Origin: a virus
Virus record (IMG/VR): IMGVR_UViG_3300027736_000024
Span: 62,001-126,000 of that record
Strand: one strand, 5' to 3'
Length of the DNA: 64,000 bases
In this document: piece by piece, positions 1-64,000 of the stretch
How the letters are laid out: the number at the start of each line of letters is the position of its first letter
Position numbering within the stretch: the first letter of the stretch is position 1
Made by a program: the position numbers and the translations under genes
The notes under the pieces: generated by a model
Told to the model about the DNA's origin: nothing
The model's database searches: none
The model's input: the letters and a program-made list of their open reading frames with translations, nothing else

Positions 1-1
1 A

Positions 2-409
2 GACGTAAAGACACCAAGTAGAGGAACATCTGAAAGTGCTGGTATAGATTTTTATGTGCCTAATGATTTTGAAGATGTAGTATTACAACCAGGAGAATCA
101 GTATTAATTCCATCAGGAATTAAAGCTCAAGTTCCAAGAGGAAATGCATTAATTGCATTTAATAAATCTGGAGTTGCTACTAAACAAGGTCTTATGGTTG
201 GAGCTTGTGTAGTTGATGAAGACTATGAAGGAATTATACATCTTCATATGACAAATACATCAAATAAAGAACAGCTTATAAAATCAGGACAGAAACTAGT
301 ACAATTTATTTTACTACCTGTAAACTATTCTGAAGTACAAGAAGTACATGAATTACAATCTAGAAATACAGAAAGAGGATCCGGAGGATTTGGATCAACA
401 GGACTTTAA
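2..409 (+). CDS. dut: dUTPase, 5' end cut by window edge
   Basis: Hydrolyses dUTP to dUMP and pyrophosphate, keeping uracil out of phage DNA and feeding the thymidylate or dCMP branch. The reading frame is open from base 2, so the GTG at 56 is internal and the true start lies outside the window. All five trimeric-dUTPase motifs are visible: SAGIDF, NKSGVA, a GACVVDEDYEG block, GQKLVQF and the C-terminal RGSGGFGSTG loop that closes over the substrate. The dCMP deaminase and TS-family genes follow within 1 kb, a usual phage nucleotide-metabolism grouping. Family assignment is firm. Confidence 0.95.
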   Translation, partial: DVKTPSRGTSESAGIDFYVPNDFEDVVLQPGESVLIPSGIKAQVPRGNALIAFNKSGVATKQGLMVGACVVDEDYEGIIHLHMTNTSNKEQLIKSGQKLVQFILLPVNYSEVQEVHELQSRNTERGSGGFGSTGL

Positions 410-423
410 AATTATAAATCATC

Positions 424-636
424 ATGCTTGAATTCAAACATCCAATACCAGTAATAGTAGAAGGAGGAAAAGAGGGGTATGCTATTTATGTTGTTAATGG
501 TGGAACATTTGAAAATGATATATGGTGTATTGTATTATGTGAAGGTGGTACAGTTAGACATTATAGAAGTGATCAAATTAAAATGCATCATAATTCAACT
601 TTAGATTTATCAAAAGATGAAAAAAATAATAAATAA
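424..636 (+). CDS. Small protein of unknown function
   Basis: Not recognised. 70 residues, mostly predicted beta strand, rich in Gly and hydrophobic residues, ending in a charged KDEKNNK tail. It starts 14 bases after dut and its end overlaps the next gene by 20 bases. It contains a MHHNS stretch resembling the YHHNS stretch of the next protein, so the two may be distant relatives or partners. Confidence 0.7.
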   Translation: MLEFKHPIPVIVEGGKEGYAIYVVNGGTFENDIWCIVLCEGGTVRHYRSDQIKMHHNSTLDLSKDEKNNK

Positions 637-847
637 ATTTGGTCTAGAATTAGAAATTGGAGACAAATTATTAATAATAACAGATAGGATAGACGATAAA
701 ATGTTAGCAAATGTTAGCCTAAATGAAATAATAACAATAACTGGATTCTCTGATAATGAAAAAATAATGTATCATCATAATTCTTTAGCATTACCTGTAG
801 ATTGTAATATTTACAAAAAATTAGAGGGTGATAAAAATAATGAATAA
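617..847 (+). CDS. Small protein of unknown function
   Basis: Not recognised. 76 residues with a hydrophobic beta-rich middle and a YHHNS motif shared with the upstream protein. It overlaps the gene before it (20 bases) and the gene after it (8 bases), so it sits inside the nucleotide-metabolism operon and is probably cotranslated with it. Confidence 0.7.
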   Translation: MKKIINKFGLELEIGDKLLIITDRIDDKMLANVSLNEIITITGFSDNEKIMYHHNSLALPVDCNIYKKLEGDKNNE

Positions 848-1241
848 ATTAGATAAAGTATTTATTAATATAGCAAAGGAAACATCTACTCTGTCACACT
901 GCGTTCGATCTAAGGTCGGCGCAGTTTTAGTTAAAAGTGGAAATATAATTTCTTTTGGCTATAATGGAACTCCTGCAGGAATGAATAATGAGTGTGAAGA
1001 AAATGATGTTACTCTATCTCATGTTATACATGCTGAAGTAAATGCTATTCTTAAAGCGGCAAAAACAGGAAACTCTGTAGATGGATCTACTTTGTATCTA
1101 ACTCTTTCACCATGTTTAGACTGCTCTAAACTTATTTTGCAATCAGGAATTAAAAAAGTTGTATATTTAACTAACTATCGTAATCTTGAAGGCGTAGATT
1201 TTCTTAAACAATTTATAGAAGTAGAACAATATGGAGAATAA
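840..1241 (+). CDS. Deoxycytidylate (dCMP) deaminase
   Basis: Converts dCMP to dUMP with a catalytic zinc. The signature is HAEVNA (His ligand and proton-shuttle Glu) followed by PCLDC with two Cys ligands; the N-terminal CVRSKVGAVLV and GYNGTPAG segments are typical of the family. About 133 residues, shorter than T4 Cd (193) but close to bacterial ComEB-type enzymes. I chose the ATG at 840, which overlaps the upstream stop; a GTG at 828 in the same frame is possible. Its end overlaps the TS-family gene by 11 bases, so the two are probably translationally coupled and may compete for, or hand on, dCMP/dUMP. Confidence 0.93.
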   Translation: MNKLDKVFINIAKETSTLSHCVRSKVGAVLVKSGNIISFGYNGTPAGMNNECEENDVTLSHVIHAEVNAILKAAKTGNSVDGSTLYLTLSPCLDCSKLILQSGIKKVVYLTNYRNLEGVDFLKQFIEVEQYGE

Positions 1242-1875
1242 AATATATAAAACACCGACTATAGCATTTGAATATCTTTATCATTATATATTAGGTAAAG
1301 GTGAAGACTTTGCTGGTACTAAAGCTATATTCAATTCAGTATTTAGTATACAAGATCCAACACAAAAAGTAATTGAAACTCCTAAACGTAAGTTTAATAA
1401 AGACTATGCTGACTATGAATGGGATTGGTATGTAAAAGGTGATAGAGACGCAAGTGAAATAGCAGAGAGAGCAAAGATCTGGAAACAAATGATGGTTCCA
1501 TTTACTACAGAAGTAAATTCCAATTACGGATACTTTTGGAATTATAATGATCAGCTTAAAAGAGTTATTGATGAACTAAAAAGAAATAAAGAAACACGTC
1601 GTGCAATTGTTGTACATTACATATTACATGAATTAGATAGATATCAATACGATACTCCATGTAATGATGTACTTAATTTTTATATTAAAGATAATAAATT
1701 ACAATTAACAGTATTTGCAAGATCTATAGACTTAGTTTACGGATTTTGTAATGATCAATATACCTTTGCAAAGCTAATGGAATTAGTATCAGAAAAAACT
1801 GGTTATCCCGTTGGTGAAATGCACTGGATGATAACTAATCTTCATATATATCCAAGACATTACGATTTATTATGA
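1231..1875 (+). CDS. Thymidylate-synthase-family enzyme, probable dCMP hydroxymethylase
   Basis: TS fold: catalytic Cys144 in DTPCND, phosphate-binding Arg164-Ser165 in ARSID, and a late HIYPRH segment carrying the conserved His and Tyr. Aligning the RSxD block without gaps to E. coli TS puts Asp175 where TS has Asn177, the residue that selects dUMP. In T4 gp42 the same position is Asp and the enzyme acts on dCMP, so this protein may make 5-hydroxymethyl-dCMP. It ends at residue 214, just after HIYPRHYDLL, about 50 residues short of TS, and no continuation is seen in the next frames. Plain TS remains possible. It overlaps both neighbours by a few bases. Confidence 0.8.
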   Translation: MENKIYKTPTIAFEYLYHYILGKGEDFAGTKAIFNSVFSIQDPTQKVIETPKRKFNKDYADYEWDWYVKGDRDASEIAERAKIWKQMMVPFTTEVNSNYGYFWNYNDQLKRVIDELKRNKETRRAIVVHYILHELDRYQYDTPCNDVLNFYIKDNKLQLTVFARSIDLVYGFCNDQYTFAKLMELVSEKTGYPVGEMHWMITNLHIYPRHYDLL

Positions 1876-2339
1876 TTATACCAACAAGATTATCAAGAGA
1901 AACTTTAGAGGCTAAACTATCTACTTTACCTAATAAAACATATAATAAATTTATGTGGTGGAGAAGATATCAATCTAGGCAAACTATGCCTGATAAATCT
2001 ACATTCTATGATAAGATTGTAAATGGCGATTTTGAAACCTCTGACTATTATTATCAAGCAGAATATGAAAATTATCTTTTAGAAGATACTATAAAAGATA
2101 TGAAGCACTACGAAGATAAAGTTACTCATATAGGTTTATTTAGAGCCAGACATAAAAGACTTATGGAAGATTACCAAAAAGAAGAGGCTGAAATTTTACG
2201 TAAATTAAAATTAGAATTTAAAAAAGTATTCAAAATATCTAAAGAGGATTTAGAAAAGATTATGGAAACTTTTGATGGAACAACTTTAGATCTATATATT
2301 TATGTTAAAGACTTAGTAAAAAATAATATACCCTCCTAA
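1872..2339 (+). CDS. Helical protein of unknown function
   Basis: Not recognised. 155 residues, highly charged and helical from about residue 60, with a WWRRYQSRQ basic-aromatic stretch near residue 30 and probable coiled coil at 90-130. It begins in a 4-base ATGA overlap with the TS-family gene, so it belongs to the same transcript. Confidence 0.75.
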   Translation: MIIPTRLSRETLEAKLSTLPNKTYNKFMWWRRYQSRQTMPDKSTFYDKIVNGDFETSDYYYQAEYENYLLEDTIKDMKHYEDKVTHIGLFRARHKRLMEDYQKEEAEILRKLKLEFKKVFKISKEDLEKIMETFDGTTLDLYIYVKDLVKNNIPS

Positions 2340-2358
2340 TTTAAAATAAATAAAGTTT

Positions 2359-2931
2359 ATGAATGTACAATTTCAAGATTCTTTTTTTAAATCACTGAAG
2401 CGTTTATCTTGGCACGAAAGTAAGCCGTATAAATTTTATAAGCTTTTTTCTAATGATATTCCATTATTTTTAAAAAATATTTGGGCTTTTCGCCGTGAAC
2501 TTTGGTCACATAGATGGTGGGATTATCATTTTACTTTAGAAGTATTTCAGAGATCATTAAAAATTCAAGAACAAGGAATTAGAACTAAGGGCATGGAAAT
2601 AGATTCCAGTAGACAAAAAAAAGAATATAAAATTAGAAAAGCAATTCAACTTCTACAAAATAAATTAGATTCTAATTATATAGATAGAACAGAAGAAAAG
2701 TATGGTAAATTAAGTGATAAAGAGTGGAAATTTGAAAAAACAGAAAATGACAATTATATTTTAGTAGACGAAGATTCAGAGGAAGAAAAGGCTCATAATA
2801 GAATGATCTTTGATAAAGCACATAGATTAGAAGAAAAAGAATGGAAAGAATTATGGGAAATCATAGAAGGAAAAAAATATAAAGAATATAAGGATTGGGA
2901 TGGATCTGATCTTAGAACCTGGTGGGATTAA
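2359..2931 (+). CDS. Conserved-looking phage protein, unknown function
   Basis: 190 residues, rich in Trp and charged residues. An aromatic segment (HRWWDYHFT) at about residues 51-60 precedes a basic stretch and a long acidic, helical C-terminal half. The pattern resembles short tryptophan-rich proteins I associate with T4-like marine phages, but I cannot name a function. No signal peptide or membrane segment is visible. Confidence 0.75.
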   Translation: MNVQFQDSFFKSLKRLSWHESKPYKFYKLFSNDIPLFLKNIWAFRRELWSHRWWDYHFTLEVFQRSLKIQEQGIRTKGMEIDSSRQKKEYKIRKAIQLLQNKLDSNYIDRTEEKYGKLSDKEWKFEKTENDNYILVDEDSEEEKAHNRMIFDKAHRLEEKEWKELWEIIEGKKYKEYKDWDGSDLRTWWD

Positions 2932-2951
2932 TAATTAAAAAATTTAATAAT

Positions 2952-3137
2952 ATGATAGGCGTTATCGTTTTAATTTTAGCAATTTCAGGATCCTTAGCTT
3001 GGTTATGGGCTGGAGGTATAGAATACATGCGTAAAAATCATCCAGATTATAAAGGAAAAGATTTTTTAGATTTTGATCAAGATGAGATAAATAAAAAAGC
3101 AGGTAGAGACTCTTGGGATGATCATTTGGAAGATTAA
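2952..3137 (+). CDS. Small single-pass membrane protein
   Basis: 61 residues: an N-terminal hydrophobic segment (residues 2-20, ending LAWLWAGG) and then a charged, probably cytoplasmic tail. The ATG at 2952 is preferred over an in-frame GTG at 2922, which would overlap the upstream gene and add a hydrophilic stretch before the membrane segment. Function unknown. Confidence 0.65.
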   Translation: MIGVIVLILAISGSLAWLWAGGIEYMRKNHPDYKGKDFLDFDQDEINKKAGRDSWDDHLED

Positions 3138-3149
3138 ATAAAAAAAGTT

Positions 3150-3347
3150 ATGAGTTGGTCAAGTTATGAACAAAGAAGAGACTTCTTATTAAAAACAATG
3201 AAAAAACAAACTGATCATTGGTTAAAGGAAGATCAATACGAAGAATGGCAGAAAAAAAATAAACCAAAAAAAACGTATACTTTTATTCCAAAAAGAACAA
3301 TACGAACCCAGGATATTTATAATAAAAAATGTTTAGATTATTATTAA
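3150..3347 (+). CDS. Small basic protein, unknown function
   Basis: Not recognised. 65 residues, rich in Lys, Gln and Tyr, without cysteine pairs or membrane segments. It starts in the usual AAAAAAGTT-ATG context and its last 19 bases overlap the secreted nuclease gene. Confidence 0.65.
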   Translation: MSWSSYEQRRDFLLKTMKKQTDHWLKEDQYEEWQKKNKPKKTYTFIPKRTIRTQDIYNKKCLDYY

Positions 3348-3973
3348 TAATATCAATAGTTCCTTTTCTTAATGTACCATTAAAGGCACAAGATACAGTG
3401 AGATTGGTCCATAAAGAGTACATTACAGTATTTTCAAAATCTTTAAAATATCCGGTATTAGTTGAATGGTGGGAAACAAAAGCTAAAGTAACTTGTGTAA
3501 ATCCAATTCCTAGAAAAGACCAATTTGCGCCTGATCCTCTTTTAGCAAAAGAAACAGATCTAATGGCTGATTATAAAGGATCAGGAACTGATCGCGGCCA
3601 TATGGCCCCAGCAGCTGATAATCAATGTTCTGGAGATCAAGCTATGAAAGAGTCTTTTTATTTTTCAAATATGACTCCACAATATCATAGTCTTAATGCT
3701 GGAGATTGGAAAACATTAGAAACACTAACTAGAGATTTAGGAGCAAAAGAAGATTCAGTTAAAGTGTGGGCGGGATCTATTGGGTCTTCAAAAAAAATAG
3801 GATCAATACATGTTCCTACAAAATGTTGGAAAATTTTATATATAAAGAAAACAAAGGAATGGATGGCATATATATTCAATAATGATACATCTAAACCTGA
3901 TGGAATAAATAATAATAAAGTAACAGTAGAAGAAGTAGAAAAATTAACTGGTTTTAAATTTAAAATAAATTAA
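3329..3973 (+). CDS. Secreted DNA/RNA non-specific endonuclease (DRGH type)
   Basis: A nuclease of the Serratia NucA / mitochondrial EndoG (beta-beta-alpha metal) family, which cuts DNA and RNA with Mg2+. The DRGHMAPAAD motif holds the general-base His, and SNMTPQYHSLN carries the metal-binding Asn. The first 20 residues (MFRLLLIISIVPFLNVPLKA) form a signal peptide with an AxA-like cut site, so the enzyme acts in the periplasm or outside the cell. It could degrade host or competitor DNA, or thin DNA released at lysis; the thioredoxin and endolysin genes directly after it favour a late role. Family call is firm, biological role is inference. Confidence 0.92.
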   Translation: MFRLLLIISIVPFLNVPLKAQDTVRLVHKEYITVFSKSLKYPVLVEWWETKAKVTCVNPIPRKDQFAPDPLLAKETDLMADYKGSGTDRGHMAPAADNQCSGDQAMKESFYFSNMTPQYHSLNAGDWKTLETLTRDLGAKEDSVKVWAGSIGSSKKIGSIHVPTKCWKILYIKKTKEWMAYIFNNDTSKPDGINNNKVTVEEVEKLTGFKFKIN

Positions 3974-3974
3974 T

Positions 3975-4232
3975 ATGAATGTTATGTATTTTAGCGCTGA
4001 TTGGTGCGCTCCGTGTAAAGTATTTAAACCAATTGTTCAGCAGGTATCTCAAGAATTAGGAATCGGAGTACAATATATTAATGTAGATTACGATGCTTCT
4101 TATGGTGAAAAATATTCTATAACATCAATACCTACAATTATAGTATTAGATAATTTTGGAACCGTTGTATATAGAAATTCCGGAGTTGTGTCAAAAGATC
4201 AATTAATTAAGGAATTAACTAAATTTAAGTAG
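3975..4232 (+). CDS. Thioredoxin-like protein
   Basis: 85-residue thioredoxin fold with a WCAPCK redox site at residues 10-15 and a cis-Pro in the SIPTI segment. It is shorter than E. coli TrxA (109) because the first strand and helix are trimmed, as in many phage thioredoxins. It begins two bases after the nuclease stop. Possible roles are electron donation to a ribonucleotide reductase (none in this window) or disulfide reduction of phage proteins. There is no signal peptide, so it is cytoplasmic. Confidence 0.93.
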   Translation: MNVMYFSADWCAPCKVFKPIVQQVSQELGIGVQYINVDYDASYGEKYSITSIPTIIVLDNFGTVVYRNSGVVSKDQLIKELTKFK

Positions 4233-4271
4233 ACTTCGTAGATATTTATTTCTGAATCAATAGAAGTAAAT

Positions 4272-4871
4272 ATGGACATTAGTAAACTTAAAGGGCATAT
4301 TCCTGAGACAGTTATAGCTCAAATACCTGATACTGCGGCAAAATTTGAACTTAATACACCATTAAGATTAGCTCATTTTCTTGCTCAATGTGGTCATGAG
4401 TCTGGTGGATTCAAATTAGTTAAAGAAAACTTAAACTATGGAGCAAAAGGTCTCCGTGGTATATTTGGAAAATACTTCCCAACAGATGCAAAAGCTTTAC
4501 AATATGAAAGAAAGCCTGAAAAAATTGCAAATTTGGTTTATGGAAATAGGATGGGCAATGGACCAGAATCATCAGGAGATGGTTTTAAATATTGTGGCCG
4601 CGGCTTTATTCAATTAACAGGTAAAGATAATTATACCTCTTTCGGTAAGGCTATCAATGAAGATATTGTAGCTAATCCTCAATTAGTTGCAGACAAATAT
4701 CCTTTATTATCTGCTGCATGGTTTTTTCATAAAAATGGTTTACATAAAATTGCAGATAAAGGTGCTACTGATCAAGTAGTTACAGAAGTAACCAAAAGAG
4801 TTAACGGAGGTACAATAGGACTCCCAGATCGCATAAAACACTTTAAAGAATATTACGAATTGCTAAAGTAA
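4272..4871 (+). CDS. Endolysin, GH19 chitinase/lysozyme family
   Basis: Cleaves the glycan strands of peptidoglycan at lysis. It has the GH19 core: FLAQCGHESGGF with the catalytic Glu, YGNRMGNG, and GRGFIQLTGKDNY. At 199 residues it is essentially one catalytic domain with no signal peptide or wall-binding module, so it needs a holin. A holin-like gene follows 47 bases downstream. A GATATTTAT motif lies 31 bases before the ATG and may be part of a phage promoter. Confidence 0.95.
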   Translation: MDISKLKGHIPETVIAQIPDTAAKFELNTPLRLAHFLAQCGHESGGFKLVKENLNYGAKGLRGIFGKYFPTDAKALQYERKPEKIANLVYGNRMGNGPESSGDGFKYCGRGFIQLTGKDNYTSFGKAINEDIVANPQLVADKYPLLSAAWFFHKNGLHKIADKGATDQVVTEVTKRVNGGTIGLPDRIKHFKEYYELLK

Positions 4872-4918
4872 TAGGTTTCATAAAGGTTGTATATTTTTTA
4901 AAATTAAAAATAGACCTT

Positions 4919-5161
4919 ATGAAAAAGTTTTTTTCTGACTTATTTAATGATAATAATTCTATCAATGAAAAAGCCGTTATTGGTTTTTTAGCATTTTGCA
5001 TGATGTGTATATTTGCAATTGCCGATATAGTAACAGGTACTATGGATAAACCATTATTAGTAAATGAGTTTATTTATGATTCATTTAAAATATTAACAAT
5101 TGCGTGCTTTGGTATAGCTTCTGTAGATAAGTTTATTAACAAAAAGAAAGATAATAATTAA
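4919..5161 (+). CDS. Holin-like two-span membrane protein
   Basis: 80 residues with two hydrophobic segments (about 18-38 and 54-68) and a Lys-rich C-terminus, the size and topology of small holins. It lies directly after the GH19 endolysin gene, so releasing that enzyme through the inner membrane is the likely job. I do not recognise a named holin family; an antiholin or another membrane accessory cannot be excluded. Confidence 0.65.
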   Translation: MKKFFSDLFNDNNSINEKAVIGFLAFCMMCIFAIADIVTGTMDKPLLVNEFIYDSFKILTIACFGIASVDKFINKKKDNN

Positions 5162-5172
5162 AAACCAATATT

Positions 5173-5421
5173 ATGGAAAAGATCCCAACAAAAAAAGCAG
5201 AATCTCTAATTAGTGCCTTAAAAGGAAAAAAACCAGTTGTTATCATTGCTTGTGTAGTAATCTTTATTGTAGGTATATTTGCAGTTAAAAAAGGCTACAT
5301 TGCAGAAGACATGTTAAATGTTGATACTATTGTATCATTTGTTAATGGAGCTCTTGGAAGTGACTCAACTAAAGCTGCTGTTGATACTGCTGCTCATGTA
5401 ATTGATAGCTTACCTAAATAA
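5173..5421 (+). CDS. Small single-pass membrane protein in the lysis cassette
   Basis: 82 residues: a basic N-terminus (KKAESLISALKGKK), one strong membrane span (VVIIACVVIFIVGIFAV, about 22-38) and an amphipathic, Ala-rich C-terminal part. It begins 12 bases after the holin-like gene. An antiholin or second holin component is possible; the family is not recognised. Confidence 0.65.
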   Translation: MEKIPTKKAESLISALKGKKPVVIIACVVIFIVGIFAVKKGYIAEDMLNVDTIVSFVNGALGSDSTKAAVDTAAHVIDSLPK

Positions 5422-5427
5422 TTAAGT

Positions 5428-5787
5428 ATGAAAAAATTAATTATTTTATTGTGCTTATGTTTAAGTATTTTTGTGGTTGATGCTCAAACATCAAAATTAA
5501 AACCTAAATTAATTGAAGGATCTATTATGGGATTCAGTAATGGTAAAGGTAAGGTCGGAATTGGAGGAGTATCATCTTCATTTTTAAAAGTAAATATTTC
5601 TAAAAAATTATCAATAGGAACTGCATTAGCTCCTATTCTTTGGTTTGACACTGAAAAACATAATCACAGTTATGGTACAGCAGGTTTTGCTATAAGAGCA
5701 GATTATAAAAAAATTAGCCTAGGTTGTAATTTATTAACAATTGCCGGTGTTGATACAAAATTTGTAGGCATCGGTGTAAAATTATAA
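5428..5787 (+). CDS. Exported small beta-rich protein
   Basis: 119 residues with a clear signal peptide (basic start, LIILLCLCLSIFVV, cut after VDA) followed by Gly-rich alternating strands, as in a small outer-membrane or periplasmic beta-sheet protein. Its place in the lysis cassette suggests outer-membrane disruption, for example a spanin-like role, but no family is recognised. Confidence 0.65.
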   Translation: MKKLIILLCLCLSIFVVDAQTSKLKPKLIEGSIMGFSNGKGKVGIGGVSSSFLKVNISKKLSIGTALAPILWFDTEKHNHSYGTAGFAIRADYKKISLGCNLLTIAGVDTKFVGIGVKL

Positions 5788-5794
5788 TACCCCT

Positions 5795-6199
5795 ATGTCA
5801 CAGATTTCGCAACAAGAAAAAACAGCTGAATTAGAAAAATCAATAGCCATTGATAAAGGTAAATCGGATCTAATAGAAAAATTAGTATTTATTTTATTCC
5901 CTATATGTGTATCAGCAATCGGATGGTTACTTACTCAAGTAAATAGTTTGAGTGATAATATTACAGTCCTTAACAATAAAGTTAATATTGTAGTAAATGC
6001 TGAAAATAAAGCAATACCGCCTCAAGGTACTACTATAGAACTTGAACAATTAAGAGCTAGTGCTATGCAAGCTAGAGCTGATATGAAAATGGATATAAAT
6101 GAAAAAATAACTGCTATTCAAATAGGAGCAATGCAAGAAAGAGCCGATATTAAAGCTCGTTTAAGTGTAGTTGAATCTAGATTAAATAATCACAAGTAA
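5795..6199 (+). CDS. Membrane-anchored coiled-coil protein
   Basis: 134 residues: a short soluble N-terminus, one membrane span at about 28-48 (LVFILFPICVSAIGWLL), then a long heptad-rich helix. This is the layout of an inner-membrane spanin (i-spanin) or of a scaffold for a membrane complex. It is the fourth membrane or export protein in a row after the endolysin. Confidence 0.65.
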   Translation: MSQISQQEKTAELEKSIAIDKGKSDLIEKLVFILFPICVSAIGWLLTQVNSLSDNITVLNNKVNIVVNAENKAIPPQGTTIELEQLRASAMQARADMKMDINEKITAIQIGAMQERADIKARLSVVESRLNNHK

Positions 6200-6207
6200 T
6201 AAAATTA

Positions 6208-6894
6208 ATGAACCAACAATTAAGTATAATTATTCCATGTAAAAATGAAGGCAAAGGAATAATTGAAGTACTTAAGTTAATTTTATCTCAAATTGATTGT
6301 AGAATAATAGTAGTGGACTCCTCAACTGAGGAGTCTTCTATTTTATTATTAACAGAATATCAATCAATACATAAAAATATAGAAATAATTAAAGGCGGTT
6401 TACCTGCTATTGCTCGAAATAATGGAGCTAAATTAGTAACAACTCCATATATTCTATTTTTAGATGCGGATATATATCCATATGAGAATGCAATTAAAAA
6501 TTGTATTAGAACTGCTGTTAAAGGTAAGTATGATTTAGTTACTTGTAAATTTACCACTGATAAAAAATATAACTGGGTTTATAGAATTTTTGATATATTT
6601 CAATGGTATAGTTCAAAAACAAAACCTTTTGCTTTAGGTGGCTTTATGCTATTTAAAACAGAAACATTTAATAAATTAAAAGGATTTAATGAAGAAGATA
6701 AAATTGCCGAGGATTACCATCTCAGTTCCAAAATTAAACCTAATCGTTTTAAAATCACAAACGATTTCGTTTATACTTCAAGTAGAAGATTTGATAAAAA
6801 AGGTATATGGTATATGATTAAATTAGCATGGAAATCCTGGCTAAATAGAAATAATGATGAATTTTTTAAAAAAGATTTTAATTACTGGAAATGA
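6208..6894 (+). CDS. Family 2 glycosyltransferase
   Basis: GT-A fold. Residues 4-11 (LSIIIPCKNEG) form the nucleotide-binding start, and the LFLDADIY segment near residue 90 holds the DxD metal-binding motif. A C-terminal aromatic/basic helix (WYMIKLAWKSWLNRN) may touch the membrane. At 228 residues it is small and catalytic only. It overlaps the LpxH-like gene by 4 bases, suggesting that the two act on the same lipid-linked or surface sugar. The acceptor is unknown. Confidence 0.9.
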   Translation: MNQQLSIIIPCKNEGKGIIEVLKLILSQIDCRIIVVDSSTEESSILLLTEYQSIHKNIEIIKGGLPAIARNNGAKLVTTPYILFLDADIYPYENAIKNCIRTAVKGKYDLVTCKFTTDKKYNWVYRIFDIFQWYSSKTKPFALGGFMLFKTETFNKLKGFNEEDKIAEDYHLSSKIKPNRFKITNDFVYTSSRRFDKKGIWYMIKLAWKSWLNRNNDEFFKKDFNYWK

Positions 6895-7637
6895 AAAATT
6901 ACAAAGCAATAATAGTTTCTGATTTGCATTTAGGTACTAAGGATTCTAAAGCTGAAGAATTTTTAGAATTTTTAGAAAATCATCCAACAGATCTACTAAT
7001 TTTAAATGGTGATATAATTGATGGTTGGGCTTTAAATAGAGGAAGTAAGTGGAAAAAACAACATACTAAAGTATTAGGTAAAATTTTAAAACTATCTAAT
7101 AAAATACAAGTAATTTGGATAAGAGGTAATCATGACGAATTTATTCAAGAATTTATAGGATCTCATTTTGGAGGTATAGAATTTAGAGAAGACTATAAAA
7201 TTGAATATGCTGAGCATATAGAATATGATAATTGGGAAAAAAAATGTTTTTATGTTTTCCATGGCGATGTTATTGATGTGTTTATAACAAAGTATACTTG
7301 GTTAGCTAAAATTGGTGCTGTTGGATATGATGTAGCATTAACTTTAAATCGTTGGTATAACAAATATCGTAAATGGCGTAAACTTCCATATCAATCAATA
7401 TCTAAAAAAATAAAAAATAGCGTTAAAACAGCAACTAGTTACATTAACGATTTTGAAGTAACAGCATTAAAAATGGCAGAAAAGAAAGGCTGTGACGGAG
7501 TTATTTGTGGCCATATACACCAACCAGAAGACAGAACTATAAATGGTAAAAGATATTTAAATTCTGGGGATTGGGTAGAAAATATGAGTGCTATATTAAT
7601 AGATACTTATGGGCGGGTATATTTATATAAAAATTAG
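6891..7637 (+). CDS. Calcineurin-like phosphoesterase, LpxH (UDP-2,3-diacylglucosamine hydrolase)-like
   Basis: A metallophosphoesterase with the full two-metal set: SDLHLG, NGDIIDGW, RGNHD, VFHGDVID and CGHIH. The spacing and length (248 residues) fit the LpxH-like branch, whose bacterial members cleave UDP-diacylglucosamine to lipid X in lipid A synthesis, better than generic phosphatases. Translational coupling to a GT2 gene suggests envelope-lipid or lipid-sugar remodelling. The exact substrate is not shown by the sequence; other pyrophosphates remain possible. Confidence 0.85.
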   Translation: MKNYKAIIVSDLHLGTKDSKAEEFLEFLENHPTDLLILNGDIIDGWALNRGSKWKKQHTKVLGKILKLSNKIQVIWIRGNHDEFIQEFIGSHFGGIEFREDYKIEYAEHIEYDNWEKKCFYVFHGDVIDVFITKYTWLAKIGAVGYDVALTLNRWYNKYRKWRKLPYQSISKKIKNSVKTATSYINDFEVTALKMAEKKGCDGVICGHIHQPEDRTINGKRYLNSGDWVENMSAILIDTYGRVYLYKN

Positions 7638-7640
7638 TTT

Positions 7641-7760
7641 ATGATTAAAGTACTAGACACTTTATTTAATTTTAATAGTGGTAAAAAAGTCAACTTCGAA
7701 CAAGGATTCTTTCTTGGAATAATAACATTCACACTCTTATTATTTCTTTTTATGGTATAA
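7641..7760 (+). CDS. 39-residue membrane peptide
   Basis: Starts three bases after the LpxH-like stop and encodes a short soluble part and one C-terminal membrane span (LGIITFTLLLFLFMV). The position right after a stop and the uninterrupted frame make it plausible as a real small protein. Function unknown. Confidence 0.5.
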   Translation: MIKVLDTLFNFNSGKKVNFEQGFFLGIITFTLLLFLFMV

Positions 7761-7762
7761 AA

Positions 7763-7770
7763 TAATTTTG
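7763..7770 (+). promoter_or_regulatory. Bacteroidota-type -7 box before the tmRNA
   Basis: TAATTTTG matches the TAnnTTTG -7 element of Bacteroidota primary-sigma promoters exactly and lies 37 bases upstream of the tmRNA 5' end. The -33 region is T-rich (around 7742) but has no perfect TTTG. This suggests that the host RNA polymerase makes the tmRNA. Confidence 0.5.
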
Positions 7771-7792
7771 TATATTTATACTATATAAAAAA

Positions 7793-7802
7793 GTTCTTTA
7801 AC
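7793..7802 (+). promoter_or_regulatory. boxA-like antitermination sequence
   Basis: GTTCTTTAAC resembles the boxA element (E. coli TGCTCTTTAACA) that NusB/S10 bind on stable-RNA transcripts. It lies just before the tmRNA. A related GTTCTTTGAC is at 8974-8983 after the second tRNA-like gene, and an exact inverted copy, GTTAAAGAAC, is at 9271-9280. Confidence 0.4.
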
Positions 7803-7806
7803 TTAT

Positions 7807-8202
7807 GGGGATAACCGGTATCGATCTGAATGATGAGATAATACCACATGCAGGCGTTTGGTAGAGTCGCCTTAGAAAACTGCAAACAATAACTGACGAA
7901 ATGTCAACAATGACCTTCGAAGACTTAATGTCTTTCGTAGGCGCTGATTACGCTCTAGCAGCCTAGTCCGCATCGGGTGGTAGAGAACCTAGGAACAGAA
8001 CACAACAGCGAGTCATACGCTAAAGAGATGGCATCCGGACGCATATTGCGAGCCGTAGTTTTCTTGATAGTCATAAAATCAAGTGGTGGAAACGACCATA
8101 AAGGTCAGCCCTTACTGATCAAAAGCAATTTAGATCTAAGCATGTGAGACGTTGGTGTTATTATCACTTTTAGAGACGTGGGTTCGAATCCCACTATCTC
8201 CA
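7807..8202 (+). ncRNA. ssrA: Transfer-messenger RNA (tmRNA)
   Basis: Rescues stalled ribosomes and tags the nascent chain for proteolysis. The tRNA-like ends pair as GGGGATA (7807-7813) with TATCTCC (8195-8201); A8202 is the discriminator and CCA is not encoded. The T arm is GTGGG-TTCGAAT-CCCAC and the 5' domain has the GGTATCGATCTG signature. The tag frame starts at Gly codon GGC 7940 and reads GADYALAA, stopping at TAG 7964-7966; TCGTA before it is the expected resume context. Total length 396 nt. A phage-borne tmRNA with a shortened Gly-first tag ending in the ClpXP degron ALAA is unusual. Confidence 0.95.
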
Positions 8203-8271
8203 CTTAAAATATATATTTTTATTATTTTAAATTTATTTGTACATTTAATTAATAATCAAAACAAATAAAAA

Positions 8272-8454
8272 ATGAAAAAATCAGTTTTCGTAATCATTGC
8301 AGGAATTTTTTTAATGTCATGTGGTGGATCTTCAAATTCAACGGTAGCTACAGATTCTACAGCAGTAGATAGCACGAAAGTAGCAGACAGCGCAGTAGTA
8401 GCTACAGATTCTACAGTAGCACAAATTCCAGCAGATAGCACAAATACTAAGTAA
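8272..8454 (+). CDS. Small Ser/Thr/Ala-rich lipoprotein
   Basis: 60 residues: signal sequence (KKSVFVIIAGIFLMS), lipobox Cys17 followed by Gly-Gly, and then a low-complexity chain of near-repeats (ATDST, VDST, ADST). It would be lipid-anchored in the envelope with a flexible Asp/Ser/Thr tail. Phage lipoproteins of this size can act in superinfection exclusion or as outer-membrane spanins; neither is proven here. Confidence 0.7.
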   Translation: MKKSVFVIIAGIFLMSCGGSSNSTVATDSTAVDSTKVADSAVVATDSTVAQIPADSTNTK

Positions 8455-8462
8455 TTAGTGGA

Positions 8463-8557
8463 AACACAGAAACCATAATATAGCGTTAAAATAAGGAGGC
8501 GTGGTTGCCGAGTCGCAAGCTATGCGAGCGTATGAGGTTCGATTCCTCTCTGTGTTC
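8463..8557 (+). tRNA. tRNA-like gene, non-canonical middle
   Basis: AACACAG (8463-8469) pairs perfectly with CTGTGTT (8550-8556), and a T arm with loop TTCGATT (8538-8544) sits directly inside the 3' strand, as in a tRNA. A TCGCA/TGCGA hairpin could be a class II variable arm. I cannot fold a normal D arm or a 7-nt anticodon loop with U33 from the remaining 60 nt. The discriminator would be C and CCA is not encoded. It may be a decayed tRNA, a tRNA mimic or a processed non-coding RNA. Confidence 0.4.
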
Positions 8558-8575
8558 AAAATAAAAAAATAAATT

Positions 8576-8806
8576 ATGATTTGGTACATTTATATTATTA
8601 GTATTACATATTGTATTTGGAAAATGTCAAAAGGCTATAAAAGAACTTTTGGCGAAGGGAATCCTATAGGGCCAACCCCAGGACTAGAAACACTTTTTAT
8701 AATTCCTTTTGCTCCAGTTTTAGCAGTCCTTGATATTAGTTTAACTTGGATTCGTAGATTTCATGAAGTAGAAGAATATAAAATAAGAAACAATAAGATA
8801 TTTTAA
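8576..8806 (+). CDS. Small membrane protein
   Basis: 76 residues with an N-terminal span (IWYIYIISITYCIW) and a second hydrophobic segment at about 42-56 (LFIIPFAPVLAVL), then a charged tail. Not recognised. It is squeezed between two tRNA-like genes and ends four bases before the second, so it is likely co-transcribed with them. Confidence 0.6.
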   Translation: MIWYIYIISITYCIWKMSKGYKRTFGEGNPIGPTPGLETLFIIPFAPVLAVLDISLTWIRRFHEVEEYKIRNNKIF

Positions 8807-8809
8807 TAT

Positions 8810-8964
8810 TGTCGGGTGGTGAAAAGCGTACGCACGGTAGACACACCCTCTCGTCTCGAGGGCGCTGAATTTGAAATAGGTAATTGGATATGGGTTGACC
8901 ACAAAGCCGGCTATTTTGTCCACTACCGAATCACAGCGTGAAGGTTCAAATCCTTCCTCGACAG
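8810..8964 (+). tRNA. Class II tRNA-like gene with a very large variable region
   Basis: Acceptor TGTCGGG (8810-8816) pairs with CTCGACA (8957-8963, one G-U pair). The D arm is Leu/Ser-like (GTG...CAC, with GGTAGA in the loop), the anticodon stem CCCTC/GAGGG is perfect, and the T arm is GAAGG-TTCAAAT-CCTTC. The 7-nt anticodon loop is TCGTCTC: C instead of U at position 33 and a pyrimidine at 37, which should not decode normally. The variable arm (CGCTG...CAGCG) encloses about 66 nt with its own helices (GGTA/TACC, TGGA/TCCA), and the D loop carries an extra GCGTACGC. Identity as a decoding tRNA is doubtful; tRNA ancestry is clear. Confidence 0.5.
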
Positions 8965-8966
8965 CA

Positions 8967-8983
8967 AGTTATCGTTCTTTGAC
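8967..8983. repeat. Left arm of 17-bp inverted repeat around a small gene
   Basis: AGTTATCGTTCTTTGAC is matched in inverse by 9271-9287 with one mismatch. The arms enclose exactly the 87-residue membrane-protein gene at 9003-9266. The 3' half of the arm is the boxA-like GTTCTTTGAC. Confidence 0.7.
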
Positions 8984-9002
8984 ATATAAGGAGAAATAAA
9001 AT

Positions 9003-9266
9003 ATGGAAACACTATCATTCGTTTTAGGGATAGCATTCATTGTGGTTATAGCTTTAGCTATAGTTGCTACTTATGCTTTCGTTAAAGTAATAAAAGTACA
9101 AAAAGAAATCAATGATCTAGACAGAAGATTTGCAGACATCTATCAGTGTATTGCTGAAGAGAATGCTCAGATTAATCGGAGAGTCGATGATTTTGAAAAA
9201 GAGATATTCTCTCAGTTAGATTCAAGATTAGATAAGTTAGAAAATAAATTAATAATTAAAAAATAA
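9003..9266 (+). CDS. Single-pass membrane protein with coiled-coil tail
   Basis: 87 residues: an N-terminal membrane span (about 4-28) followed by a heptad-rich helix (QKEINDLDRRF and on to the end). Not recognised. It is the only gene enclosed by the 17-bp inverted repeat, and it is preceded by AGGAG, one of very few Shine-Dalgarno-like sequences in the window. Confidence 0.65.
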   Translation: METLSFVLGIAFIVVIALAIVATYAFVKVIKVQKEINDLDRRFADIYQCIAEENAQINRRVDDFEKEIFSQLDSRLDKLENKLIIKK

Positions 9267-9270
9267 ATAA

Positions 9271-9287
9271 GTTAAAGAACGATAACT
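9271..9287. repeat. Right arm of 17-bp inverted repeat
   Basis: GTTAAAGAACGATAACT is the reverse complement of 8967-8983 with one mismatch. In the mRNA the two arms could pair into a long-range stem that closes off the 9003-9266 gene as a stable or RNase-processed unit. Confidence 0.7.
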
Positions 9288-9307
9288 AAATTTTTAAAAA
9301 TAAGACT

Positions 9308-9556
9308 ATGAATAATCCAATTGAACTTTGTGTAATATGCGGTAAAGAAACTCCTTATAGATTCAATGATCATATTGATCTTAGAATAGGATATGTAGAA
9401 GGATCAGGACAGGGTTGTTATAATCCATCATTATGTAATAATGAAAGAAGTAGAAAACTAATTACTATTAGTGAGCAAACTATATATGATACACCTAATG
9501 ATCAACAATTAGGAGAAATAGTAAGAGCCTTATATTTTAAAAATAAAAATAAATAA
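9308..9556 (+). CDS. Small protein with a CxxC zinc-binding start
   Basis: 82 residues, beginning with CVICGKETPY and later two more Cys (GCYNPSLC) that could complete a four-Cys zinc site. Not recognised. It heads a run of small genes leading to the PD-(D/E)XK nuclease. Confidence 0.65.
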   Translation: MNNPIELCVICGKETPYRFNDHIDLRIGYVEGSGQGCYNPSLCNNERSRKLITISEQTIYDTPNDQQLGEIVRALYFKNKNK

Positions 9557-9557
9557 T

Positions 9558-9791
9558 ATGAATCAGCAAAACATGAAATTAAATATTTCATTAGATAAAA
9601 CTACTGGAGTATCATGTGATAGTTGTGAAAATACAACTTTTCAAGAAGCATTAATTTTAAGAAAAGCTTCTAAGTTTTTAACTGGAACAGAACAAGACGG
9701 AATAATTCCTATTCCTACATTTGTTTGTTCTAAATGCGGACATGTTAATGATGATTTTTACCCTAAAGAATTAAGTCGTGACCAAAAATAG
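9558..9791 (+). CDS. Small zinc-ribbon-like protein
   Basis: 77 residues with two Cys pairs (CDSCENTTF near residue 20 and CSKCGHVN near 57), the spacing of a zinc ribbon. It follows the previous zinc-binding protein by one base. It could be a nucleic-acid-binding or adaptor protein. Confidence 0.7.
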   Translation: MNQQNMKLNISLDKTTGVSCDSCENTTFQEALILRKASKFLTGTEQDGIIPIPTFVCSKCGHVNDDFYPKELSRDQK

Positions 9792-9795
9792 TGAC

Positions 9796-10044
9796 ATGTA
9801 CGGAAAAATAACCGAGTATACTTCTGAAAATAGTAGAACTATTTTAAAAGCTGATTCTATTGTTGATTCTATAATAGATCAATTTATTGATAGAGCTAAA
9901 ATAGGAAAAAGAAAATATGGTACTGATCTAGATAGGGAAGATCTATCTTTAGAACAGTGGTTAAATCATGCTATAGAAGAACACCTCGATGCTATTTTAT
10001 ATCTTCAGAAAATTAAGACTATTGTAACCGGTAAACAAAAATAA
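9796..10044 (+). CDS. MazG-like phage protein
   Basis: 82 residues from the ATG at 9796; an in-frame GTG at 9778 would overlap the upstream gene. The core KRKYGTDLDRED-LSLEQWLNHAIEEHLDAILYLQK matches a common short phage family related to MazG-type all-alpha NTP pyrophosphohydrolases, with acidic pairs EE and DA in the helix that would bind Mg2+. A role in trimming unwanted nucleotides or (p)ppGpp is likely but not shown. Confidence 0.7.
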   Translation: MYGKITEYTSENSRTILKADSIVDSIIDQFIDRAKIGKRKYGTDLDREDLSLEQWLNHAIEEHLDAILYLQKIKTIVTGKQK

Positions 10045-10949
10045 TGCCCAAACCAAAAATTGATATTAACTGGGCTTATCAAAAAGCAGTTTCTTATTCT
10101 CAGTATTCTATATATTCTCAATGTCCATATCAATGGTATCTATCTTATATTAAGAAGGAGTCAAGTTTTAAACCTTCTATATATTTGATCTATGGTACTT
10201 CAATACACGAAGTAATTCAAGAGTATCTAAAGACTATGTATGAAAAATCTGGTAAAGCTGCTGACGAATTAGATCTAGATAAACTATTAGAAGATAGATT
10301 AGTATTTAATTATAAGGAAAGTCTTGCAGATAATAAAGGAGAGCATTTTAGTTCTAAAGAAGAATTAAAAGAATTTTTAGCAGACGGCCAAGCCTCTCTT
10401 AGTTGGTTTAAAAAAAATAGAGGCAAGTACTTTTCTAAAAAGAATACTGAGTTATTAGGAATAGAAATTCCTATTTTACAACCTGTTTTAGAAGATATAC
10501 CAAATGTTTTTATTAATGGATCTATTGACTTTATTATCTATGAAAAGATTACAGATACATATACTATTTATGATATAAAAACTTCTACTAAAGGTTGGTC
10601 TGATTATGAAAAGAAAGATCAAACTAAAATAAATCAGATTCTACTCTATAAAAGATTTTATTCTAAAGTTATGAATATCTCTGAGGATAAGGTAGATGTT
10701 AAGTTCTTTATTATTAAAAGAAAAGTATTTAATAGCCCAGATTATCCAACATATAGAGTGCAAGAATTTATTCCCGCAAATGGTAAAAAGAAAGTACAAG
10801 ATGCTGTAGATAGTTTATCTAAGTTTATAAGAGAATGTTTTACCCCAGAATCAAAATATAACACAGATAGAGTCTATACCAAAAATATAAATAGTTGTAA
10901 ATTTTGTCCATATAATGACAAACCTGACTTATGTAATAAAAGTATATAA
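10044..10949 (+). CDS. PD-(D/E)XK nuclease, Cas4/RecB-like
   Basis: 301 residues. The N-terminal YSQYSIYSQCPYQWYL with GTSIHEV is the RecB/Cas4-type entry; GSIDFIIYE followed by YDIKTS supplies the catalytic Asp and D/E-x-K, and QILLYKRFY is the family's QxxxY helix. Four Cys (one in SQCPY and three in CKFCPYNDKPDLC at the end) are placed as in Fe-S-cluster Cas4/AddB nucleases. It probably processes DNA ends in phage recombination or host DNA breakdown. There are no CRISPR repeats near it, so an adaptation role is unlikely. Confidence 0.88.
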   Translation: MPKPKIDINWAYQKAVSYSQYSIYSQCPYQWYLSYIKKESSFKPSIYLIYGTSIHEVIQEYLKTMYEKSGKAADELDLDKLLEDRLVFNYKESLADNKGEHFSSKEELKEFLADGQASLSWFKKNRGKYFSKKNTELLGIEIPILQPVLEDIPNVFINGSIDFIIYEKITDTYTIYDIKTSTKGWSDYEKKDQTKINQILLYKRFYSKVMNISEDKVDVKFFIIKRKVFNSPDYPTYRVQEFIPANGKKKVQDAVDSLSKFIRECFTPESKYNTDRVYTKNINSCKFCPYNDKPDLCNKSI

Positions 10950-11008
10950 ATATATTTTACTTATTTACGTATTTATTTTGTATTTCCATATATTTATTAT
11001 AAAACAAT

Positions 11009-11227
11009 ATGATTGCAAAAACAAAGAGAGTTATTACGTCGGTAAAAATACCGGAAACTCTATATGATGATTTTAAAATAACATCCATTAAAAGTAAAAT
11101 GAATCTTCAAGATATTGTTGAAAGATCTATCTTTATGTATCTAACAGATTCAAAATTTAGACAGACTATTCACGAACAGTACAATACCTACTATACAGGA
11201 TCAAGTTTAATTGAAGCAATAAAATAA
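11009..11227 (+). CDS. Ribbon-helix-helix (CopG/MetJ-like) DNA-binding protein
   Basis: 72 residues. A basic strand (TSVKIPETLYDDF) is followed by two helices (KITSIKSKMN and LQDIVERSIFMYL), the RHH layout. It sits alone between a 59-bp AT-rich spacer and the sugar cluster and could regulate that cluster. The C-terminal 25 residues may serve for dimer or effector contacts. Confidence 0.7.
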   Translation: MIAKTKRVITSVKIPETLYDDFKITSIKSKMNLQDIVERSIFMYLTDSKFRQTIHEQYNTYYTGSSLIEAIK

Positions 11228-11232
11228 GTTAT

Positions 11233-12675
11233 ATGATTAATGGTTATATTCCTCAAGCACAAAGAAAAAAAATACTTCTTTTGTGCGATGATATTAGAAT
11301 GACAAGTGGTATTTCTACCATGGCTAGAGAGATAGTAATAGGAACATCTCACGTATTTAATTGGGTAAATTTAGGAGGCGCAATAAATCATCCAGATCAA
11401 GGAAAGCGTCTAGATATTTCTCAGGATACTAATAAAATTATGGGTCTAAATGACACTAGTGTTTTTATATATCCTACTAATGGTTATGGATCTCAAGAAT
11501 TAATTAGGCAACTAATCAGTTTAGAAAATCCAGATGCTATAATGTTTTTTACTGATCCTAGATATTGGATTTGGTTATTTCAAATGGAGAATGAAATTAG
11601 AAAAAAAATCCCAATGATTTATTTAAATATATGGGATGATCTACCTGCTCCATTATATAATAAGCCCTATTATGAATCATGTGATACTTTAATGGCAATA
11701 TCTAAACAAACCCTAAATATTAATAAAATGGTTTTAGGAGATAAGGCTAAAGGTAAAATATTAAAGTATATTCCTCATGGAATTAATGAAAATATCTTTT
11801 TTCCTATTACAGAATTTAATAAGCCTTATCAAGAAGCTTTAGAAAAAAAGAAAGAACAAATATTTGGAAATTTTAAACCTGGATTTGTAGCTTTTTATAA
11901 TGCTAGAAATATTAGACGTAAATGTACATCTGATCTAATTGCAGCATGGGCTGTATTTTGTGATAGTATAGGAAAAGAAAAAGCTAGTACATGTGCCTTA
12001 TTATTACATACACAAAGAGTAGACGAAAACGGGACAGACCTAAATTCAGTAGTTGATCTGCTATGCGATCCTGAATATCAAAAGGTATATTTTTCAGATG
12101 CTAGATTAAATGCAGAGGAAGTTAATCTATTATATAATATGTCTGATGTTACATGCCTGGTTAGCTCTAATGAAGGCTGGGGATTATCTCTAACAGAATC
12201 TATGATGGCTGGAAGAATGATTATTGCAAATGTTACAGGAGGAATGCAAGATCAAATGAGATTCGAAGACGAAAATGGAAATTGGATCAACTTCAATGAT
12301 AAATTCTGTTCTAATCATTTTGGAAAATACAAAAAACATGGCGAGTGGGCAATTCCAGTATTTCCAACTAATATGAGTATTGTCGGATCTATTCCAACTC
12401 CATATATTTTTGATGATCGTTGTGATTTTAGAGACGCGGCAAAAGCTTTAGAAGAAGTTTATAACACGCCTTTAGAAGAAAGATCTAAAAAAGGTTTATT
12501 AGCTAGAGATTGGGTTTTATCAAATGAATCTATGATGAGTGCTAAACATATGTGTGATAATGTTATATGGACTATAAATGAAAGTATAACAACATTTAAA
12601 CCTAGAAAGAAATTTGAATTAATTAAAACAGAAAAATTAGCAAAGAAAAAAATTGTACACCCTTTAGTTTATTAA
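11233..12675 (+). CDS. Family 4-type glycosyltransferase
   Basis: 480 residues, GT-B fold. The N-terminal domain starts KILLLCDDIRMTSGIS; the C-terminal domain carries the EGWGLSLTE motif (E-x7-E class) typical of GT4 retaining enzymes, where the acidic residues hold the donor sugar. First enzyme of the roughly 21 kb sugar cluster, starting 5 bases after the RHH gene. The donor and acceptor cannot be read from sequence. Confidence 0.88.
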   Translation: MINGYIPQAQRKKILLLCDDIRMTSGISTMAREIVIGTSHVFNWVNLGGAINHPDQGKRLDISQDTNKIMGLNDTSVFIYPTNGYGSQELIRQLISLENPDAIMFFTDPRYWIWLFQMENEIRKKIPMIYLNIWDDLPAPLYNKPYYESCDTLMAISKQTLNINKMVLGDKAKGKILKYIPHGINENIFFPITEFNKPYQEALEKKKEQIFGNFKPGFVAFYNARNIRRKCTSDLIAAWAVFCDSIGKEKASTCALLLHTQRVDENGTDLNSVVDLLCDPEYQKVYFSDARLNAEEVNLLYNMSDVTCLVSSNEGWGLSLTESMMAGRMIIANVTGGMQDQMRFEDENGNWINFNDKFCSNHFGKYKKHGEWAIPVFPTNMSIVGSIPTPYIFDDRCDFRDAAKALEEVYNTPLEERSKKGLLARDWVLSNESMMSAKHMCDNVIWTINESITTFKPRKKFELIKTEKLAKKKIVHPLVY

Positions 12676-12676
12676 T

Positions 12677-13984
12677 ATGAAACAGTTTTGTGTAATATCA
12701 TGTCCAATAGATACCTATTCAGGTTATGGCGCTAGAAGTAGAGATTTTGTAAAAGCAATATATGAACTTAAAAAAGATGAATATGAGTTCTGTATCGTTA
12801 GTCAAAGATGGGGACAAACTCCATGGGGATATATAAAAGATAACATAGAAGAGTGGGATTGGGTTTCCCCTTTAATTAGTAAAGATGGGCAACTTAACAG
12901 GCAACCTGAAATATGGATACAAATTACTGTTCCTAATGAATTTCAACCAATAGCTACTAAATGTAATATTGGAGTTACAGCAGGTATAGAAACAACTCTT
13001 TGTGACGCTAGTTGGATTCAAGGTGTTAATAGAATGGATATTACATTAGTATCATCTGAACATGCTAAAAAAGTATTTCAACAATCAACATTTGAAAAAA
13101 GAGATGATAAAAATAATGTTATAGAAAGAATTAAATTAGAAAAACCTGTAGAGGTTTTATTTGAGGGATTGGATCTAAATAAATACTTCTATATTCCTGA
13201 TGAAGAGTTAGAGGAGACGGATTTAGTTTTAGAATTAGATGAAATAAAAGAAGATTTTTGTTTTCTATTTGTAGGACACTGGATGCAAGGTGAAATTGGA
13301 GAAGATAGAAAAAATGTAGGTCTGATGATTAAAACTTTTTTTGAAACTTTTAAAGACAAGAAAAATAAACCAGGACTAATATTAAAAACTTCTTCTTTTG
13401 GATCTAGTATTATGGATAGAGAAGAAATATTAAATAGAATTAATATTGTAAGATCTACTGTAGATGGAAAACACCTTCCAAATGTATATTTGCTACATGG
13501 TGAATTAGATGACAAAGATATAAACGATCTATACAATCATAATAAAGTAAAAGCCATGATTAATATAACAAAAGGAGAAGGTTTTGGTAGGCCTCTATTA
13601 GAATTCACAACTTCAAAGAAACCCATTATAACATCAGGTTGGTCAGGACAAATTGATTTTTTAAATCCAGAATTTTCATTATTACTTTCTGGAGAATTAA
13701 AGCCAGTGCATCCTTCCGCACAAGTACCTAATATGATTTTAGGAGATTCTCAATGGTTTAGTCCAAATATTTCTGAAGTAACCCACTATTTAAAAGAGGT
13801 ATTTGAAAAATATGAGAAATTTGAAGAAGGCGCAAAAAGGCAAGCTCAAATATCTAAGACTAAATTTAGTTTTGAAGAAATGAAAAAAGTATTACTTACT
13901 TATTTAGATAAAATACCTAAAAATATACCTTTAAAACTTCCTCAATTAAAAAAAATAGAATTACCAAAATTAAGTAAGGCATGA
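12677..13984 (+). CDS. Family 4-like glycosyltransferase
   Basis: 435 residues, GT-B fold. An N-terminal nucleotide-fold start (CPIDTYSGYGARSRDFVKA) and a C-terminal KGEGFGRPLLEF donor-binding loop are visible. It is probably a sequential partner of the GT4 gene one base upstream and overlaps the next gene by 4 bases. A Lys/Pro-rich tail (about 400-435) is unusual for the family. Confidence 0.85.
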   Translation: MKQFCVISCPIDTYSGYGARSRDFVKAIYELKKDEYEFCIVSQRWGQTPWGYIKDNIEEWDWVSPLISKDGQLNRQPEIWIQITVPNEFQPIATKCNIGVTAGIETTLCDASWIQGVNRMDITLVSSEHAKKVFQQSTFEKRDDKNNVIERIKLEKPVEVLFEGLDLNKYFYIPDEELEETDLVLELDEIKEDFCFLFVGHWMQGEIGEDRKNVGLMIKTFFETFKDKKNKPGLILKTSSFGSSIMDREEILNRINIVRSTVDGKHLPNVYLLHGELDDKDINDLYNHNKVKAMINITKGEGFGRPLLEFTTSKKPIITSGWSGQIDFLNPEFSLLLSGELKPVHPSAQVPNMILGDSQWFSPNISEVTHYLKEVFEKYEKFEEGAKRQAQISKTKFSFEEMKKVLLTYLDKIPKNIPLKLPQLKKIELPKLSKA

Positions 13985-14337
13985 CAAGTTCAGAATTTGT
14001 TTATTGGGTAAAAGGATACCTAGCAGCTCAGACGGATAGTCAATTTAAAATAGATATTGAAAAGGCATTAGATCAAGTAAAAGATTATGATGATAATCCT
14101 GATATTTGGGAAACAGAAGACTGGAATGATTGGTATAATAATGAAACACCATTAACAGGAACAATATCAGGTTCAGGAACAATAGGATGTACTACTAACG
14201 ATTCAAGTAGATATACTACCACTGTATGGAATGATAAAATGGGTTGTTGGCACTATACAAATTATCCTGAAGGATTTGGGTATTACGTAAATAGCACAGC
14301 AGAAAATAAAAAAGAAAAACAACAATTAAATGATTGA
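13981..14337 (+). CDS. Small phage protein, unknown function
   Basis: 118 residues. The N-terminal SEFVYWVKGYLAAQ stretch resembles a short helical module I associate with many phage proteins; the remainder is Asn/Thr/Trp-rich and beta-prone. Not recognised further. It lies inside the sugar cluster with 4- and 8-base overlaps to its neighbours, so it is co-expressed with glycosyltransferases. Confidence 0.65.
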   Translation: MTSSEFVYWVKGYLAAQTDSQFKIDIEKALDQVKDYDDNPDIWETEDWNDWYNNETPLTGTISGSGTIGCTTNDSSRYTTTVWNDKMGCWHYTNYPEGFGYYVNSTAENKKEKQQLND

Positions 14338-14773
14338 CAAGTTAATAACATGTGATAAATGTAAAGCAGAAGTTTCTTGCTACGCAACTCCGATTAATGA
14401 ATTTCATAATTCATATACATGTTTAAATTGTGGTTTTCATACCAATGATTTAATGGTAGAAGGAGAATTTAATTTTGAAGAATATGAAGCAGAACTTCCA
14501 GAACTCTATAAAGATATAAAATATAAAGATGAAAAAAATAGAGTGTGGTATCCTCAAGTAATTAATGTAGAAGGTAAAGGAACAGTGTTTGTTAACGGAA
14601 CATCAAAAGATGATTGGAAATGGAGTGGAATTAAAAGTGTGTCATTAACACAAGAAGAAAAACAAAGCGGAAGATTCAAAGATAAAGAGTATAAATCAGA
14701 TTCAAAAACTTTAGAAAATTTTGGAGACAATTATTATGATGCCTGCGACTATGTAGGATTTTTTGATATATAA
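14330..14773 (+). CDS. Zinc-ribbon protein, unknown function
   Basis: 147 residues. A four-Cys zinc ribbon (CDKCKAEVSC ... CLNCGF) fills the first 40 residues; the rest is beta-rich with Trp pairs and no catalytic signature. Not recognised as an enzyme. It is embedded between glycosyltransferase genes. Confidence 0.65.
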   Translation: MIDKLITCDKCKAEVSCYATPINEFHNSYTCLNCGFHTNDLMVEGEFNFEEYEAELPELYKDIKYKDEKNRVWYPQVINVEGKGTVFVNGTSKDDWKWSGIKSVSLTQEEKQSGRFKDKEYKSDSKTLENFGDNYYDACDYVGFFDI

Positions 14774-14782
14774 AATAGAGTT

Positions 14783-15400
14783 ATGACAATAAGTTATGCA
14801 ATACCAGTTTGTAATGAACATGAAGAATTAGATAGACTATTAAATCTTTTAATAAAAAATAAAAGACCAGAAGATGAAATAGTAGTTCAAGCAGATTTAG
14901 GAAATGCGACAAAAGAAGTCTATAGTGTAATAGATAAATTTATACAAAGTATTAAATTAGTAGAGTTTCCATTAAAAGCAGATTTTGCTACATTTAAAAA
15001 CAATCTAAAAAAGAATTGCTCAGGAGACTGGATATTTCAAATCGATGCAGATGAATACTTAAGTTATCAATTAATACATGACTTGCATTTAATACTGCAA
15101 CAAAATCCTGAAATTGATGTATTTTTATTAGCTAGGATAAATACTGTTGAAGGATTAACTCAACAACATGTAAATACTTGGAGATGGAATGTAAATGAAA
15201 AAGGCCGGGTAAATTTCCCAGATTTTCAAACAAGAATATTACAGAATTCTCCTAAAATAAACTGGGTTAATAAAGTTCATGAAGTATTAACTGGACATAA
15301 TTCATATTCTTTTTTCCCATTAGAAGATGAATATTGTTTGATTCATCCAAAAACAATAGAGAGACAAGAAAAACAAAATACATTTTATAATTTAATTTAG
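14783..15400 (+). CDS. Family 2 glycosyltransferase
   Basis: 205 residues, GT-A fold. The start SYAIPVCNEHEELDRLL and the FQIDADEYLS segment with the DxD-type metal site near residue 90 place it in GT2; HPK near the C-terminus resembles the WaaE/KdtX-like branch. It is short and catalytic only. It precedes the RfbH-type gene by 2 bases, so it may transfer the sugar that those enzymes make. Confidence 0.88.
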   Translation: MTISYAIPVCNEHEELDRLLNLLIKNKRPEDEIVVQADLGNATKEVYSVIDKFIQSIKLVEFPLKADFATFKNNLKKNCSGDWIFQIDADEYLSYQLIHDLHLILQQNPEIDVFLLARINTVEGLTQQHVNTWRWNVNEKGRVNFPDFQTRILQNSPKINWVNKVHEVLTGHNSYSFFPLEDEYCLIHPKTIERQEKQNTFYNLI

Positions 15401-15402
15401 TT

Positions 15403-16767
15403 ATGAAAGAAGCATATCAAGATTTAGAAGGTTATAAAAATAGTTTAGTTACCGAGAAACAAATTTTAGAATTAGTAGATAAATTTATAAAGCAAAAGCA
15501 TAGTAGAAAATCTTGGGAAGCTGGTAAAGATTGGGTACAATATGCTGGCCCTTATTTTTCCTCAGATGAGTATGTAGCTGCTGTTAAAAGTTTATTAACT
15601 GAGTGGTTAGTATTAGGAGCAGAAGCAAATAAATTTGAAACTAAATTTCCTAAAAAGTTTGGTAAAACTTTTGGTCTATTAGCAAATTCTGGATCTAGTG
15701 CTAATTTACTTATGATGTTAGCATTAACATCTAAAAGAGGGCATAATCTTCCTAAAGGAACAAAAGTAATTACTCCTATTGCAGGATTTCCAACAACAAT
15801 TAATCCTATATTGCAAGTAGGATTTACTCCGGTATTTGTAGATATAGAACTTAAAACTCTTAATCTAGATTTAGATCAAGTAGAAAAAGTTTGTATTGAT
15901 AATCCTGATGCTAAGATTATTACCTTTGCTCATGTACTTGGAAATCCTCCTAATATGAATAGATTAATGGAGATAGTTGAAAAGTATAAATTAATATTAT
16001 TAGAAGATTGTTGCGATGCCTTAGGATCTACGTATGAAGGGAAACCTTTAGGATCTTACGGAGAATTAGCAAGTTGCTCATTTTATCCAGCGCATCATAT
16101 GACTATGGCAGAAGGAGGATTTGTTGCTTGTAAAGATGAAAATACAGAAAAGATTATTAGAAGTTTTAGAGAGTGGGGTCGTGGTTGTTATTGCATTGGT
16201 AAACAAAACTTATTAGAAAAAGGATCATGCGGTTGTAGATTCAATACATGGCTACCATCACTACCTAATGATTTGTTCGACCATAAATATGTCTATGAAG
16301 AGATTGGCTATAATTTGAAACCCATTGAGCTTCAGGCAGCAATTGGATTAGTACAAATGGAAAAACTTGATGAGATTGGTAGACTTCGTAAAGAAAATTA
16401 TAAAAATCTATTTAGTGCATTTAAAAAGTACGAACAATACTTTCATTTACATGAAGCACAACCAGGAGCAGATGTAGATTGGTTCGCATTTCCTGTAACA
16501 CTTAAAGATGATGCACCTTTTAAGAGATCTGATATTTGTCAATTTTTTGAAGCAAATAAAATACAAACAAGACCATATTTTGCAGGAAATATTATGCTAC
16601 AACCAGCGTATGAAGGTTTAATGGATCCAGTAGAAGTTGTTACTAAATTTCCAATTGCAAGGAAAGTAACCACAGATACATTTTTTCTAGGAACATCACC
16701 AGTAATTAATAAACAAAAAACAGATTATATAGAATCAATTTTAGACAATTATATAAATACACTATGA
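15403..16767 (+). CDS. rfbH: RfbH/AscC-type NDP-4-keto-6-deoxyhexose 3-dehydrase
   Basis: Aspartate-aminotransferase-fold enzyme of the DegT/StrS group. In SFYPAHHMTMAEGG the PLP-binding Lys is replaced by His231, the mark of PMP-dependent C-3 dehydrases, which remove a hydroxyl instead of transaminating. Cys204, Cys262 and Cys264 have the C-x57-C-x-C spacing of the E1 [2Fe-2S] site, with Cys276 and Cys278 nearby. Known E1 enzymes make 3,6-dideoxyhexoses and need a ferredoxin-type reductase (E3), not seen here. 454 residues (typical 437). The substrate may be the GDP-4-keto-6-deoxymannose made by the next gene (as ColD uses) or a CDP sugar. Confidence 0.9.
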   Translation: MKEAYQDLEGYKNSLVTEKQILELVDKFIKQKHSRKSWEAGKDWVQYAGPYFSSDEYVAAVKSLLTEWLVLGAEANKFETKFPKKFGKTFGLLANSGSSANLLMMLALTSKRGHNLPKGTKVITPIAGFPTTINPILQVGFTPVFVDIELKTLNLDLDQVEKVCIDNPDAKIITFAHVLGNPPNMNRLMEIVEKYKLILLEDCCDALGSTYEGKPLGSYGELASCSFYPAHHMTMAEGGFVACKDENTEKIIRSFREWGRGCYCIGKQNLLEKGSCGCRFNTWLPSLPNDLFDHKYVYEEIGYNLKPIELQAAIGLVQMEKLDEIGRLRKENYKNLFSAFKKYEQYFHLHEAQPGADVDWFAFPVTLKDDAPFKRSDICQFFEANKIQTRPYFAGNIMLQPAYEGLMDPVEVVTKFPIARKVTTDTFFLGTSPVINKQKTDYIESILDNYINTL

Positions 16768-17741
16768 GTAAAAAAAGAGCATTAATAACAGGAATCAATG
16801 GAATGGATGGTTCACATCTAGCAGACTTTTTATTAGCAAGAGGAGACTATGAAGTATTTGGTCTTGAAAGAAGGAAAGCAACGTACTATTCACCAAATAT
16901 TTCACATTTAGCCGGTAAAATCACGCTCTTAAAAGGAGATCTTTCTGATCAAAATTCTTTATTAAGAGCAATAAAAGAATGTGAACCTCATGAAGTTTAT
17001 AATTTAGGAGCTCAATCATTTGTTGGAGAAAGCTGGGCAATGCCAGAACAAACATCTGATATTACTGGTTTAGGTGCATTAAGAGTACTTGAGGCAATTC
17101 GAGAGAATGGTAATAAAGAGATTAAATTTTATCAAGCATCATCTTCTGAGATGTTAGGTAAAAAAGGTGGAGTTGCAAATGAAGAAACTACATTTTATCC
17201 GTGCTCTCCTTATGGAGTATCTAAACTATATGCTCATTGGATTACTAAAAATTATAGGGAGTCTCATGGCATGTTTGCCGTAAGTGGTATATTATTTAAT
17301 CACGAATCAGAAAGAAGAGGACATGAATTTGTTACTCGTAAAATTTCTGATGGTGTAGCTAAAATTCATTTAGGTTTAGCAGACTATATTTCATTAGGTA
17401 ATTTAGATGCTTCTAGAGATTGGGGATATGCGCCTGATTATGTAGAAGGGATGTGGATGATGATGCAACAAGAAAAATCAGATGACTATGTTTTAGCAAC
17501 AGGAGAAACACATTCAATTAGAGATTTTTTAGATAATGCATTTAATTATGTAGGTATACAAGACTGGTCTAAATATATTAAAACAGATCCTAAATTCCTT
17601 AGACCAGTAGAAGTAAGTTATCTTTTAGGAGACGCAAGTAAAGCTAAAAATGTTTTAGGTTGGAAACCAAAAACACCTTTTAAAGATCTAGTAAATATTA
17701 TGGTAAAAAACGATATTAAATTATTAACTCAAAATAAATAA
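16764..17741 (+). CDS. gmd: GDP-mannose 4,6-dehydratase
   Basis: Extended short-chain dehydrogenase that turns GDP-mannose into GDP-4-keto-6-deoxymannose. NAD(P) fold GINGMDGSHL, catalytic Ser/Glu in SSSEMLG, YGVSK (Tyr-x3-Lys), and the Gmd-type NHESERRG and SRDWGYAPDY loops are present. 325 residues fit the family (about 340-370). It overlaps the RfbH-type gene by 4 bases, so the two probably act in series. Confidence 0.93.
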   Translation: MSKKRALITGINGMDGSHLADFLLARGDYEVFGLERRKATYYSPNISHLAGKITLLKGDLSDQNSLLRAIKECEPHEVYNLGAQSFVGESWAMPEQTSDITGLGALRVLEAIRENGNKEIKFYQASSSEMLGKKGGVANEETTFYPCSPYGVSKLYAHWITKNYRESHGMFAVSGILFNHESERRGHEFVTRKISDGVAKIHLGLADYISLGNLDASRDWGYAPDYVEGMWMMMQQEKSDDYVLATGETHSIRDFLDNAFNYVGIQDWSKYIKTDPKFLRPVEVSYLLGDASKAKNVLGWKPKTPFKDLVNIMVKNDIKLLTQNK

Positions 17742-17747
17742 ATCAAA

Positions 17748-18971
17748 ATGAAAGTTGTAACATTAGGAGATCACTATGTATCCGATTTTATTAAATCAGA
17801 ATCTGATTATCAAGGAAGAAAAAAGTATAGTTTAGATTTAGTATTAAATGAAGAAATAGGTGCGCCGCATCTTACTGAAATACCACCTTCAGAAACAATG
17901 TGGGGACAATATTGGTATCGTTCTGGAATTAATGCTACAATGACTAAAGAACTTGGAAACATTGTTGAAGAAATTAAATCAAGAATTAAATATAAAGAAG
18001 GTGATGTTTGGTTAGATATTGCATGCAATGATGGAACTTTACTTAAACAAGTACCTAATGAGTTTATCAAATTAGGTATAGATCCAGCAGACGATACATT
18101 TGTTGCAGAATCATCTAAAGTAGCTAACTCTATTATACAAGATTACTTTAGTTACGACGCGTATAAAAAAACAGGATGTGGAGATAAAAAAGCAAAAGTA
18201 ATAACTACAATTGCTATGTTCTACGATTTATTAGATCCTAATCCATTTATTAAAGATGTTATTAAAGTATTAGACGATAACGGAATATGGGTATTGCAAT
18301 TGTCTTATACTCCCTTAATGATTAAACAATTAGCGTTTGATAATATTTGTCACGAGCACGCTTACTATCATTCAATGGAATCATTTAAAAAATTATTTCA
18401 ACAACATGATCTAAAAATTGTAGATTGTAGTTTGAATGATGTAAATGGTGGTAGTTTTAGAGTTTATGTCCAAAAGAATATAGCAGATGTAACTTCATTT
18501 GGAACTAGTCCATTAAGAGACGTTTGTAATTTTAGAGTTCAATCACTACTTGATTACGAGAATGCTCATTTTAATATGAACGACATTAAGGTTTGGGAAA
18601 AATTCCAATCTGATATTGAAGAATTAAGAGAAAAAACTGTTGCCTTTATTAAGGAAGAAAAAGCCAAAGGTAAAGTTATTTGCGGATATGGTGCTTCAAC
18701 CAAAGGAAATACTCTATTACAATGGTTTGGTTTAGATCATACTTTGATTGATGCTATTGCTGAACGTTCTCCTTATAAATTCGGTTTAAAAACAATTGGA
18801 ACTAACATTCCTATTATCTCAGAAGAAGAAATGAGAAAATTAAATCCTGATTATATGTTAGTATTACCTTGGCATTTCATAGCTGAATTTATTCAAAGAG
18901 AAGACGAATATCTAAGTAATGGAGGAAAGTTTATTGTACCATGTCCTAAATTTGAAATAATAGGAAAATAA
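17748..18971 (+). CDS. Sugar C-methyltransferase (TylC3/NovU type)
   Basis: SAM-dependent methyltransferase that adds a methyl to a sugar ring carbon, usually C3 or C5 of a 4-keto-6-deoxy sugar. SAM site WLDIACNDGTLL; catalytic-region CHEHAYYHS and NGGSFRVYV are typical, and the C-terminal Rossmann half has GYGASTKGNT and ends with PCPKFEII. The N-terminal zinc-binding Cys cluster of family members is missing (407 residues). Directly after gmd, it would produce a branched, C-methylated deoxysugar. Confidence 0.9.
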   Translation: MKVVTLGDHYVSDFIKSESDYQGRKKYSLDLVLNEEIGAPHLTEIPPSETMWGQYWYRSGINATMTKELGNIVEEIKSRIKYKEGDVWLDIACNDGTLLKQVPNEFIKLGIDPADDTFVAESSKVANSIIQDYFSYDAYKKTGCGDKKAKVITTIAMFYDLLDPNPFIKDVIKVLDDNGIWVLQLSYTPLMIKQLAFDNICHEHAYYHSMESFKKLFQQHDLKIVDCSLNDVNGGSFRVYVQKNIADVTSFGTSPLRDVCNFRVQSLLDYENAHFNMNDIKVWEKFQSDIEELREKTVAFIKEEKAKGKVICGYGASTKGNTLLQWFGLDHTLIDAIAERSPYKFGLKTIGTNIPIISEEEMRKLNPDYMLVLPWHFIAEFIQREDEYLSNGGKFIVPCPKFEIIGK

Positions 18972-20500
18972 TGAAGATATATTTTATTAATAGCAAGAAA
19001 AAAAATTGCGGAGTATATCAGTATGGTCTTAGAATATGGGACTCTGTAAAAGATTCTAATTTAGATATTGAATATTTTGAAATAGAAAATATTGAAGAAT
19101 TTAATAAATTAGATTTCAATGGAGTAGATATTATATTTTTTAATTGGATAGAAGGTGGATCTACAGGACCATTTGGATGGTACAATTATGTTGTAGCATT
19201 AGAATTAAAAGCTAAATATAATATAACTACAGTAACAGTAATGCACACTCCTGATTTTAGTAGTACTGTTTTTGACTATTATATAGATCAAAATACTGTT
19301 AATAGTGGTTTTATTAGGCCTCTATATAATTATGATATTTCAAAACCTAAACTTAAAAATGATATTGTTAATATAGGATCTTTTGGATTTGCAGGAGATC
19401 ACAAAGGTTTTGATGATATAGTGGCAATGGTTAATGAACAATACGATCAAGCACAAATTAATTTACATATAACTAATGCACATTACGGTGACGCAGAAGG
19501 TATACATCAACATAGAATAATAGATAAAATACAGGCTATAGAAAGAAAACCTGAAATTAAATTAAATATTACTAGTGAATTTCTTACTAATGAACAAATA
19601 TTAGATTTTGTTTATAAAAATGATATCATCATACTAGGATATAAAGGAACTAGAGATATATCAGGAGTTCCAGACTATGCCATATCTGCAAATACACCAA
19701 TTGGAGTTACTAGCGTAGGAAGTTTTAATCATGTATATAAAGAAGATATAGATATCTCTTTGCATACAATACCAGAAATATTAGAGTATAATCTAAAAAA
19801 CAATTATCCAGAGGTTTTAAGAAAAGAATGGTCTAGAGAAAATATGATTTCTTGTTTTGAAAATCTTATGAAACTAATATATGAAAATATGGAATTAAAA
19901 TCTTATTCTCAAGTTTGTCAAGATCAATTTGCTCTAAAATTAATTGGCAAGAATGGATATTTTTTAGATCTAGGAGCTGGATGGGATCCTTCATTAGTAA
20001 ATAGTAATACTTTACTATTAGAAGAAAATGGTTGGAATGGAGTGTGTATAGAAGGAAATCCACAGTCTGCTGAAAGACGTAGAGAAGCTGCTATAAGAGC
20101 AGAAGTACTTTGCGTATATGTTCCTCAAACAACAATATCAGAAATATTAAAATCTGTAAATGCACCTAAAGTTATAGATTATGTTTCTTTAGATATAGAA
20201 CCTATGACAATAATAGGATTAGAAAATTTTCCTTTTGATGAATATGAATTTAAAGTATTAACTTTTGAACACGATTTTTATGTTCATGGACCTAAACAAA
20301 AAGATGATGCTCATGAAATATTAACTAAACAAGGATACATTAGATTATGTAATAATGTAAATATTCCTGAAGAGGGTGGATTAGGTTTATATTTTGAGGA
20401 TTGGTATATTAATCCAAAATATTTTTCTAAAGAATTCATTGAGCAAAATACATTCAGTGAAATTTTAGGTCCTAGTGTTATAAAAAAATTAAAAAAATGA
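18971..20500 (+). CDS. Fusion: GT4-like glycosyltransferase + FkbM methyltransferase
   Basis: 509 residues. The first ~310 look like a GT-B glycosyltransferase (GVYQYGLRIWDSV, later NIGSFGFAGDHKGFDD). From ~320 a FkbM-type methyltransferase follows: SQVCQDQFAL, FLDLGAGWDPS (SAM loop), GVCIEGNP and DYVSLDIE. FkbM enzymes O-methylate sugars. The fusion suggests that the transferred sugar is methylated by the same polypeptide. It overlaps both neighbours by one to four bases. Confidence 0.82.
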   Translation: MKIYFINSKKKNCGVYQYGLRIWDSVKDSNLDIEYFEIENIEEFNKLDFNGVDIIFFNWIEGGSTGPFGWYNYVVALELKAKYNITTVTVMHTPDFSSTVFDYYIDQNTVNSGFIRPLYNYDISKPKLKNDIVNIGSFGFAGDHKGFDDIVAMVNEQYDQAQINLHITNAHYGDAEGIHQHRIIDKIQAIERKPEIKLNITSEFLTNEQILDFVYKNDIIILGYKGTRDISGVPDYAISANTPIGVTSVGSFNHVYKEDIDISLHTIPEILEYNLKNNYPEVLRKEWSRENMISCFENLMKLIYENMELKSYSQVCQDQFALKLIGKNGYFLDLGAGWDPSLVNSNTLLLEENGWNGVCIEGNPQSAERRREAAIRAEVLCVYVPQTTISEILKSVNAPKVIDYVSLDIEPMTIIGLENFPFDEYEFKVLTFEHDFYVHGPKQKDDAHEILTKQGYIRLCNNVNIPEEGGLGLYFEDWYINPKYFSKEFIEQNTFSEILGPSVIKKLKK

Positions 20501-21156
20501 TACATTCAAATTCAGAAGCAGATACTCCTAATTTAGCATTTGATGCATTATACGAAAATTTTTTAAAAAAAATAGATGAAAATATTTCTTCACATGAATT
20601 AGTAGTTGTTGATGTTGGTGCTGGACCTCCTTTTGATTATTCAAATATGAAAATTTTTAGAGAAATGGGAGCTAAAGTAGTTTGTATAGATCCTATGCCT
20701 AGTCATATAAAAATGTTTGAAAGTGTAGGACTCCCTATTTTACAATATGCAGTAATAGAAGACGATTCATTATCAGAAGTTTTATTTAGAGAATTTCCTA
20801 ACTCAGGACATCGTGGATTAGCTGGATCTACAATAGCTTCTGTATCAGATTCACTTAAAGGATGCGAGCCACATTTAGGAGATCCGGTTCATTACATGGT
20901 CCCAGCTAAATCTTTAACCTCTATACTAAAACAACATCACCCAGAAATTACTGACATAGACGTATTAGATATAGATACTGAAGGAAATGAAATTGGGATA
21001 TTAAAAGGATTGGATTTAAATTATTATAAACCAAAAGTATTAATAATTGAAAACATATATGTAGAAACTAGTGGTTATGATGATTATTATAAATCAATAG
21101 GATACACTAAATATGCTAGATGTACACATAATGATATTGTTATAAGAAATATATAA
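20497..21156 (+). CDS. FkbM family methyltransferase
   Basis: 219 residues; class I SAM fold with VDVGAGPPFDYS near residue 35, VVCIDPMP, and the FkbM-typical IDVLDIDTEGNEIGILKG. It probably O-methylates a sugar. It directly follows the fused FkbM domain but is not a close copy of it; the N-terminus differs. Confidence 0.88.
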   Translation: MIHSNSEADTPNLAFDALYENFLKKIDENISSHELVVVDVGAGPPFDYSNMKIFREMGAKVVCIDPMPSHIKMFESVGLPILQYAVIEDDSLSEVLFREFPNSGHRGLAGSTIASVSDSLKGCEPHLGDPVHYMVPAKSLTSILKQHHPEITDIDVLDIDTEGNEIGILKGLDLNYYKPKVLIIENIYVETSGYDDYYKSIGYTKYARCTHNDIVIRNI

Positions 21157-21157
21157 T

Positions 21158-21409
21158 ATGGAAACTATAGGTAACTTAATTGATAAATTGACAATTGCTA
21201 ATATTCGTATTTGGATGGCAGAAGATATTAAAAGAGATAAGAATGCCACTGATAAACAAATAGCTGATGCTACTAAAATTACTAATACAGCAAATTCGTA
21301 TAGGACAGATCTAATACAGGAAATAGATGAGACTATAAATGAAATGATTAGCACAGGAAAATTACAAAAATTATATAAACAAGGATCAAGTAAGATGTAT
21401 GGTAAATAA
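21158..21409 (+). CDS. Short helical protein, resembles DUF4254 N-terminus
   Basis: 83 residues, all helical. The start ETIGNLIDKLTIANIRIWMAE resembles the beginning of DUF4254 proteins found in polysaccharide clusters, but the protein is less than half the usual length. One base after the FkbM gene, overlapping the next by 11. Function unknown. Confidence 0.65.
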   Translation: METIGNLIDKLTIANIRIWMAEDIKRDKNATDKQIADATKITNTANSYRTDLIQEIDETINEMISTGKLQKLYKQGSSKMYGK

Positions 21410-22199
21410 TTTTTTAATGGGAGGTAAGTTAGGGGATTTTTTACATGCAATGTTTGCAGTAAAGCATATCTGTAAAGAACAGAATATAAAAGCTAACATC
21501 TATATGTATGATATAGGTTGGGAATTTGGTATAAATAACACCTACTCAGAACTTAAAACTATAATGTTAAATCAAGATTATGTAAATTCATTTAATATAT
21601 TAGAAAATTACGAATTAGATCAAGAACAAACATCAGAAAAAAATAGTCCTATAAAAATATTTAATCCTGTTTTATTATCTGAGGGATATATTGATTTAGG
21701 GTCATATATAAGGTCTCCTTGGTTATATAAAACTTGCTGGTCAGAATTATATAGTAAAACATTTAATTTTTCTATTGGTAAAGATTACTCTTGGATAAAA
21801 TATAATACTATAGATGAAAAATTTATAGGAAAAGTATTAATTCATAGGAGAAATAATCCTATTAGAATGAATAATAATTTTCCATATTTAGAAATATTAG
21901 AAAGATATAAAGACAATATTTTATTTATATCTTCAAGTGATAAAGACTATGAAGTATTTCCATATAAAGAAAATATACCGTTTTTAAAAGTTAATACACT
22001 AGATCAATGGTTTACTGCAATTAATTCATGTTCTTTAATAATATCCAATTTATCTTCCCCAGCAGTTATGGCACATGCAATAGATAAATTAAGAATAATA
22101 GAACTTCCAAATGTTATAGATATAATTCATACTGTTGGAGAAGAGAAATATTCTAAAAATATACACTGGTATTTAGATAATGATCATCATAATTTATAA
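21399..22199 (+). CDS. GT9-like glycosyltransferase (heptosyltransferase fold)
   Basis: 266 residues. The start FLMGGKLGDFLHAMFAV and a C-terminal half with NLSSPAVMAHAI match the pattern of ADP-heptose-type GT-B enzymes, in which a GD(xx)H start and a late SxxxHxA segment bind the donor. Divergent and shorter than bacterial GT9 (about 330), so family assignment is moderate. The ATG at 21399 lies inside the upstream gene. Confidence 0.65.
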   Translation: MVNNFLMGGKLGDFLHAMFAVKHICKEQNIKANIYMYDIGWEFGINNTYSELKTIMLNQDYVNSFNILENYELDQEQTSEKNSPIKIFNPVLLSEGYIDLGSYIRSPWLYKTCWSELYSKTFNFSIGKDYSWIKYNTIDEKFIGKVLIHRRNNPIRMNNNFPYLEILERYKDNILFISSSDKDYEVFPYKENIPFLKVNTLDQWFTAINSCSLIISNLSSPAVMAHAIDKLRIIELPNVIDIIHTVGEEKYSKNIHWYLDNDHHNL

Positions 22200-22201
22200 A
22201 A

Positions 22202-23044
22202 ATGAAAAAATTTTTAATTAGTACGCATGGATTTAATATGGGAATTGGGGGTTTAAAAGTACTGCATAAACTATGCCATCTCTTAAATGAAAAAGGATAC
22301 GATGCTTATTTAATACCATTAAATTTTAATGAACCTTTTGGCATTTATGAAAATTATAATGTTAAAATGGTTACCCAAGAAGTATTAGACAATTTAGAAA
22401 ATGTAGTTGTCATATATCCTGAGAGTTGGTATGGAAATTATTTAAATGCACCAAATGTTGTTAGGTGGATGATAGGACCTCCTAGCGAAGTCCATATAAA
22501 TACCTGGTCAGATAAAGATTTATGGTTTTGGTATATTCCATATTATATTACAGAAAAATATAATAAAAATAAAAATAATGTATTGTATATAGGAGAACAA
22601 CATAGAGATATATTTTATGATCAAAAATTATATAGATCAGGATCTTGTTGGTCTTTACGTAAAGCACAAAATATAGTAAAGCCAGAAGATTATATACATC
22701 CACAAGATAGTACTTTTATACCGTATAATGCAGCAGGTGATTTAATAGGTCTATCAGATTTATTTAACTCAAAAGATACTTTTTATTGTTATGACAATTA
22801 TACTTATATTAGCATACAGAGTTTAATGTGTAATACAGATACTGTTATAATCCCCTCTAAAAAGACTAAACAAGAATTTCAAAATGGATATGAACTAAAT
22901 AAATATTTAGCTTATGGTATAGATGATTTACCAAGAGCTAAAAGTATTAGAAATGAATTCTTTGATCATTTAAATAGGATAGAAGAAAATACAGAAAAAC
23001 AATTAGATAAGTTTATAGAAATATGTTATGACTACTTTAAATGA
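22202..23044 (+). CDS. Probable glycosyltransferase (GT-B-like)
   Basis: 280 residues. The start FLISTHGFNMGIGGLKVLHKL is the usual N-terminal loop of GT4-like enzymes, and SKKTKQEFQNGYEL near residue 220 may be the donor region, although no E-x7-E motif is clear. The cluster position supports a glycosyltransferase. It overlaps the next gene by 17 bases. Confidence 0.65.
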   Translation: MKKFLISTHGFNMGIGGLKVLHKLCHLLNEKGYDAYLIPLNFNEPFGIYENYNVKMVTQEVLDNLENVVVIYPESWYGNYLNAPNVVRWMIGPPSEVHINTWSDKDLWFWYIPYYITEKYNKNKNNVLYIGEQHRDIFYDQKLYRSGSCWSLRKAQNIVKPEDYIHPQDSTFIPYNAAGDLIGLSDLFNSKDTFYCYDNYTYISIQSLMCNTDTVIIPSKKTKQEFQNGYELNKYLAYGIDDLPRAKSIRNEFFDHLNRIEENTEKQLDKFIEICYDYFK

Positions 23045-24047
23045 TTTTAGTTTTTTAATAGTTACATTAGCAAAAGATGTAGAGAGGCTTCATCTAGCGT
23101 ATGAATCAATAAGATCCGCATATCCAGATAATGAGATCGTTATTGTTTATGATAATATAAATGATATACAACTTAATAAAGAAGATAAAAATCTTATAGA
23201 AATATATACTGATAAGAGAGTCTATGTTAGTGGTGGTTATAATCTAGCGCTTAAACATAGTACTAAAAAATGTTTTGTATTATTCCACGATGATACTTTT
23301 TTAGCTAAAGGGTTTTTAGAAAATATAATACCGTATATATCAGAAAAAACTTTTTGTAATTTTAGTACAGTAGAACCTCCAATATACAATGATCCTAATA
23401 CATTTCAAAAACCAATAAAAGATTTTGGGAGGGATCCAAAGACATTTGATCTCTATAAATTTAATGAGTTTTGTGAAGAGCATATAAAAAAATTACCTGC
23501 CCAAACTGCAGAGTCTCCATTTGGAGGTTTCTTTATGGCCGGATATAAAAGTTCTATGGAAAGTGTTGGAGGTTTTGATGAGTATTTTCAACCTTATTTT
23601 TATGAGGATTCTGATTTAATGATAAGACTTCATGAAGCAGGATATAATTTTATCCACGTATTTGGAAGTCTGGTATATCACATGGGTAGTTTAACTTCTA
23701 GAGCCGGCCAAGAAGGTATAGATGCATCAATAATAACTAGAAATTTATTTATAAAAAAATGGAAAACTCCTTTTGAGTATATTAAACATTATACACTATC
23801 AAATGGAATACCATATAAAAAAATACCTGTACAAATTATATGTGAAAATTGTAAACCTGAATTATCAGAATATATAAGTTTAATAAGTGAATCAGGAAGT
23901 GATATTAAAATATTCTTTGATCAAAATAAATTAACTCAACAAGATTTTGAATATTTGCAAGCACTTCCGTATATATTACAATCTATAGAAGAACCAGGTG
24001 ATTATGAAATTGGATGTTTAAAAGTAAAATATAAAGTAAATGAATAA
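23028..24047 (+). CDS. Family 2 glycosyltransferase with extra C-terminal module
   Basis: 339 residues. GT-A core: FSFLIVTLAKD start, VLFHDDTFLAKGF with the Asp pair near residue 85, and GGFFMAGYKSSMESVGGFDEYFQPYFYEDSDL acceptor/catalytic region. After ~250 a beta-rich module ends with EEPGDYEIGCLKVKYK, which resembles the C-terminus of the GT2 at 31282. The shared module suggests a common binding partner or substrate. Confidence 0.87.
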   Translation: MTTLNDFSFLIVTLAKDVERLHLAYESIRSAYPDNEIVIVYDNINDIQLNKEDKNLIEIYTDKRVYVSGGYNLALKHSTKKCFVLFHDDTFLAKGFLENIIPYISEKTFCNFSTVEPPIYNDPNTFQKPIKDFGRDPKTFDLYKFNEFCEEHIKKLPAQTAESPFGGFFMAGYKSSMESVGGFDEYFQPYFYEDSDLMIRLHEAGYNFIHVFGSLVYHMGSLTSRAGQEGIDASIITRNLFIKKWKTPFEYIKHYTLSNGIPYKKIPVQIICENCKPELSEYISLISESGSDIKIFFDQNKLTQQDFEYLQALPYILQSIEEPGDYEIGCLKVKYKVNE

Positions 24048-25008
24048 AATAGTAGTATCTAATTTAATGAGGGCAAAAAATAAACAATCTTTTTTTGCAC
24101 TACATCAACTACAGTCTAAAATAAGAAGCGTCTATCCAGATGTGCAAATAGATTTTCACATTCTGTGGGATAATGAAAACGAATTAAATCTTAAAGATGA
24201 AGAATATTGGAGTAATTTAATTGATAATAAAATAGAAAATTTATATTCCTATAATAAAACTTTCTTTGATAACTATGTAGAAGAATATTATGGTTTAGAC
24301 TATAAAGATAAATTTAAATTATGGAAACCAATATATTTCATATTAATGGCCCACTATTTAAGAAGAGTTAAGTTAGAGCATTACTATTTAATATATGATG
24401 ATGATGTTTTAATTAATGATGATTTTAAACATATAACAGATTTATTAATAGAAAGAATACCTTTCGGTATAACAGAACCTGTAAATCCCGGATGTGATAA
24501 GGTATTATTTAAAAAATTACTAGATTTATATGGAATAGATTTTCAAAACATATACCTTACTAGAAATCCAAAAGCTTTGGGATTTAATGCAGGATTTCAG
24601 GGTATGGATTTAAGTATATATGATAATTTTTTATCTACTGATAGATTTGAATTATTACTAAATATATTTGAATATCAATCAATATATGATGAAAATGGAA
24701 ATGAGATATGGGATAATAGAAGATTTTTTATAGATACCCAACAACAATCTTTTATGGGATTAATGAATACAGCAATATCTAAAAAAGATATTCATATATT
24801 AGATCCTGAAAAATATTTTGTTGTACCTAATTTTGGGCCACATCCAAAATACGGGCAATTAGATCCTGATGACGAACCAGATGGCGGTTGGAGATGGGGA
24901 TTAGATTCTAAAATAACACACTTTATAGGACACACAAGAGGTAAAGGAAAGCCAAAACAATTTTTAGATAGGGTAGATCAATATTTAATAGAGAATAAAT
25001 TTATGTAG
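24040..25008 (+). CDS. GT-A glycosyltransferase, GT8-like
   Basis: 322 residues. YYLIYDDDVLIND has the metal-binding DxD at about residue 125; GFNAGFQGMD and a C-terminal HFIGHTRGKGKPKQF are consistent with the acceptor and second metal-binding (HxxGxxKxW-like) regions of GT8-type enzymes. The donor sugar is unknown. Overlaps the previous gene by 8 bases. Confidence 0.72.
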   Translation: MNKIVVSNLMRAKNKQSFFALHQLQSKIRSVYPDVQIDFHILWDNENELNLKDEEYWSNLIDNKIENLYSYNKTFFDNYVEEYYGLDYKDKFKLWKPIYFILMAHYLRRVKLEHYYLIYDDDVLINDDFKHITDLLIERIPFGITEPVNPGCDKVLFKKLLDLYGIDFQNIYLTRNPKALGFNAGFQGMDLSIYDNFLSTDRFELLLNIFEYQSIYDENGNEIWDNRRFFIDTQQQSFMGLMNTAISKKDIHILDPEKYFVVPNFGPHPKYGQLDPDDEPDGGWRWGLDSKITHFIGHTRGKGKPKQFLDRVDQYLIENKFM

Positions 25009-25009
25009 T

Positions 25010-25966
25010 ATGAAAAAAGTAGTTTATGTAACAGGTTGTTTAGGTCTTATAGGAAGTCATATAACAAGAGCTTGTTTAAATAAAGGTTGGTATGTTAAAG
25101 GAGTTGATTCAATTACTTATGCCGCAAATGAAGATTTACTCATTGAATTTATTTCTAATCCTAAATTTTCTTTTGTACACGCTGATATAAATGATCTTAA
25201 ATTTTTATATGAATGTGATTACATTATTAATACTGCAGCAGAAACTCATGTAGGTAATTCAATTGCTAATTCAGATAAGTTCATAACTTCCAATATTAAT
25301 GGAGTTCATAATTTGTTAGAGCTATTAAGAAATTATAGACAAGAGACAACTAAAGTTCCTGTATTTTTACATTTTTCTACAGATGAAGTATATGGTGATA
25401 TTGAAGAAGGAGCACACACAGAAAGTGACCTTCTTAAACCATCTAATCCATATTCAGCTACTAAAGCTGCGGCAGATCAATTAATATTAGCTTGGAGCCG
25501 AACATATAAAATTCCTTATGTTATAGTAAGACCAACAAATAATTATGGTGTGGGTCAATATGTAGAAAAACTTATTCCTAAAGCTTGTAAGTACTTAACA
25601 TTAGATAGAAAAATACCTCTTCATAATGGTGGATCACCAGTACGTAATTGGTTACATGCTGGAGATACTGCAGAAGCAATAATTAAAATAATAGAATCTA
25701 AAGTTAAAAATGAAATATTCAATATTGCAGGAGGATATGAGCAAACAAATTTAGATACTATAAAGAAAGTTATTCATAATTATACAGGATTAAGTACATT
25801 TAATGTAGATAATTATATTGATACAGACTATTCTAGACCGGGACAAGACGTGAGGTACGCATTAGATGATAGTAAACTTAGAAATCTTGGATGGAAACCT
25901 GAAAAAAAGTTTGATATAGAAATTCATGAAATAGTTAGATACTATAAATCAAAATTTATATGGTAA
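25010..25966 (+). CDS. NDP-glucose 4,6-dehydratase, RmlB-like
   Basis: Extended SDR enzyme. NAD loop TGCLGLIGSHI (Gly-x2-Gly-x2-Gly-type), THVGNSI, catalytic STDEVYGD (Thr, Asp, Glu triad of RmlB) and YSATKAAAD (Tyr-x3-Lys), then RPTNNYG and the substrate loop RNWLHAGD. It probably makes an NDP-4-keto-6-deoxyhexose from dTDP-, CDP- or UDP-glucose. No nucleotidyltransferase is present in the window, so the activated sugar must come from the host or from elsewhere in the phage genome. Confidence 0.9.
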   Translation: MKKVVYVTGCLGLIGSHITRACLNKGWYVKGVDSITYAANEDLLIEFISNPKFSFVHADINDLKFLYECDYIINTAAETHVGNSIANSDKFITSNINGVHNLLELLRNYRQETTKVPVFLHFSTDEVYGDIEEGAHTESDLLKPSNPYSATKAAADQLILAWSRTYKIPYVIVRPTNNYGVGQYVEKLIPKACKYLTLDRKIPLHNGGSPVRNWLHAGDTAEAIIKIIESKVKNEIFNIAGGYEQTNLDTIKKVIHNYTGLSTFNVDNYIDTDYSRPGQDVRYALDDSKLRNLGWKPEKKFDIEIHEIVRYYKSKFIW

Positions 25967-26796
25967 AAATCAGTAAAGAATTAGCAGAGCAAATGTATCA
26001 ATTTAATGTTGTTCATGGACAATACTTAGTTGGAGAATCAATAAATCATTTAGATGTATTTTCAAAAAGCATAGAAATCTCAGATGATTTACAAATAGTT
26101 TGTGTTACAGAAAAAAACTCTCCTAGTTTTTTAAAAGGAAAAAAAATAATAGGAAGACCAATTTATTGGCAAAGTAATTATGAAACTTATACTAGATGGA
26201 GTACAAAAATTATAGGATTATATGATTATTTTAAAGATAATTATAATACATTACCAAAATATATAATGTATTTAGATTCTTATGATACTATGCTTATTAA
26301 AGATATTTTGAATCCTAAAGAAATGCTAGACTATTATGGATGTAAAGTACTTTTTAATTCTGAAAATAAGTTTTCAGGGCTTGGATATCCAAACCCAGAC
26401 GGATATTCAAACTACTGGCAATCAATGCAACATCATTTTGACTCCTACAAAGAACTAACTGAAAAAAAATATGGAAATCCAGGACCTGAACCAGGTCTTA
26501 ATGCCGGTGTTTTTTTAGGAGAAAAAGAATTTATGATTGAGATGATTACAACTATGTATGAATATCTTATTGGAAGCCCTGCAAATGGATTTCCATATGG
26601 TACAGGTGCAGATCAGGAAGTATTTAAATATTTTCAAATGCAAAATTTTGATAGTGTAGGTTTAGACATATTTAATAAGTATTTTTATTGGGGATGCGCT
26701 GGGTATTTAAATCCTGGTCCTGATGACGATTTTGGAATAGATTATTTTAGAATCAAATATAAAAATCATTACGAATCTAAAATAAATAATAATTAA
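25960..26796 (+). CDS. Glycosyltransferase resembling the PLOD/procollagen galactosyltransferase domain
   Basis: 278 residues. YIMYLDSYDTMLIKDI (D-S-Y-D metal site), KVLFNSENKF, and LNAGVFLGEKEF followed by GADQEVFKYFQM are the pattern of the glycosyltransferase domain of lysyl hydroxylases and related enzymes, also seen in large DNA viruses. The substrate could be a protein side chain or a glycan. The tail (YKNHYESKINNN) is hydrophilic. It overlaps the RmlB-like gene by 7 bases. Confidence 0.75.
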   Translation: MVKISKELAEQMYQFNVVHGQYLVGESINHLDVFSKSIEISDDLQIVCVTEKNSPSFLKGKKIIGRPIYWQSNYETYTRWSTKIIGLYDYFKDNYNTLPKYIMYLDSYDTMLIKDILNPKEMLDYYGCKVLFNSENKFSGLGYPNPDGYSNYWQSMQHHFDSYKELTEKKYGNPGPEPGLNAGVFLGEKEFMIEMITTMYEYLIGSPANGFPYGTGADQEVFKYFQMQNFDSVGLDIFNKYFYWGCAGYLNPGPDDDFGIDYFRIKYKNHYESKINNN

Positions 26797-26836
26797 TTTA
26801 ATAATAAATAATATTTTATTATTTAAAAAAAAAGTT

Positions 26837-28624
26837 ATGCTTAAAAAAGTAAGTGATCTTATTGCTGAGTTTTTAAAAGAAAAAGAAATTGATGTTGTAT
26901 TTGGTATTATAGGATCTGCCAATTCACATATATTTGATTCAATTAATAAATTAGGATACACTAAAATTATTAATACTCATCATGAACAAGCAGCAGTGCT
27001 TGCAATGGGAGCTTACTATAGAGCATCTGGAAAATTATCTGCTGCAATAGTAACTGCCGGCGGTGGTGTAACAAATGCTGTTACAGGCGTTGTAAGTAAT
27101 TGGGCTGATTCTATTCCTGGAATTATTATATCTGGACAAGAAAATTATAACTATGTTAGTACACAAGAAAACCTACGAATGTATGGTACTCAAGGATTAA
27201 ATATAACTAAGATGGTTAAAGATGTTACTAAATTGGCTATACCTTTTGATGATAATTCTGATATACAAACTACACTAGAAATACTTGATAAAGTAACAAT
27301 CGAGGGTAGACCCGGTCCAGTATGGTTAGATATTCCAATGAATTTACAGGCAAAAATGGTTCAAGAAAGAAATTGGAAATTTAATGTGCCAAAGAAAAAA
27401 TACTTTAATGCTGAAGATATTATAGATGAAATTAATTTATCAAAAAGACCGGTAGTAATAGGAGGGAATGGAATTAGATTATCAAAATCTAAAAAAATTT
27501 TCCAAAAATTTATAGATATATCGAGAATTCCAACCCTGTTATCATGGTCAGGTATAGATCTGCTAGATGATAATAATGAAAACTTTTTTGGAAGATTTGG
27601 TTTATATGGACAAAGAGCCGCAAACTTTATTGTACAAAATGCAGATCTAGTTATTGTATTAGGAAGTAGATTATCTCTACCACAAGTTGGATATGATTTT
27701 AGTCAGTTTGCAAGAGGCGCGAAGATAATAATAGTCGACATAGATGAACTAGAAGGGGCTAAATATCAAGTATATAAACATATAAAAGAAGATTGCTTTA
27801 ATGTAATATCAGGCATTATAGAAAAATCTTATATGATGTGGGGATATAAACAAGAATGGGTATCATATTGTCAAGTTATAAAAAATAAATATCCTCTGAT
27901 AGAAAACTATCACAAAGATAATGAATATCTGAACTCATATAGATTTATAACTAAGATGTCCGATTATTTAAAAGATGATCATATAATAGTAACTGATATG
28001 GGAACGGCTTTACTCAGTGGACATCAGAATATAAAAATAAAACAAGATCAAGTAATGTTTACATCTCAAGGTCTTGGTGAGATGGGTTATGGTCTTCCTG
28101 GTGCATTAGGAGCTGCTCTTGCATGCCCAAACAAGCCTGTGCTATGTATGAATTGTGATGGTGGTATTATGATGAATTTACAAGAGTTACATACTATAAT
28201 TGAAAATGAATTACATAATATAAAAATCATTATATTCAATAATGATGGTTATTTAATGATCAAGCATACACAAAAAATGCTATTCAAAGGAGACTATGTT
28301 AGTGTAAATAAAAAAACAGGAATTGGATTGCCTAATTTTAGTAAGCTATTACCTGCATTCGGATATGATTATTATGAATTAAAAGATTGGGATAGTTTAG
28401 ATTCTACAATGAATAATTTTTTAAATAATTCTAAAGCTGCTGTATTAGAAGTATTCATGGATCCTGAGCAAGACTTTATTCCTAAAGTAAAAGGAGTTCT
28501 AAAAGAAGATCTAACTATATTAGCTCCACCAATTGAAGAGATGTCTCCACTACTTTCATTAGATGAAGTTAGAAGTAATATGATAATAGACATTAGTGAA
28601 AAAAGTAAAATAATAAAGAGATGA
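26837..28624 (+). CDS. Thiamine-diphosphate enzyme, acetolactate-synthase/YerE-like
   Basis: 595 residues in three domains: PYR (catalytic Glu in HHEQAAVLAMG), a central domain (about 185-340) and PP (NCDGGIMMN...NNDGY metal-diphosphate site). Such enzymes decarboxylate pyruvate and transfer the acetyl unit. A biosynthetic acetolactate synthase would be odd in a phage; in this sugar cluster the closest logical relative is YerE, which adds a two-carbon branch to C4 of a 3,6-dideoxy-4-keto sugar, the kind of product expected of the RfbH-type enzyme upstream. Substrate is inference. Confidence 0.88.
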   Translation: MLKKVSDLIAEFLKEKEIDVVFGIIGSANSHIFDSINKLGYTKIINTHHEQAAVLAMGAYYRASGKLSAAIVTAGGGVTNAVTGVVSNWADSIPGIIISGQENYNYVSTQENLRMYGTQGLNITKMVKDVTKLAIPFDDNSDIQTTLEILDKVTIEGRPGPVWLDIPMNLQAKMVQERNWKFNVPKKKYFNAEDIIDEINLSKRPVVIGGNGIRLSKSKKIFQKFIDISRIPTLLSWSGIDLLDDNNENFFGRFGLYGQRAANFIVQNADLVIVLGSRLSLPQVGYDFSQFARGAKIIIVDIDELEGAKYQVYKHIKEDCFNVISGIIEKSYMMWGYKQEWVSYCQVIKNKYPLIENYHKDNEYLNSYRFITKMSDYLKDDHIIVTDMGTALLSGHQNIKIKQDQVMFTSQGLGEMGYGLPGALGAALACPNKPVLCMNCDGGIMMNLQELHTIIENELHNIKIIIFNNDGYLMIKHTQKMLFKGDYVSVNKKTGIGLPNFSKLLPAFGYDYYELKDWDSLDSTMNNFLNNSKAAVLEVFMDPEQDFIPKVKGVLKEDLTILAPPIEEMSPLLSLDEVRSNMIIDISEKSKIIKR

Positions 28625-29472
28625 TAATTAAAGCTGGAATTATAGGAACAGGAAATATTGGAACAGATTTATTATTAAAAATATTAAAGACAAAGGAAAT
28701 CTATCCAGTAATATTTGCAGGTCGTAGAATGGATTCAGATGGAATTAAAATTGCAGAAAGTAAAAGAGTCCCAGTAACTGATCAAGGTATTAATTATTTT
28801 ATAAAAAATCCTAAGTGCTGTGATGTAGTTTACGATTGTACAAGTGCGGCGGATGCTATTGAGCATGCTAAAATATTTAAAGATCAAGGAATTAAAGTAA
28901 TAGATCTAACACCAGCAAAAGTTGGACCTTTATGTGTTCCTAGTATAAATCCATCTATAATATTAGAAGAGTCTAATGTCAATATGATTACGTGCGGAGG
29001 ACAAGCCTCTATTCCTATGCTTAATTTAATATCTAAATATTGTGATAATTTAGAATATATAGAAGTTGTTTCACAAATTGCCTCTAAGAGTGCAGGCATG
29101 GCAACTAGAATTAATGTAGATTCTTATATTCATACAACAGAAAGAGCAATTAGACAATTTACTGGTTGCGATAATTGTAAAGTTATACTTAATTTAAATC
29201 CTGCAGAGCCATGTGTTGATATGCAGACAACAATGTTTATTAAATTTAAAACAATTGATTTTAATGGTTTAGTTAAAGAGATTTATAAAAAAGTAGAAGA
29301 GTTACAAAAGTATATTCCATATTACGAATTAGTCCTTCCACCAGTTATTAATGATGATGTATTAGTTTTAAGTATTAAAGTGAAAGGATCTGGGGATTAT
29401 CTTCCTGAATATGCAGGTAATTTAGATATAATTAATTGTGCTGCTATAGAAATAACTAAAAATTTATTTTAA
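28621..29472 (+). CDS. Acylating acetaldehyde dehydrogenase, DmpF/MhpF family
   Basis: 283 residues. NAD-binding start IIGTGNIGTDL and catalytic Cys in ITCGGQASIPML; DLTPAKVGP is also characteristic. It oxidises acetaldehyde (or propanal) with CoA to acetyl-CoA. It overlaps the ThDP gene by 4 bases and the aldolase gene by one, matching the dehydrogenase/aldolase channelling pair of catabolic meta-cleavage pathways, here inside a biosynthetic sugar cluster. It is a little shorter than DmpF (about 310). Confidence 0.9.
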   Translation: MIIKAGIIGTGNIGTDLLLKILKTKEIYPVIFAGRRMDSDGIKIAESKRVPVTDQGINYFIKNPKCCDVVYDCTSAADAIEHAKIFKDQGIKVIDLTPAKVGPLCVPSINPSIILEESNVNMITCGGQASIPMLNLISKYCDNLEYIEVVSQIASKSAGMATRINVDSYIHTTERAIRQFTGCDNCKVILNLNPAEPCVDMQTTMFIKFKTIDFNGLVKEIYKKVEELQKYIPYYELVLPPVINDDVLVLSIKVKGSGDYLPEYAGNLDIINCAAIEITKNLF

Positions 29473-30470
29473 TGGGTAAAATAATAATAACAGATTCATC
29501 TTTAAGAGATGGCAATCATGCAGTAAAACATACTATAAGTTTAGATAGTATTAAAAGATATTGCCAATTTGCAGATAGTGCAGAAATTCCAATTGTAGAA
29601 GTTGGGCACGGAAATGGATTAGGAGCTTCATCTTTATTAATTGGTCTATCACCATATACTGATAAACAAATATTAACTACGGCAAGAGAGAACTTAAAAA
29701 CAAGTAAATTAGGAATACATATTATCCCAGGAATTGCTACTATTAAAAAAGATATAGATCAAGCAATTGATTTAGGTGTAGATGTATTTAGAATTGCTAC
29801 CCATTGTACTGAAGCAACACTATCCAAATCTCATATTGAATATTTAAGAAATAAAGATAAAACTGTATTCGGAGTGCTGATGATGAGTGCTTTAGCTGAT
29901 GTAGAGACGTTGGCTAAAAATGCTAAGATCATGGAAGAGTACGGCGCAGATGCCGTTATTATAATGGATTCTACAGGAACATATTTACCTTCTGATGTTA
30001 AGGAAAGAATGGATGAATTAAGTTACACTTTAGATATTGATTTTGGTTTTCATGCACATGATAATTTAGGTTTGGCAACGGCTAATTCATTAGTAGCTGC
30101 TCAATGTGGAGCAAAATATATAGACGCTTGTATTAGAGGATTTGGAGCCGGAGCCGGCAATGCTCATTTAGAAATGTTAATTCCTGTTTTAGAAAAAGCA
30201 GATTTTGATATTGATATAGATTTCAAAAAAGTTATTATAGAAGCAGATAGTGTTATGGATTACTTAGTACCTAGTGCACCAATATCTACACCAGTAAATA
30301 TATTAACAGGACTAAATAGATTATTTTCAGGATTTGAAAAACCTATTATCAAAGCGTCTAAATTATTTGGTATTGAATATTCATCTTTAATATTTGAACT
30401 TGGAAATAGAAAGTTAGTTGCTGGCCAAGAAGATCTTATATTGGAGGTAGCACAAAAATTAAAGAAGTGA
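29472..30470 (+). CDS. 4-hydroxy-2-oxovalerate aldolase, DmpG family
   Basis: 332 residues, TIM barrel with DRE-type metallolyase start TDSSLRDGNHA and the metal-binding HAHDNLGLATANS; the C-terminal communication domain is present (from about 275). Known members split 4-hydroxy-2-oxo acids to pyruvate and an aldehyde, which is tunnelled to the partner dehydrogenase; the reverse aldol addition is also possible. Its role may be to supply or use pyruvate/acetaldehyde for the ThDP enzyme or to condense pyruvate with a sugar aldehyde. Confidence 0.9.
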   Translation: MGKIIITDSSLRDGNHAVKHTISLDSIKRYCQFADSAEIPIVEVGHGNGLGASSLLIGLSPYTDKQILTTARENLKTSKLGIHIIPGIATIKKDIDQAIDLGVDVFRIATHCTEATLSKSHIEYLRNKDKTVFGVLMMSALADVETLAKNAKIMEEYGADAVIIMDSTGTYLPSDVKERMDELSYTLDIDFGFHAHDNLGLATANSLVAAQCGAKYIDACIRGFGAGAGNAHLEMLIPVLEKADFDIDIDFKKVIIEADSVMDYLVPSAPISTPVNILTGLNRLFSGFEKPIIKASKLFGIEYSSLIFELGNRKLVAGQEDLILEVAQKLKK

Positions 30471-31285
30471 AAATACTAGTTACAGGAGCTAATGGCTTTA
30501 TAGCAAAGAATTTAATCCCTGGTTTAAAAGATCACAATGTGATAGAAATTTCCAGGCAAAATTTAGATTTAAATAATAGAATTGAAGTAGATAGATTTTT
30601 TAAATACACTTCATTTGATATAGTAATGCACTGTGCTATATCTGGAGGTAAAAGAGATATAGTAGATGGTCCTGAAGTTTTATGGGAAAATTTAAGTATG
30701 TTTTATAATTTATTAAATAACAAAAGTAAATTTAAAAAACTGATTAACTTTGCATCAGGAGCAGAACTTGATCGATCACAATCAATTGATCTAGTTTATC
30801 CAGATTTTAGAGATAGATATCCTTTAGATTATTATGGTATGTCCAAGAATATTATTTCTAGAATAGTAGACTCAGAAAAAAATATGCACAACATTAGAAT
30901 ATTTAATGTTTTTGGGGATAATGAAAATGATCATAGACTAATTAAATCTAGTATTAAAAAATATATTAATAAAAAAGATATCATTATACACCAAGATAAA
31001 TTAATGGATTTTTTTTATATAGAAGATCTAATATCTCTAATTAATTATTACATTGATAATAACTCTTTTCCTAAAGATATTAATGCAGTATATAAAACAA
31101 AATATTATTTGTCAGAAATAGCAGGAATAATAAATAATTTATCAGACTATAAAGTAAATATTAAAATAGAACAGCCAGGTTTTTCTAGTTCATATATAGG
31201 AAAGGGAATAATAACAGAAATATTACCTATAAAATTTAAAGGTTTAGAAACAGGAATTACAGAAATATATAATAAATTAAAATGA
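30467..31285 (+). CDS. NAD-dependent epimerase/dehydratase (extended SDR)
   Basis: 272 residues, GTG start in a 4-base overlap. NAD loop TGANGFIAKNL, SGAE as the Ser segment, and YYGMSKNII carrying the Tyr-x3-Lys. It is short and divergent in the substrate domain. It probably reduces or epimerises the keto sugar formed upstream; YerE-type pathways end with a similar reductase (YerF). Exact reaction unknown. Confidence 0.8.
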   Translation: MKILVTGANGFIAKNLIPGLKDHNVIEISRQNLDLNNRIEVDRFFKYTSFDIVMHCAISGGKRDIVDGPEVLWENLSMFYNLLNNKSKFKKLINFASGAELDRSQSIDLVYPDFRDRYPLDYYGMSKNIISRIVDSEKNMHNIRIFNVFGDNENDHRLIKSSIKKYINKKDIIIHQDKLMDFFYIEDLISLINYYIDNNSFPKDINAVYKTKYYLSEIAGIINNLSDYKVNIKIEQPGFSSSYIGKGIITEILPIKFKGLETGITEIYNKLK

Positions 31286-32565
31286 AAAAAATAAGTTTTA
31301 TAATCAATGCTTCTAATAATACTTTAGATCATATAAAGTTATTACTTAAATCTTTAAAACAAAATCTACACAATAAAGAGCACGAAATCTTAATATTTGT
31401 AGATTCAGATAATGAAGGATTGACAGACTATTTAAGAAGTCAAAAATTAAATTTTCATGATCTTAAAATAATAACACATAAAATAAAACCTTGTATAGGA
31501 TACTCTAGGAATAGTAACCTATTAGTTGAACTAGCTAAACACGACATAGTAAGTTATCTTCAAAGTGATATGGTTATATCTACTAACTATGATCAAGATC
31601 TATTATCAGAGATAGAAGATAATTGTATCCTCAGCGCCACCAGAGTCGAACCACCATTACATGGTTATTCAGACAAGGTAATTACAATGGATTTCGGAAC
31701 CGATCCAAATTCATTTAATATGGATTCCTGGAATAGTTATGCAAATAAAAATAAAGAGAATAAATCTATAGAATACTTTTTTGCTCCATTTACTTTTTAT
31801 AAAAAAGTTTGGCTAAGCATAGGAGGATATGATACTCTATTTAGAAGATCTAGAGAGGATTCAGACTTACTTCAAAGATTTATACAATCTGGTATTAAAA
31901 TTAAACAAACGTTTAAAGCTAATGTATATCATTTTAGTTGCGTAAGTTCTAGAGGAAAAAATTGGTTTGATCAGAATAATGAAATAGCAAAAAAAAGAAC
32001 CGAGCTACAACAGATTGCAGATGGTATTGAGCTAAGAAGATTTATAAAAAAGTGGGGAGGTTTTAATCACGGAGAAAGCACACTATTAAAATTAGATATG
32101 GATCTAGTTATCAAAGATGATCGTGAATTAAATCCAATGTTTTTAGCGCAAGTAGAAGTTTATTTTTCAAGGGTTTGGCTAAAGACAGAAGAGCATAGAG
32201 AAAAGTGCATCAATCTATTTTCAAGAGAACATGATCCTGCAAATGAATTATTAGGTTTTACAAATCAAGATTGGGAGGAGTCAAAGAAATTTTATAACCA
32301 AACAAATTTTGCTAAAATTTATAATGTAGGTACACCTGAGGATTATAATATTAAAGTTGAAGTTGATTTTACTAATGTAGATCCAAAAACAGATGTGTTT
32401 ATACAAAATGTAACGCGCCTGGGTCAAATTATAGAACCTTATGAACCAGGAATATATGAACTAGGATCAGCTAAAATAGAGGTCAGGACTGTGGTAAACT
32501 TAGCTCAGGATCAAATCGTTATAAATAATCCTCCATTTGATTATTCACTATTATCAATAGAATAA
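31282..32565 (+). CDS. Family 2 glycosyltransferase with long C-terminal module
   Basis: 427 residues. GT-A core: KISFIINASNNTLDHIKLLL start, VSYLQSDMVISTNYD with the acidic pair near residue 97, FRRSREDSDLLQRF for the catalytic Asp. After ~260 there is an extra region ending EPYEPGIYELGSAKIEVR, similar to the end of the 23028 GT2. Last gene of the sugar cluster, overlapping the epimerase gene by 4 bases. Confidence 0.87.
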   Translation: MKKISFIINASNNTLDHIKLLLKSLKQNLHNKEHEILIFVDSDNEGLTDYLRSQKLNFHDLKIITHKIKPCIGYSRNSNLLVELAKHDIVSYLQSDMVISTNYDQDLLSEIEDNCILSATRVEPPLHGYSDKVITMDFGTDPNSFNMDSWNSYANKNKENKSIEYFFAPFTFYKKVWLSIGGYDTLFRRSREDSDLLQRFIQSGIKIKQTFKANVYHFSCVSSRGKNWFDQNNEIAKKRTELQQIADGIELRRFIKKWGGFNHGESTLLKLDMDLVIKDDRELNPMFLAQVEVYFSRVWLKTEEHREKCINLFSREHDPANELLGFTNQDWEESKKFYNQTNFAKIYNVGTPEDYNIKVEVDFTNVDPKTDVFIQNVTRLGQIIEPYEPGIYELGSAKIEVRTVVNLAQDQIVINNPPFDYSLLSIE

Positions 32566-32582
32566 GATATTTATATAAAAGA
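32566..32582 (+). promoter_or_regulatory. GATATTTATATAAAAGA motif, copy 1
   Basis: Exact 17-base match to copies at 50134 and 51708. It starts 24 bases before the ATG at 32590, right after the sugar cluster ends, so it probably starts a new transcript. Possible phage promoter. Confidence 0.55.
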
Positions 32583-32589
32583 TATAATA

Positions 32590-32901
32590 ATGGAAGCTGT
32601 AAATCCTAGATTCAATATAACTGTAGCCGGTAAGAAATACGGTTTACAATTTGATGTTAACTCCAATCCCACAAAAAAGGGAGTTAAAATGCAGTTCATC
32701 CTTGATCAAGAATTTGAAGATCCTAGAGATAAACAAATGCTTGCCAATGAAATTAGTGTAGCACTACAAAAAAAGTACGGTGCTGCTGGAATTATGATAG
32801 ACTACGATGACCGCAACCCATTTCGAAATGTTATAGGGTTTATTGTGCCTTTAAATTCCGTTGCTATGATGCTTATAAAAGCAATGAAAGGCGGAAGTTA
32901 A
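32590..32901 (+). CDS. Small conserved-looking phage protein
   Basis: 103 residues, alpha/beta, with a KKYGAAGIMIDYDDRNPFRNVIGF core and no catalytic motif that I recognise. First gene after the sugar cluster, with its own GATATTTATATAAAAGA motif. It could be a structural or replication accessory protein. Confidence 0.7.
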   Translation: MEAVNPRFNITVAGKKYGLQFDVNSNPTKKGVKMQFILDQEFEDPRDKQMLANEISVALQKKYGAAGIMIDYDDRNPFRNVIGFIVPLNSVAMMLIKAMKGGS

Positions 32902-32920
32902 AAAATTAATTAATATAGTT

Positions 32921-33271
32921 ATGAAGAGACCTGTAAGAGCTCTATTTGAAAATCCACAAGATCTCAGAGCAGAAGATGTGTCAAAATCTGAAATACTAAA
33001 AGATCTTTTAAAGAATCATGTACCATTAGCTATTGAGAATGCGATAGTTAAGAAGAAGATCTATGCTTCTGTATTTGAGATCAATGATTCAAAACAGTTT
33101 GTAGAAATTCATAAAAATAATTGGGTACAAGCTTTAGAAACCTGTTTAGTCTGGTATGTAGAAGACGAAGATTACGAAATGTGTAACCACATAAAAAATC
33201 TTATCTTTACTATACAAGATAAAAAAAAATTAAGTAAGATTTCTATACAACAAAATAAAAGTAATGGATAG
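32921..33271 (+). CDS. Helical protein, unknown function
   Basis: 116 residues, mostly helical, with KRPVRALFENPQDLRAEDVSKSE at the start. Not recognised. It overlaps the next gene by 8 bases and forms a three-gene unit with the two that follow. Confidence 0.65.
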   Translation: MKRPVRALFENPQDLRAEDVSKSEILKDLLKNHVPLAIENAIVKKKIYASVFEINDSKQFVEIHKNNWVQALETCLVWYVEDEDYEMCNHIKNLIFTIQDKKKLSKISIQQNKSNG

Positions 33272-33671
33272 TGAATATAAGCAAATACAATTAGGTATAG
33301 ATTCTATTTTAAATACCAAGACATTTATAAGAAGAAAGAAGAAAACTCAGTCTGATAAAAAGAGAGAGTTATTTCACCAAGTTATTAATGGAATAGATGA
33401 ACTAAATAATAGGCAGACTATAATGTATGCTGATCTAGATTTAGATTTTTCTAATTATGATGAAAAGTATTTTGCAATAATAGATTCTCTATTGTATATA
33501 AATTTTGGAAAAGAGTGTATGGATTTAATAGGTTTTTATCTTTATGATAGAGTCAATATAGATGGAACGATTAATCCTCTAATTGTAAATGATTCAGAAG
33601 AATTGATATTAAATAATCCATATGAGTTATGGAATATACTATGTCAAATAAATCCCAAACTAAGTGAGTAA
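33264..33671 (+). CDS. Helical phage protein, unknown function
   Basis: 135 residues with a basic region (TFIRRKKKTQSDKKREL) near residue 20, then an acidic Asp-rich loop and a hydrophobic helical half (GKECMDLIGFYLYDR). The C-terminal half resembles a family of T4-like phage proteins I cannot name with certainty. It overlaps both neighbours by 8 bases. Confidence 0.65.
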   Translation: MDSEYKQIQLGIDSILNTKTFIRRKKKTQSDKKRELFHQVINGIDELNNRQTIMYADLDLDFSNYDEKYFAIIDSLLYINFGKECMDLIGFYLYDRVNIDGTINPLIVNDSEELILNNPYELWNILCQINPKLSE

Positions 33672-34413
33672 GACTTATAATTTTACTAAAGAGAATATGC
33701 AGAAAGGAGTCCGACCAGAAGAATGGTGGCATAAAGGACTTCAATTATCAGAACAACAAGTAAGGGAAGCTATGGCTAATAGTCGTAGTAATAAAGAAGC
33801 TGCTAGATGGTTAGGTATAACTGATATAACATATAAAAAATATGCAAATAGTTATATTGATGAAACTACAGGAAAAACCCTATTCCAATTACACATGAAT
33901 CAGTCAGGTAAAGGTATGCCAAAAAATTGGGTAGGAGGTAAATGGAAAAAAAGTTTAGATGAGATGTTAGTAGAGAATCAACCTATTAATTCTAAAAGAA
34001 TAGGAAGATTAAAAGAGCTACTAATGATAGATGGCAGACTTGGATATCAATGCTCAGCATGTAAATATGCAGAGAAGAGATTAACTGATATGAAAGTTCC
34101 TCTATTACTTAATTTTAAAAATAATATAAAGAGTGATTGGAGAATAGAAAATCTTCAATGGCTTTGTTATAACTGTCATTTTCTTTTTGTAGGAGATATC
34201 TTTAGTAATAAGATGCTACAAAAAGTTGAAGCACTTCCATTACACACAGAAGGAATGAAAGAAGAAGTTCAAGAAGTTTATCAACTTGATGACTTTTACT
34301 ATGAACATTTAAAGAAATTAGGCCTAGATAATCAAGGCGATATTTTATTTAAAGATCCTGATATTGTTGACTTTGAAGATGACAGAGACGAGTTTATTGA
34401 TATCCGCACATAA
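33664..34413 (+). CDS. HNH-like zinc-fold protein with N-terminal HTH, active site degenerate
   Basis: 249 residues, GTG start inside the upstream gene. Residues 39-62 (NKEAARWLGITDITYKKYA) look like a helix-turn-helix. The middle has a split zinc site, CSACK and CYNCH, framing IENLQWLC, the usual end of an HNH finger; but the expected His-bearing catalytic strand reads LLLNFKNNIKSDWR, so cleavage activity may be lost. It could be a homing-endonuclease relic turned DNA-binding regulator. The C-terminus is strongly acidic (DFEDDRDEFIDI). Confidence 0.7.
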   Translation: MSKTYNFTKENMQKGVRPEEWWHKGLQLSEQQVREAMANSRSNKEAARWLGITDITYKKYANSYIDETTGKTLFQLHMNQSGKGMPKNWVGGKWKKSLDEMLVENQPINSKRIGRLKELLMIDGRLGYQCSACKYAEKRLTDMKVPLLLNFKNNIKSDWRIENLQWLCYNCHFLFVGDIFSNKMLQKVEALPLHTEGMKEEVQEVYQLDDFYYEHLKKLGLDNQGDILFKDPDIVDFEDDRDEFIDIRT

Positions 34414-34561
34414 CTTATTGATAATCAATCACTTGCAACTGATTGATTTCCAACCACTTATAACTAATTGATTTTCAATCGACAATTTTTGTAAAAGGCT
34501 AAAATAAATTTTTTTGTTTCAGCAGAATGGTATAATTTTACCATATAACAAATCAATCAAG
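34411..34561 (+). promoter_or_regulatory. Early-type promoter with tandem ATTGATT-TCAAT repeats, copy A
   Basis: Three roughly 25-base units (cores TTGATAATCAA, TTGATTTCCAA, TTGATTTTCAA) are followed by a conserved block: CTAAAATAAATTTTTTTG, about 15 bases, then TATAATTTTAC and AACAAATCAATCAAG just before the ATG. The same arrangement precedes the genes at 39805, 41732, 55232 and 56323. The -7-like TATAATTTTA approaches the Bacteroidota TAnnTTTG box. It drives the RadA-like gene. Confidence 0.75.
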
Positions 34562-35422
34562 ATGAAAACATTAGTAACAAAACAAAAGTATCTTAATCCA
34601 GAAACAGGCAAATTAGTAGGTTATGTTAGAGCTAAGACTTTAGGTCTTATTCCTGGATCTATTCCAAAAGAAACAGTAATAGAGTCTAATGAAGACTTTC
34701 AAGTTGAGACTGTTCGTATAACAGATCTTGAATTCAATGACAAATTATTTGTTCCTGTTTCCACTGGAAATAATAACCTAAATAAATTTATCTCTTCAGA
34801 CGGAGGTTTCATGCCTGCTACAAATATTATCTTAATCGGTACTCCAGGTATCGGTAAGTCTACTGTAGGCATGGATATGATCGTTCGTGCTAAACGTCAA
34901 GGTAAAAAAGTTTTGTTTATCTCTGGCGAGATGAATAGAATAGACATGTTTAGATATTGCAGACGCTTTCCTTCTTTTGGTGAACTAGATATTCTTTTTG
35001 TATCTGACTACATTAAGTCAAATCCTGTAAAAGCAATAGAGAAAGTTCTTCAGAATGGTTATGATCTAGTCCTAGTAGATTCTTGGGCTGAAGTATGCAG
35101 AACTGTAAAAGACTTTTCTGGAATGAGTACTACTAAAGCCGAGAGTTGGATTTTAGATCTTATGGAAAATCATAATGAAGCTAGAAACAATGCAAATCTT
35201 CACACATGTTTCTTAATCATTCAACAAGTTACCAAGTCAGGAGAATTTGTTGGATCTAACAGACTTAAGCACATGACATCCGCTATGCTTGAAATGTATC
35301 GTGATCGTGCCGAGGATAAAAATGTTATGGAGTTTAGTAAGAATCGTGTAGGTAGTGCTGGTGACGGTATCTCCTTCAAAATATCTAAAGACAAAGTAAC
35401 CTATTCAAAAATTGTAAGATAA
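34562..35422 (+). CDS. RadA/Sms-like RecA-superfamily ATPase
   Basis: 286 residues from the ATG at 34562; the upstream in-frame alternative at 34514 is inside the promoter and rejected. Walker A GTPGIGKST, Walker B DLVLVDSW, an LIIQQVTKSGEFVGSNRLKHM segment (RecA L2-like) and a KNRVGS motif corresponding to the RadA KNRFG box. The zinc finger and Lon-like C-terminal domain of bacterial RadA are missing. It probably acts in recombination or branch migration, or as a DnaB-like helicase core. It starts right after a strong promoter and uses more C-ending codons than its neighbours. Confidence 0.85.
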   Translation: MKTLVTKQKYLNPETGKLVGYVRAKTLGLIPGSIPKETVIESNEDFQVETVRITDLEFNDKLFVPVSTGNNNLNKFISSDGGFMPATNIILIGTPGIGKSTVGMDMIVRAKRQGKKVLFISGEMNRIDMFRYCRRFPSFGELDILFVSDYIKSNPVKAIEKVLQNGYDLVLVDSWAEVCRTVKDFSGMSTTKAESWILDLMENHNEARNNANLHTCFLIIQQVTKSGEFVGSNRLKHMTSAMLEMYRDRAEDKNVMEFSKNRVGSAGDGISFKISKDKVTYSKIVR

Positions 35423-35433
35423 AAATAAAAGTT

Positions 35434-35928
35434 ATGAATAACATAATCAAAGAAAAAAAATCAATTACTGATCAAGTAATCAATCAGGGTTCTGCGATCA
35501 AATTAAATGGAGATCATAATAACTGTACAGTGTTATCTCTTGCAGCGGCAACTAACATGTCTTATGATCGAGCTTACATTGTAGCCGAAAAAATATGGTC
35601 TAGAAAAATAAAAAAAGGAGTTAAGACTAAAGAGATATCAAATTTTTTTAATACAAATAGCGTTCTAGTAAATGATATTGATCAAAAATTTATTGGTAAA
35701 AAAGTCGAAGTTAAAAGTGCCTATCTTTATAAGAAAACCGGTAAAGTAAATTTTTGCCAAATGAGTTTAAGTACATTTGCTAAACAATACTCTAAAGGAG
35801 TTTATTATATTCTTGTTAGATCTCATGCATTAGTAATAAAAGACGGTGATATTGTAGATCATAAATCTCTTATATTAAAAAATAAGCGTAGAGTTTTAAA
35901 TGCTTGGAAAATTGAAGAAATAAAATAA
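35434..35928 (+). CDS. Possible papain-like cysteine protease
   Basis: 164 residues. NNCTVLSLAAATNMSYDRAY places a Cys at the start of a helix as in C39/papain-fold enzymes, and GVYYILVRSHALVIKDGDIVDH supplies His followed by Asp in the expected strand order. A similar layout occurs in phage proteins of unknown role. Target unknown: host, prohead or a polyprotein. Assignment is by motif order only. Confidence 0.55.
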   Translation: MNNIIKEKKSITDQVINQGSAIKLNGDHNNCTVLSLAAATNMSYDRAYIVAEKIWSRKIKKGVKTKEISNFFNTNSVLVNDIDQKFIGKKVEVKSAYLYKKTGKVNFCQMSLSTFAKQYSKGVYYILVRSHALVIKDGDIVDHKSLILKNKRRVLNAWKIEEIK

Positions 35929-35934
35929 AAAGTT

Positions 35935-36201
35935 ATGACAAAAAAAGAAATGCACAAAGAAATTAATCAAAGGTTTTATGACTATCTTAATGAGAATTTT
36001 ACTGAATACGCAATTGATAGTAGCGAAGGATACGGTAGGATCTATTTAATTCCTAAATCTGGAAACATAAATAATGCGATCGAGTATCATCAATCAAGAC
36101 ACGATCTATGCTGCGTCAATTGGTCAGAAGAGAAAACAAAAAAAGATGTAGAGACTATGGAATTATTTCTTAATGATATTTTAAAACAATATAGTATATG
36201 A
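35935..36201 (+). CDS. Small protein of unknown function
   Basis: Not recognised. 88 residues, alpha/beta, with a basic helical start and CCVNW in the middle. Typical AAAAGTT-ATG start context; its end overlaps the next gene by 4 bases. Confidence 0.65.
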   Translation: MTKKEMHKEINQRFYDYLNENFTEYAIDSSEGYGRIYLIPKSGNINNAIEYHQSRHDLCCVNWSEEKTKKDVETMELFLNDILKQYSI

Positions 36202-36449
36202 CACAAATCAAATGGTTCGAGCCACAAGCTTACATGAGTATTAGTAATTCACACGGTATGGAAATTATGATCGATGATTCTGCAGAAGAGGTATCTTATA
36301 GATATAGTAATGAAGAACCTAACGCAGAAGTATATACTTCAGAAATACAGTATGATCAAGAAGGAGACGCTTACTTTATGGAATATATGGGCGATCGACA
36401 TAGCCGAGTAGCTAGATACTTAAGTGATTTTTTAAAAATACAAAAATAA
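36198..36449 (+). CDS. Small acidic protein of unknown function
   Basis: Not recognised. 83 residues, very acidic in the middle (DDSAEEVSYRYSNEEPNAE) and beta-prone. Such acidic early proteins are sometimes DNA mimics, but there is no specific evidence here. Confidence 0.65.
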   Translation: MTQIKWFEPQAYMSISNSHGMEIMIDDSAEEVSYRYSNEEPNAEVYTSEIQYDQEGDAYFMEYMGDRHSRVARYLSDFLKIQK

Positions 36450-36454
36450 AAGTT

Positions 36455-36784
36455 ATGACACAAACAGAAATTCAAAAATTAGCAACAGAAATTGTTGGAG
36501 ACGGACAGCAACCTAATAAGTTTTTTGTATCAATCAATCCTTATTTTGCCGATGTAAAAAATGAAGGATTTACTCCCCTTGAAGGATTCGGAGATAAAGA
36601 TTCTAGCATTTATGTATTTGATACTTTAGAAGAAGCTCAAGCTTGTTATGACGATAATGAATTAGATCAAGAATACGGAGTTGGCACAGTTACTATAGAA
36701 GACAGATTGGTTGGTACACTTAAAGAAAAACAATTAGAACTTTACATGAAACCAACATGGATAAATAGAGAATATAATTTTTAA
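36455..36784 (+). CDS. Small acidic protein of unknown function
   Basis: Not recognised. 109 residues, net acidic, with a helix (TLEEAQACYDDNELDQEYG) near residue 70. Starts in the AAAATAAAAGTT-ATG context. Confidence 0.65.
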   Translation: MTQTEIQKLATEIVGDGQQPNKFFVSINPYFADVKNEGFTPLEGFGDKDSSIYVFDTLEEAQACYDDNELDQEYGVGTVTIEDRLVGTLKEKQLELYMKPTWINREYNF

Positions 36785-36798
36785 TAAAAAAATAAGTT

Positions 36799-37008
36799 AT
36801 GAGAATACAAAAAAGCTATTTCCCAGATGAAGTATTAAGTGAGTATGAATGGTGTGAAACTTTTAAAGTTGGTAGTAGAAGACAAAAATATGATAAAGAA
36901 GATAAATCCCATGAGATGAATTCACAATTTGATTTTTCTAAATATTATTCTACTGAAGAATCTTATCTTTCTAAGATCTTAAAATATATTAACTTTATTA
37001 ATATATGA
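36799..37008 (+). CDS. Small protein of unknown function
   Basis: Not recognised. 69 residues, mixed charge, aromatic at both ends. It overlaps the SWIM-type gene by 4 bases and so is probably coupled to it. Confidence 0.6.
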   Translation: MRIQKSYFPDEVLSEYEWCETFKVGSRRQKYDKEDKSHEMNSQFDFSKYYSTEESYLSKILKYINFINI

Positions 37009-37325
37009 TAATTGTTCACACATATCAAGTTCCTTTTTTCTGGGTGGACGATAAATGTCCTTACGTTATTGAAGACGGAATCAGAAGAGATCTTCCAAGT
37101 GGAACTACTAGAAAGGATATCAAGTGGTTCAGAAGACCATATCCAGGAGGTAAAAATGAAGCATTTAAAATCCAAGTGGATTGGAATGTAGAAGGGGATA
37201 AAGATAAGAAATACAAAGTAGCCTTAGATCATAAGACATGGTCCTGCGATTGCCACTCTTTCAAATTTAGTGGAAACAAAAGAACTTGTAAGCATATAGA
37301 TAAGATCAAAGAGGAATATTTATAA
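37005..37325 (+). CDS. SWIM-type zinc-finger protein
   Basis: 106 residues. WSCDCHSFKFSGNKRTCKHI has the C-x-C-x(n)-C-x-H pattern of SWIM zinc fingers, which bind DNA or proteins. A beta-rich N-terminal part precedes it. The whole protein is little more than the finger, so it may be an adaptor. Confidence 0.75.
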   Translation: MIIVHTYQVPFFWVDDKCPYVIEDGIRRDLPSGTTRKDIKWFRRPYPGGKNEAFKIQVDWNVEGDKDKKYKVALDHKTWSCDCHSFKFSGNKRTCKHIDKIKEEYL

Positions 37326-37354
37326 CAGAACCGTGTAGCTTTAAAACCTTTACT

Positions 37355-37948
37355 ATGAATAAAAATGCAAAAGACTTTATTAAATTTGTGAAGTCAGAAT
37401 GTAAAAGTAATGGAATAAAGTGTGATCTTAGAAATACAAAGTATGTTAAATTGTCAGGAAATATAAAGTGCTCAGGATACTTTGACGAAGAAGGTCCTGC
37501 ACTTGTATGTTCAATGAATAGACCGGACTCACTAGAAATTTTAGCTCACGAGTTCGGTCACTTTACCCAGTGGATAGAGCAAATAGATCTTTGGAAAGCC
37601 GTGAATACTTCCATGCCTCTAGTGGATGGTTGGTTAAGTGGTGAGGAAGTTCCTAATATAAAAAAGCATTTGGCAGTTTGTAGGGATCTGGAATTGGATA
37701 ATGAAAAGAGGGCTGTTAAAATTATAAAAAAGTTTGATCTAGATATAGACATAGATCGGTATATCAAAAAGGCTAATGCGTACATATTTTTTTATACTAG
37801 ATTATTAGCTACTAGAAAGTGGTGTACTCCAAAGAATAGTCCATATAGTAATAATAAAATAATAGAAGTTATGCCTACATATTTTAGGCGTGATTACTCT
37901 ATAATTCCAAAAAAAATAGAAACAATTTTTATTGAGCAAGGAACCTAG
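37355..37948 (+). CDS. HExxH zinc-metalloprotease-like protein (first of a pair)
   Basis: 197 residues. LEILAHEFGHFTQW carries the HExxH zinc site at about residue 66-70; a downstream Glu or His could be the third ligand. No signal peptide, so it is cytoplasmic if active. Its neighbour is a second, shorter HExxH protein; the two may act as a pair. Target unknown. Confidence 0.65.
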   Translation: MNKNAKDFIKFVKSECKSNGIKCDLRNTKYVKLSGNIKCSGYFDEEGPALVCSMNRPDSLEILAHEFGHFTQWIEQIDLWKAVNTSMPLVDGWLSGEEVPNIKKHLAVCRDLELDNEKRAVKIIKKFDLDIDIDRYIKKANAYIFFYTRLLATRKWCTPKNSPYSNNKIIEVMPTYFRRDYSIIPKKIETIFIEQGT

Positions 37949-37950
37949 TT

Positions 37951-38340
37951 ATGAATGAAGTAATAAAACCAACTAGAAAACACGTAAATCAAATATTTGC
38001 TTGGTGTATAAAGACTTATGGTAAATCTAAATTTAATAAAGAATTACCTATAGTAGAGTTTAGAAAACAGGACTACTATACAGAAGAATGCATGGCATTC
38101 TATGATGAAATAGAATCAGTTATATTTGTAAATAAAGATCAGAATGATAATATTAATGAACTGGCTAATAGTATCATACATGAGTATGTACACTATAAAC
38201 AGAATATGAAACACTATCAGATACTAAGTCTGTATCTTCCTGATCATAAAAATCCTATGGAAATAGAGGCTAATAAAATAGCTAATAGAGATACAAAAAA
38301 ATGTCTTAAAGAACTATATAATATTCAAAGTATCAAGTAA
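37951..38340 (+). CDS. HExxH zinc-metalloprotease-like protein (second of a pair)
   Basis: 129 residues with NSIIHEYVHYKQN (HExxH) near residue 70 and PMEIEANKIA after it, a layout in which a Glu in the next helix is the third zinc ligand (gluzincin-like: E-x2-E-A). It starts 2 bases after the first HExxH gene. Not an obvious copy of it. Confidence 0.65.
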   Translation: MNEVIKPTRKHVNQIFAWCIKTYGKSKFNKELPIVEFRKQDYYTEECMAFYDEIESVIFVNKDQNDNINELANSIIHEYVHYKQNMKHYQILSLYLPDHKNPMEIEANKIANRDTKKCLKELYNIQSIK

Positions 38341-38357
38341 TTTAGATATTTATTGAT

Positions 38358-38573
38358 ATGTTATATTATGACGTCCTGGATGAGATAGCAGGTTCATCAG
38401 AAATACCAGATGAAATACATCCCCTATTCCATGTTAATCCTAGAGAGGTGTGGATAGAAATGATGGTTCAGCTTATAGAAAGAGGTGTTGTAAAAAACAG
38501 TTATAGTAATTTGCAAAGCTACTCTACTATTTGGGAGGGTATGTTATATACTAAATTTAGTACCGTAAATTAA
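38358..38573 (+). CDS. Small acidic protein of unknown function
   Basis: Not recognised. 71 residues, acidic, helical. A GATATTTAT motif lies 13 bases before the ATG. Confidence 0.6.
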   Translation: MLYYDVLDEIAGSSEIPDEIHPLFHVNPREVWIEMMVQLIERGVVKNSYSNLQSYSTIWEGMLYTKFSTVN

Positions 38574-38578
38574 ATTAA

Positions 38579-38869
38579 ATGCTTTTACAACAACAGATTA
38601 ATGATAGTTTCGTTCAGAGTCATTTGATGGAATATGGAATATTAGGATTCGTAGCTTTTATTTTAGGATATTTTGCTTGGATTCAATATAAAAGGCTTGT
38701 TAAAAAGAATGACGATTTAGAAGTTAAAATAGATAGACTACAAATTGAAATGATGGGACTTTTAGTTGATGAAAGAGATCGTCTAGCCCAATTAATAAGA
38801 GATAATACGGCGGCTCTTCAAGAACTGCAGAAAACTATATTTAAATACATGGTTAAAAAAGGAGAGTGA
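38579..38869 (+). CDS. Membrane-anchored coiled-coil protein
   Basis: 96 residues: one membrane span at about 17-36 (YGILGFVAFILGYFAW) followed by a long charged coiled coil to the end. Topology like i-spanins or phage holin-accessory proteins. Not recognised as a family. Confidence 0.65.
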   Translation: MLLQQQINDSFVQSHLMEYGILGFVAFILGYFAWIQYKRLVKKNDDLEVKIDRLQIEMMGLLVDERDRLAQLIRDNTAALQELQKTIFKYMVKKGE

Positions 38870-39177
38870 TGGATTTCAAAACACGTTCTTTAATTAAAAT
38901 GGCAGATAAGTTAATTAAATCCCATGATGCTAAAGAACATTTTGATAAATCTCAAAAAGAAAAAGACTATATTAAAAAAGTAAGTATACTTAAAGAAATC
39001 CTAACTACAGAATATAAATTTGCTAATCAACATAAAGTACTCCATCCAGAATATCGGATAAAATTAGAAGTCATTAATAAGCATATAGACTATATAAAGA
39101 AGATCCAGAATAATAAAACACTAGATACTTCGGATAAGCAGATCATAGATCAATTAATGAACAAGTACAGTGGTTAA
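38869..39177 (+). CDS. Helical protein of unknown function
   Basis: 102 residues, Lys-rich and helical throughout. The ATG at 38869 shares a base with the upstream TGA stop; an in-frame GTG sits three bases earlier. Possible partner of the coiled-coil membrane protein before it. Confidence 0.6.
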   Translation: MDFKTRSLIKMADKLIKSHDAKEHFDKSQKEKDYIKKVSILKEILTTEYKFANQHKVLHPEYRIKLEVINKHIDYIKKIQNNKTLDTSDKQIIDQLMNKYSG

Positions 39178-39247
39178 CTAACTACAAAGAATAATTTTTT
39201 TATTGGAATTAAATAGCTTAATTTTATTTTGAAATAAAAATAATATT

Positions 39248-39343
39248 ATGAGCACTATTGACATAGTTGCAATTGTAACTATACTAGTTAATTCAGTAAT
39301 AGTTATAGGAGTTCTTGCATCTAAAAATGATAAAAAAAAGTAA
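39248..39343 (+). CDS. 31-residue membrane peptide
   Basis: A single hydrophobic span (IDIVAIVTILVNSVIVIGVL) and a Lys-rich tail. Upstream is a promoter-like stretch (AATTTTTTTATTGG, then TTAATTTTATTTTG at about 39219-39232) related to the early promoters, which supports real expression. Confidence 0.5.
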   Translation: MSTIDIVAIVTILVNSVIVIGVLASKNDKKK

Positions 39344-39348
39344 ACATT

Positions 39349-39651
39349 ATGAAAGATATTTTTTACGACATTAGTGATTTTATATGGTCCAAAGAAAATA
39401 ATTCATTTTATGCAGAAGCACCTTATCTTTATCCATTGGGAGATTATCATTCTGCTTTTCCAAACGGTAAAAGTAAATTCTATATAAAGAATTTTAAGAC
39501 TAATGACTTTCGTTCATTTATTTTTCAAGAAGAAAATATTGCTTACTATATTTTAGATCAAGAAGAAGACTACACTATAGAAGAAACTATCTGGACATAC
39601 AAAAGTGAGGACGGTATTCTCTGTCAAATATCCATTCCAACCGCTCCGTAG
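39349..39651 (+). CDS. Small acidic aromatic protein, unknown function
   Basis: Not recognised. 100 residues, rich in Tyr, Phe, Asp and Glu, probably beta-rich. Five bases after the membrane peptide. Confidence 0.65.
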   Translation: MKDIFYDISDFIWSKENNSFYAEAPYLYPLGDYHSAFPNGKSKFYIKNFKTNDFRSFIFQEENIAYYILDQEEDYTIEETIWTYKSEDGILCQISIPTAP

Positions 39652-39652
39652 C

Positions 39653-39804
39653 ATAACTGATTGATTTTCAACACTTTATAACTAATTGACTATCAACAAG
39701 TTATAACTAGTTGATTACCAATAAAAACTTTTAGAAAAGACTAAAATAAATTTTTTTATTTGAAAAATTTGTTATAATTTTACTATATAACAAATCAATC
39801 AAGT
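39653..39804 (+). promoter_or_regulatory. Early-type promoter with tandem repeats, copy B
   Basis: Three units of about 24 bases (TAACTGATTGATTTTCAAC, TAACTAATTGACTATCAAC, TAACTAGTTGATTACCAAT) are followed by AAAAACTTTTAGAAAAGAC, then AAATAAATTTTTTTATTTG, 14 bases, and TATAATTTTACTATATAAC, ending in AAATCAATCAAGT before the ATG. Confidence 0.8.
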
Positions 39805-40056
39805 ATGACTATTAAGATCTTCGTTTTTAACTACCTTACGCATGAGACAATTATTGACAACACTATTGAAGTAAATGGTGACTATGCCGTAGCAGAAGCC
39901 AATCATAAGGCTTTTAGCAAAATGTATCCAGATTGTCAAGTTAACTTTGTTATTGATAAAGACAATTTCATATTCGCTCCTCCGTATAATATGACACAGG
40001 ACGAGATCGCTTACGATGAAGGTCGCATGACTTGGAACGAGTACGTAGGTAAGTGA
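39805..40056 (+). CDS. Small protein of unknown function, frame continues past TGA
   Basis: 83 residues, alpha/beta, acidic end. Not recognised. After the TGA at 40054-40056 the same frame stays open for 30 codons to a TAA at 40147-40149 and reads like protein (acidic, with an internal Met at 40087). So it may be a stop-codon readthrough, a recent nonsense mutation, or a separate small gene. Confidence 0.65.
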   Translation: MTIKIFVFNYLTHETIIDNTIEVNGDYAVAEANHKAFSKMYPDCQVNFVIDKDNFIFAPPYNMTQDEIAYDEGRMTWNEYVGK

Positions 40057-40086
40057 TATAACGGTGCTTTAGAAAGCGATAACGAT

Positions 40087-40149
40087 ATGAGAGACACTAC
40101 CAACTATGAAGACATGGCACACACTGCATTTTATTCACAAAATCTATAA
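40087..40149 (+). CDS. Possible 20-residue peptide or readthrough extension
   Basis: ATG at 40087 in the same frame as the upstream 83-residue gene, ending at TAA 40149 just before the AAAATAAAAGTT leader of the next gene. It is either the tail of a readthrough product or a small independent ORF. Weak evidence. Confidence 0.25.
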   Translation: MRDTTNYEDMAHTAFYSQNL

Positions 40150-40160
40150 AAATAAAAGTT

Positions 40161-40388
40161 ATGAAAATCAATTTATCTAAAATCAAAATCGGAAAGCGCT
40201 ATGTCTTCAATGTATATTATGATTATGGAGCTGGCAGCGGTTCTCAAGGTAGTTATAATATTATTGGTGAAGTTAAAGAGATCAATGCTGAGTTCATTAG
40301 AGTTATACCTATGGAGAATATAGAAGAAGGAAATAGAAGGTCTGTTAAATTAAGAGGCGGATCTATAACTGAAGTAAAAACCTGCTAA
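40161..40388 (+). CDS. Small beta-rich protein, unknown function
   Basis: 75 residues; KIGKRYVFNVYYDYGAGSG and later short strands suggest a small beta barrel. Not recognised. Starts in the AAAATAAAAGTT-ATG context. Confidence 0.65.
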   Translation: MKINLSKIKIGKRYVFNVYYDYGAGSGSQGSYNIIGEVKEINAEFIRVIPMENIEEGNRRSVKLRGGSITEVKTC

Positions 40389-40400
40389 AAAATAAAAGTT

Positions 40401-40592
40401 ATGTTATACACAAAAAGAGACTTACAAAATTTAGACACGATCGAACAAGCTTGGGACGGAGACGAACTTAAGATAGAAGAGCAAGGATATAGAGTATGGC
40501 TTACGCATCCTGAAAATAGACAGTGGAATGGCGACTACACTGTAGAGACTTTAGTAAACGGTAAATGGGAACAGACAAATTATTCATTCTAA
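40401..40592 (+). CDS. Small protein of unknown function
   Basis: Not recognised. 63 residues, acidic and Trp-rich at the C-terminus (NGKWEQTNYSF). Same start context as its neighbours. Confidence 0.6.
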   Translation: MLYTKRDLQNLDTIEQAWDGDELKIEEQGYRVWLTHPENRQWNGDYTVETLVNGKWEQTNYSF

Positions 40593-40605
40593 AAAAATAA
40601 AGGTT

Positions 40606-40905
40606 ATGAAGTTTAAACAAAATTCAATCGCGTCAGCAGGTACTTCTTTTTTCGGTACCACTTTAAATGCTTCAGTTAATGAATTAATACAGATCTTTGG
40701 CAAGCCTACTATTGAAGATAATACAGGAGAAGACAAAGTAAATTTTGAGTGGGATATTGAATGCCAGGATGGAACTGTGTTTACTGTATATGATTGGAAA
40801 GAATACAGATCTATCGGTCTAGATGAACAAATAGAGTGGCATATAGGTGGAATGAGTGAAGCAGATACAGAAAAAGCAAAAAGAGAGATTAATAATTTAA
40901 AATAA
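40606..40905 (+). CDS. Conserved-looking phage protein, unknown function
   Basis: 99 residues. The order LIQIFGKPT, KVNFEWDIE, DGTVFTVYDWKEYR and EWHIGGMS matches a small family I associate with many phages and plasmids whose function is not established. Together with the next gene it forms a pair I have seen side by side. Confidence 0.7.
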   Translation: MKFKQNSIASAGTSFFGTTLNASVNELIQIFGKPTIEDNTGEDKVNFEWDIECQDGTVFTVYDWKEYRSIGLDEQIEWHIGGMSEADTEKAKREINNLK

Positions 40906-40910
40906 AAGTT

Positions 40911-41126
40911 ATGATTAAGAAAAAGAAACAAAATTCAAAAATAGAAATCGATTTAACAGGGCCAGATGGCAACGCATTTGTATTAATTGGTAAAGCCAGT
41001 AATTTAGCTAAACAGTTAGGACTGGATCAGAAAGCAATTCAAGCTGAGATGATGAGCGGTGACTATGAAAATTTAGTCAAAGTATTTGATAATCATTTTG
41101 GATCGTTTGTAACATTGTATAGATAA
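40911..41126 (+). CDS. Conserved-looking phage protein, unknown function
   Basis: 71 residues; IEIDLTGPDGNAFVLIGKA and DYENLVKVFDNHFGSFVTLY are typical of a short phage family of unknown function. Alpha/beta, cytoplasmic. Five bases after its usual partner. Confidence 0.7.
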   Translation: MIKKKKQNSKIEIDLTGPDGNAFVLIGKASNLAKQLGLDQKAIQAEMMSGDYENLVKVFDNHFGSFVTLYR

Positions 41127-41142
41127 TAAAAAAATAAAAGTT

Positions 41143-41217
41143 ATGCAGGTTACAACAATTCCAATTATAGTTTATCCAAATTTTCCTAAAGAAATTAATA
41201 CAATACATTTAAATTAA
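41143..41217 (+). CDS. 24-residue peptide
   Basis: Short ORF with the same AAAATAAAAGTT-ATG leader as the surrounding genes, which is the main reason to list it. Hydrophobic middle (IPIIVYPNF). It could also be only a leader before the gene at 41222. Confidence 0.35.
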   Translation: MQVTTIPIIVYPNFPKEINTIHLN

Positions 41218-41221
41218 AGTT

Positions 41222-41614
41222 ATGACTAAAAATTTTACAATAGCTAAACAAACTCAAGACACTTCTAAATTAACGCTTTGCACTTTAACAATCAAAGATT
41301 GGTACACAGCTAAAACTAAAATGAAAAAGATTATGCCTAAAGATCCTGAAAAGGCATTAATTATTCATAGTAAGCTAAATCCAGATTCTATAGTTACCAT
41401 AACTTGGGATAGTAAAGGTAAGCCAATGAGTAAGACATTAGTTCCAGATAATATGAGACGTGATCAGGAGCTCGTGGATGAGCTAGAAATGGAGGTTGAA
41501 TACTTCACAAAGAAGTGGTATGGTAAGATCAGTAAGGCTAAAATGGCTCAAATTCAAGCAGAAATTGAATCAGAAACACAACTTATTGATAATGAATCAG
41601 TTGTAATGGGTTGA
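41222..41614 (+). CDS. Protein of unknown function
   Basis: Not recognised. 130 residues with a basic middle and a long C-terminal helix. Its last codons overlap the start of the promoter array that serves the next gene. Confidence 0.65.
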   Translation: MTKNFTIAKQTQDTSKLTLCTLTIKDWYTAKTKMKKIMPKDPEKALIIHSKLNPDSIVTITWDSKGKPMSKTLVPDNMRRDQELVDELEMEVEYFTKKWYGKISKAKMAQIQAEIESETQLIDNESVVMG

Positions 41615-41731
41615 TTTTCAATCAGATATAACTAGTTGATTACCAATAAAAACTTTTGGAAAAGACTAAAATAAATTTTTTTATCTCGTAGAATTGTCAT
41701 AATTTTACTATGAAACAAAACAATAAAGGTT
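41609..41731 (+). promoter_or_regulatory. Early-type promoter with tandem repeats, copy C
   Basis: Two repeat units (GGGTTGATTTTCAATC and TAACTAGTTGATTACCAAT) precede AAAAACTTTTGGAAAAGAC, AAATAAATTTTTTTATCTC, 12 bases and ATAATTTTACTATGAAAC. The downstream leader ends AATAAAGGTT-ATG. Confidence 0.75.
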
Positions 41732-42613
41732 ATGAATAATCAAATTATCCTCTCTGCTCTAGAATCTCAATTAGCTTCTAAACAATCTGAATTAGAATCA
41801 CACGCAACATTAATATCAGAGCCCGCTTCAAAAGCACTTACTCAAAATGTTTTACAGTCTCTTCGTGAAAATGTATCTACTCTTATTCCTAATATTAAGA
41901 TTAGCACAAGTCGTCTAGAGATCATGAGATTTTCAGAGCCAAATTCCTACAGGTCTTCTGTTACAGTTTATTTAGAAAGCAGTTGGAGATCTGAATACAA
42001 GACTCTAGATATTGAAATGAATTGGTATGGATCAAGAGCGAATTTGAAAGACGAGAATACACTTAATGATGTTCAAGTTTTTGGTGCAGTTGCGGCTAAG
42101 CTTGCATGGATCGAATATGAATTCATAAATAATTGGAGACCTGCTATCATGGAAATTGATAAAATACCACAAAATATAGAAAATGAAATTCGCCAAATTA
42201 ATTACAGTATTCAATCAGTAAAAAATCAAATGAGAAATGACGGAATTGATAGCTATAAAAAAGAGGGATTTGTTTGTACTCTTACTCCAACTTTGAATAT
42301 ATCAAGAGATTGGGAAGCGGAAGGAAATCCATACCAATTACAATCAAGTATTCCTAATATAAAGCTATCAACAGGTCGAGGTAAGTGGGACTACGTTTAC
42401 GCTAAGTCTTTCAAAGTTTTAAAAACTAATAAGTACAAGACTACTTTAGAAATAACTCAGAGCGATGATAGAGTTATAGAGCGCACAATTACGGCTAGAT
42501 CTTTCGATCAATTCATTTCTGAAGTTTACGATTGGCAGACAGATAAAGCTAAAGTGCACAATGATAAAATTACAGAAAGATTCAATACTCAATATGCTAA
42601 ACAATCTGCATAA
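41732..42613 (+). CDS. Protein of unknown function with helical ends
   Basis: 293 residues. Helical N-terminus (QLASKQSELES), a beta-rich middle and coiled coil at about 140-170. Not recognised. It has its own strong promoter, so it is probably an abundant early protein. Confidence 0.7.
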   Translation: MNNQIILSALESQLASKQSELESHATLISEPASKALTQNVLQSLRENVSTLIPNIKISTSRLEIMRFSEPNSYRSSVTVYLESSWRSEYKTLDIEMNWYGSRANLKDENTLNDVQVFGAVAAKLAWIEYEFINNWRPAIMEIDKIPQNIENEIRQINYSIQSVKNQMRNDGIDSYKKEGFVCTLTPTLNISRDWEAEGNPYQLQSSIPNIKLSTGRGKWDYVYAKSFKVLKTNKYKTTLEITQSDDRVIERTITARSFDQFISEVYDWQTDKAKVHNDKITERFNTQYAKQSA

Positions 42614-42633
42614 TTAATTATAAAATAAAAGTT

Positions 42634-43020
42634 ATGAAAAAAATAAGTAGGAAGAAGTCCTTAGTGGACTACATGATAGAGAATGGAAACAATTTTAGGT
42701 ATACCGACATGATAAAATATCTTGTTAAAATATGCAGAAAAAAAGAATATGAGTGGCAATACGATAGAGGATTTTATGCAGCAAACTTTGGTTTTAGTGG
42801 ATATATTACTCGAGGTTGTGGAACTTGCGGCGTCTATAAAAATCCTACAGGTAAGTGGAGTGCTAAGTATTATACAGAAGAAGAAATTACTTTGTATAAA
42901 ATTAAAAGGCTTGTAACCCCGGCATTCAGTAAAGTATTAAATAGTTTTTCAGATAGACAAAAAAGAGATAGCGTAAGATTAGATCTTATTAAAAAATTAG
43001 CTAAACTAGTTAAAAAATAA
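42634..43020 (+). CDS. Basic phage protein, unknown function
   Basis: 128 residues, basic, with a compact GCGTCGVYKNPTGKW segment near residue 70 that could bind zinc only with help from elsewhere. Not recognised. Starts with the AAAATAAAAGTT leader. Confidence 0.65.
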   Translation: MKKISRKKSLVDYMIENGNNFRYTDMIKYLVKICRKKEYEWQYDRGFYAANFGFSGYITRGCGTCGVYKNPTGKWSAKYYTEEEITLYKIKRLVTPAFSKVLNSFSDRQKRDSVRLDLIKKLAKLVKK

Positions 43021-43023
43021 ATT

Positions 43024-43230
43024 ATGAATACTAAATATTGTAAAGTTTGTCAAAAAGAAATCCACCCTAAACGTGTAGCATTAGGATATGGAACTACATG
43101 CGTAGATCATAGTAGTGCAGAAAGATATACAGGTATTGTAGCTGCAGGATCTAAGAATGACTTTGAAGTTCAGATCGTTAAAGATCCAGAGATCGGTAGG
43201 CAACTTGTTCAATTATCAAATATTTATTAA
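43024..43230 (+). CDS. Small zinc-finger-like protein
   Basis: 68 residues; CKVCQKEIHPKR and TTCVDH give three Cys and His residues placed for a short zinc finger. Three bases after the previous gene. Function unknown. Confidence 0.65.
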   Translation: MNTKYCKVCQKEIHPKRVALGYGTTCVDHSSAERYTGIVAAGSKNDFEVQIVKDPEIGRQLVQLSNIY

Positions 43231-43239
43231 AAAAGTAAA

Positions 43240-43515
43240 ATGAATTATTTAAGCCCAGTAGAATATAGTAAAAAAATGAAAGCCTTAATGGAAGACGAGT
43301 CTACTCCTATGGAAGAGACAATTCCTGTAAAAGGAGAGAAGACTATGAAAGAAAGACTTTCAGAACTTTCTCCTGATGAGACAACTAAACTTCAAGAATA
43401 TATTGCTAGTATCAAAGAGATCAAGAAAGCTATTCACGAATTAATAAATAAAGAATCTGTAGAAGAGAGCGGAGGCAATATGTCTTCAGGATTAGTACTT
43501 CCTGAAGAAGAATAA
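43240..43515 (+). CDS. Acidic helical protein, unknown function
   Basis: Not recognised. 91 residues, acidic and helical (LSPDETTKLQEYIASIKEIKK), with an unstructured C-terminus. Confidence 0.65.
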   Translation: MNYLSPVEYSKKMKALMEDESTPMEETIPVKGEKTMKERLSELSPDETTKLQEYIASIKEIKKAIHELINKESVEESGGNMSSGLVLPEEE

Positions 43516-43531
43516 AAATAAAATAATGGTT

Positions 43532-43873
43532 ATGCAAAATTTAGTTTCAGGAATATTTTTTGGAGTCATAGGACAAGTACTCTCTTTTTTTCAATTACAA
43601 GCAGGAATAAGATTCGGTTGGACTGAGAAATGGAGTTGGGCTCTAATGCTACTTGGTTTTCCAATTAGCTGGTCTTTCATGAAAAGTGTACAATACTTCA
43701 TCAATGCATTCGATGGAGAGATCTATCCAAGTAGGATATTAGGATTTGCTGTAGGTATCATTGTCTTTAGTATTATGGGATGGTTTCTATTTAGAGAAGG
43801 AATCACACCTAAAACAGGAGTGTGCTTACTATTAAGTTTGTGCATTATTCTTATTCAAATACTTTGGAAATAG
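43532..43873 (+). CDS. Small multi-span membrane protein
   Basis: 113 residues with about four hydrophobic segments (from LVSGIFFGVIGQVLSFF to LLLSLCIILIQILW). The ATG at 43532 follows the usual GGTT leader; one at 43526 is also in frame. Not recognised; resembles small phage inner-membrane proteins. Confidence 0.65.
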   Translation: MQNLVSGIFFGVIGQVLSFFQLQAGIRFGWTEKWSWALMLLGFPISWSFMKSVQYFINAFDGEIYPSRILGFAVGIIVFSIMGWFLFREGITPKTGVCLLLSLCIILIQILWK

Positions 43874-43921
43874 ATTATTTTTTACCACAATTATTATTTA
43901 ATTTTATATAAATAAGTTATT

Positions 43922-44659
43922 TTGAAAACTGTAGTTTTTGGAGATATACATGGTAGATCAAATTGGAAATTAGCGGTTCATAAAGAGAATCCTGATAGAG
44001 TTATTTTTATAGGTGACTACTTTGATTCATTTGAATTTTCCGGAGTAGAACAAATTGATAATTTCAAACAAATTATTCAGTATAAAACAGATAATCCACA
44101 AGTTGAAGTTGTGATGTTGATTGGTAATCACGATCATCATTACTTTCCTGAAATTGGTTATACTGGGACTAGTGGTTATCAAGCAGGAGTTGGTCATTCA
44201 ATTACTCAAGTTATAGATGAAAATAGACACCACCTACAAATGGCTTATGGTTTTGGAGATTATCTATTCACTCATGCTGGAGTTAGTCCTGTGTTCATGG
44301 ATCAAGTATTTGGTTCTGATGATTGGAGTAAGGAGAGTATTGTAGTTGATTTGAATGAATTATTTAGGTACAAACCTAAAGCATTTCTATTTAATGGTTT
44401 TGAGTCAAGTGGAGATAGTCCATCACAAACACCAATTTGGATTAGACCTAGATCATTAATGTCTTCAAATAAAAAACACCCTAAAGGATTAAAGAAAGAT
44501 TATATTCAAATTGTAGGTCATACTCAAATGAATAAACTTGATTTAATTGGAAGTGATAAATTTACAGGTGGTAGATATTATTTCATTGACACAATGGATA
44601 CATCAGGAGAATATTTGGTTATTCAAGATAACAATCTTATCGTTAACTCAGTAAAATAA
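43922..44659 (+). CDS. Serine/threonine-phosphatase-like metallophosphoesterase
   Basis: 245 residues, TTG start. Two-metal motifs GDIHGR, FIGDYFD, IGNHDHHYF, and C-terminal VGHTQM; FTHAGVSP is the PPP-family segment. Related to phage lambda phosphatase and ApaH-type enzymes, which act on phosphoproteins or dinucleoside polyphosphates. A promoter-like block (ATTATTTAATTTTATATAA) sits 20-40 bases before the start. Confidence 0.88.
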   Translation: MKTVVFGDIHGRSNWKLAVHKENPDRVIFIGDYFDSFEFSGVEQIDNFKQIIQYKTDNPQVEVVMLIGNHDHHYFPEIGYTGTSGYQAGVGHSITQVIDENRHHLQMAYGFGDYLFTHAGVSPVFMDQVFGSDDWSKESIVVDLNELFRYKPKAFLFNGFESSGDSPSQTPIWIRPRSLMSSNKKHPKGLKKDYIQIVGHTQMNKLDLIGSDKFTGGRYYFIDTMDTSGEYLVIQDNNLIVNSVK

Positions 44660-44664
44660 AAGTT

Positions 44665-45087
44665 ATGTATTTTATATTATTAATGCTAATAAATTTTAGT
44701 GTAGAGACAAAGTCATTAGATCTTAATAAAGAAAATTTATGGATCGCAATAAAAAATTCTAACATAGATCATCCAGATATTGCTTATGCACAAGCTATAC
44801 TTGAATCAGGTAATCTAAAAAGTAGATTAGTTAAAACTAATAACAATCTATTTGGAATGAAAAAACCTAGCATTAGAAAAACTACTGCTATTGGAACAAA
44901 ATATAAGTACGCTAAATATAGTAGTTGGATATCTTCTGTAGAAGACTATAAACTTTGGCAAGATCATTTGTTTAGAAAAAAAATAATGAGTAGAAAAGAA
45001 TATATGAAGTACTTACAAATTAGATATTCTGAAACCCCAACATATATTAATAGGGTTATGAAAATAGTTAATCAAAATAAAATATAA
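44665..45087 (+). CDS. GH73-type glucosaminidase (FlgJ-like), exported
   Basis: 140 residues. AYAQAILESGNLKSRL with the catalytic Glu and NNNLFGMK are the GH73 core; a Tyr-rich C-terminal part ends the domain. The N-terminal hydrophobic stretch MYFILLMLINFS may be a signal, so the enzyme could cut peptidoglycan from the periplasm. It is a second wall hydrolase besides the GH19 endolysin and may be an entry or remodelling enzyme rather than the lysin. Confidence 0.85.
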   Translation: MYFILLMLINFSVETKSLDLNKENLWIAIKNSNIDHPDIAYAQAILESGNLKSRLVKTNNNLFGMKKPSIRKTTAIGTKYKYAKYSSWISSVEDYKLWQDHLFRKKIMSRKEYMKYLQIRYSETPTYINRVMKIVNQNKI

Positions 45088-45091
45088 GGTT

Positions 45092-45301
45092 ATGGATAGA
45101 ATTGAAATGTTATATGACAATATGGATAGCTTCGATAAACAGCAGATGTCTGAGTATCTAATGAAAGACGGATATCCAGAACCATATACACATACAGCAG
45201 AATTTAAATATCAAAATGAAATTTTAAAGTTGTATGATAAATGGAATATGCTTACTCAAGAAGAAGAGGAAACGATTTTAAAAATAGCAAATAAATTTTA
45301 A
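45092..45301 (+). CDS. Small acidic protein, unknown function
   Basis: Not recognised. 69 residues, acidic and helical, starting four bases after the GH73 gene. Confidence 0.6.
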   Translation: MDRIEMLYDNMDSFDKQQMSEYLMKDGYPEPYTHTAEFKYQNEILKLYDKWNMLTQEEEETILKIANKF

Positions 45302-45303
45302 TA

Positions 45304-45465
45304 ATGTTAGTTGTAGATCTTGTAGAAAGTGTAGAAAGTTTATATTCTAATATGCCTGATAAAAGAAAAAGAAAAGAGTATCAAGATTGGAAGGTTCAAA
45401 TAAATAAAATTATAGACGATATAAATAAGTTATGTAAATTTAAAATGTATAATCAAATAAAATAA
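45304..45465 (+). CDS. 53-residue basic helical protein
   Basis: Begins two bases after the previous stop and ends five bases before the next ATG, filling the gap exactly. Helical, with a basic DKRKRKEYQDWKVQ middle. Function unknown. Confidence 0.55.
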   Translation: MLVVDLVESVESLYSNMPDKRKRKEYQDWKVQINKIIDDINKLCKFKMYNQIK

Positions 45466-45470
45466 AAATC

Positions 45471-45701
45471 ATGGCAGTTAGTAAAAAACCAAGAAAAAAA
45501 GCAGCTCAACAAGAAGTACTTACAGTAAAACCAATTCAGCAGGCATTATGGTATCCTATTGATTGGGATAAAGTAAAGACCTTAACAGATTTAAAATTTA
45601 TAATTAAGAATATGGGTTTAGGTTGCGCTGATGATTCTCCAAATTATGCCGAATTAAAAAAGTATTTATCCGATTCTCCATTAGCGCGTAATAATGGTTA
45701 A
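45471..45701 (+). CDS. Small protein with basic N-terminus
   Basis: Not recognised. 76 residues; basic start (SKKPRKKAAQQE), then an alpha/beta part. It overlaps the next gene by 8 bases. Confidence 0.6.
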   Translation: MAVSKKPRKKAAQQEVLTVKPIQQALWYPIDWDKVKTLTDLKFIIKNMGLGCADDSPNYAELKKYLSDSPLARNNG

Positions 45702-46002
45702 TACCTTAATAAATAAAATAAAAATTAGTATGGCAGATTTTTCTAAACAATACTGTGAAATATATGATCATGGATTTTCATGGGATTTTGATATTGAAGA
45801 AATAGCAGATGAATTGGATCCCGGTTATATGAACAATGTTATTTGTGAAGGCTTTGGTTTCGACGCAATAGGTAAAGAGAAATCAGGAGAGATTGTACTT
45901 CACTTTAGAGATTGGGAAACAGGAAAAAAATCTTGGGTTAGCTATAAAGATTTTATAAATAAACAAAAATTAAGTATTAATGAACAGTTGGGTAGATCCT
46001 AG
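45694..46002 (+). CDS. Acidic protein of unknown function
   Basis: Not recognised. 102 residues, acidic, with FSWDFDIEEIADELDPGYM near residue 28. An ATG at 45730 (MADFSKQYC) may be the true start. It overlaps the next small gene by 23 bases. Confidence 0.6.
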   Translation: MVNTLINKIKISMADFSKQYCEIYDHGFSWDFDIEEIADELDPGYMNNVICEGFGFDAIGKEKSGEIVLHFRDWETGKKSWVSYKDFINKQKLSINEQLGRS

Positions 46003-46159
46003 AATTAGTAGGATAATAGAATTAGAGTTAGAAATAACAGACGCAGTATCTAAAGGACATAAAGCTGCAGATAGCGATAAGTTTAAAGAGCATAGAGAAG
46101 AGCTAAAGCGTTTAAGAGAGGAACTAAAGTCGGAGCGGCGCGCGCAAGGGCGGCGGTAA
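45980..46159 (+). CDS. 59-residue coiled-coil protein with GC-rich end
   Basis: A regular charged helix (RIIELELEITDAVSK through EELKRLREELKSE). The last 10 codons switch from AT-rich to very GC-rich (CGG CGC GCG CAA GGG CGG CGG), ending RRAQGRR. This abrupt change marks the left edge of a stretch of foreign-looking base composition. Confidence 0.55.
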   Translation: MNSWVDPRISRIIELELEITDAVSKGHKAADSDKFKEHREELKRLREELKSERRAQGRR

Positions 46160-46211
46160 AATTTCGCGAGGGCCTCAAAAGTCATAAATACAAATATACA
46201 ATATACAAACT

Positions 46212-46553
46212 ATGAAATGGGAATCCTTTGAAAAAATAATGTTAACCTATAAGCGTGCCTTATCGGATATGGATGCACTTTATAAGATTGGTTTAGACCT
46301 ATCCGAAGGCCCGTACGACCTCATGAGCCACATGTACGTCTTGTTTAATGAATCTATGGGGATCCAATATAACCCTCATGGCGTGGACTGGATTGATTGG
46401 TACATATTCGAAACCGACTGGCAAAAGAAAGGGAATTACGAAGCCTATAATGAGAAGAAAGAACTCATTGCCCAAGACTTAAAAGGCCTGTGGGAACTAC
46501 TTGAATCAGATTATCGGAATGATCAAAAACCAGAAATGCCACTAGACTTATGA
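46212..46553 (+). CDS. Small acidic protein of unknown function, GC-richer
   Basis: Not recognised. 113 residues, acidic, Trp/Tyr-rich (DWIDWYIFETDW). Codons such as GCC, GAC, CTC and GGC are much more common than in neighbours, suggesting recent transfer. Overlaps the next gene by 4 bases. Confidence 0.65.
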   Translation: MKWESFEKIMLTYKRALSDMDALYKIGLDLSEGPYDLMSHMYVLFNESMGIQYNPHGVDWIDWYIFETDWQKKGNYEAYNEKKELIAQDLKGLWELLESDYRNDQKPEMPLDL

Positions 46554-46795
46554 AAAACAAAAAGCCACAAGACTACATAATCAGATACAGAGATGTCGAC
46601 CCTTACACTATGCATATCGATGGCGAGGGTGAAACATGCAGGACCGATAGCCGTGTCGGAGCGGAAAGGATTATTGAAGCCTTAACAGAGTTTAATACAA
46701 AGTCTAAACACGGCAGGCCAAATAGAGAGTACTACATAGAGGTTAAGGAAAGCCGTGGACCAATAGAAAAGCCCAATCCCTGGTGGACTTGGTAA
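46550..46795 (+). CDS. Small protein of unknown function, GC-richer
   Basis: Not recognised. 81 residues, charged, ending PNPWWTW. It shares the atypical base composition of the preceding gene and probably arrived with it. Confidence 0.65.
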   Translation: MKNKKPQDYIIRYRDVDPYTMHIDGEGETCRTDSRVGAERIIEALTEFNTKSKHGRPNREYYIEVKESRGPIEKPNPWWTW

Positions 46796-46812
46796 TTAAA
46801 TAACCTGGTCTA

Positions 46813-46854
46813 CCGACGTATAGTAAAAAGGAATATTACTATACAGTTTGTCGG
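46813..46854 (+). other. Strong RNA hairpin in intergenic region
   Basis: Nested pairing: CCGAC (46813-46817) with GTCGG (46850-46854), enclosing a perfect 9-bp stem GTATAGTAA/TTACTATAC (46818-46826 with 46836-46844). There is no U-tract after it, so it is not a standard terminator. It may be an RNA stability, processing or regulatory element between two small genes. Confidence 0.6.
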
Positions 46855-46893
46855 GCGAAATAAAGATTATATATTCATTGCAAATAAAAAATT

Positions 46894-47112
46894 ATGATTG
46901 AATATCAAGAAATAATCGAAGGTAATTTAAAAGCAGTTAAAGACACAAGCGATTTTGGAAGTCCTAATAAATGGAACCTACACGTTAAAACCGTCAATGG
47001 ATGGTATGATTCAGTTCAATGGATGAGTGTATGGCGCATTCAAGAATTCTTTAAAACAAAACTACCCGTTTACAAAGAGGTAGAGAAGCAAGTTGACTAT
47101 GAATTAGAATAA
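46894..47112 (+). CDS. Small protein of unknown function
   Basis: Not recognised. 72 residues, alpha/beta; WNLHVKTVNGWYDSVQWMSV resembles a small beta-hairpin module. Returns to normal AT-rich composition. Confidence 0.6.
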   Translation: MIEYQEIIEGNLKAVKDTSDFGSPNKWNLHVKTVNGWYDSVQWMSVWRIQEFFKTKLPVYKEVEKQVDYELE

Positions 47113-47122
47113 ATTAAAAAAT

Positions 47123-47368
47123 ATGACACCACAAGAAAAAGCATTAGAACTATACAACAAGTATCTTCCATACGCTGATGAATATATCTACCCAGAACAA
47201 GCAGCAAAGGAGTTATGTATGATAACAGTGGATGAAATAATTGAAAGTAGAAAAGATGATAGCATGTTTGGTGATACATTGTTATCTACAAGCAGTGAGT
47301 ATTATACACCACACCCAATGTACATAACTTATTGGTTACAAGTAAAACAAGAAATAGAAAAGCTATGA
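47123..47368 (+). CDS. Short helical phage protein, unknown function
   Basis: 81 residues: KALELYNKYLPYADEY ... AAKELCMITVDEIIES is a helical pattern I associate with many small Bacteroidota-phage proteins. Related in style to the proteins at 49079 and 49469. Function unknown. Confidence 0.6.
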   Translation: MTPQEKALELYNKYLPYADEYIYPEQAAKELCMITVDEIIESRKDDSMFGDTLLSTSSEYYTPHPMYITYWLQVKQEIEKL

Positions 47369-47520
47369 AGCTATACAAAGAATACAACAACTTTTTTATC
47401 ACACCTTGTATAAAGATCTACTACGATACATACTTTGAAGGTGGGTTAATATGTTTAGATTTGGAATTTACATGGTTAATGTGGACAGTTAGCTTTAGTA
47501 TTATAAAAGAAAGTATATAA
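47365..47520 (+). CDS. 51-residue hydrophobic protein
   Basis: ATG at 47365 lies in an ATGA overlap with the previous stop, preferred over an upstream TTG at 47332. The C-terminal half is hydrophobic (CLDLEFTWLMWTVSFSII), possibly one membrane span. Confidence 0.55.
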   Translation: MKLYKEYNNFFITPCIKIYYDTYFEGGLICLDLEFTWLMWTVSFSIIKESI

Positions 47521-47526
47521 GATCAA

Positions 47527-47751
47527 ATGACAGTAAAAGAACTAATAGAGAACCTACAAACTCTAGATCCAGAACTCAGAGTCTTTGTTGAAGGGTATGA
47601 GGGTGGCTACAATGATGTTAGCTTTAATCCAAACATAAGTAAGTTTGTACTTGATTACCACTCAGATTGGTATTATGGAGTACATGAGATCATTGATGCG
47701 TGTTCCCAAGAAGAAGGAGAGTATCATACTGTGGACGGAATAGTGTTATAA
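47527..47751 (+). CDS. Small conserved-looking protein, unknown function
   Basis: 74 residues; TVKELIENLQTLDPELRVFVEGYEGGYND resembles a small family present in phages and bacteria whose role is not known. Acidic, alpha/beta. Confidence 0.65.
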   Translation: MTVKELIENLQTLDPELRVFVEGYEGGYNDVSFNPNISKFVLDYHSDWYYGVHEIIDACSQEEGEYHTVDGIVL

Positions 47752-47766
47752 AAATATATACTATAG

Positions 47767-47856
47767 ATGAAAATAATTTTGGCTTGTTTATTATTAAATT
47801 GTATTTTTATGTCATATTTGCTTGCTAGAACACACAACGGTGATGATATAATGTAA
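47767..47856 (+). CDS. 29-residue hydrophobic peptide
   Basis: One membrane-like segment (IILACLLLNCIFMSYLLA) and a short polar tail, ending ten bases before the tRNA-like gene. Could be a small membrane protein; weak evidence. Confidence 0.35.
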   Translation: MKIILACLLLNCIFMSYLLARTHNGDDIM

Positions 47857-47865
47857 AGTAATAAT

Positions 47866-47950
47866 AGTCAGGTAGCGGAAATGGTAGACGCATGCATCCC
47901 GTAAGATTTGCATTCCACTGAGATTACTGGTTCGACTCCAGTCCTGACTA
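47866..47950 (+). tRNA. tRNA-Leu-like gene with expanded anticodon loop
   Basis: Acceptor AGTCAGG pairs perfectly with CCTGACT; discriminator A47950; D arm GCG-GAAATGGTAGA-CGC is Leu-like and the T arm is ACTGG-TTCGACT-CCAGT. The anticodon stem ATGCA/TGCAT is perfect, but it encloses 12 nt (TCCCGTAAGATT) instead of 7. AAG (Leu) could be read only in a shifted loop. Total 85 nt, no CCA encoded. It may be an odd functional tRNA, a decoy, or a decaying gene. Confidence 0.65.
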
Positions 47951-48013
47951 CTCTGGATTTAAATAGCTTCCATCTCATGGGGATTTAGTATATTTAATAA
48001 ATAAATAAAGGTT

Positions 48014-48907
48014 ATGAATCTAGGATACGCTTGCATAAACATGACGCTAGGCAAAGCTGTGACTACGAATCGTGGTATGGTTAAAAAAACATTTCTCGCC
48101 AAGGGCCCGGACTGGGTATCTGAGTTGGCACTCGCCAATTCTCGGGACATCATCAAAATTCTAGAGTGGAATAGACTTAGAGGTATAAAACTATTTCGCT
48201 TGACATCTGCCCTTATCCCTTGGGGAGATAGTCTAGATCTTACACAATTAAAAGACTACGAAGAGATCCGGTCTGAACTTAAAAAGGCAGGTGACTTTGC
48301 AAGAGAACACGGTATCCGGATCACTACGCATCCTGGTCCATTCAATGTACTTCTTTCACCAAATGAAGCTGTAGTTGAAAAGACTATTCAAGATCTGGAA
48401 ATGCATGGCAAGATATTTGATATGATAGGACTTGATAAGTCACCATATAACAAGATCAATATACATTGTAATGGTGTTTATGGAGATAAGCCGGCAGCCA
48501 TGGATAGATTTTGCCTAAATTTTTCTCGTCTATCCGAATCAGTTAGATCAAGGCTTACTGTAGAGAACGATGATAAGGCAAGTATGTATTCTGTTATAGA
48601 CCTTATGTACATACACAAAAAGATTGGAACACCTATTGTATTTGATTATCACCACCATGGTTTTTGTACTGGTGATCTTACTGAGGAGGAGGCTTTAAAG
48701 TTGGCAGCTGAGACTTGGCCTGAAGGGATTAAGCAGCTTGTTCACTATTCAGAATCAAAAGCTCTACATGAAGGGAATACCAAACTTAAACCTCAAGCAC
48801 ATTCAGACTATATTAATTCACTTCCGAATACCTATGGTCTAGATCTAGATATTATGATTGAGGCAAAAGCAAAAGAGTTAGCAATCTTACCATTCATTAA
48901 AAAATAA
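48014..48907 (+). CDS. uvsE: UV-damage endonuclease (UvsE/UvdE)
   Basis: 297 residues, TIM-barrel endonuclease that nicks DNA 5' of pyrimidine dimers. The start NLGYACINMTL, RLTSALIPWG, ITTHPGPFNVL, INIHCNGVYGDK, LTVENDDKAS, FDYHHH and VHYSES carry the metal-binding His/Glu/Asp set in family order. The first 150 bases use GC-richer codons than the rest. It repairs UV damage in phage or host DNA, useful for a phage of surface waters. Confidence 0.93.
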   Translation: MNLGYACINMTLGKAVTTNRGMVKKTFLAKGPDWVSELALANSRDIIKILEWNRLRGIKLFRLTSALIPWGDSLDLTQLKDYEEIRSELKKAGDFAREHGIRITTHPGPFNVLLSPNEAVVEKTIQDLEMHGKIFDMIGLDKSPYNKINIHCNGVYGDKPAAMDRFCLNFSRLSESVRSRLTVENDDKASMYSVIDLMYIHKKIGTPIVFDYHHHGFCTGDLTEEEALKLAAETWPEGIKQLVHYSESKALHEGNTKLKPQAHSDYINSLPNTYGLDLDIMIEAKAKELAILPFIKK

Positions 48908-48917
48908 AACAATCCGT

Positions 48918-49064
48918 ATGAAAAAGAAAAATTTAAGTTTTTTAGTTATAGTAATAATATTATTTAGTAGTTGTTACACATCAGTGTCTACTGTGGGTAA
49001 TTGTAAATATTATTATCGTAGACCAATAGGTAGTTTACATAGGATAAATGCACCTCGATTCTAA
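48918..49064 (+). CDS. Small lipoprotein
   Basis: 48 residues. Signal sequence (KKKNLSFLVIVIILFSS) followed by Cys20, giving a lipobox-like FSSC, then a short Tyr-rich basic tail. It would be anchored in the envelope. Function unknown. Confidence 0.55.
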   Translation: MKKKNLSFLVIVIILFSSCYTSVSTVGNCKYYYRRPIGSLHRINAPRF

Positions 49065-49078
49065 ACAAATAATAAACT

Positions 49079-49414
49079 ATGAACAAAGAAGAACAAAAAA
49101 AAATTATTATAGAAGTTATGGATGCGGATGCTAAAGATGGATTGTACGAAAAAGAAGATAAAACATTTAAACAAAAAAGTAAATGGACCAAAGTGAATAA
49201 CAAACAACAAACAGCAGTAGAATGGTTATTCACTCAATTATATGAAAAGTTTGAAATGAAAGGTGATGGAGAAAAGATGAATAAAATACTTAACAAAGCT
49301 AAAGAAATGGAGAAAGAGCAGATAGTAAATGCTTATGAATGTGGTTGGATTAATGGTGATTTGAAGAAAGCTCCGCGTTTTGGTAAGGATTATTATAATA
49401 CTTTAAATAAATAA
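49079..49414 (+). CDS. Helical phage protein, unknown function
   Basis: 111 residues, Lys/Glu-rich. KQQTAVEWLFTQLYEKF and AKEMEKEQIVNAYECGW are recurrent elements in small Bacteroidota-phage proteins of unknown role. Related in style to 47123 and 49469. Confidence 0.65.
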   Translation: MNKEEQKKIIIEVMDADAKDGLYEKEDKTFKQKSKWTKVNNKQQTAVEWLFTQLYEKFEMKGDGEKMNKILNKAKEMEKEQIVNAYECGWINGDLKKAPRFGKDYYNTLNK

Positions 49415-49415
49415 T

Positions 49416-49472
49416 ATGAACTACTGGTTAATACAAGCAATTGTTAAACAAATTAAAGCTGAGAAGAAATGA
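49416..49472 (+). CDS. 18-residue peptide
   Basis: A tiny frame between two genes, overlapping the next start by 4 bases (ATGA). It may only serve translational coupling. Confidence 0.2.
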   Translation: MNYWLIQAIVKQIKAEKK

Positions 49473-49672
49473 AAACGGCAATGAAAGAATTAATTGAGTA
49501 TCTTGATCCTATACACAGTGGAATAAAAGATAAGGCAACTGAATTACTTGAAAAAGAAAAGAAACAGATGCTAGATGCTATGCGCTATGCTCTTGATGAG
49601 GATGGGCATAATGGATCATGGATTTTTAATTTTATAGAATCATATTATAAAAAAATGTACGAAAATGAGTAA
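49469..49672 (+). CDS. Small helical protein, unknown function
   Basis: 67 residues, helical, acidic/basic mixed (ATELLEKEKKQMLDAMRYAL), similar in style to 49079. Not recognised. Confidence 0.6.
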   Translation: MKTAMKELIEYLDPIHSGIKDKATELLEKEKKQMLDAMRYALDEDGHNGSWIFNFIESYYKKMYENE

Positions 49673-49698
49673 ACTGTGATTGATATTTATAGTAAAAG

Positions 49699-50121
49699 TT
49701 GAATAAATCCGCTCTTCACAAATTACAAGACTTAGTTAAGGAAGAGTATAAGAAATCCTCAAGAATATTAGCTCCTTGGCTATTAACAGTAATAACTACA
49801 CTAAAAACAGAAGAGCGAAATCAAATAATAGAAGCCTTTGAATCCGGGCAATTTGATCAAGAAAAAACAGGTGAAAATTATTGGGAATCTAAGTATAATC
49901 CAATATCATTATCACCAGCAGAAATGGCAGACTCTATAATAAAGTTATATAATCAAAATCCAGAAGATCCATATATAGATTACGATCCACTTGCAAGATC
50001 GTACGCTAAAATAGCAGTGGGTAGTATAATAGAAGCCATAAACGAGTTACCTATTCATGATGAGTCTATCCAAATAAATGAAAGAATAGAATATTGGACT
50101 CAAGTAAAAGATTTTATATAA
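49699..50121 (+). CDS. Helical protein of unknown function (TTG start)
   Basis: 140 residues, helical and acidic. The start is a TTG directly where the AAAAGTT leader usually meets ATG; no suitable ATG exists nearby. A GATATTTAT motif lies 17 bases upstream. Not recognised. Confidence 0.6.
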   Translation: MNKSALHKLQDLVKEEYKKSSRILAPWLLTVITTLKTEERNQIIEAFESGQFDQEKTGENYWESKYNPISLSPAEMADSIIKLYNQNPEDPYIDYDPLARSYAKIAVGSIIEAINELPIHDESIQINERIEYWTQVKDFI

Positions 50122-50133
50122 TAAATTATTAAA

Positions 50134-50150
50134 GATATTTATATAAAAGA
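50134..50150 (+). promoter_or_regulatory. GATATTTATATAAAAGA motif, copy 2
   Basis: Exact copy of the 32566 and 51708 motifs, starting 23 bases before the ATG at 50157. Confidence 0.55.
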
Positions 50151-50156
50151 TAATTT

Positions 50157-50273
50157 ATGGCAAGATCAAAGAAAACCTGGAGACCAATGAAATCTAGAAA
50201 AAATGGTCTCAAGCATCGAGACAGGATAAATGAGAATAATAAGATACTAAAAAGATTAAAAGAGATCCACTAA
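50157..50273 (+). CDS. 38-residue basic protein
   Basis: Highly basic (ARSKKTWRPMKSRKNGLK...), no membrane segment; could bind nucleic acid. It has its own upstream motif and a terminator that overlaps its stop, so it is a single-gene transcript and probably real. Confidence 0.6.
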   Translation: MARSKKTWRPMKSRKNGLKHRDRINENNKILKRLKEIH

Positions 50274-50289
50274 AAACGGATCTTTTTTT
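50263..50289 (+). terminator. Rho-independent terminator
   Basis: AGATCC (50263-50268) pairs with GGATCT (50278-50283), followed by a run of T. The stem includes the stop codon region of the 38-residue gene. Confidence 0.8.
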
Positions 50290-50317
50290 ATTTAAATGAA
50301 TTGTCTTATTTTTGATT

Positions 50318-50794
50318 ATGAGCAAATTAAAATATACATTAGAACAATTTAGATGGATTAAAGTGCTATTTAGTCCGTTTAAACCATTTACTGTTAAATG
50401 GTATATAGGTAAAACACAAATAGGTACTCCATATTTCTTACCTAGAAAATGGGTTAATCGTAAACCAGTACCACTTAAAATTGGATTCAGTTACTGTGGT
50501 TTAGGGTGGAAAACAAAATGGACATCTACTGATTTTAGATATGAATGGGGTCCTGTATTTTCATTTGTATTCTTTGGTTATCAAGTAGCGTTAATGATAG
50601 GTCACAAGAATGTTAGTCATTATTGGGAAGCCTGGTTATATTACGAATATGCTACAGATAAAACAAAATCAAAACGTGAACGAATAGAACAATGTAGGAA
50701 AGAATTTTCACAAATATGGACAACACATAAGCATGATGAAGAGCCAAAAACAATAGACTATTATACTAAAATACTTAAATCAAAATATCTATGA
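50318..50794 (+). CDS. Phage protein of unknown function
   Basis: 158 residues from ATG 50318. Aromatic and Trp-rich (WYIGKTQIGTPYFLPRKW; FSFVFFGYQVALMIG as a possible membrane-associated stretch), with a charged helical end. Resembles a phage family of unknown role. TATTTTTG (50307-50314) just before the ATG fits the TAnnTTTG box, which would give an almost leaderless mRNA. Confidence 0.65.
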   Translation: MSKLKYTLEQFRWIKVLFSPFKPFTVKWYIGKTQIGTPYFLPRKWVNRKPVPLKIGFSYCGLGWKTKWTSTDFRYEWGPVFSFVFFGYQVALMIGHKNVSHYWEAWLYYEYATDKTKSKRERIEQCRKEFSQIWTTHKHDEEPKTIDYYTKILKSKYL

Positions 50795-51090
50795 CACGAG
50801 TAGAACAAAAAGGAAATAAGGAGAGACTTATACTAAAGGAATTAATTGATAAAATGTTTGAAATAGCAGGCCATCCTCTAAAGTTTGAAGATGTAGAAGG
50901 TAGAACTGATAATTGGTTTCAACAATACACTATGACTGAAGCTCAAAATGAGGAGTGGCGAAATTGGGGTACTAAATTTCTAAGTAAGAAACGTCGTTTT
51001 GGTATGAAGTTAGCGGATCGTGAAATGAGAATGTTAGATTTGTATTGTGGATTGAGTATATCGGATAGTAGATTTGCAAAAGAATTATGA
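50791..51090 (+). CDS. Small phage protein, unknown function
   Basis: 99 residues, helical. FEIAGHPLKFEDVEGRTDNWFQQYTMTE and KLADREMRMLDLYCGLSI fit a style of small phage protein without known function. 4-base overlaps on both sides. Confidence 0.65.
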   Translation: MTRVEQKGNKERLILKELIDKMFEIAGHPLKFEDVEGRTDNWFQQYTMTEAQNEEWRNWGTKFLSKKRRFGMKLADREMRMLDLYCGLSISDSRFAKEL

Positions 51091-51704
51091 TAATACACAC
51101 AATGTGGATAGGATCCGAGATCCCTATTAAATATCATAGTAACTTAGATAAATTCAGGATGTTAAATCCCGGCTTTCAACACATGCATTGGGGAGAGAAT
51201 GATATAATCAGTATTTTTAAATATTTTAATCTAATAGAATTATATAATTCAATGCCTAGTTTTATAACTAAATTCAATTTGGCAAAGTATGCAATACTAG
51301 ATAAATTCGGTGGGATATTCACAGACTTAGATATACAGTGGAAAAAATCATTTATTGAAATTATGAATGATCAGGAGTTTAATGATATAGATATATTATT
51401 AACACATCCAGTAGATACAGCACATTATTATATAAATGATCAAGCCGTTAATCTTTTAGATGATCCATTTATTATAGCCAGACCAAACCTACTTAGCCAA
51501 TGTCTTGACTTTAGATTTAAAAGAGAGTTAAGAATAGATCCCGAAACAAAAGCCGTCCATAAAGCAGAACCTATAGGTCCTTTCTTATTAACAGAGTGGA
51601 TTTATGCTAATCAAATAAAGCATAGAGCATTTAGCCAAACTGCATTTTTAAGTCTAAATGGTTTTTACGGATACCACGAACAATTAGATCTATGGAATAA
51701 ATAA
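51087..51704 (+). CDS. GT32-like glycosyltransferase (DXD sugar-binding)
   Basis: 205 residues. IIHTMWIGSEIP start and AKYAILDKFGGIFTDLDIQW with the DxD metal motif after a GG turn are the GT32/capsular-polysaccharide DXD family signature. It is a glycosyltransferase outside the main sugar cluster and lies immediately before the MKLSKIL cassette, so it might glycosylate something packaged or injected; this is inference. Confidence 0.8.
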   Translation: MIIHTMWIGSEIPIKYHSNLDKFRMLNPGFQHMHWGENDIISIFKYFNLIELYNSMPSFITKFNLAKYAILDKFGGIFTDLDIQWKKSFIEIMNDQEFNDIDILLTHPVDTAHYYINDQAVNLLDDPFIIARPNLLSQCLDFRFKRELRIDPETKAVHKAEPIGPFLLTEWIYANQIKHRAFSQTAFLSLNGFYGYHEQLDLWNK

Positions 51705-51707
51705 AAA

Positions 51708-51724
51708 GATATTTATATAAAAGA
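51708..51724 (+). promoter_or_regulatory. GATATTTATATAAAAGA motif, copy 3
   Basis: Exact 17-base copy, starting 23 bases before the ATG at 51731. It probably begins transcription of the four-gene MKL(S/T)KIL cassette. Confidence 0.6.
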
Positions 51725-51730
51725 ATCTCA

Positions 51731-52423
51731 ATGAAACTCAGTAAGATACTAGAAGGAGAATATGGAAATATATTATTTGGAGATAAAGATGATCCTGCAA
51801 AATTTGCTAAAATGCAAGGCGTGAAACCTGGCTCAGAACCAGATTTACCGGAAGAAAAAAAACTATTACTTCTATTAAAAAAATGGACAGTAAATCCTGC
51901 ACATTCTATACAAGATCTTTATAAAATTAGAGGGAAGCTAAAATCATTAGCAAACGAATATCCAAAAATATTAAAACCTAGTACTCCAAATGGTACTATA
52001 ATTTATAGAGGATTAACAAGTACAAATCCCCAAATAGAATCTCAAGTAAAAGCTTCAAATCCAGAAGATTGGATAAAAGCAGGTCGTTTATATATTTTAA
52101 AAACTCCCATAAAATATATTCCAAGAAGCGATATTCAGTCTTGGTCAACAAGGATGGAAACAGGCATGTACTCCTTTGGGCAAGGAGGAATGTTAATATC
52201 TAAGCAAAACGAAGAATACATGATGAATCAAGAAGCGCTATCTATACTATATCCATTGAGTGAAGACGAGATACTTCACTTTGGAAAAAACTATGATCAA
52301 AATGTATATTTTGCAGGTATTGACATATCAAATACAATAAGAAAATATAGTAAAAAATTAGCAAATGTAAAATCTGTATCTGACAGAAGTAAAGATTTGG
52401 ATATGAAATCTATAATTAAATAA
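51731..52423 (+). CDS. Putative ADP-ribosyltransferase with capsid-targeting-like leader
   Basis: 230 residues. The leader MKLSKILEG ends in I-L-E before Gly, an (I/L)xE site as used by T4-type prohead protease. The body has the R-S-E set of arginine-type ADP-ribosyltransferases in order: Arg93 in IYRGL, SWST at 137-140, and the ExE pair Glu178/Glu180 in SEDEILHFGK. In T4, Alt has the same design (internal head protein, injected, ADP-ribosylates host RNA polymerase). Target unknown. First gene of a four-gene cassette. Confidence 0.78.
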   Translation: MKLSKILEGEYGNILFGDKDDPAKFAKMQGVKPGSEPDLPEEKKLLLLLKKWTVNPAHSIQDLYKIRGKLKSLANEYPKILKPSTPNGTIIYRGLTSTNPQIESQVKASNPEDWIKAGRLYILKTPIKYIPRSDIQSWSTRMETGMYSFGQGGMLISKQNEEYMMNQEALSILYPLSEDEILHFGKNYDQNVYFAGIDISNTIRKYSKKLANVKSVSDRSKDLDMKSIIK

Positions 52424-52433
52424 AATAATCTCA

Positions 52434-53597
52434 ATGAAACTCAGTAAAATATTAGAATCTATCCTAGATGAATTAAACGTCCCAAAACCTGAGGATGCAT
52501 ATAAATTCTATAAAATAACAAAAAAGGATCTAGGATATGGTACCATGCACACTTATGTGTATGAAAATGTAAATGGAGATCTAATGGAAATCTCTAACAT
52601 GGTAACAAAACATCCAAAAGAACCTGGTAAATCAATATACTTGGCTTTTAAGAAATATGAAGGACCTGGATCTGATGAGGAAGAATACGATAATGAAGAA
52701 GAAGAGGAAAGGAAATATTCTGAGAAGACAGGAGCCGGTGACCTGATTAAGGTATTGGCAACTGTGGTACAGTCTGTAAAGAATACCATGAATAAAGAGG
52801 GTGGTGAAAATAAGATATATGCCATAAAGTTTAGCCCATCAGATAATAAAAGGGCTAACATATATCTACACTATATAAAAACCCTGTTCCCTGACTTCAA
52901 AGAAGAGAAAGGAGTGGAGGCTAAATTTACAACCTTTGTTAATAAGAATTTTAAGCCAAAGGTAATCTCAGAAATAGGAGATGCATCAGCTGAAGGATAT
53001 AGTCTGTCAAAACCAAATATCAAAGGACCAATAAATAAGGCATTAGACAAGATAAACAGTAGCGAAAGCAAAAGAAAATACGGAGGAGAGGAACCATTCA
53101 AAGTAAGATACACTGCCTCTGTAGGAACCAATAAATACCTTATAGACATATCAGGAATGGTAAGTAATGTAACTCCAGGCACTGTCCCAAGATTTACTTA
53201 TCTGTTTAATCCAGATGGAACTAGAAAACCAGGAAAGCTAGATATAAGAGTAGACTTTGATATGAAAAGGGATTCTAAAAAAGATGCCTTTACTTCAACA
53301 GAACTAAACGAACAGTACAAAGTATTATCCGCAGTATTTAATTCTGTTATTGACTTTGTAAACCAAACAGAAGCCACTACACCAGTAGATCAGATACTTA
53401 TGTATCCATCAAACGATAAAGGAACAGATACTGCAAGCAATTCTAAGAGAGGAAGATTCTATATGGTTTATATACAAAAGAATATCTCTAAACTTCCCGA
53501 TCCAAGCATGTGGGACGTAAACCTTAACATGAGTGATAACTACATAGACTTAAGTAGAATCCCTCCAATGCCAACAAAGAAAACAAAGAAGAAATAA
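52434..53597 (+). CDS. Internal-protein candidate with MKLSKIL leader and duplicated SEIGDAS-type domain
   Basis: 387 residues. The leader MKLSKILES is followed by a first domain (20-160) containing TGAGDLIKVLATVVQSVK and IKTLFP. At 177-185 VISEIGDAS appears, the same string that follows the leader of the next protein, then a second related domain. The protein looks like two leader-plus-domain units fused, with the inner leader partly kept. Acidic stretch at 80-93 (DEEEYDNEEEEE). Function unknown; Lys-rich end TKKTKKK. Confidence 0.72.
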   Translation: MKLSKILESILDELNVPKPEDAYKFYKITKKDLGYGTMHTYVYENVNGDLMEISNMVTKHPKEPGKSIYLAFKKYEGPGSDEEEYDNEEEEERKYSEKTGAGDLIKVLATVVQSVKNTMNKEGGENKIYAIKFSPSDNKRANIYLHYIKTLFPDFKEEKGVEAKFTTFVNKNFKPKVISEIGDASAEGYSLSKPNIKGPINKALDKINSSESKRKYGGEEPFKVRYTASVGTNKYLIDISGMVSNVTPGTVPRFTYLFNPDGTRKPGKLDIRVDFDMKRDSKKDAFTSTELNEQYKVLSAVFNSVIDFVNQTEATTPVDQILMYPSNDKGTDTASNSKRGRFYMVYIQKNISKLPDPSMWDVNLNMSDNYIDLSRIPPMPTKKTKKK

Positions 53598-54080
53598 ATG
53601 AAACTAACCAAGATACTAAAGGAAGTAATATCAGAGATAGGAGACGCATCTAAAGAACCATACCCATTTAAAAAAGATATGGATGATATGGATGAAAGAA
53701 AATACACATTTTTTACAGACTCTGGATTTGAATATGAAGTTAGGGTAGAAACTATAGGAGGAAGTCCTATGGAACCTGTAATAGCAAGGGTAGGATTTGG
53801 TGTAATAGATGGGACTGATGATATATCTTATGTGAAACAGACAGGAGAGAATGATGTATATAAAATAATGGCAACAGTAACTGCAATAGTAAAGCAGGAT
53901 CTTAAATCTAATGATGCTGATGTTATAGAGTTTTCTTCAAGTAAAAGAAGGAATAAGGGTGTGGATGAAGATCCAATGTCTAATGTAAGAACACAACTCT
54001 ACTCAAGATATATTAAAGGCCAATTCCCTAATGCTGAGGTTCAATTTGATGATTATGGAGATGTAAGGGTAAGATTATAA
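53598..54080 (+). CDS. Internal-protein candidate with MKLTKIL leader, SEIGDAS domain
   Basis: 160 residues. Leader MKLTKILKEVISEIGDAS with two possible (I/L)xE sites (ILKE has L-K-E; ISE). The body matches the first domain of the preceding protein: TGENDVYKIMATVTAIVKQ and YIKGQFP correspond to TGAGDLIKVLATVVQSVK and YIKTLFP. So the two are paralogues. Begins directly after the previous stop. Function unknown. Confidence 0.72.
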   Translation: MKLTKILKEVISEIGDASKEPYPFKKDMDDMDERKYTFFTDSGFEYEVRVETIGGSPMEPVIARVGFGVIDGTDDISYVKQTGENDVYKIMATVTAIVKQDLKSNDADVIEFSSSKRRNKGVDEDPMSNVRTQLYSRYIKGQFPNAEVQFDDYGDVRVRL

Positions 54081-54089
54081 TAAATAATA

Positions 54090-54665
54090 ATGAAACTAAC
54101 TAAGATATTAGAAGGAATACTAAAAGAGAATCTACTCCAGTTTTATCATGGATCTACAGATAAGAATCTAGCAGGTAAGAATGGAATACATGTAGGATCT
54201 AAACTTGCAGCAACTCAAGCACTCCAAGCAAGAATAGGAGTTCCTGCTGAAGGTGAATGGGATGGTACAAGAGAATACGGTAAGACTAAACTAGCAGGAA
54301 AGAAAACCTTAGATAGAAGAGAAAAGGAATTAGGATATTTCTTAAAAACAGGATATAATACTCAATCTGAAGTACCTGAAGTACCTGAAGAAGATTATTA
54401 CCCTGAAGACAGAGGTAAATTGCCAACTTATTCGGATGGTACACATATAAGTTTAGACTCTAAACCTATAATATTTCCTGTGAAGATCAAAGGACCGATG
54501 AATAATACCGTAAGAAACCCGAAGACAGATATGGCAGCAAACTCACTCATGATGAGAGGACTAAGGAAAGGAAATGCCCGAAACGGATTCTATTATATAA
54601 ATGATGGAGAAGATGAAGGATCAATATCTGCTGTAGTACCAAATAAAGATTGGTTAAGTTATTAA
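54090..54665 (+). CDS. Possible second ADP-ribosyltransferase-fold protein with MKLTKIL leader
   Basis: 191 residues. Leader MKLTKILEGILKE with I-L-E/G. Then FYHGSTDKNLAGKNGIHVGSKLA, where YHGS and the IHVGS segment are arranged as in H-Y-type ADP-ribosyltransferase relatives (His-Gly donor loop and later strand). I see no certain catalytic Glu, so activity is uncertain. The rest is charged and ends SAVVPNKDWLSY. Last gene of the cassette. Confidence 0.65.
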   Translation: MKLTKILEGILKENLLQFYHGSTDKNLAGKNGIHVGSKLAATQALQARIGVPAEGEWDGTREYGKTKLAGKKTLDRREKELGYFLKTGYNTQSEVPEVPEEDYYPEDRGKLPTYSDGTHISLDSKPIIFPVKIKGPMNNTVRNPKTDMAANSLMMRGLRKGNARNGFYYINDGEDEGSISAVVPNKDWLSY

Positions 54666-54907
54666 AACGACTGGCTCAAGAAATAATAAAGGATATAATA
54701 AACACCAGAATGATAGATAAGAATATGGGTAATAAGAAAACCTCAACCCCTAATACTAATATAGAAAGTAAACCATTAACCCCAAAGGATAGAGAAGCCA
54801 TAAGCCTGTGGATACTAAAGGCCAAACAAGACAAGGCACAAAGCTGGCTCGGTAAATGGTATTGGCAAATACGAATAGATAAGGAAAAGAATAAGAAGCA
54901 GGGCTAG
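54650..54907 (+). CDS. Small basic protein, unknown function
   Basis: 85 residues from a TTG at 54650 that overlaps the cassette's last gene; an ATG at 54710 (65 residues) is an alternative. Basic, helical, ending WYWQIRIDKEKNKKQG. A terminator directly follows, so it closes the cassette transcript. Not recognised. Confidence 0.5.
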   Translation: MVKLLKRLAQEIIKDIINTRMIDKNMGNKKTSTPNTNIESKPLTPKDREAISLWILKAKQDKAQSWLGKWYWQIRIDKEKNKKQG

Positions 54908-54930
54908 AAGGATCTAGCCTTTCTCATTTT
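54902..54930 (+). terminator. Rho-independent terminator after the internal-protein cassette
   Basis: GGCTAG (54902-54907) pairs with CTAGCC (54914-54919), followed by TTTCTCATTTT. Confidence 0.7.
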
Positions 54931-54995
54931 ATGTGAATCTGGATATAAGAGAATAAAGATATACTAAGAAAAAAAGAGTAGCCATAAAATATAAA

Positions 54996-55044
54996 GTGTA
55001 GAAGGGTGTTAGAATGTGTCAATTTGTGTTAGAAAGTGTAGAAA
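54996..55044. repeat. Irregular GTGT(T)AGAA microrepeats in a 324-bp gene-free gap
   Basis: GTGTAGAA and GTGTTAGAA recur four times within 50 bases of the gap 54908-55231, which otherwise holds only the promoter described next. No ORF or clear RNA fold is visible. May be a protein-binding array or simply low-complexity drift. Confidence 0.4.
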
Positions 55045-55088
55045 CTAGAATCTATAGGAAGTAGCCGTATCCTGCCCGCGTCACCTAA

Positions 55089-55231
55089 GTGATTGATTAT
55101 CAACGGGTTAGGAATTATAAATAAAGATATACATAACTGATTGGTTACCAATAAAAACTTTCAAAAATAGTTACTCTAAAATTTTTTTATCTGACGGATT
55201 TGTCTTAATTTTACTATGTAACAAATCAATA
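55089..55231 (+). promoter_or_regulatory. Early-type promoter with repeats, copy D
   Basis: Repeat cores GTGATTGATTATCAAC and AACTGATTGGTTACCAAT (about 50 bases apart, one unit apparently lost between them) are followed by AAAAACTTTC, AAAATTTTTTTATCTGAC, TTAATTTTACTATGTAAC and AAATCAATAATG. More diverged than copies A, B, C and E. Confidence 0.7.
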
Positions 55232-55540
55232 ATGACTATGGACAGAATGACTATCCGCCTTACCTCCTCTAGATCTTATGCAAGACTTGCTAAAGCAGTA
55301 ATTGACATGAATAAGAATATCTATGGCAATGAGATCTTTGCCGAAGACAGGATCGAATTTAAAGATGCTTATGATGCTGATGGGAACCTAACCCACTTTG
55401 AGATCACGGGAACAGCATTAGATATGTTCCAGATCGGCCTAAGATATGGACACATGGAAGAAAGGGAACACCTATCACCTTATTTAAGAGATATCTACAA
55501 AGACATCTTTACTCCTACACCAGAAACCATTGCACAGTAA
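55232..55540 (+). CDS. Small protein of unknown function, strongly promoted
   Basis: 102 residues (ATG 55232; another in-frame ATG at 55238). Alpha/beta, acidic, C-rich codon endings (ATC, ATG, ACC) indicating high expression. Not recognised. Confidence 0.65.
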   Translation: MTMDRMTIRLTSSRSYARLAKAVIDMNKNIYGNEIFAEDRIEFKDAYDADGNLTHFEITGTALDMFQIGLRYGHMEEREHLSPYLRDIYKDIFTPTPETIAQ

Positions 55541-55562
55541 TTAAAAAATAAAAATATATAAT

Positions 55563-55775
55563 ATGAAGATGAATGAATTAAAGAGGCTAGCGACAATGAC
55601 TAGCACACAGTATCAGACAGAGAATCCTAATTATGAACCAATGTTCCCTGCCGGTTGGGAAGCCGATAAGAATTGGCCAGACCTATCAGTGAATAACTAT
55701 GACAGCTTCAGATCTACCCAGATCCAGATCGATGACTATCAAGAACGTATGGCTGGCTGCTACGATACAGAATAA
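55563..55775 (+). CDS. Small acidic protein, unknown function
   Basis: Not recognised. 70 residues, acidic with NYEPMFPAGWEADKNWPDL, mostly extended. Confidence 0.6.
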   Translation: MKMNELKRLATMTSTQYQTENPNYEPMFPAGWEADKNWPDLSVNNYDSFRSTQIQIDDYQERMAGCYDTE

Positions 55776-55867
55776 AAGTGTGGCACTTAGAAGATCGGCA
55801 ATAACAGGTTCAAAAGATTGTCTTATATTTACTATATAACAATTAGCAATAAACAAAACAAACAGTT

Positions 55868-56113
55868 ATGCAAAATTCAAACAGGCCTTCGAGCTACCAA
55901 AAGTTGACTTACATCCAAAAGGTAAGTCGTATTAATCGCAAGCTCCGTACTGGAGACATCACAACCGTAGCTGAGACTACCGGTTTTTCTACTACTCACG
56001 TATCTGACGTGATCTCTGGTAAGTACTTCAACGACAAGATCGTTAATGAAGCTTACGACATGACGCGTGGTCGTCTGTCAAATGCTGTTAAGCTTACTAG
56101 CTTAGAGGCATAG
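55868..56113 (+). CDS. Helix-turn-helix DNA-binding protein
   Basis: 81 residues. TVAETTGFSTTHVSDVISGKYFND is an HTH of the repressor type (helix, turn at GFS, recognition helix). Basic overall with C-ending codons. Its promoter (CTTATATTTACTATATAAC at about 55822-55840) is a variant of the early one without the repeat array, and a strong terminator follows, so it is a monocistronic regulator. It is a good candidate for binding the 25-bp repeats. Confidence 0.75.
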   Translation: MQNSNRPSSYQKLTYIQKVSRINRKLRTGDITTVAETTGFSTTHVSDVISGKYFNDKIVNEAYDMTRGRLSNAVKLTSLEA

Positions 56114-56139
56114 TCTATTCACTTTTATGATTTGTTACC

Positions 56140-56169
56140 GGCCTGGGGTTTCTACCCTGGGCCTTTTTT
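56140..56169 (+). terminator. Strong rho-independent terminator
   Basis: GGCCTGGGGT...ACCCTGGGCC stem (about 8 pairs) followed by TTTTTT at 56164-56169. It lies between the HTH gene and the next promoter array. Confidence 0.9.
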
Positions 56170-56322
56170 ATAACCCATTGATACTCAATACTTTATAACC
56201 CATTGATTTCCAATGCTTTATAACTAGTTGATTGCCAATAAAAACTTTTGGAAAACACTAAAATAAATTTTTTTATGTCACCGGAATGGCTTAATTTTAC
56301 TATATAACAAATCAATAACAGT
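56167..56322 (+). promoter_or_regulatory. Early-type promoter with three 25-bp repeats, copy E
   Basis: The clearest array: TTATAACCCATTGATACTCA, TTATAACCCATTGATTTCCA and TTATAACTAGTTGATTGCCA spaced every 25 bases. They are followed by AAAAACTTTTGGAAAACAC, AAATAAATTTTTTTATGTC, 11 bases, TTAATTTTACTATATAAC and AAATCAATAACAGT before the ATG. Confidence 0.85.
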
Positions 56323-56745
56323 ATGACACAGATTATCAACACAACAAACATTCAAGAAATTGACTTTATCACAGGTAGAACAGGAGAGTACAGAGCTATA
56401 TCAAAGGTTAGAGCCGGGTTCATGGTAGTGGTTGAAGATCTAGGGATCCAAAATAAATGGTCTACAGGAGCCGAGTGGAAGAAGGCTATCGATGTTTTCA
56501 GAAGCTTTAAGAAAGGTGCACTCCAAACAATCCAATTCCGTGCAGAAGGTACAGATCATTGGTTGACTGTATTCGCCAAAGCAGGTACTAAGATTAAGAT
56601 CATGGATGCTCAGATGTTCAGAGATATGGAAGTTGGAGACATCAATCAAAATTGGAGTAACACTAATCTCTGTGATCAGAAACAATATGCCATGGTAAAT
56701 GCCAAGACTTGGGCAAGTAAAGCATTTGTTAAGAATGCTGCCTAA
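56323..56745 (+). CDS. Protein of unknown function, strongly promoted
   Basis: 140 residues, alpha/beta, with C-ending codons. Pieces such as GFMVVVEDLGIQNKW and TIQFRAEGTDHWLTVF suggest a small beta-sheet fold. Not recognised. Probably abundant early in infection. Confidence 0.65.
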   Translation: MTQIINTTNIQEIDFITGRTGEYRAISKVRAGFMVVVEDLGIQNKWSTGAEWKKAIDVFRSFKKGALQTIQFRAEGTDHWLTVFAKAGTKIKIMDAQMFRDMEVGDINQNWSNTNLCDQKQYAMVNAKTWASKAFVKNAA

Positions 56746-56812
56746 CTCTAAAGATAAATTTTTTACTCTCAAAATAAAGTCTTATATTACATTATAAATT
56801 AAAATAAAGGTT

Positions 56813-57616
56813 ATGTCAAAATTATCAATGTCAGCTATCAGTCCTATCAGTTTAGAAACAGCAAGAGAACAAGCACCAGCTATCTTCGCAACCTCACCGG
56901 CTCCTACAATCAAGAGTCCTAAGTATCAGTTCACACCTACCTTCGAGGTTATTGACCACATGAAAAACATGGGGTACGAGTTAACAGCTGCTAAGCAGTC
57001 TAGATCTGGAGTAGACCTTCGTAAGAATTGGGGTATCCACATCACTGAGTTCCAACATCCTGATCTCTACATCAAGGATCCTCAAGGTGATATCGAGGCA
57101 CGTCCAACAGTTGTACTAATCAACTCTCACGATGGTACACGCCCACTTCAATTTGAGATGGGTCTCTTCCGTCTTGTATGTTCTAATGGTCTGATCATCA
57201 AAGACAAAGACTTGGGATCATTCCGTGAAAGGCACACTAAGTACAACTTCCAAGAGGTTAAGGACCTGATCGATTCAAAGGTGTCTGGACTTCAAGATGT
57301 TGTGGGTAAGATAAGCCAATGGAATATGGTAGAGATGACAGACAAACAAAGGTATCAGTTTGCTGTAGAAGCCTTGGCCTTAAGATTGAATACCGATCGT
57401 CAGCCTGAACAGTACGAGGTACTAGATATCCTTAACGCTAAACGTAAGGTAGATGCCCAACCTACACTATGGCACACCTACAATACCGTACAGGAGAACC
57501 TGATCAAAGGCGGCTTCCAATTGAACAACCGTCAGGCTAGGGCTATCAAAAACCCTGTAGAGGATCTAGTTCTTAACCAAGGCCTATGGCAGTTGGCTGA
57601 TGCTTACGCTAACTAA
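56813..57616 (+). CDS. DUF932 phage/plasmid protein
   Basis: 267 residues. HDGTRPLQFEMGLFRLVCSNGLII is the DUF932 signature; the N-terminal segment and a helical C-terminus follow the family pattern. DUF932 proteins are widespread on phages and plasmids and may be ssDNA-annealing or replication accessory proteins, but no activity is established. Codon use is GC-richer and C-ending, as for highly expressed genes. Its leader has a promoter-like AAATTTTTTACTC and CTTATATTACATTATA. Confidence 0.88.
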   Translation: MSKLSMSAISPISLETAREQAPAIFATSPAPTIKSPKYQFTPTFEVIDHMKNMGYELTAAKQSRSGVDLRKNWGIHITEFQHPDLYIKDPQGDIEARPTVVLINSHDGTRPLQFEMGLFRLVCSNGLIIKDKDLGSFRERHTKYNFQEVKDLIDSKVSGLQDVVGKISQWNMVEMTDKQRYQFAVEALALRLNTDRQPEQYEVLDILNAKRKVDAQPTLWHTYNTVQENLIKGGFQLNNRQARAIKNPVEDLVLNQGLWQLADAYAN

Positions 57617-57804
57617 TCGGGTTAGAGAGGCGAGGTGCTAGTGCCTTACTAGTGCCTTGCTCTCGACCTTTAGCATCGAGCTAGCATGATGGCAAAGGGA
57701 TAGTTCTTGTAGATAGGGGCTTGCTGGCAGGGGGCCCCGCGTTGACCCATCCTGCACACCGGGGAAATTCCCAAAACCCCATAAAATATAAATATAAATT
57801 TACA
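57617..57804 (+). ncRNA. GC-rich structured intergenic region, candidate non-coding RNA
   Basis: 188 bases with far higher GC content than the window, no ORF of its own. A long stem joins GAGAGG (57625-57630) to CTCTC (57660-57664) and includes CTAGT/ACTAG; the loop region has a tandem CTAGTGCCTTA/CTAGTGCCTTG repeat. Further hairpins: CTCGA/TCGAG and GGGGC/GCCCC (57716-57738). It follows the DUF932 gene. A 3'-UTR-derived or independent RNA is likely; function unknown. Confidence 0.5.
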
Positions 57805-58017
57805 ATGGATAATAATATAATAGACTCACTAAAGCGCTTAAGAGAAAACACGACCTTCATAGAGTTTGATGATATCCTTAATAATATAAAAAGAGCAAAT
57901 GATCTTGGTGATCTAGATCGATACCTAGATTCAGTAGAATTTCTAATAGATGCTAAAAATTGTGATCTAGCCGAAGCCTTTGAAAAAGCAATTGTTGATC
58001 TCATTTCAGAACCGTAA
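57805..58017 (+). CDS. Small helical acidic protein
   Basis: 70 residues from ATG 57805; an apparent upstream extension through the GC-rich region (from 57721) is rejected. Helical, charged. Not recognised. Confidence 0.65.
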   Translation: MDNNIIDSLKRLRENTTFIEFDDILNNIKRANDLGDLDRYLDSVEFLIDAKNCDLAEAFEKAIVDLISEP

Positions 58018-58048
58018 GCGATTTTTAAATATATAAAAAATAAAAGTT

Positions 58049-58342
58049 ATGTCAAAGAAACTATTTGAAAAGGTCTATCCGTTTGGATTCGAAGTTAATA
58101 AGTTTGAAGGAGATCGGAACTACACTATTACCGGAAATCTTAGAAGAGAGTATTGCTTTAAGGAATACGGTAGTAACTATGATGTTGAGGAACATATACA
58201 GGAGCATATAAATTGTGAAGGGATCGGTTTTGATTCAGAGTTCAGCCAGTTTTTCGCTTATGCGGATACAGAAGAGAGAGCCATACAGTTTTGTGAAGAT
58301 ATCCAGGCTTGGTTTGGGAATATAAAAGAGTTAGTAGGTTAA
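58049..58342 (+). CDS. Protein of unknown function
   Basis: Not recognised. 97 residues, acidic, aromatic; FDSEFSQFFAYADTEERAIQF resembles a small alpha/beta module. AAAATAAAAGTT-ATG start. Confidence 0.65.
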   Translation: MSKKLFEKVYPFGFEVNKFEGDRNYTITGNLRREYCFKEYGSNYDVEEHIQEHINCEGIGFDSEFSQFFAYADTEERAIQFCEDIQAWFGNIKELVG

Positions 58343-58371
58343 TAATTAAATAAAAACAAAAACAGAATAAC

Positions 58372-58515
58372 ATGAGCGAATTCAGAGTCATTTCAACAGT
58401 CAGTCTTGAGAATTTTTCAGAAGTAGTAACAAAGTATCTACAACAGGGTTTTGAGCTTTGGGGAGATCCATTCTTTGCTAATGGTAATTTTTGCCAGGCT
58501 ATAACTAAAAAGTAA
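58372..58515 (+). CDS. DUF1737-like protein
   Basis: 47 residues. EFRVISTVSLENFSEVVTKYL, GFELWGDPFF and a final FCQAITKK follow the DUF1737 pattern (a short alpha/beta protein whose partner is unknown). Found in many phages and bacteria. Confidence 0.65.
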   Translation: MSEFRVISTVSLENFSEVVTKYLQQGFELWGDPFFANGNFCQAITKK

Positions 58516-58518
58516 TAT

Positions 58519-58680
58519 ATGTCAAAATTACTTATAACAATCTTGGTTATTTGCCTAATCAGTACGATTGCTATATTTGCCTTTGTTAGATCCGGTGAAT
58601 GGTTAGTGGAAAAGTTCCCCCATTCCGGGTTTAGCAGATGGTGGAGAAGAAACGTAGTAGATAGAGATCCTTGGGAATAA
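58519..58680 (+). CDS. 53-residue single-pass membrane protein
   Basis: One N-terminal span (LLITILVICLISTIAIFAF) followed by a Trp/Arg-rich tail (FSRWWRRNVVDRDPWE). It starts three bases after the DUF1737-like stop. Function unknown. Confidence 0.55.
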   Translation: MSKLLITILVICLISTIAIFAFVRSGEWLVEKFPHSGFSRWWRRNVVDRDPWE

Positions 58681-58703
58681 TAAAATAATAAAAAATAAAA
58701 GTT

Positions 58704-58946
58704 ATGGAAGTTTTAGAATTGATAAAGCAATTGAGTAAGGAAGAGATCCGTGAGTTATTAGGCTACCTAGAGCAACTCAATGAAGCAGGCCTTATAGAAG
58801 AATTTATCTACAAAGTGGATCCGGAAAGGGTAGCCGAGACTATGTATTATGCCTATTATGATCTCATGATCGATTCCGAAACCGGGAAATGGAAGCCCGA
58901 ATTCCAAAAGCTATTCCCAAGCCCGGGGAAAGATCCAATCTATTAA
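58704..58946 (+). CDS. Small acidic helical protein, unknown function
   Basis: Not recognised. 80 residues: LELIKQLSKEEIRELLGYLEQL helix, then a basic/acidic C-terminus with an SPGKDP end. Confidence 0.6.
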   Translation: MEVLELIKQLSKEEIRELLGYLEQLNEAGLIEEFIYKVDPERVAETMYYAYYDLMIDSETGKWKPEFQKLFPSPGKDPIY

Positions 58947-58965
58947 AAAGAATAAATATGAATTT

Positions 58966-59067
58966 ATGGTTCAATTTGTGATCATTTGGTATCTAGTATT
59001 CGCAGGCACACTATTTGTACTAGAATGTTACCGATTCTTTAAAGATGGCTATAATGAAGAAAACTAA
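58966..59067 (+). CDS. 33-residue membrane peptide
   Basis: One hydrophobic span (FVIIWYLVFAGTLFVL) and a charged tail. Its end overlaps the next gene by 23 bases. Plausible but short. Confidence 0.4.
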   Translation: MVQFVIIWYLVFAGTLFVLECYRFFKDGYNEEN

Positions 59068-59329
59068 ACACTATTTTTTAAAAAGCTTTAAATCCGAATT
59101 TATGAAAAAAGAGAAGATTGACTACACACCTCATTTCTTGACACATGTTCCAGGAGGCCGGAGGTTAGATATCGTATACCAATCAGGTAAAACCTTTAGA
59201 CAGAATAACTGCCACTATCCAGAAAGGTACGTTAGGACTTTAATAGATAAACCTGAATTGGAACCAGTTCGTGAGGCATACTATAATGGAAAACCTTTTT
59301 ACTTCAATGGTAAATTCAATTTCTCATGA
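59045..59329 (+). CDS. Basic protein of unknown function
   Basis: Not recognised. 94 residues, basic, aromatic and beta-prone; an in-frame ATG at 59054 is possible. Overlaps the next small membrane gene by 4 bases. Confidence 0.6.
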   Translation: MAIMKKTKHYFLKSFKSEFMKKEKIDYTPHFLTHVPGGRRLDIVYQSGKTFRQNNCHYPERYVRTLIDKPELEPVREAYYNGKPFYFNGKFNFS

Positions 59330-59454
59330 AGAGGCGAGATCGATTAAATAGGCTAGAGGATCTAGGGTTTTATATAGCCATGATGTTTACCTCTATAATA
59401 ATAGGTTTCTTTATACTAGGTGCCATTGGAAAGATAGCCTCACTTTTTTGGTAA
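59326..59454 (+). CDS. 42-residue membrane protein
   Basis: Basic start (KRRDRLNRLEDL) then one span (FYIAMMFTSIIIGFFILGAI). Starts in an ATGA overlap with the upstream stop, which supports translation. Confidence 0.5.
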   Translation: MKRRDRLNRLEDLGFYIAMMFTSIIIGFFILGAIGKIASLFW

Positions 59455-59507
59455 TTGATAAATTTGTATATATGATATTTTAGGGCCCCTTCAAAAACGT
59501 GCTTTTT

Positions 59508-59795
59508 ATGACATTCATAATTGTTTTACTTGCTGCAAGTATTATTATTGGTATAGCTTATTGTCTTAGAAAATTTCTATGGTATATAACTTGGTTTCTA
59601 TTTAGTCTAGCTATGCTAGGGCTTCCTGCCATGTTCATAGATCTTGAGATTGGCTTATCAATGATAATCTATGGCTTAGTTATATTGCTAGGAACCTGGC
59701 TACTCATATACGCGTCTGCGGCTATTGTTGCCTTTGTTGCTATACCTATCGCTATTCTTGTAGCTTTTTTTAAAAGCATTTTTAAAATACGCTAA
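59508..59795 (+). CDS. Multi-span membrane protein
   Basis: 95 residues, almost all hydrophobic, with three spans. The ATG at 59508 is preferred to a GTG at 59499. Not recognised; holin-like topology but no lysis neighbours. Confidence 0.6.
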   Translation: MTFIIVLLAASIIIGIAYCLRKFLWYITWFLFSLAMLGLPAMFIDLEIGLSMIIYGLVILLGTWLLIYASAAIVAFVAIPIAILVAFFKSIFKIR

Positions 59796-59821
59796 TATTT
59801 ATTAATAATAAAAATAATATA

Positions 59822-60073
59822 ATGAGTAAGAAATTTAACTATGAAGTATACCTGAGAAACAATCCTCTACTTTCAGAAGCTTCGGGAGAAGACGAAACAA
59901 GCTCCGAGTGGCAAGAGGGCAGGATGATGATGATAGGTGGAGATAAAATAGGCAGCGCAGTAGAAGATCTATTACAAAATAAGTACGCTCCTGAAGACAT
60001 TTTAAAACTGTGTCAAAAGATCGTAGATCAAAAACAGAAGCGCATGCAAGATTATCAAAACAAATTAAAGTAG
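59822..60073 (+). CDS. Acidic helical protein, virion-associated candidate
   Basis: 83 residues. The N-terminus FNYEVYLRNNPLLSEASGED contains an L-S-E/A site of the prohead-protease type and resembles N-termini recurrent among T4-like phage structural proteins. Remaining part is charged and helical (ILKLCQKIVDQKQKRMQ). Function unknown. Confidence 0.6.
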   Translation: MSKKFNYEVYLRNNPLLSEASGEDETSSEWQEGRMMMIGGDKIGSAVEDLLQNKYAPEDILKLCQKIVDQKQKRMQDYQNKLK

Positions 60074-60124
60074 AAAAATTCCGAGTTTTTTACTAAAAAG
60101 AATTGACTATATAAAAATAATATA

Positions 60125-61597
60125 ATGGCAGAAAATTTTGATATTGCAAAATTCCTTAAAGAGAACGCTTTGGGTTCTTATGGAATCTTAGGTAATTATG
60201 TAGACCTTAAACCTCTTAAAGAAGATGATGGATCAGGTTTTTCTGGAAAGATCAGTTTAGATTATTATGATCATCCAAGTATCACTAACTCATTTCAAAA
60301 AAGAGCAGTTAAAGCATTTCAGAAGTACATAGCATCTGAATTTAATGGCACTGCTACTGTATTAAAAGATTCTTTTGATGAGATCATTTTCCAATTATCA
60401 GGTCTTCAAGGAGTTTCTTCTATCGAAGATGTTATAAGCGCATACAAAAAAATGAGAGCCGACGAAATGAATAAAGATTTTCTAGATTCAGGTGGTCCTT
60501 TTTCAATTCTAGCCTCTTGGATGGTATCTAAACCAGAAAAATATGTTACTGATGATTCTGATGATGATAAAGGTTGGGGTAATGATGACGATTCTGAGAA
60601 CAAGAGTTCTTATGTCACTGATTGGTCTGACGACGAAAAAGGTTGGGGCGATGATGAATTTATAGTAGAAAAAAAAAGTGAAAGCAAGGATAAAAAAGTA
60701 GATGTTTATAATGCTGATGAGATTATTTACATGGGAGAAGAACCACTAATGGTGGATAAAAAAACTACTATCAAAAAAGGAGACGCCTTAGATTCAGATA
60801 AGTTAGTAGATGATGACACTAAATATAGAAGAGCCATACTCAGTGTCGATGGTCCACAGTTTAAATACAAAAATCAAATGTATATTTTATATGATATAGA
60901 TCCAGAAGATGATCGTTATGGTTTTGATGACGATGATGATTATGAATCAGGAGGAAGAAGCATTCATTTGACTAAATCATTAGATGAAAAGAAAGAAGAC
61001 CTTGGTGGTTGGGATGGTAATAAAAAGTATAATCAATATAATGGTCAATATGATGATGAATTTGGGCCTGCTATTGCCAACGAAAATGTAGAACAAGAAG
61101 GATTTGATCGTATGATGGGTCTTATAGATCAATCAGTTGTATCTAAACTTCCACTTCTAAAAAAGGCTGTAGATAAAGCTAGATCTAAAGGACTAAGTGA
61201 TGATGCTATATTCAATATGCTATCTAGTAATTCTTTAGTTAGTAAATCAATCGGTGATTTAATTGATGATGGATTTGATTCTCAAGATATTGTAGATTTT
61301 TTCGCTACTGATTTTAATATGATGGAAGAAGGCGAAGGTGAATATATAAGTGCAAAAAACTTTGATTATATGTCGGATGATCAATTAGATGCCGCCGAAG
61401 CATCAGGAGATCTTAAACCAAGTACAGATTCGATTGGTCCAAATGAAGATGTGGATACAGATGTTGATAAAATGAAAGTGTGGGGAGTATATCATAGCAT
61501 ACTAGAATTTTTGAGAGATAAAATAAGTACTGATAAATTAAATCAGAGTGAGGTTGATCAATTAAGAACAAAGTTAGAAGACTTCTTTAAACGATAA
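60125..61597 (+). CDS. Large acidic protein, virion-associated candidate
   Basis: 490 residues, strongly acidic. N-terminus FDIAKFLKENALGSYG includes an L-K-E/N site and matches in style the N-terminus of the preceding protein. Residues 140-180 hold two near-copies of an acidic repeat (VTDDSDDDKGWG and VTDWSDDEKGWG). A late DDG/FDSQDIVDFF part is helical. It could be a head-associated or internal protein; no enzyme motif is visible. The run of two such genes is followed by a strong terminator. Confidence 0.65.
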   Translation: MAENFDIAKFLKENALGSYGILGNYVDLKPLKEDDGSGFSGKISLDYYDHPSITNSFQKRAVKAFQKYIASEFNGTATVLKDSFDEIIFQLSGLQGVSSIEDVISAYKKMRADEMNKDFLDSGGPFSILASWMVSKPEKYVTDDSDDDKGWGNDDDSENKSSYVTDWSDDEKGWGDDEFIVEKKSESKDKKVDVYNADEIIYMGEEPLMVDKKTTIKKGDALDSDKLVDDDTKYRRAILSVDGPQFKYKNQMYILYDIDPEDDRYGFDDDDDYESGGRSIHLTKSLDEKKEDLGGWDGNKKYNQYNGQYDDEFGPAIANENVEQEGFDRMMGLIDQSVVSKLPLLKKAVDKARSKGLSDDAIFNMLSSNSLVSKSIGDLIDDGFDSQDIVDFFATDFNMMEEGEGEYISAKNFDYMSDDQLDAAEASGDLKPSTDSIGPNEDVDTDVDKMKVWGVYHSILEFLRDKISTDKLNQSEVDQLRTKLEDFFKR

Positions 61598-61640
61598 GAT
61601 ATTTAAAAATACTAAAAACCCTTGCAACCCATATATTAAG

Positions 61641-61663
61641 GCCCTACTAGTTAGGGCTTTTTT
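61641..61663 (+). terminator. Rho-independent terminator, plus strand
   Basis: GCCCTA (61641-61646) pairs with TAGGGC (61652-61657), followed by TTTTTT. It ends the long plus-strand region. Confidence 0.85.
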
Positions 61664-61676
61664 ATTATATGAGCAC

Positions 61677-61698
61677 AAAAAAGCCAGCAAAAGCTGGC
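61677..61698 (-). terminator. Rho-independent terminator, minus strand
   Basis: On the minus strand, GCCAGC-TTTT-GCTGGC is followed by TTTTTT, ending the minus-strand operon. It lies 14 bases from the plus-strand terminator. Confidence 0.85.
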
Positions 61699-61732
61699 CT
61701 CTTATTAATATAAAATTAATAAAGAATTAAAA

Positions 61733-61900
61733 CTAAGCGGCTTTCTTTTTAGACGCTACTGACCATGCAGCTCCTGCAAGAGTCATTATGCCTCCTAGGA
61801 TTTCTTGAAATAACGCATCGTCAACTAGGCCTTTTGCAACGATAATACCGCCAACAAAAGTTAATGCATGTCTAATTAGACCTAAAGTTTGATCTTTCAT
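61733..61900 (-). CDS. Holin-like protein, Pam3-gp28-type
   Basis: 55 residues: MKDQTLGLIRHALTFVGG, then IIVAKGLVDD, and a second hydrophobic part (ILGGIMTLAGAAWSVAS) with a Lys-rich end. This matches the small two-span holins of the Pam3-gp28 type. It is on the minus strand, downstream of virion-related genes, with a motif GATATTTATTATAG 40-55 bases upstream. Together with the GH19-linked holin it would give the phage two holin candidates. Confidence 0.7.
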   Translation of the reverse strand: MKDQTLGLIRHALTFVGGIIVAKGLVDDALFQEILGGIMTLAGAAWSVASKKKAA

Positions 61901-61957
61901 ATTATTTTTTTTAGTTAAAAATATGTACCCTTGGTACTATAATAAATATCTTGATTT

Positions 61958-62410
61958 CTATTCTAAGTCTTTTCTATAGAATCTTCCTTGTATATTATCA
62001 TTATATGAATCTATACGAAGCACATCTAATTTCATTTGCCAGTAAACTTCCCAATAAGTAAGTTGTTTTTTAGAAAAACAGAGTTGTAAGATCTCTCTAG
62101 TAAATATTTCATTACCTAATTCTTTTCTTTCTAAATTTAGAGTCTTATTACTTCCATAATAACTTAGCCAATCGCTTTCTTTTACCACTTTCTTTTTACG
62201 TGGGACGCGCCCAGGTTTGATCCAGGCCTCGATTTCCTTTTTGGTTAGTATTTTATTATTATTGTTATATAAGACCTTTCTACCTATGTAGAATCGATTT
62301 GTAATAATGTTTGTGACCTTATATATAAAACCGACTGTATTCTCTGGAAAGTCTTCTACTTTGGTAAACTCTCTGTAGCTTCCTAAATTATCATGATGTA
62401 ACCACTTCAT
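61958..62410 (-). CDS. GIY-YIG nuclease-domain protein
   Basis: 150 residues. VGFIYKVTNIITNRFYIGRK carries the GIY-YIG signature (here IYK and YIG) with the catalytic Arg. A basic segment (RVPRKKKVVKES) and a late helix (WEVYWQMKLDV, with Glu) complete the fold. Such proteins are common in T4-like phages as homing or DNA-processing nucleases. It sits between a holin and a likely virion gene. Confidence 0.75.
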   Translation of the reverse strand: MKWLHHDNLGSYREFTKVEDFPENTVGFIYKVTNIITNRFYIGRKVLYNNNNKILTKKEIEAWIKPGRVPRKKKVVKESDWLSYYGSNKTLNLERKELGNEIFTREILQLCFSKKQLTYWEVYWQMKLDVLRIDSYNDNIQGRFYRKDLE

Positions 62411-62419
62411 AAATCTTTA

Positions 62420-62722
62420 TTAACTATCCCATCTGATAACAAAAGTCATATCTGTATTTTGTGGGATAGGATATGGCCTAGATAATTTTCCTACTATTAA
62501 TAATTCATCTTGTGCATTATATAAGCCAACAGTAGTTGTATAAGGATGAAAATCAGATCCTGTTACTGCGTCTATATAAGATCCTGAGCTGCCTGCTTTA
62601 TTTGCACTAGGATTTAAAGTATAGTTAAAATCATTTTCATTTATTTGGCATCTTACTTCATTTTGATAAATGGTAGATTCAGCTACAAAAGATAGTGTAT
62701 ATGGTACTGGTGGGAATGGCAT
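62420..62722 (-). CDS. Probable virion-associated protein
   Basis: 100 residues, beta-rich. PYTTTVGLYNAQDELLIVGKLSRPYPIPQN and TDMTFVIRWDS fit a short structural-protein family seen in large phages. No enzyme motif. Its start is preceded on the minus strand by AATATTTATATA, resembling the GATATTTATATAAAAGA motif. Confidence 0.7.
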   Translation of the reverse strand: MPFPPVPYTLSFVAESTIYQNEVRCQINENDFNYTLNPSANKAGSSGSYIDAVTGSDFHPYTTTVGLYNAQDELLIVGKLSRPYPIPQNTDMTFVIRWDS

Positions 62723-62736
62723 ACTGTATATAAATA

Positions 62737-64000
62737 TTAGTTTTCCCTTCTTTCTTCAGGAGTATAGTGGGCTATTCTATTATGATTTACAGGACTAGCT
62801 AATAAAACAGCAGGTTTTAAATTTTCTTTTTTAGTTTCTTGAAACATATAACTCATCCAAGTCTGTTCATAAGGACGAGCCCATGTAGTATCTAAAAACA
62901 TTTTTTGGTTTCCTTTCTTTCCTGCAATAGTTGGCCAGTTGCAATAGTAAATATCCCCTGTAATATAACTAAGACCATCTACAACTTCTATTTTATCAAA
63001 TTTAGTTTTAGGAGAATTTGGATCAAGACCTGTTGTTGGTAGTTCATTATATTCAGGCCAAAATTCATTTCTTATTTGTTGTGGAACATTATACCAAGAT
63101 ACTTGAATATTATTATCCATATAAACTTCTGTATACGATAATTTTAAAAAATCAATATCAGAAGAATCTATAATTTTTAATACTTTATCATATAGATCTG
63201 AAATATATGTTCTGAAACCGTTTCTACAAATTCCATTAACAGGTTCGTGTATTCCCATATCGTCTTCTAAAAAGATATAATAATCACTATCTGATTCTTG
63301 AAAGTGTTGTGCGGCTCTAAATCTACCTCCATTAATACCAGTATTTTCATTTGTTATGATGTGTTCAAAATTATACTTTTTACAAATTTCTGCATTAGCT
63401 AATCTAGCTTCATCATTAGTAGAATTATCTATTAAAATATTTCTAGTATTTGTTATCCATTTAGGATGTTTAAGCCAGGTATTTATTGTATGTTCTACTT
63501 GATGAGGAAAATTAAATGTCAACATGTAAAGCGACATTTTTAATTTAGAAGGATCAGTATTTTTTTTAATAAACCGAATTTTTTCCTCTGGTACGGGTTC
63601 TAACTCTACAGTATCATTTAATAGAGCTTGTATAAATTTAACTATTAATCCATTATCATCTAATGCATATCTTCTATATGTTTGAGGTTCTAAGTAAGAC
63701 ATTACGGTAAACAGACTTTCTTCTGTACCCATATAGCCTTCACTAATAGATCTATCTAATAAAGAATAGTACATCGCATTAGCCTCATTTATAACTTCTT
63801 TTCTACCTCCAAATAATCCGCCTCTACAGACATATTCTACTTTTTTAGCAGCATAACGATTAATTGCTTGAAAATCAAATCCATGAATTTCATCAGCAGC
63901 CTGATAAGGATAAGTTAAAAATAAAAATGAATCTAAATGTGGAATTATTTTATCTAATGCTCTATTATCTGAAAAAAACTTTTCATATACTGTATTAGTA
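62737..64000 (-). CDS. Two-domain glycosyltransferase, 5' part beyond the window
   Basis: The frame stays open from the ATG at 63774 back to the window end at 64000, so the true start is outside. The N-terminal part (EYVCRGGLFGGRKEV, then YYSLLDRSI) resembles the HtrL/YibB/WlaTC glycosyltransferase family; the C-terminal part (LYMLTFNFPHQVEHTINTWL, ENTGINGGRFRAAQHF and FLEDDMGIHEP) is a GT2 domain with a DxD-like site. It probably acts on a protein or glycan of the virion, given its virion-gene neighbour. Confidence 0.82.
   Translation of the reverse strand, partial: TNTVYEKFFSDNRALDKIIPHLDSFLFLTYPYQAADEIHGFDFQAINRYAAKKVEYVCRGGLFGGRKEVINEANAMYYSLLDRSISEGYMGTEESLFTVMSYLEPQTYRRYALDDNGLIVKFIQALLNDTVELEPVPEEKIRFIKKNTDPSKLKMSLYMLTFNFPHQVEHTINTWLKHPKWITNTRNILIDNSTNDEARLANAEICKKYNFEHIITNENTGINGGRFRAAQHFQESDSDYYIFLEDDMGIHEPVNGICRNGFRTYISDLYDKVLKIIDSSDIDFLKLSYTEVYMDNNIQVSWYNVPQQIRNEFWPEYNELPTTGLDPNSPKTKFDKIEVVDGLSYITGDIYYCNWPTIAGKKGNQKMFLDTTWARPYEQTWMSYMFQETKKENLKPAVLLASPVNHNRIAHYTPEERREN

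Follow-up and report, generated by a model that had tools for sequence, protein, structure and literature searches.

The phage record from which the locus comes is 136,126 bases long, and we analysed a 64-kb stretch of it (positions 62001-126000), hereafter called the window. The contig is T4-like, and its nearest cultured relative is a phage of Flavobacterium. Within a glycan cluster, the genes for a ThDP-dependent enzyme, DmpF, DmpG and a short-chain dehydrogenase/reductase (SDR) form four overlapping ORFs (Table 1). The first three ORFs were intact at the coordinates originally called. Direct reading of the sequence bore out the gene-to-gene overlap described in the original prediction, with ATGA at the ThDP/DmpF junction (28621-28624), TAATG at the DmpF/DmpG junction (around 29470-29474) and GTGA at the DmpG/SDR junction (30467-30470). 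The pN/pS values of the ThDP, DmpF and DmpG genes were 0.07-0.27 (four pairwise comparisons per gene). Since the gene order and active sites also recur in dozens of contigs, the cassette is not a chance arrangement.

Table 1. Genes of the cassette and of the surrounding glycan cluster (positions in the window).
Feature	Position	Strand	Basis
ThDP-dependent enzyme, JanthE/YerE-like ketone-accepting carboligase (predicted)	26837..28624	+	Pfam TPP_enzyme N/M/C; 8rph match; CDG motif
DmpF-type acylating acetaldehyde dehydrogenase	28621..29472	+	TIGR03215 above cut-off; C125 invariant
DmpG-type 4-hydroxy-2-oxovalerate aldolase with DmpG_comm domain	29472..30470	+	TIGR03217 above cut-off; PF07836
Extended SDR, proposed branch-ketone ketoreductase (after YerF)	30467..31285	+	Epimerase Pfam; S97/Y123/K127; modelled fold
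RmlB-like NDP-glucose 4,6-dehydratase, proposed first step	25010..25966	+	TIGR01181 (below cut-off); PDB matches
RfbH/E1-type NDP-4-keto-6-deoxyhexose 3-dehydrase, proposed 3-deoxygenation step	15403..16767	+	PRK15407 above cut-off; 3bcx
Family 2 glycosyltransferase, overlaps SDR; possible sugar user	31282..32565	+	PF00535
GDP-mannose 4,6-dehydratase-like gene and C-methyltransferase	16764..18971	+	TIGR01472; PF08484

The ThDP protein shows the three-domain architecture of ThDP decarboxylases (Pfam TPP_enzyme N, M and C). Its original description as acetolactate-synthase-like was rejected, as the protein fell below every curated cut-off among the 25 of 53 matching families listed, and its best PDB match was 8rph (544.6 bits), far ahead of AHAS II (242.8 bits). 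We take 8rph to be JanthE of Janthinobacterium sp. HH01, because its residues match those reported for JanthE once the numbering is shifted by one. The window protein is 44% identical to it (261/589 aligned), and carries the CDG motif (C440) and the equivalents of JanthE Y268, P293, Y297 and K567 (four of five positions), with V121 replaced by T118. C440, Y286 and K550, which represent the CDG motif and the Y297 and K567 equivalents, were kept in 65/65 ThDP sequences from DmpFG-bearing phages, and the positions equivalent to Y268 and P293 were variable among phage enzymes. A DNA pattern search for the CDG motif, using a poorly chosen pattern, gave no match. Genes for 4-keto-6-deoxy sugars are among the neighbours of the ThDP gene in the window, in related phages and in bacterial loci. 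Taken together, the domains, the 8rph match, the CDG motif, the Y297/K567 equivalents and the neighbours suggest a YerE-like ketone-accepting ligase of the JanthE type.

DmpF matched Pfam AcetDehyd-dimer and scored 321.6 bits against TIGR03215 (cut-off 282.25), and DmpG matched HMGL-like and DmpG_comm and scored 324.5 bits against TIGR03217 (cut-off 286). C125 of DmpF, which lies within TCGGQ and is presumably the catalytic cysteine, was invariant in 18/18 aligned sequences, as were R12, D13, H16, H20, H194 and H196 of DmpG, which we take to be its metal and base residues. The pair thus resembles DmpFG/BphIJ of aromatic meta-cleavage (1nvm, 4jn6) in family models, communication domain and catalytic residues, but differs in its proposed reverse direction, in the distinct clade that phage DmpG proteins form in the DmpG tree and in its lack of catabolic neighbours. 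A Pfam scan of proteins from the cluster recognised no hydratase, ring-cleavage dioxygenase, semialdehyde dehydrogenase or other meta-pathway gene. One other locus (L122) does contain a hydratase gene. DmpFG is not exclusive to sugars, since DmpG at 50-55% identity occurred without the ThDP enzyme in eight Pseudomonas genomes, in five of them next to an aminotransferase.

The fourth gene had been called an epimerase. It does encode an extended SDR with the Epimerase Pfam domain, and S97, Y123 and K127 were invariant in 17/17 aligned sequences, but the function fared less well. Structure prediction, applied to the SDR only, gave a model with a pLDDT of 90.8, whose top fold matches were GDP-4-keto sugar reductases at 13-20% identity; the sequence itself had no PDB match at 1e-6. 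The modelled 4-ketoreductase-like fold, though only suggestive at this identity, favours a ketoreductase over an epimerase.

Among the other sugar genes, the RmlB-like protein scored 287.7 bits against TIGR01181, below the cut-off of 365.1; its best PDB matches were dTDP-glucose 4,6-dehydratases, and it keeps STDEVYGD and YSATK. RfbH scored 457.5 bits against PRK15407 (cut-off 423), matched 3bcx (E1) best in the PDB with 335 bits versus 175 for a ColD-type dehydrase, and keeps SFYPAHH and the Cys cluster. It lies 11 kb from the cassette in the window and adjoins a GMD-like gene (TIGR01472, gmd, 397.4 bits; cut-off 415) and a C-methyltransferase (PF08484), which probably belong to another nucleotide-sugar pathway within this cluster. 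RfbF (cytidylyltransferase), RfbG and RfbI were not found in the phage cluster, where the dehydratase present is RmlB-like. A sugar-1-phosphate nucleotidyltransferase (PF00483) was absent from the window's own record (G000) and found in 3/33 phage records, and an E3-like reductase was found in 0/33 by a search run without a positive control. The phage of the window must therefore rely on its host for these two enzymes.

In related phages, DmpF-DmpG lay directly downstream of the ThDP gene in 61 of the 77 viral loci with this gene, the RmlB-like gene ended at most 60 bases upstream of it in 50/77, and a glycosyltransferase adjoined the SDR gene in many. RfbH at at least 50% identity was present in 21/33 phage records and absent from 12, many of them fragments, although large relatives (G021, G022 and G025; 103-136 kb) also lacked it. 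In several phages (L009, L021, L032) RfbH directly adjoined the ThDP gene or its RmlB. Given these absences and its distance in the window, the 3-deoxygenation step is uncertain. Nine phages without DmpFG had the order DegT-ThDP-SDR, which makes DmpFG look like an optional insert within a ThDP-SDR core. Among 50,697 annotated phage records searched, none contained the whole branch-making step.

The gene order is not peculiar to this phage, a finding that would have counted against the original prediction. Among 78 bacterial loci from 13 phyla, gathered with a ThDP-only query, 72 contained both DmpF and DmpG. The proposed co-occurrence with RfbH also held, in 58 of these 72 loci and in 43/44 of those of at least 20 kb. 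For all bacterial loci of at least 20 kb, RfbH was present in 45/46, and RfbF, RfbG, RfbH, DmpF and DmpG together in 42/46. Six genomes with the bacterial cluster each had exactly one DmpG above the family cut-off. Culturable carriers of the cluster include Flavobacterium hercynium and a Rugamonas strain. In the Pseudomonas contrast, the single JanthE-type genome among 199 had DmpFG inside the cluster, whereas DmpFG was absent from 6/6 re-read YerE-type (GDG) loci, and no DmpG above the cut-off was found in 5/8 YerE genomes. At Pseudomonas ThDP loci of 35-37% identity, a NeuB-like gene replaced DmpFG in 6/6.

The erwiniose pathway of Pectobacterium atrosepticum (ErwE; ECA1421-1432) resembles the window in uniting RfbH with nahO and nahM, which we take to be DmpF and DmpG, in one O-antigen cluster. 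A further likeness, drawn from the description of ErwE rather than its sequence, is a ThDP enzyme using 4-hydroxy-2-oxo acids. The window differs in lying on a phage, in its RmlB-like dehydratase and in that no RfbF, RfbG or E3-like gene was found. The P. atrosepticum cluster table in PMC6286560 lists rfbI/F/G/H followed by hpcH, nahO and nahM for nine genomes. ErwE reportedly does not take pyruvate but favours 4-hydroxy-2-oxo acids, leading to erwiniose (PMC12247030), a sugar of ten carbons, 6+4 (PMC8657720). JanthE is reported to accept 4-hydroxy-2-oxovalerate (with benzaldehyde), and its physiological substrates are stated as unidentified (PMC12188165). On the JanthE side, the clusters compared were those of related Oxalobacteraceae. 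The YerE/YerF yersiniose pathway likewise has a ThDP ligase and an SDR adjoining CDP-3,6-dideoxy-4-keto sugar genes, but YerE uses pyruvate and has a GDG instead of a CDG motif. In the literature searched, which did not extend to the original ErwE and JanthE papers, no statement placed DmpFG beside JanthE or ErwE, and the M. marinum papers searched did not mention aldolases.

These comparisons lend good support to the central idea of the original prediction, that catabolic-type DmpF and DmpG were recruited to glycan synthesis and may run in reverse with the ThDP enzyme. On sequence evidence, the four genes are probably an erwiniose-type branched-sugar cassette, in which reversed DmpFG would supply a C4 unit for a 4-keto sugar that the SDR then reduces. 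DmpF would convert acetyl-CoA to acetaldehyde and hand it on to DmpG, which would condense it with pyruvate to 4-hydroxy-2-oxovalerate. After decarboxylating this product, the JanthE-like enzyme would attach the remaining C4 acyl group at the keto carbon, C4, of a 4-keto-6-deoxy sugar bound to a nucleotide. Reduction of acetyl-CoA with NADH is uphill and needs the pull of a decarboxylation. The acceptor would come from the RmlB-like dehydratase, here probably after 3-deoxygenation by RfbH; reduction of the new side-chain ketone by the SDR would give a ten-carbon branched sugar for use by phage glycosyltransferases. The sequences directly establish the identity, order and conservation of the genes, their active-site residues and their co-occurrence; the individual reactions, the direction in which DmpFG works, the nucleotide (dTDP likelier than CDP in this phage), the product and its destination are all inferred.

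The original prediction also offered a second role for DmpFG. The ThDP enzyme would add a two-carbon, yersiniose-like branch from pyruvate, and DmpF and DmpG would mop up or recycle leaked acetaldehyde, which DmpF could oxidise to acetyl-CoA. JanthE does accept pyruvate (PMC12247030, PMC12188165), and no ThDP pocket change tracks the presence of DmpFG (the one residue separating DmpFG-bearing from DmpFG-less phages, 359, is uninformative), so pyruvate may still be a donor. Recycling is nevertheless unlikely: the six re-read pyruvate-type YerE loci of Pseudomonas manage without DmpFG, as do the nine phages that keep ThDP-SDR, and the closest solved ThDP relative accepts the DmpG product. Moreover, DmpG would be superfluous, yet its pN/pS was the lowest of the three genes in 4/4 contigs compared (0.07-0.155). 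We consider it very improbable that the pair is an auxiliary metabolic module, feeding acetyl-CoA and pyruvate during infection from an accidental position in the glycan cluster. Both proteins pass curated models of catabolic enzymes, and a groundwater virome study lists 4-hydroxy-2-oxovalerate aldolase as a viral auxiliary gene (PMC13303688), but the pair is tied to the ThDP gene in most viral and bacterial loci, and no meta-pathway gene was recognised among the scanned proteins of the cluster.

A variant of the erwiniose-type reading, overlapping it in confidence, keeps the biosynthetic cassette but has it act on an acceptor other than a 3,6-dideoxy-4-keto sugar, one retaining the 3-OH or a GDP sugar, to yield a new branched sugar instead of erwiniose. 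The dehydratase adjoining ThDP is RmlB-like and not the CDP-specific RfbG, three large relatives lack RfbH at the identity used, and a natural C4-branched sugar differing at C3 is described in PMC9912281. The near-constant RfbH of the longer bacterial loci and its position next to ThDP or RmlB in several phages argue against this variant, which we regard as possible but doubtful.

The erwiniose-type cassette of the window is probably a phage-borne, modular variant of this logic, as NeuB-like genes or nothing replace DmpFG in some relatives. We tentatively suggest a wider code, in which a core of ThDP ligase and ketoreductase is combined with an exchangeable donor-making cassette that sets the branch, and phages carry and swap such cassettes for rare surface sugars. 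Without a cassette, the branch would have two carbons from pyruvate; DmpF-DmpG would give four, and longer chains would come from a NeuB-like synthase with a phosphatase or isomerase. Branch length might then be predicted from gene content, as the exchange of DmpFG for NeuB in Pseudomonas illustrates, and rare sugars on the virion or host envelope could alter how receptors or defences recognise them. The linkage of these genes in 13 phyla suggests that a classic catabolic channelling pair is used to build a sugar, and 4-hydroxy-2-oxovalerate becomes a testable physiological donor for the JanthE clade. As uncultured phages appear to carry the whole branch-making step, branched sugars are a phage trait to look for chemically. 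The glycan locus of immuto (Immutovirus, a Flavobacterium phage), whose tail sheath is 51% identical over 96%, shares the frame of the window's locus, with a PD-(D/E)XK protein at 43% and two glycosyltransferases at 62% and 55%; it has no ThDP, DmpF or DmpG match, and its variable part carries WecE-type aminotransferases instead.

We re-read the ThDP-DmpF-DmpG-SDR gene set, which the original prediction had described as overlapping. The results showed that all four genes are intact, with junctions ATGA, TAATG and GTGA, and that catalytic and channel-domain features are kept in DmpF and DmpG.

Genes of the set and two further sugar genes in the window
Feature	Position	Strand	Product
ThDP enzyme	26837-28624	+	595 aa, intact
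DmpF	28621-29472	+	283 aa, intact
DmpG	29472-30470	+	332 aa, intact
Extended SDR	30467-31285	+	272 aa, intact
RmlB-like dehydratase	25010-25966		
RfbH	15403-16767		

The ThDP enzyme had been called acetolactate-synthase-like, a label not borne out by a PDB search, in which AHAS scored 242.8 bits versus 544.6 bits for the top match, 8rph, titled 'Thiamine pyrophosphate-binding protein'. The residues named for the ketone ligase JanthE in the abstract of PMC12188165 (V121, Y268, P293, Y297 and K567) correspond, with an offset of one, to V, Y, P, Y and K in 8rph, which also carries the published CDG motif of JanthE; on this fit, 8rph is taken to be JanthE. In the window's enzyme Y, P, Y and K are retained along with CDG, and T stands in place of V. 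Y286, K550 and C440 never change across 65 DmpFG-bearing phage ThDP sequences (the window's among them), while Y257 and P282 are variable. According to PMC12188165, 4-hydroxy-2-oxovalerate is accepted by JanthE, whose physiological substrates are stated there as unidentified; a passage of PMC12247030 reports that pyruvate is not used by ErwE, which favours 4-hydroxy-2-oxo acids, and that YerE prefers pyruvate.

We propose that DmpF and DmpG would make 4-hydroxy-2-oxovalerate in reverse, pulled in that direction by the irreversible ThDP decarboxylation, and that the ThDP enzyme would move the C4 unit to a 4-keto sugar. The SDR would then act as a YerF-like ketoreductase, a role suggested by gene order, the S/Y/K triad and predicted fold. 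The RmlB-like dehydratase is of the dTDP type by PDB matches, and RfbH is E1-like (match 3bcx). RfbF was not found in the phage record by family search, nor was E3 (0/33 related records, in a search without a positive control); since neither was found, dTDP-glucose would likely be supplied by the host, together with a general reductant. In spinosyn work, an E1 homologue acting on a dTDP sugar reportedly works with a generic ferredoxin.

We take nahO to be acetaldehyde dehydrogenase and nahM to be 4-hydroxy-2-oxovalerate aldolase. A table in PMC6286560 lists rfbI/rfbF/rfbG/rfbH as ECA1421-1424 and hpcH/-/-/nahO/nahM/-/rfbX/- as ECA1425-1432, the latter set in nine genomes of one group only, which we read from the locus tags as Pectobacterium atrosepticum. 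Erwiniose is described in part of PMC8657720 as a branched ten-carbon sugar of this species, and its ten carbons would be accounted for if a C6 sugar received the C4 unit remaining once the C5 keto acid is decarboxylated.

The gene order extends beyond this one phage: DmpF-DmpG lies directly downstream on the same strand in 61 of 77 viral ThDP loci, and both genes are present in 65. Wider viral scans gave these 77 loci and 69 DmpF loci, neither set dereplicated. Among the 12 exceptions, L233 stops within DmpF, L268 stops at ThDP, and L284 has only DmpG, which lies on the opposite strand. The other nine contigs (L236, L239-L244, L249 and L250) form one group with the order DegT-ThDP-SDR and no DmpFG; their ThDP is 57-60% identical to the window's, and DmpG was found in 0/9 of their records in a search without a positive control. 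An IMG/VR scan with DmpG gave 32 loci, 29 of them also with ThDP and DmpF; the remaining three (L027, L029 and L030) are contigs cut at DmpG. The set was absent from 50,697 annotated phage records, where the sole DmpF match was a Salmonella chromosome contig and ThDP matches had about 30% identity or less among the 20 of 42 matches listed.

A quick tree of DmpG (109 rows, support by SH-aLRT only; several plasmid rows long and of unsure placement) placed 30 phage rows, window included, in one starred set (98) with L038, separate from other bacterial sugar-cluster rows. This grouping suggests a long-standing lineage of the phage version rather than a recent capture. The DmpG of L038, a Flavobacteriaceae bin contig, falls inside the phage clade, yet the contig carries RfbF, RfbG and RfbH by family models. 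pN/pS was 0.07-0.27 for ThDP, DmpF and DmpG (four pairwise comparisons per gene).

The virus record totals 136,126 bases, of which the window covers 62001-126000. Outside the window it encodes a tail sheath (PHROG match), GroEL (locus L118, 16074-17699; record 56074-57699; PHROG 5725) and, recognised by eye, DNA polymerase, a PhoH-like protein and further phage-like ORFs. Among annotated phages, only isolates of Flavobacterium phage immuto gave full-length relatives of the tail sheath (4 records, 51%). Immuto also has GroEL and shares the frame of the glycan locus, but holds different sugar genes within it; thus the host is probably a Bacteroidota, and the sugar genes appear to be a variable island. 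The phage also has a tmRNA gene at 7807-8203 (tag DEMSTMTFEDLMSFVGADYALAA) and, at 51731-54665, a run of four ORFs that begin almost identically, with MKLSKILE or MKLTKILE.

Bacterial loci came from one genome-collection scan queried with the ThDP alignment alone. DmpF and DmpG were both present in 72 of 78 loci, spanning 13 phyla. The suggested co-occurrence with rfbH was confirmed, RfbH being found with subfamily queries in 58 of these 72. Among the 46 loci of at least 20 kb, 44 had DmpFG, 45 had RfbH, and 42 had RfbF, RfbG, RfbH, DmpF and DmpG together; the median ThDP-DmpG gap was about 1.1 kb. Family models also found RfbF, RfbG and RfbH in L058 and RfbF and RfbG in L062; L068 gave RfbF, and both L062 and L068 hold ferredoxin-reductase-like (E3-like) proteins. 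Of the six loci outside the 72, L060 and L108 have one partner each and run into contig ends, L082 lies on a contig of 4.3 kb, and the others are L104, L113 and L114. L114, which lacks DmpFG, has split transketolase genes directly upstream of ThDP (7265-9135). Exactly one DmpG above the curated cut-off was found in each of six genomes with DmpFG-bearing loci, and none in 14 control genomes. On two short single-cell contigs, L080 (Pelagibacter) and L098 (Prochlorococcus), ThDP and DmpG/DmpF lie on opposite strands; a few viral loci also have DmpG on the minus strand, and these two may be viral DNA inside the single cells.

We then compared 199 Pseudomonas genomes. YerE-type ThDP adjoined RfbH in eight, and DmpFG was found in 0/6 such loci re-read with wider flanks (six of the seven besides genome G033; G083 left out). 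Genome-wide, DmpG was above cut-off in three of the eight: within the sugar cluster in G033 (360 bits), and on other contigs in G083 and G172 (594-599 bits). The JanthE type proper occurred in G033 only, with six further matches at 35-37% (L141-L146). At each of these six loci ThDP has RfbH and a NeuB-like gene as neighbours, together with an AP_endonuc_2 or HAD gene, and DmpFG was found at none (0/6), a possible donor-cassette swap with the NeuB-like gene in the place of DmpFG. NeuB-type enzymes yield 3-deoxy-2-keto acids, i.e. 4-hydroxy-2-oxo acids. The side chain of caryophyllose, a sugar named in an excerpt of PMC5706390, would be compatible with such a donor. Three Pseudomonas clusters (L068, L075 and L079) carry YerE-type (GDG, seen in L068) and JanthE-type (CDG) ThDP in tandem with one DmpFG pair.

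DmpG at 50-55% identity also occurred without ThDP in eight Pseudomonas genomes, five times beside an aminotransferase, as on Phaeobacter and Leisingera plasmids. This counts against DmpFG being exclusive to sugar clusters. DmpG-DmpF-aminotransferase sets (L034, L036 and L133-L137), to which these plasmids add ATP-grasp genes, may represent a further biosynthetic role for DmpFG, one leading to a hydroxy amino acid.

What the first reader, a model, noticed from the sequence alone, without database searches (positions are those of the whole stretch)
51708..54665. Four-gene cassette with a shared MKL(S/T)KIL leader: candidate capsid-targeted, injected effector proteins
Four adjacent genes start MKLSKILEG, MKLSKILES, MKLTKILKE and MKLTKILEG, although their bodies differ (an ADP-ribosyltransferase, two paralogous unknown domains, a possible second ADP-ribosyltransferase). 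T4 internal proteins share a short capsid-targeting sequence cut by gp21 after (L/I)xE; ILE/G and LKE fit. Conserved leader plus varied body is what an injected-effector set would look like. Alternative: the leader is a cofactor- or complex-binding tag.
Basis: partly seen in the sequence, partly recalled or inferred. Interest (0 to 1): 0.88.

Follow-up and report, generated by a model that had tools for sequence, protein, structure and literature searches.

The report
Capsid-targeting leader on phage effector genes
An uncultured T4-like phage tags four neighbouring genes with the same short front peptide, and comparison with related phages indicates that this peptide is an address label that loads host-modifying proteins into the virus head and is then cut off, so such labels could be used to find injected phage proteins directly from sequence.

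Summary
In detail: genes at 51731-54665 start MKL[ST]KIL, the only ORFs in this 136-kb virus record that do (expected 4e-4). In genes 2-4 the leader is 13 residues long and has two (I/L)xE motifs. The record encodes T4-like head genes: portal gp20, Peptidase_S77 prohead protease (gp21), scaffold and gp23. In relatives, bodies of genes 2, 3 and 4 persist while leaders are replaced (MIKLVDLLNE, MNTLQLAKHKANLLKE, MINNWEQFLNE, MKRLKEIIFE, MNKFDNFLFE), most still ending (I/L)xE. A syntenic relative has seven adjacent or nearby genes with its own MIKLxxLLxE-type leader. In five or more other phages an MKLxKILxE leader sits on a conserved protein encoded just after gp21. The gene-4 domain is fused to DUF6934 (genes 2/3) behind a T4-CTS-like leader in a jumbo phage, and lies inside a 3310-aa polyvalent protein. 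Leader-bearing bodies elsewhere include a confident ADP-ribosyltransferase. Best reading: phage-specific capsid-targeting propeptides on an injected-effector cassette, mechanistically like T4 IPI-III and Alt. There is no virion proteomics; ART assignments for genes 1 and 4 remain unproven. New variant of a known kind.

The parts
51709..51716 (+). ATATTTAT, putative late-promoter element 22 nt upstream of gene 1
   Evidence: The word occurs 41 times on the + strand of the record pieces scanned, 22 of them 12-35 nt before an ORF start (tail sheath, head and tail genes); its 55 letter permutations average 2.6. The same 'gatatttatataaaag' stretch precedes cassette genes in relatives. Promoter function inferred.
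51731..51754 (+). Leader of gene 1, MKLSKILE (site ILE8|G)
   Evidence: ortholog in L031 keeps MKLTKILEAEYGN
51731..52423 (+). Gene 1, 230 aa; candidate R-S-E ADP-ribosyltransferase (invariant R93-G, QSW at 136-138, E178-x-E180); no profile match
   Evidence: alignment with a 46% identical ortholog; no Pfam/PHROG/NCBIfam/PDB match
52434..52472 (+). Leader of gene 2, MKLSKILESILDE (sites ILE8|S and LDE13|L)
   Evidence: replaced by MIKLVDLLNE in relative L186, both followed by LNVPxxEDAY
52434..53597 (+). Gene 2, 387 aa, two tandem DUF6934-like domains
   Evidence: PF22028 6.5e-6; alignment A1
52962..52988 (+). Internal VISE180|IGDAS at the boundary of gene 2's two domains, same as the leader/body junction of gene 3: candidate second protease site
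   Evidence: a two-domain relative in L031 has SLKE|VGDA at the same boundary
53598..53636 (+). Leader of gene 3, MKLTKILKEVISE (sites LKE9|V and ISE13|I)
   Evidence: replaced by MNTLQLAKHKANLLKE in L031, both followed by IGDAS
53598..54080 (+). Gene 3, 160 aa, DUF6934 domain, paralog of gene 2
   Evidence: PF22028 7.9e-7, above curated cut-off
54090..54128 (+). Leader of gene 4, MKLTKILEGILKE (sites ILE8|G and LKE13|N)
   Evidence: at least eight different leaders on homologous bodies in other phages
54090..54665 (+). Gene 4, 191 aa; FYHGS...GIHVGT...RIGVPAEGEWDGTREYG domain, ART-like by motif only; also found in polyvalent and jumbo-phage proteins

Best explanation
The leader is a capsid-targeting propeptide. 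Late in infection the four proteins are made from one late-type operon; the leader (8-13 residues) docks each protein to the prohead core; the phage's gp21-type protease cuts after an (I/L)xE in the leader (and probably at an internal site between gene 2's two domains), freeing the bodies inside the head; they leave with the DNA and act on the new host as early effectors (a likely ADP-ribosyltransferase, two DUF6934 proteins, and a domain shared with polyvalent proteins). Shown by sequence: shared leader, gp21/gp23 system, leader replacement with mostly retained (I/L)xE, leader type on a head-core-operon protein, domain links to injected-type proteins. Inferred: packaging, cleavage, injection, enzymatic activity.
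For: Shared leader beyond chance. gp20, gp21 (S77), scaffold-like and gp23 genes. Gene-4 bodies 48-92% identical carry MKLTKILE, MINNWEQFLNE, MRLIETTILE, MKLKDIINE, MKRLKEIIFE, MELRKFIATTIREYLNE, MIKLLDLLVE, MNKFDNFLFE; 10 of 11 distinct leaders keep (I/L)xE at residue 7-17 against 22% of other N-termini. Gene-3 and gene-2 bodies likewise: VISE|IGDAS versus LLKE|IGDAS; SILDE|LNVP versus LLNE|LNVP. Syntenic relative G024 has at least seven genes with its own MIKLxxLLxE-type leader. MKLxKILxE leader on a conserved protein directly after gp21 in L035, L093, L105/L106, L108, L131, exchanged for FDIRxWxxLNE in L113/L124. N-terminal [ILV]xE[SNAGT] in 34% of ORFs between portal and capsid genes versus 6.6% elsewhere. 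S77 protease in 8 of 9 gene-4-bearing virus records over 60 kb (G000; others). Gene-4 domain in a 3310-aa protein with LPD38, LPD23, MuF_C and SNF2, and fused to DUF6934 behind MRRIKLYEEFVVQLNE in a 482-kb phage. Leader-sharing bodies elsewhere include ADPrib_exo_Tox (1.5e-14) and GNAT. T4 precedent: CTS, gp21 L/I-X-E, packaged Alt (PMC9026906).
Against: No virion proteomics and no N-terminal data for this phage or any relative. In G000 itself no head-core gene carries the same leader; the nearest is LQKLAGLLKEN. (I/L)xE is a short motif. Some gene-3 relatives have TTE or MSE at the second position. Three gene-4 relatives (L146/L170, L165, L167) lack a clear leader. gp23's own likely site is LVIE|S, i.e. 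V rather than I/L at P3. Structure predictions were too poor to identify genes 1 and 4.
Confidence: 0.78

Rival explanations
1. The leader is an uncleaved docking tag for the prohead core or capsid: the proteins are packaged or structural but the (I/L)xE is part of the docking helix rather than a cut site.
For: Genes 2-4 leaders are amphipathic as helices; in T4 targeting and processing residues overlap and targeting persists without processing (PMC9026906).
Against: Leaders of unrelated sequence mostly keep (I/L)xE next to a conserved body start; the same junction recurs between the two domains of gene 2, where docking is not needed.
Confidence: 0.1
2. The leader loads the proteins into the tail tube or baseplate rather than the head.
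For: In L142/L143 and L145 some leader genes lie among baseplate-like genes.
Against: In other phages the leader type sits on a protein encoded between gp21 and scaffold; the cassette here is far from tail genes; the N-terminal site is enriched in the portal-capsid interval.
Confidence: 0.06
3. The leader is an intracellular complex- or cofactor-binding tag with nothing to do with virions.
For: No direct virion evidence; another family in the same phages (xQTAVEWL small proteins) shares an N-terminus without any (I/L)xE.
Against: Leader type on a head-core-operon protein, phage-specific replacement with retained (I/L)xE, association with S77, polyvalent and jumbo-phage contexts.
Confidence: 0.04
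4. The leaders are leftovers of recent duplication of gene 5' ends, without function.
For: Genes 1 and 2 share a few bases before the ATG.
Against: Leader codons vary mainly at synonymous sites while upstream DNA differs; whole cassettes change leader together in relatives.
Confidence: 0.02

Closest known systems
T4 internal proteins IPI-IPIII with capsid-targeting sequence (CTS), cut by gp21
   Same: Short N-terminal peptide shared by unrelated bodies, ending L/I-x-E; gp21-type protease, gp22-like scaffold and gp23 present; varied bodies (PMC9026906, PMC3012670).
   Different: Leader sequence unrelated (MKLxKIL.. rather than the T4 peptide); larger, enzyme-like bodies; leader exchanged wholesale between related phages; an internal candidate site splits a two-domain protein.
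T4 Alt, head-packaged and injected ADP-ribosyltransferase
   Same: Short N-terminal propeptide removed by gp21 (7 residues in T4; PMC9026906); injected with DNA; candidate ART body in gene 1 and confident ART in a leader-sharing set of L145.
   Different: No detectable sequence similarity to known ART families in genes 1 and 4; not shown to be enzymes.
Polyvalent proteins of phages and conjugative elements (Iyer et al. 2017, PMC5512222)
   Same: The gene-4 domain occurs inside one (LPD38, LPD23, MuF_C, SNF2); proposed to be injected with DNA.
   Different: Here the domain stands alone behind a 13-residue leader instead of in one giant protein.
SPN3US/phiKZ-type ejection proteins with prohead-protease propeptides (PMC5694885, PMC10052503)
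   Same: Many head proteins carry propeptides removed by a phage protease before ejection.
   Different: Different phage lineage and protease; known here only from the abstracts listed and general knowledge, not compared.

Membership tests
T4-type CTS / internal protein system | Phage encodes a gp21-type (Peptidase S77) prohead protease with gp20/gp23-type head | tested here: met
   PF03420 4e-24, Portal_T4 7e-20, Gp23 5e-75
T4-type CTS / internal protein system | Same short N-terminal sequence on proteins with unrelated bodies | tested here: met
T4-type CTS / internal protein system | L/I-x-E cleavage motif at the end of the leader, within about 7-19 residues | tested here: met
   E at 8/9 and 13; mostly retained in replaced leaders
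T4-type CTS / internal protein system | Leader shared with or recognised by prohead core proteins | tested here: inconclusive
   Same leader type on a post-gp21 protein in other phages, not in G000 itself
T4-type CTS / internal protein system | Late expression | tested here: inconclusive
   Shares an ATATTTAT upstream element with structural genes; no transcription data
T4-type CTS / internal protein system | Proteins present in virions, leader removed, bodies injected | not testable with these tools
   needs purified virions
ADP-ribosyltransferase (gene 1) | R / S-T-S / E-x-E motifs in order | tested here: inconclusive
   R93-G, QSW[ST], E178xE180 conserved in a 46% identical ortholog; no profile match; model pLDDT 34
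ADP-ribosyltransferase (gene 4) | Profile or fold match to an ART family | tested here: not met
   no Pfam/NCBIfam/PDB match; low-confidence model without fold match
DUF6934 (genes 2, 3) | Match to PF22028 | tested here: met
   gene 3 29.6 bits above the 27-bit cut-off; gene 2 26.6 bits, just below
Polyvalent proteins (gene-4 domain) | Domain embedded in a giant multidomain protein with LPD domains | tested here: met
   For the homologous domain in L156 (LPD38 5e-28, LPD23 4e-22, MuF_C 8e-23); gene 4 itself is stand-alone

The most novel reading that the evidence does not exclude
T4-like phages, including jumbo phages, each use their own leader 'dialect' as a head address: mobile effector domains move between phages and are re-labelled with the resident leader, so that whole cassettes change leader in concert with the head-core proteins and protease. 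Listing genes that share a phage's leader would then reveal its full set of injected effectors, and some are polyproteins split by the prohead protease between domains.
Probability: 0.5. Interest if true: 0.83.

Novelty: new variant of a known kind. Interest (0 to 1): 0.72.

Why it matters
Injected phage proteins are normally found one at a time by virion proteomics of cultured phages. If the leader is a readable, phage-specific address, the injected proteins of uncultured T4-like phages can be listed from sequence. It would also show that the T4 capsid-targeting arrangement, known mainly from enterobacterial phages, is a widespread modular delivery system that carries ADP-ribosyltransferases, acetyltransferases and polyvalent-protein domains, and it offers ready tags for putting chosen proteins into phage heads.

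Tried and rejected
Similarity of gene 1 to the head-core-region protein at record 1791-2507 (EFEGQYDKVLFSTNDP versus ILEGEYGNILFGDKDDP): only 7/20 identities, single-comparison E 0.027; not used as evidence. Structures of genes 4 and 1: mean pLDDT 56 and 34; fold searches of gene 4 gave nothing. Profile search with the gene-3 family failed for lack of a conserved stretch. tblastn of genes 1-4 against 50,697 phage records: no match. Defence-system models: no match. Signal-peptide reading: leader too short and charged, no hydrophobic core (inspection). Gene 1 versus the confident ART of L145: no significant similarity. Most other hits of the leader DNA pattern in viral contigs were short or unrelated ORFs. 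No paper describing leaders of this kind in such uncultured T4-like phages was found in the open-access library, which is limited.

Full report
What is there. The window is bases 62001-126000 of a 136,126-base virus record. Four adjacent + strand genes (51731-54665) start MKLSKILEG, MKLSKILES, MKLTKILKE and MKLTKILEG. No other ORF of the record does. From N-terminal residue frequencies of 1,115 other phage ORFs, 4e-4 such starts are expected in 186 ORFs. The bodies of gene 1, genes 2/3 and gene 4 have no similarity outside the leader. Genes 2 and 3 both match DUF6934 and align with each other. The leader runs to residue 13 in genes 2-4, with (I/L)xE ending at 8 or 9 and again at 13; in genes 3 and 4 there is no other (I/L)xE in the protein.

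The phage has the machinery. At the other end of the record lie a T4-type portal fragment (record 55-903), a Peptidase_S77 prohead protease (4713-5345), a scaffold-like protein (5488-6537) and gp23 (6479-8206) (the scaffold is named by position and by similarity of its start to the same-position gene in relatives). The protease keeps GELDHP and GISSR across relatives. Mature T4 gp23 aligns so that its start falls near residue 57 of this gp23 (counted from MANLVQS), about five residues from LVIE62|S (and inspection). T4 gp21 cuts after L/I-X-E; T4 leaders (CTS) are 10-19 residues for the IPs and 7 for Alt (PMC9026906).

Leaders are exchanged while bodies stay. Gene 4: relatives 48-92% identical in the body carry MKLIKILE, MINNWEQFLNE, MRLIETTILE, MKLKDIINE, MKRLKEIIFE, MELRKFIATTIREYLNE, MIKLLDLLVE and MNKFDNFLFE. 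Ten of eleven distinct leaders have (I/L)xE with E at residue 7-17, against 22% of other N-termini (roughly 2e-6 by binomial, my calculation). Three relatives (L146/L170, L165, L167) show no clear leader; of these only L165 was among the eleven. Gene 3: MKLTKILKEVISE|IGDAS here, MNTLQLAKHKANLLKE|IGDAS in L031, 58% identical. Gene 2: MKLSKILESILDE|LNVPKPEDAY here, MIKLVDLLNE|LNVPKSEDAY in a full-size relative (G024, 183 kb). In that relative MIKLMSLLNE, MIRLIDLLKE, MIKLIDLLKE, MIKLENIL, MIKLENIA, MIKLVDLLNE and MIKLTTILKE start seven adjacent or nearby genes: the cassette has changed leader as a set. In a pooled scan of 79 loci (some overlapping) 10 groups of three or more unrelated ORFs sharing an N-terminus were found, against 0.7 (maximum 3) when ORFs were dealt out at random; two of these groups are a different, non-(I/L)xE family, and several loci repeat one contig.

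Link to the head. In 80 loci around S77 proteases a conserved protein encoded just after the protease starts MKLKKILKE|S, MKLKKILSE|S, MKLKKILKE|A, MKLKKLIKE|N, MKLRKILEE|S or MIKLSKLLTE|S, and in others FDIREWKNLNE|S or FDIRKWNRLNE|S, with the same body. N-terminal [ILV]xE[SNAGT] occurs in 34% of ORFs between portal and capsid genes and in 6.6% of other ORFs. S77 is found in 8 of the 9 gene-4-bearing virus records above 60 kb, G000 included.

Late expression. ATATTTAT occurs 12-35 nt upstream of 22 ORFs, many of them structural, against a mean of 2.6 for permuted words; one copy lies 22 nt before gene 1 and the element recurs before cassettes of relatives. Promoter function is inferred.

Effector nature. 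The gene-4 domain occurs within a 3310-aa protein with LPD38, LPD23, MuF_C and SNF2 domains, i.e. a polyvalent protein of the kind proposed to be injected (PMC5512222). In a 482-kb phage it is fused to DUF6934 (3e-5, just under the curated cut-off), joining in one protein what is adjacent here, behind MRRIKLYEEFVVQLNE; neighbouring genes there start MKYVKLFEGFLSE, MKRIFSYDSFLNE, MKRIKRFESYISE and MKIKRFNNFINE, close in style to the T4 CTS as I know it. Leader-sharing neighbours in other phages include an ADPrib_exo_Tox protein (1.5e-14, with the leader MKRLNEII, beside the gene-4 relative MKRLKEIIFE in L145) and a GNAT acetyltransferase (MNTLELARLKKHLLQE, L031). Gene 1 has R-G, QSW[ST] and ExE conserved with a 46% identical ortholog, consistent with an R-S-E ADP-ribosyltransferase, but no profile or structure confirms it.

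Candidate polyprotein. Gene 2 has VISE180|IGDAS between its two DUF6934-like halves, the same junction as the leader/body junction of gene 3; a two-domain relative in L031 has SLKE|VGDA at the same place. This suggests that the prohead protease also separates tandem domains.

Verdict. The best reading is a capsid-targeting, protease-removed leader on a cassette of injected effectors: it works like the T4 IP/Alt system, and meets those defining features that sequence can test. Presence in virions, cleavage, injection and activities are untested. The kind of system is known; the leader family, its wholesale exchange between phages, the effector content and the possible polyprotein are new as far as the open-access search here shows.

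Noticed in passing
7807-8205: Phage-encoded tmRNA gene (Rfam RF00023, 72 bits) with an unusually long predicted tag, DEMSTMTFEDLMSFVGADYALAA.
   Followed up: partly
59822-60073 and 60125-61597: Two proteins with a second leader type, MSKKFNYEVYLRNNPLLSE and MAENFDIAKFLKENALG; the same type recurs near terminase and head genes in relatives and in Flavobacterium phage immuto.
   Followed up: partly
whole record, e.g. 51709 and 59795 (window): ATATTTAT element 12-35 nt before many late genes; it resembles the reverse complement of the T4 late promoter TATAAATA, so orientation and sigma factor are open.
   Followed up: partly
48014-48907: UvdE-type UV endonuclease gene (Pfam 9e-62); a glycosyltransferase with DXD motif lies at 51087-51704, directly before the cassette.
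   Followed up: no
11233-34413: Long run of sugar-metabolism and glycosyltransferase-like genes, apparently a phage-borne glycan cluster; judged from N-termini only.
   Followed up: no
L031:2862-8066; also window 49079-49414: A family of small proteins sharing xQTAVEWL near the N-terminus; a shared N-terminus without any (I/L)xE, useful as a contrast to the leader genes.
   Followed up: partly
L144:1784-8522: 482-kb phage with a run of about eight adjacent genes sharing MKxIKxFxxFLxE-like leaders: a likely large injected-effector island.
   Followed up: partly
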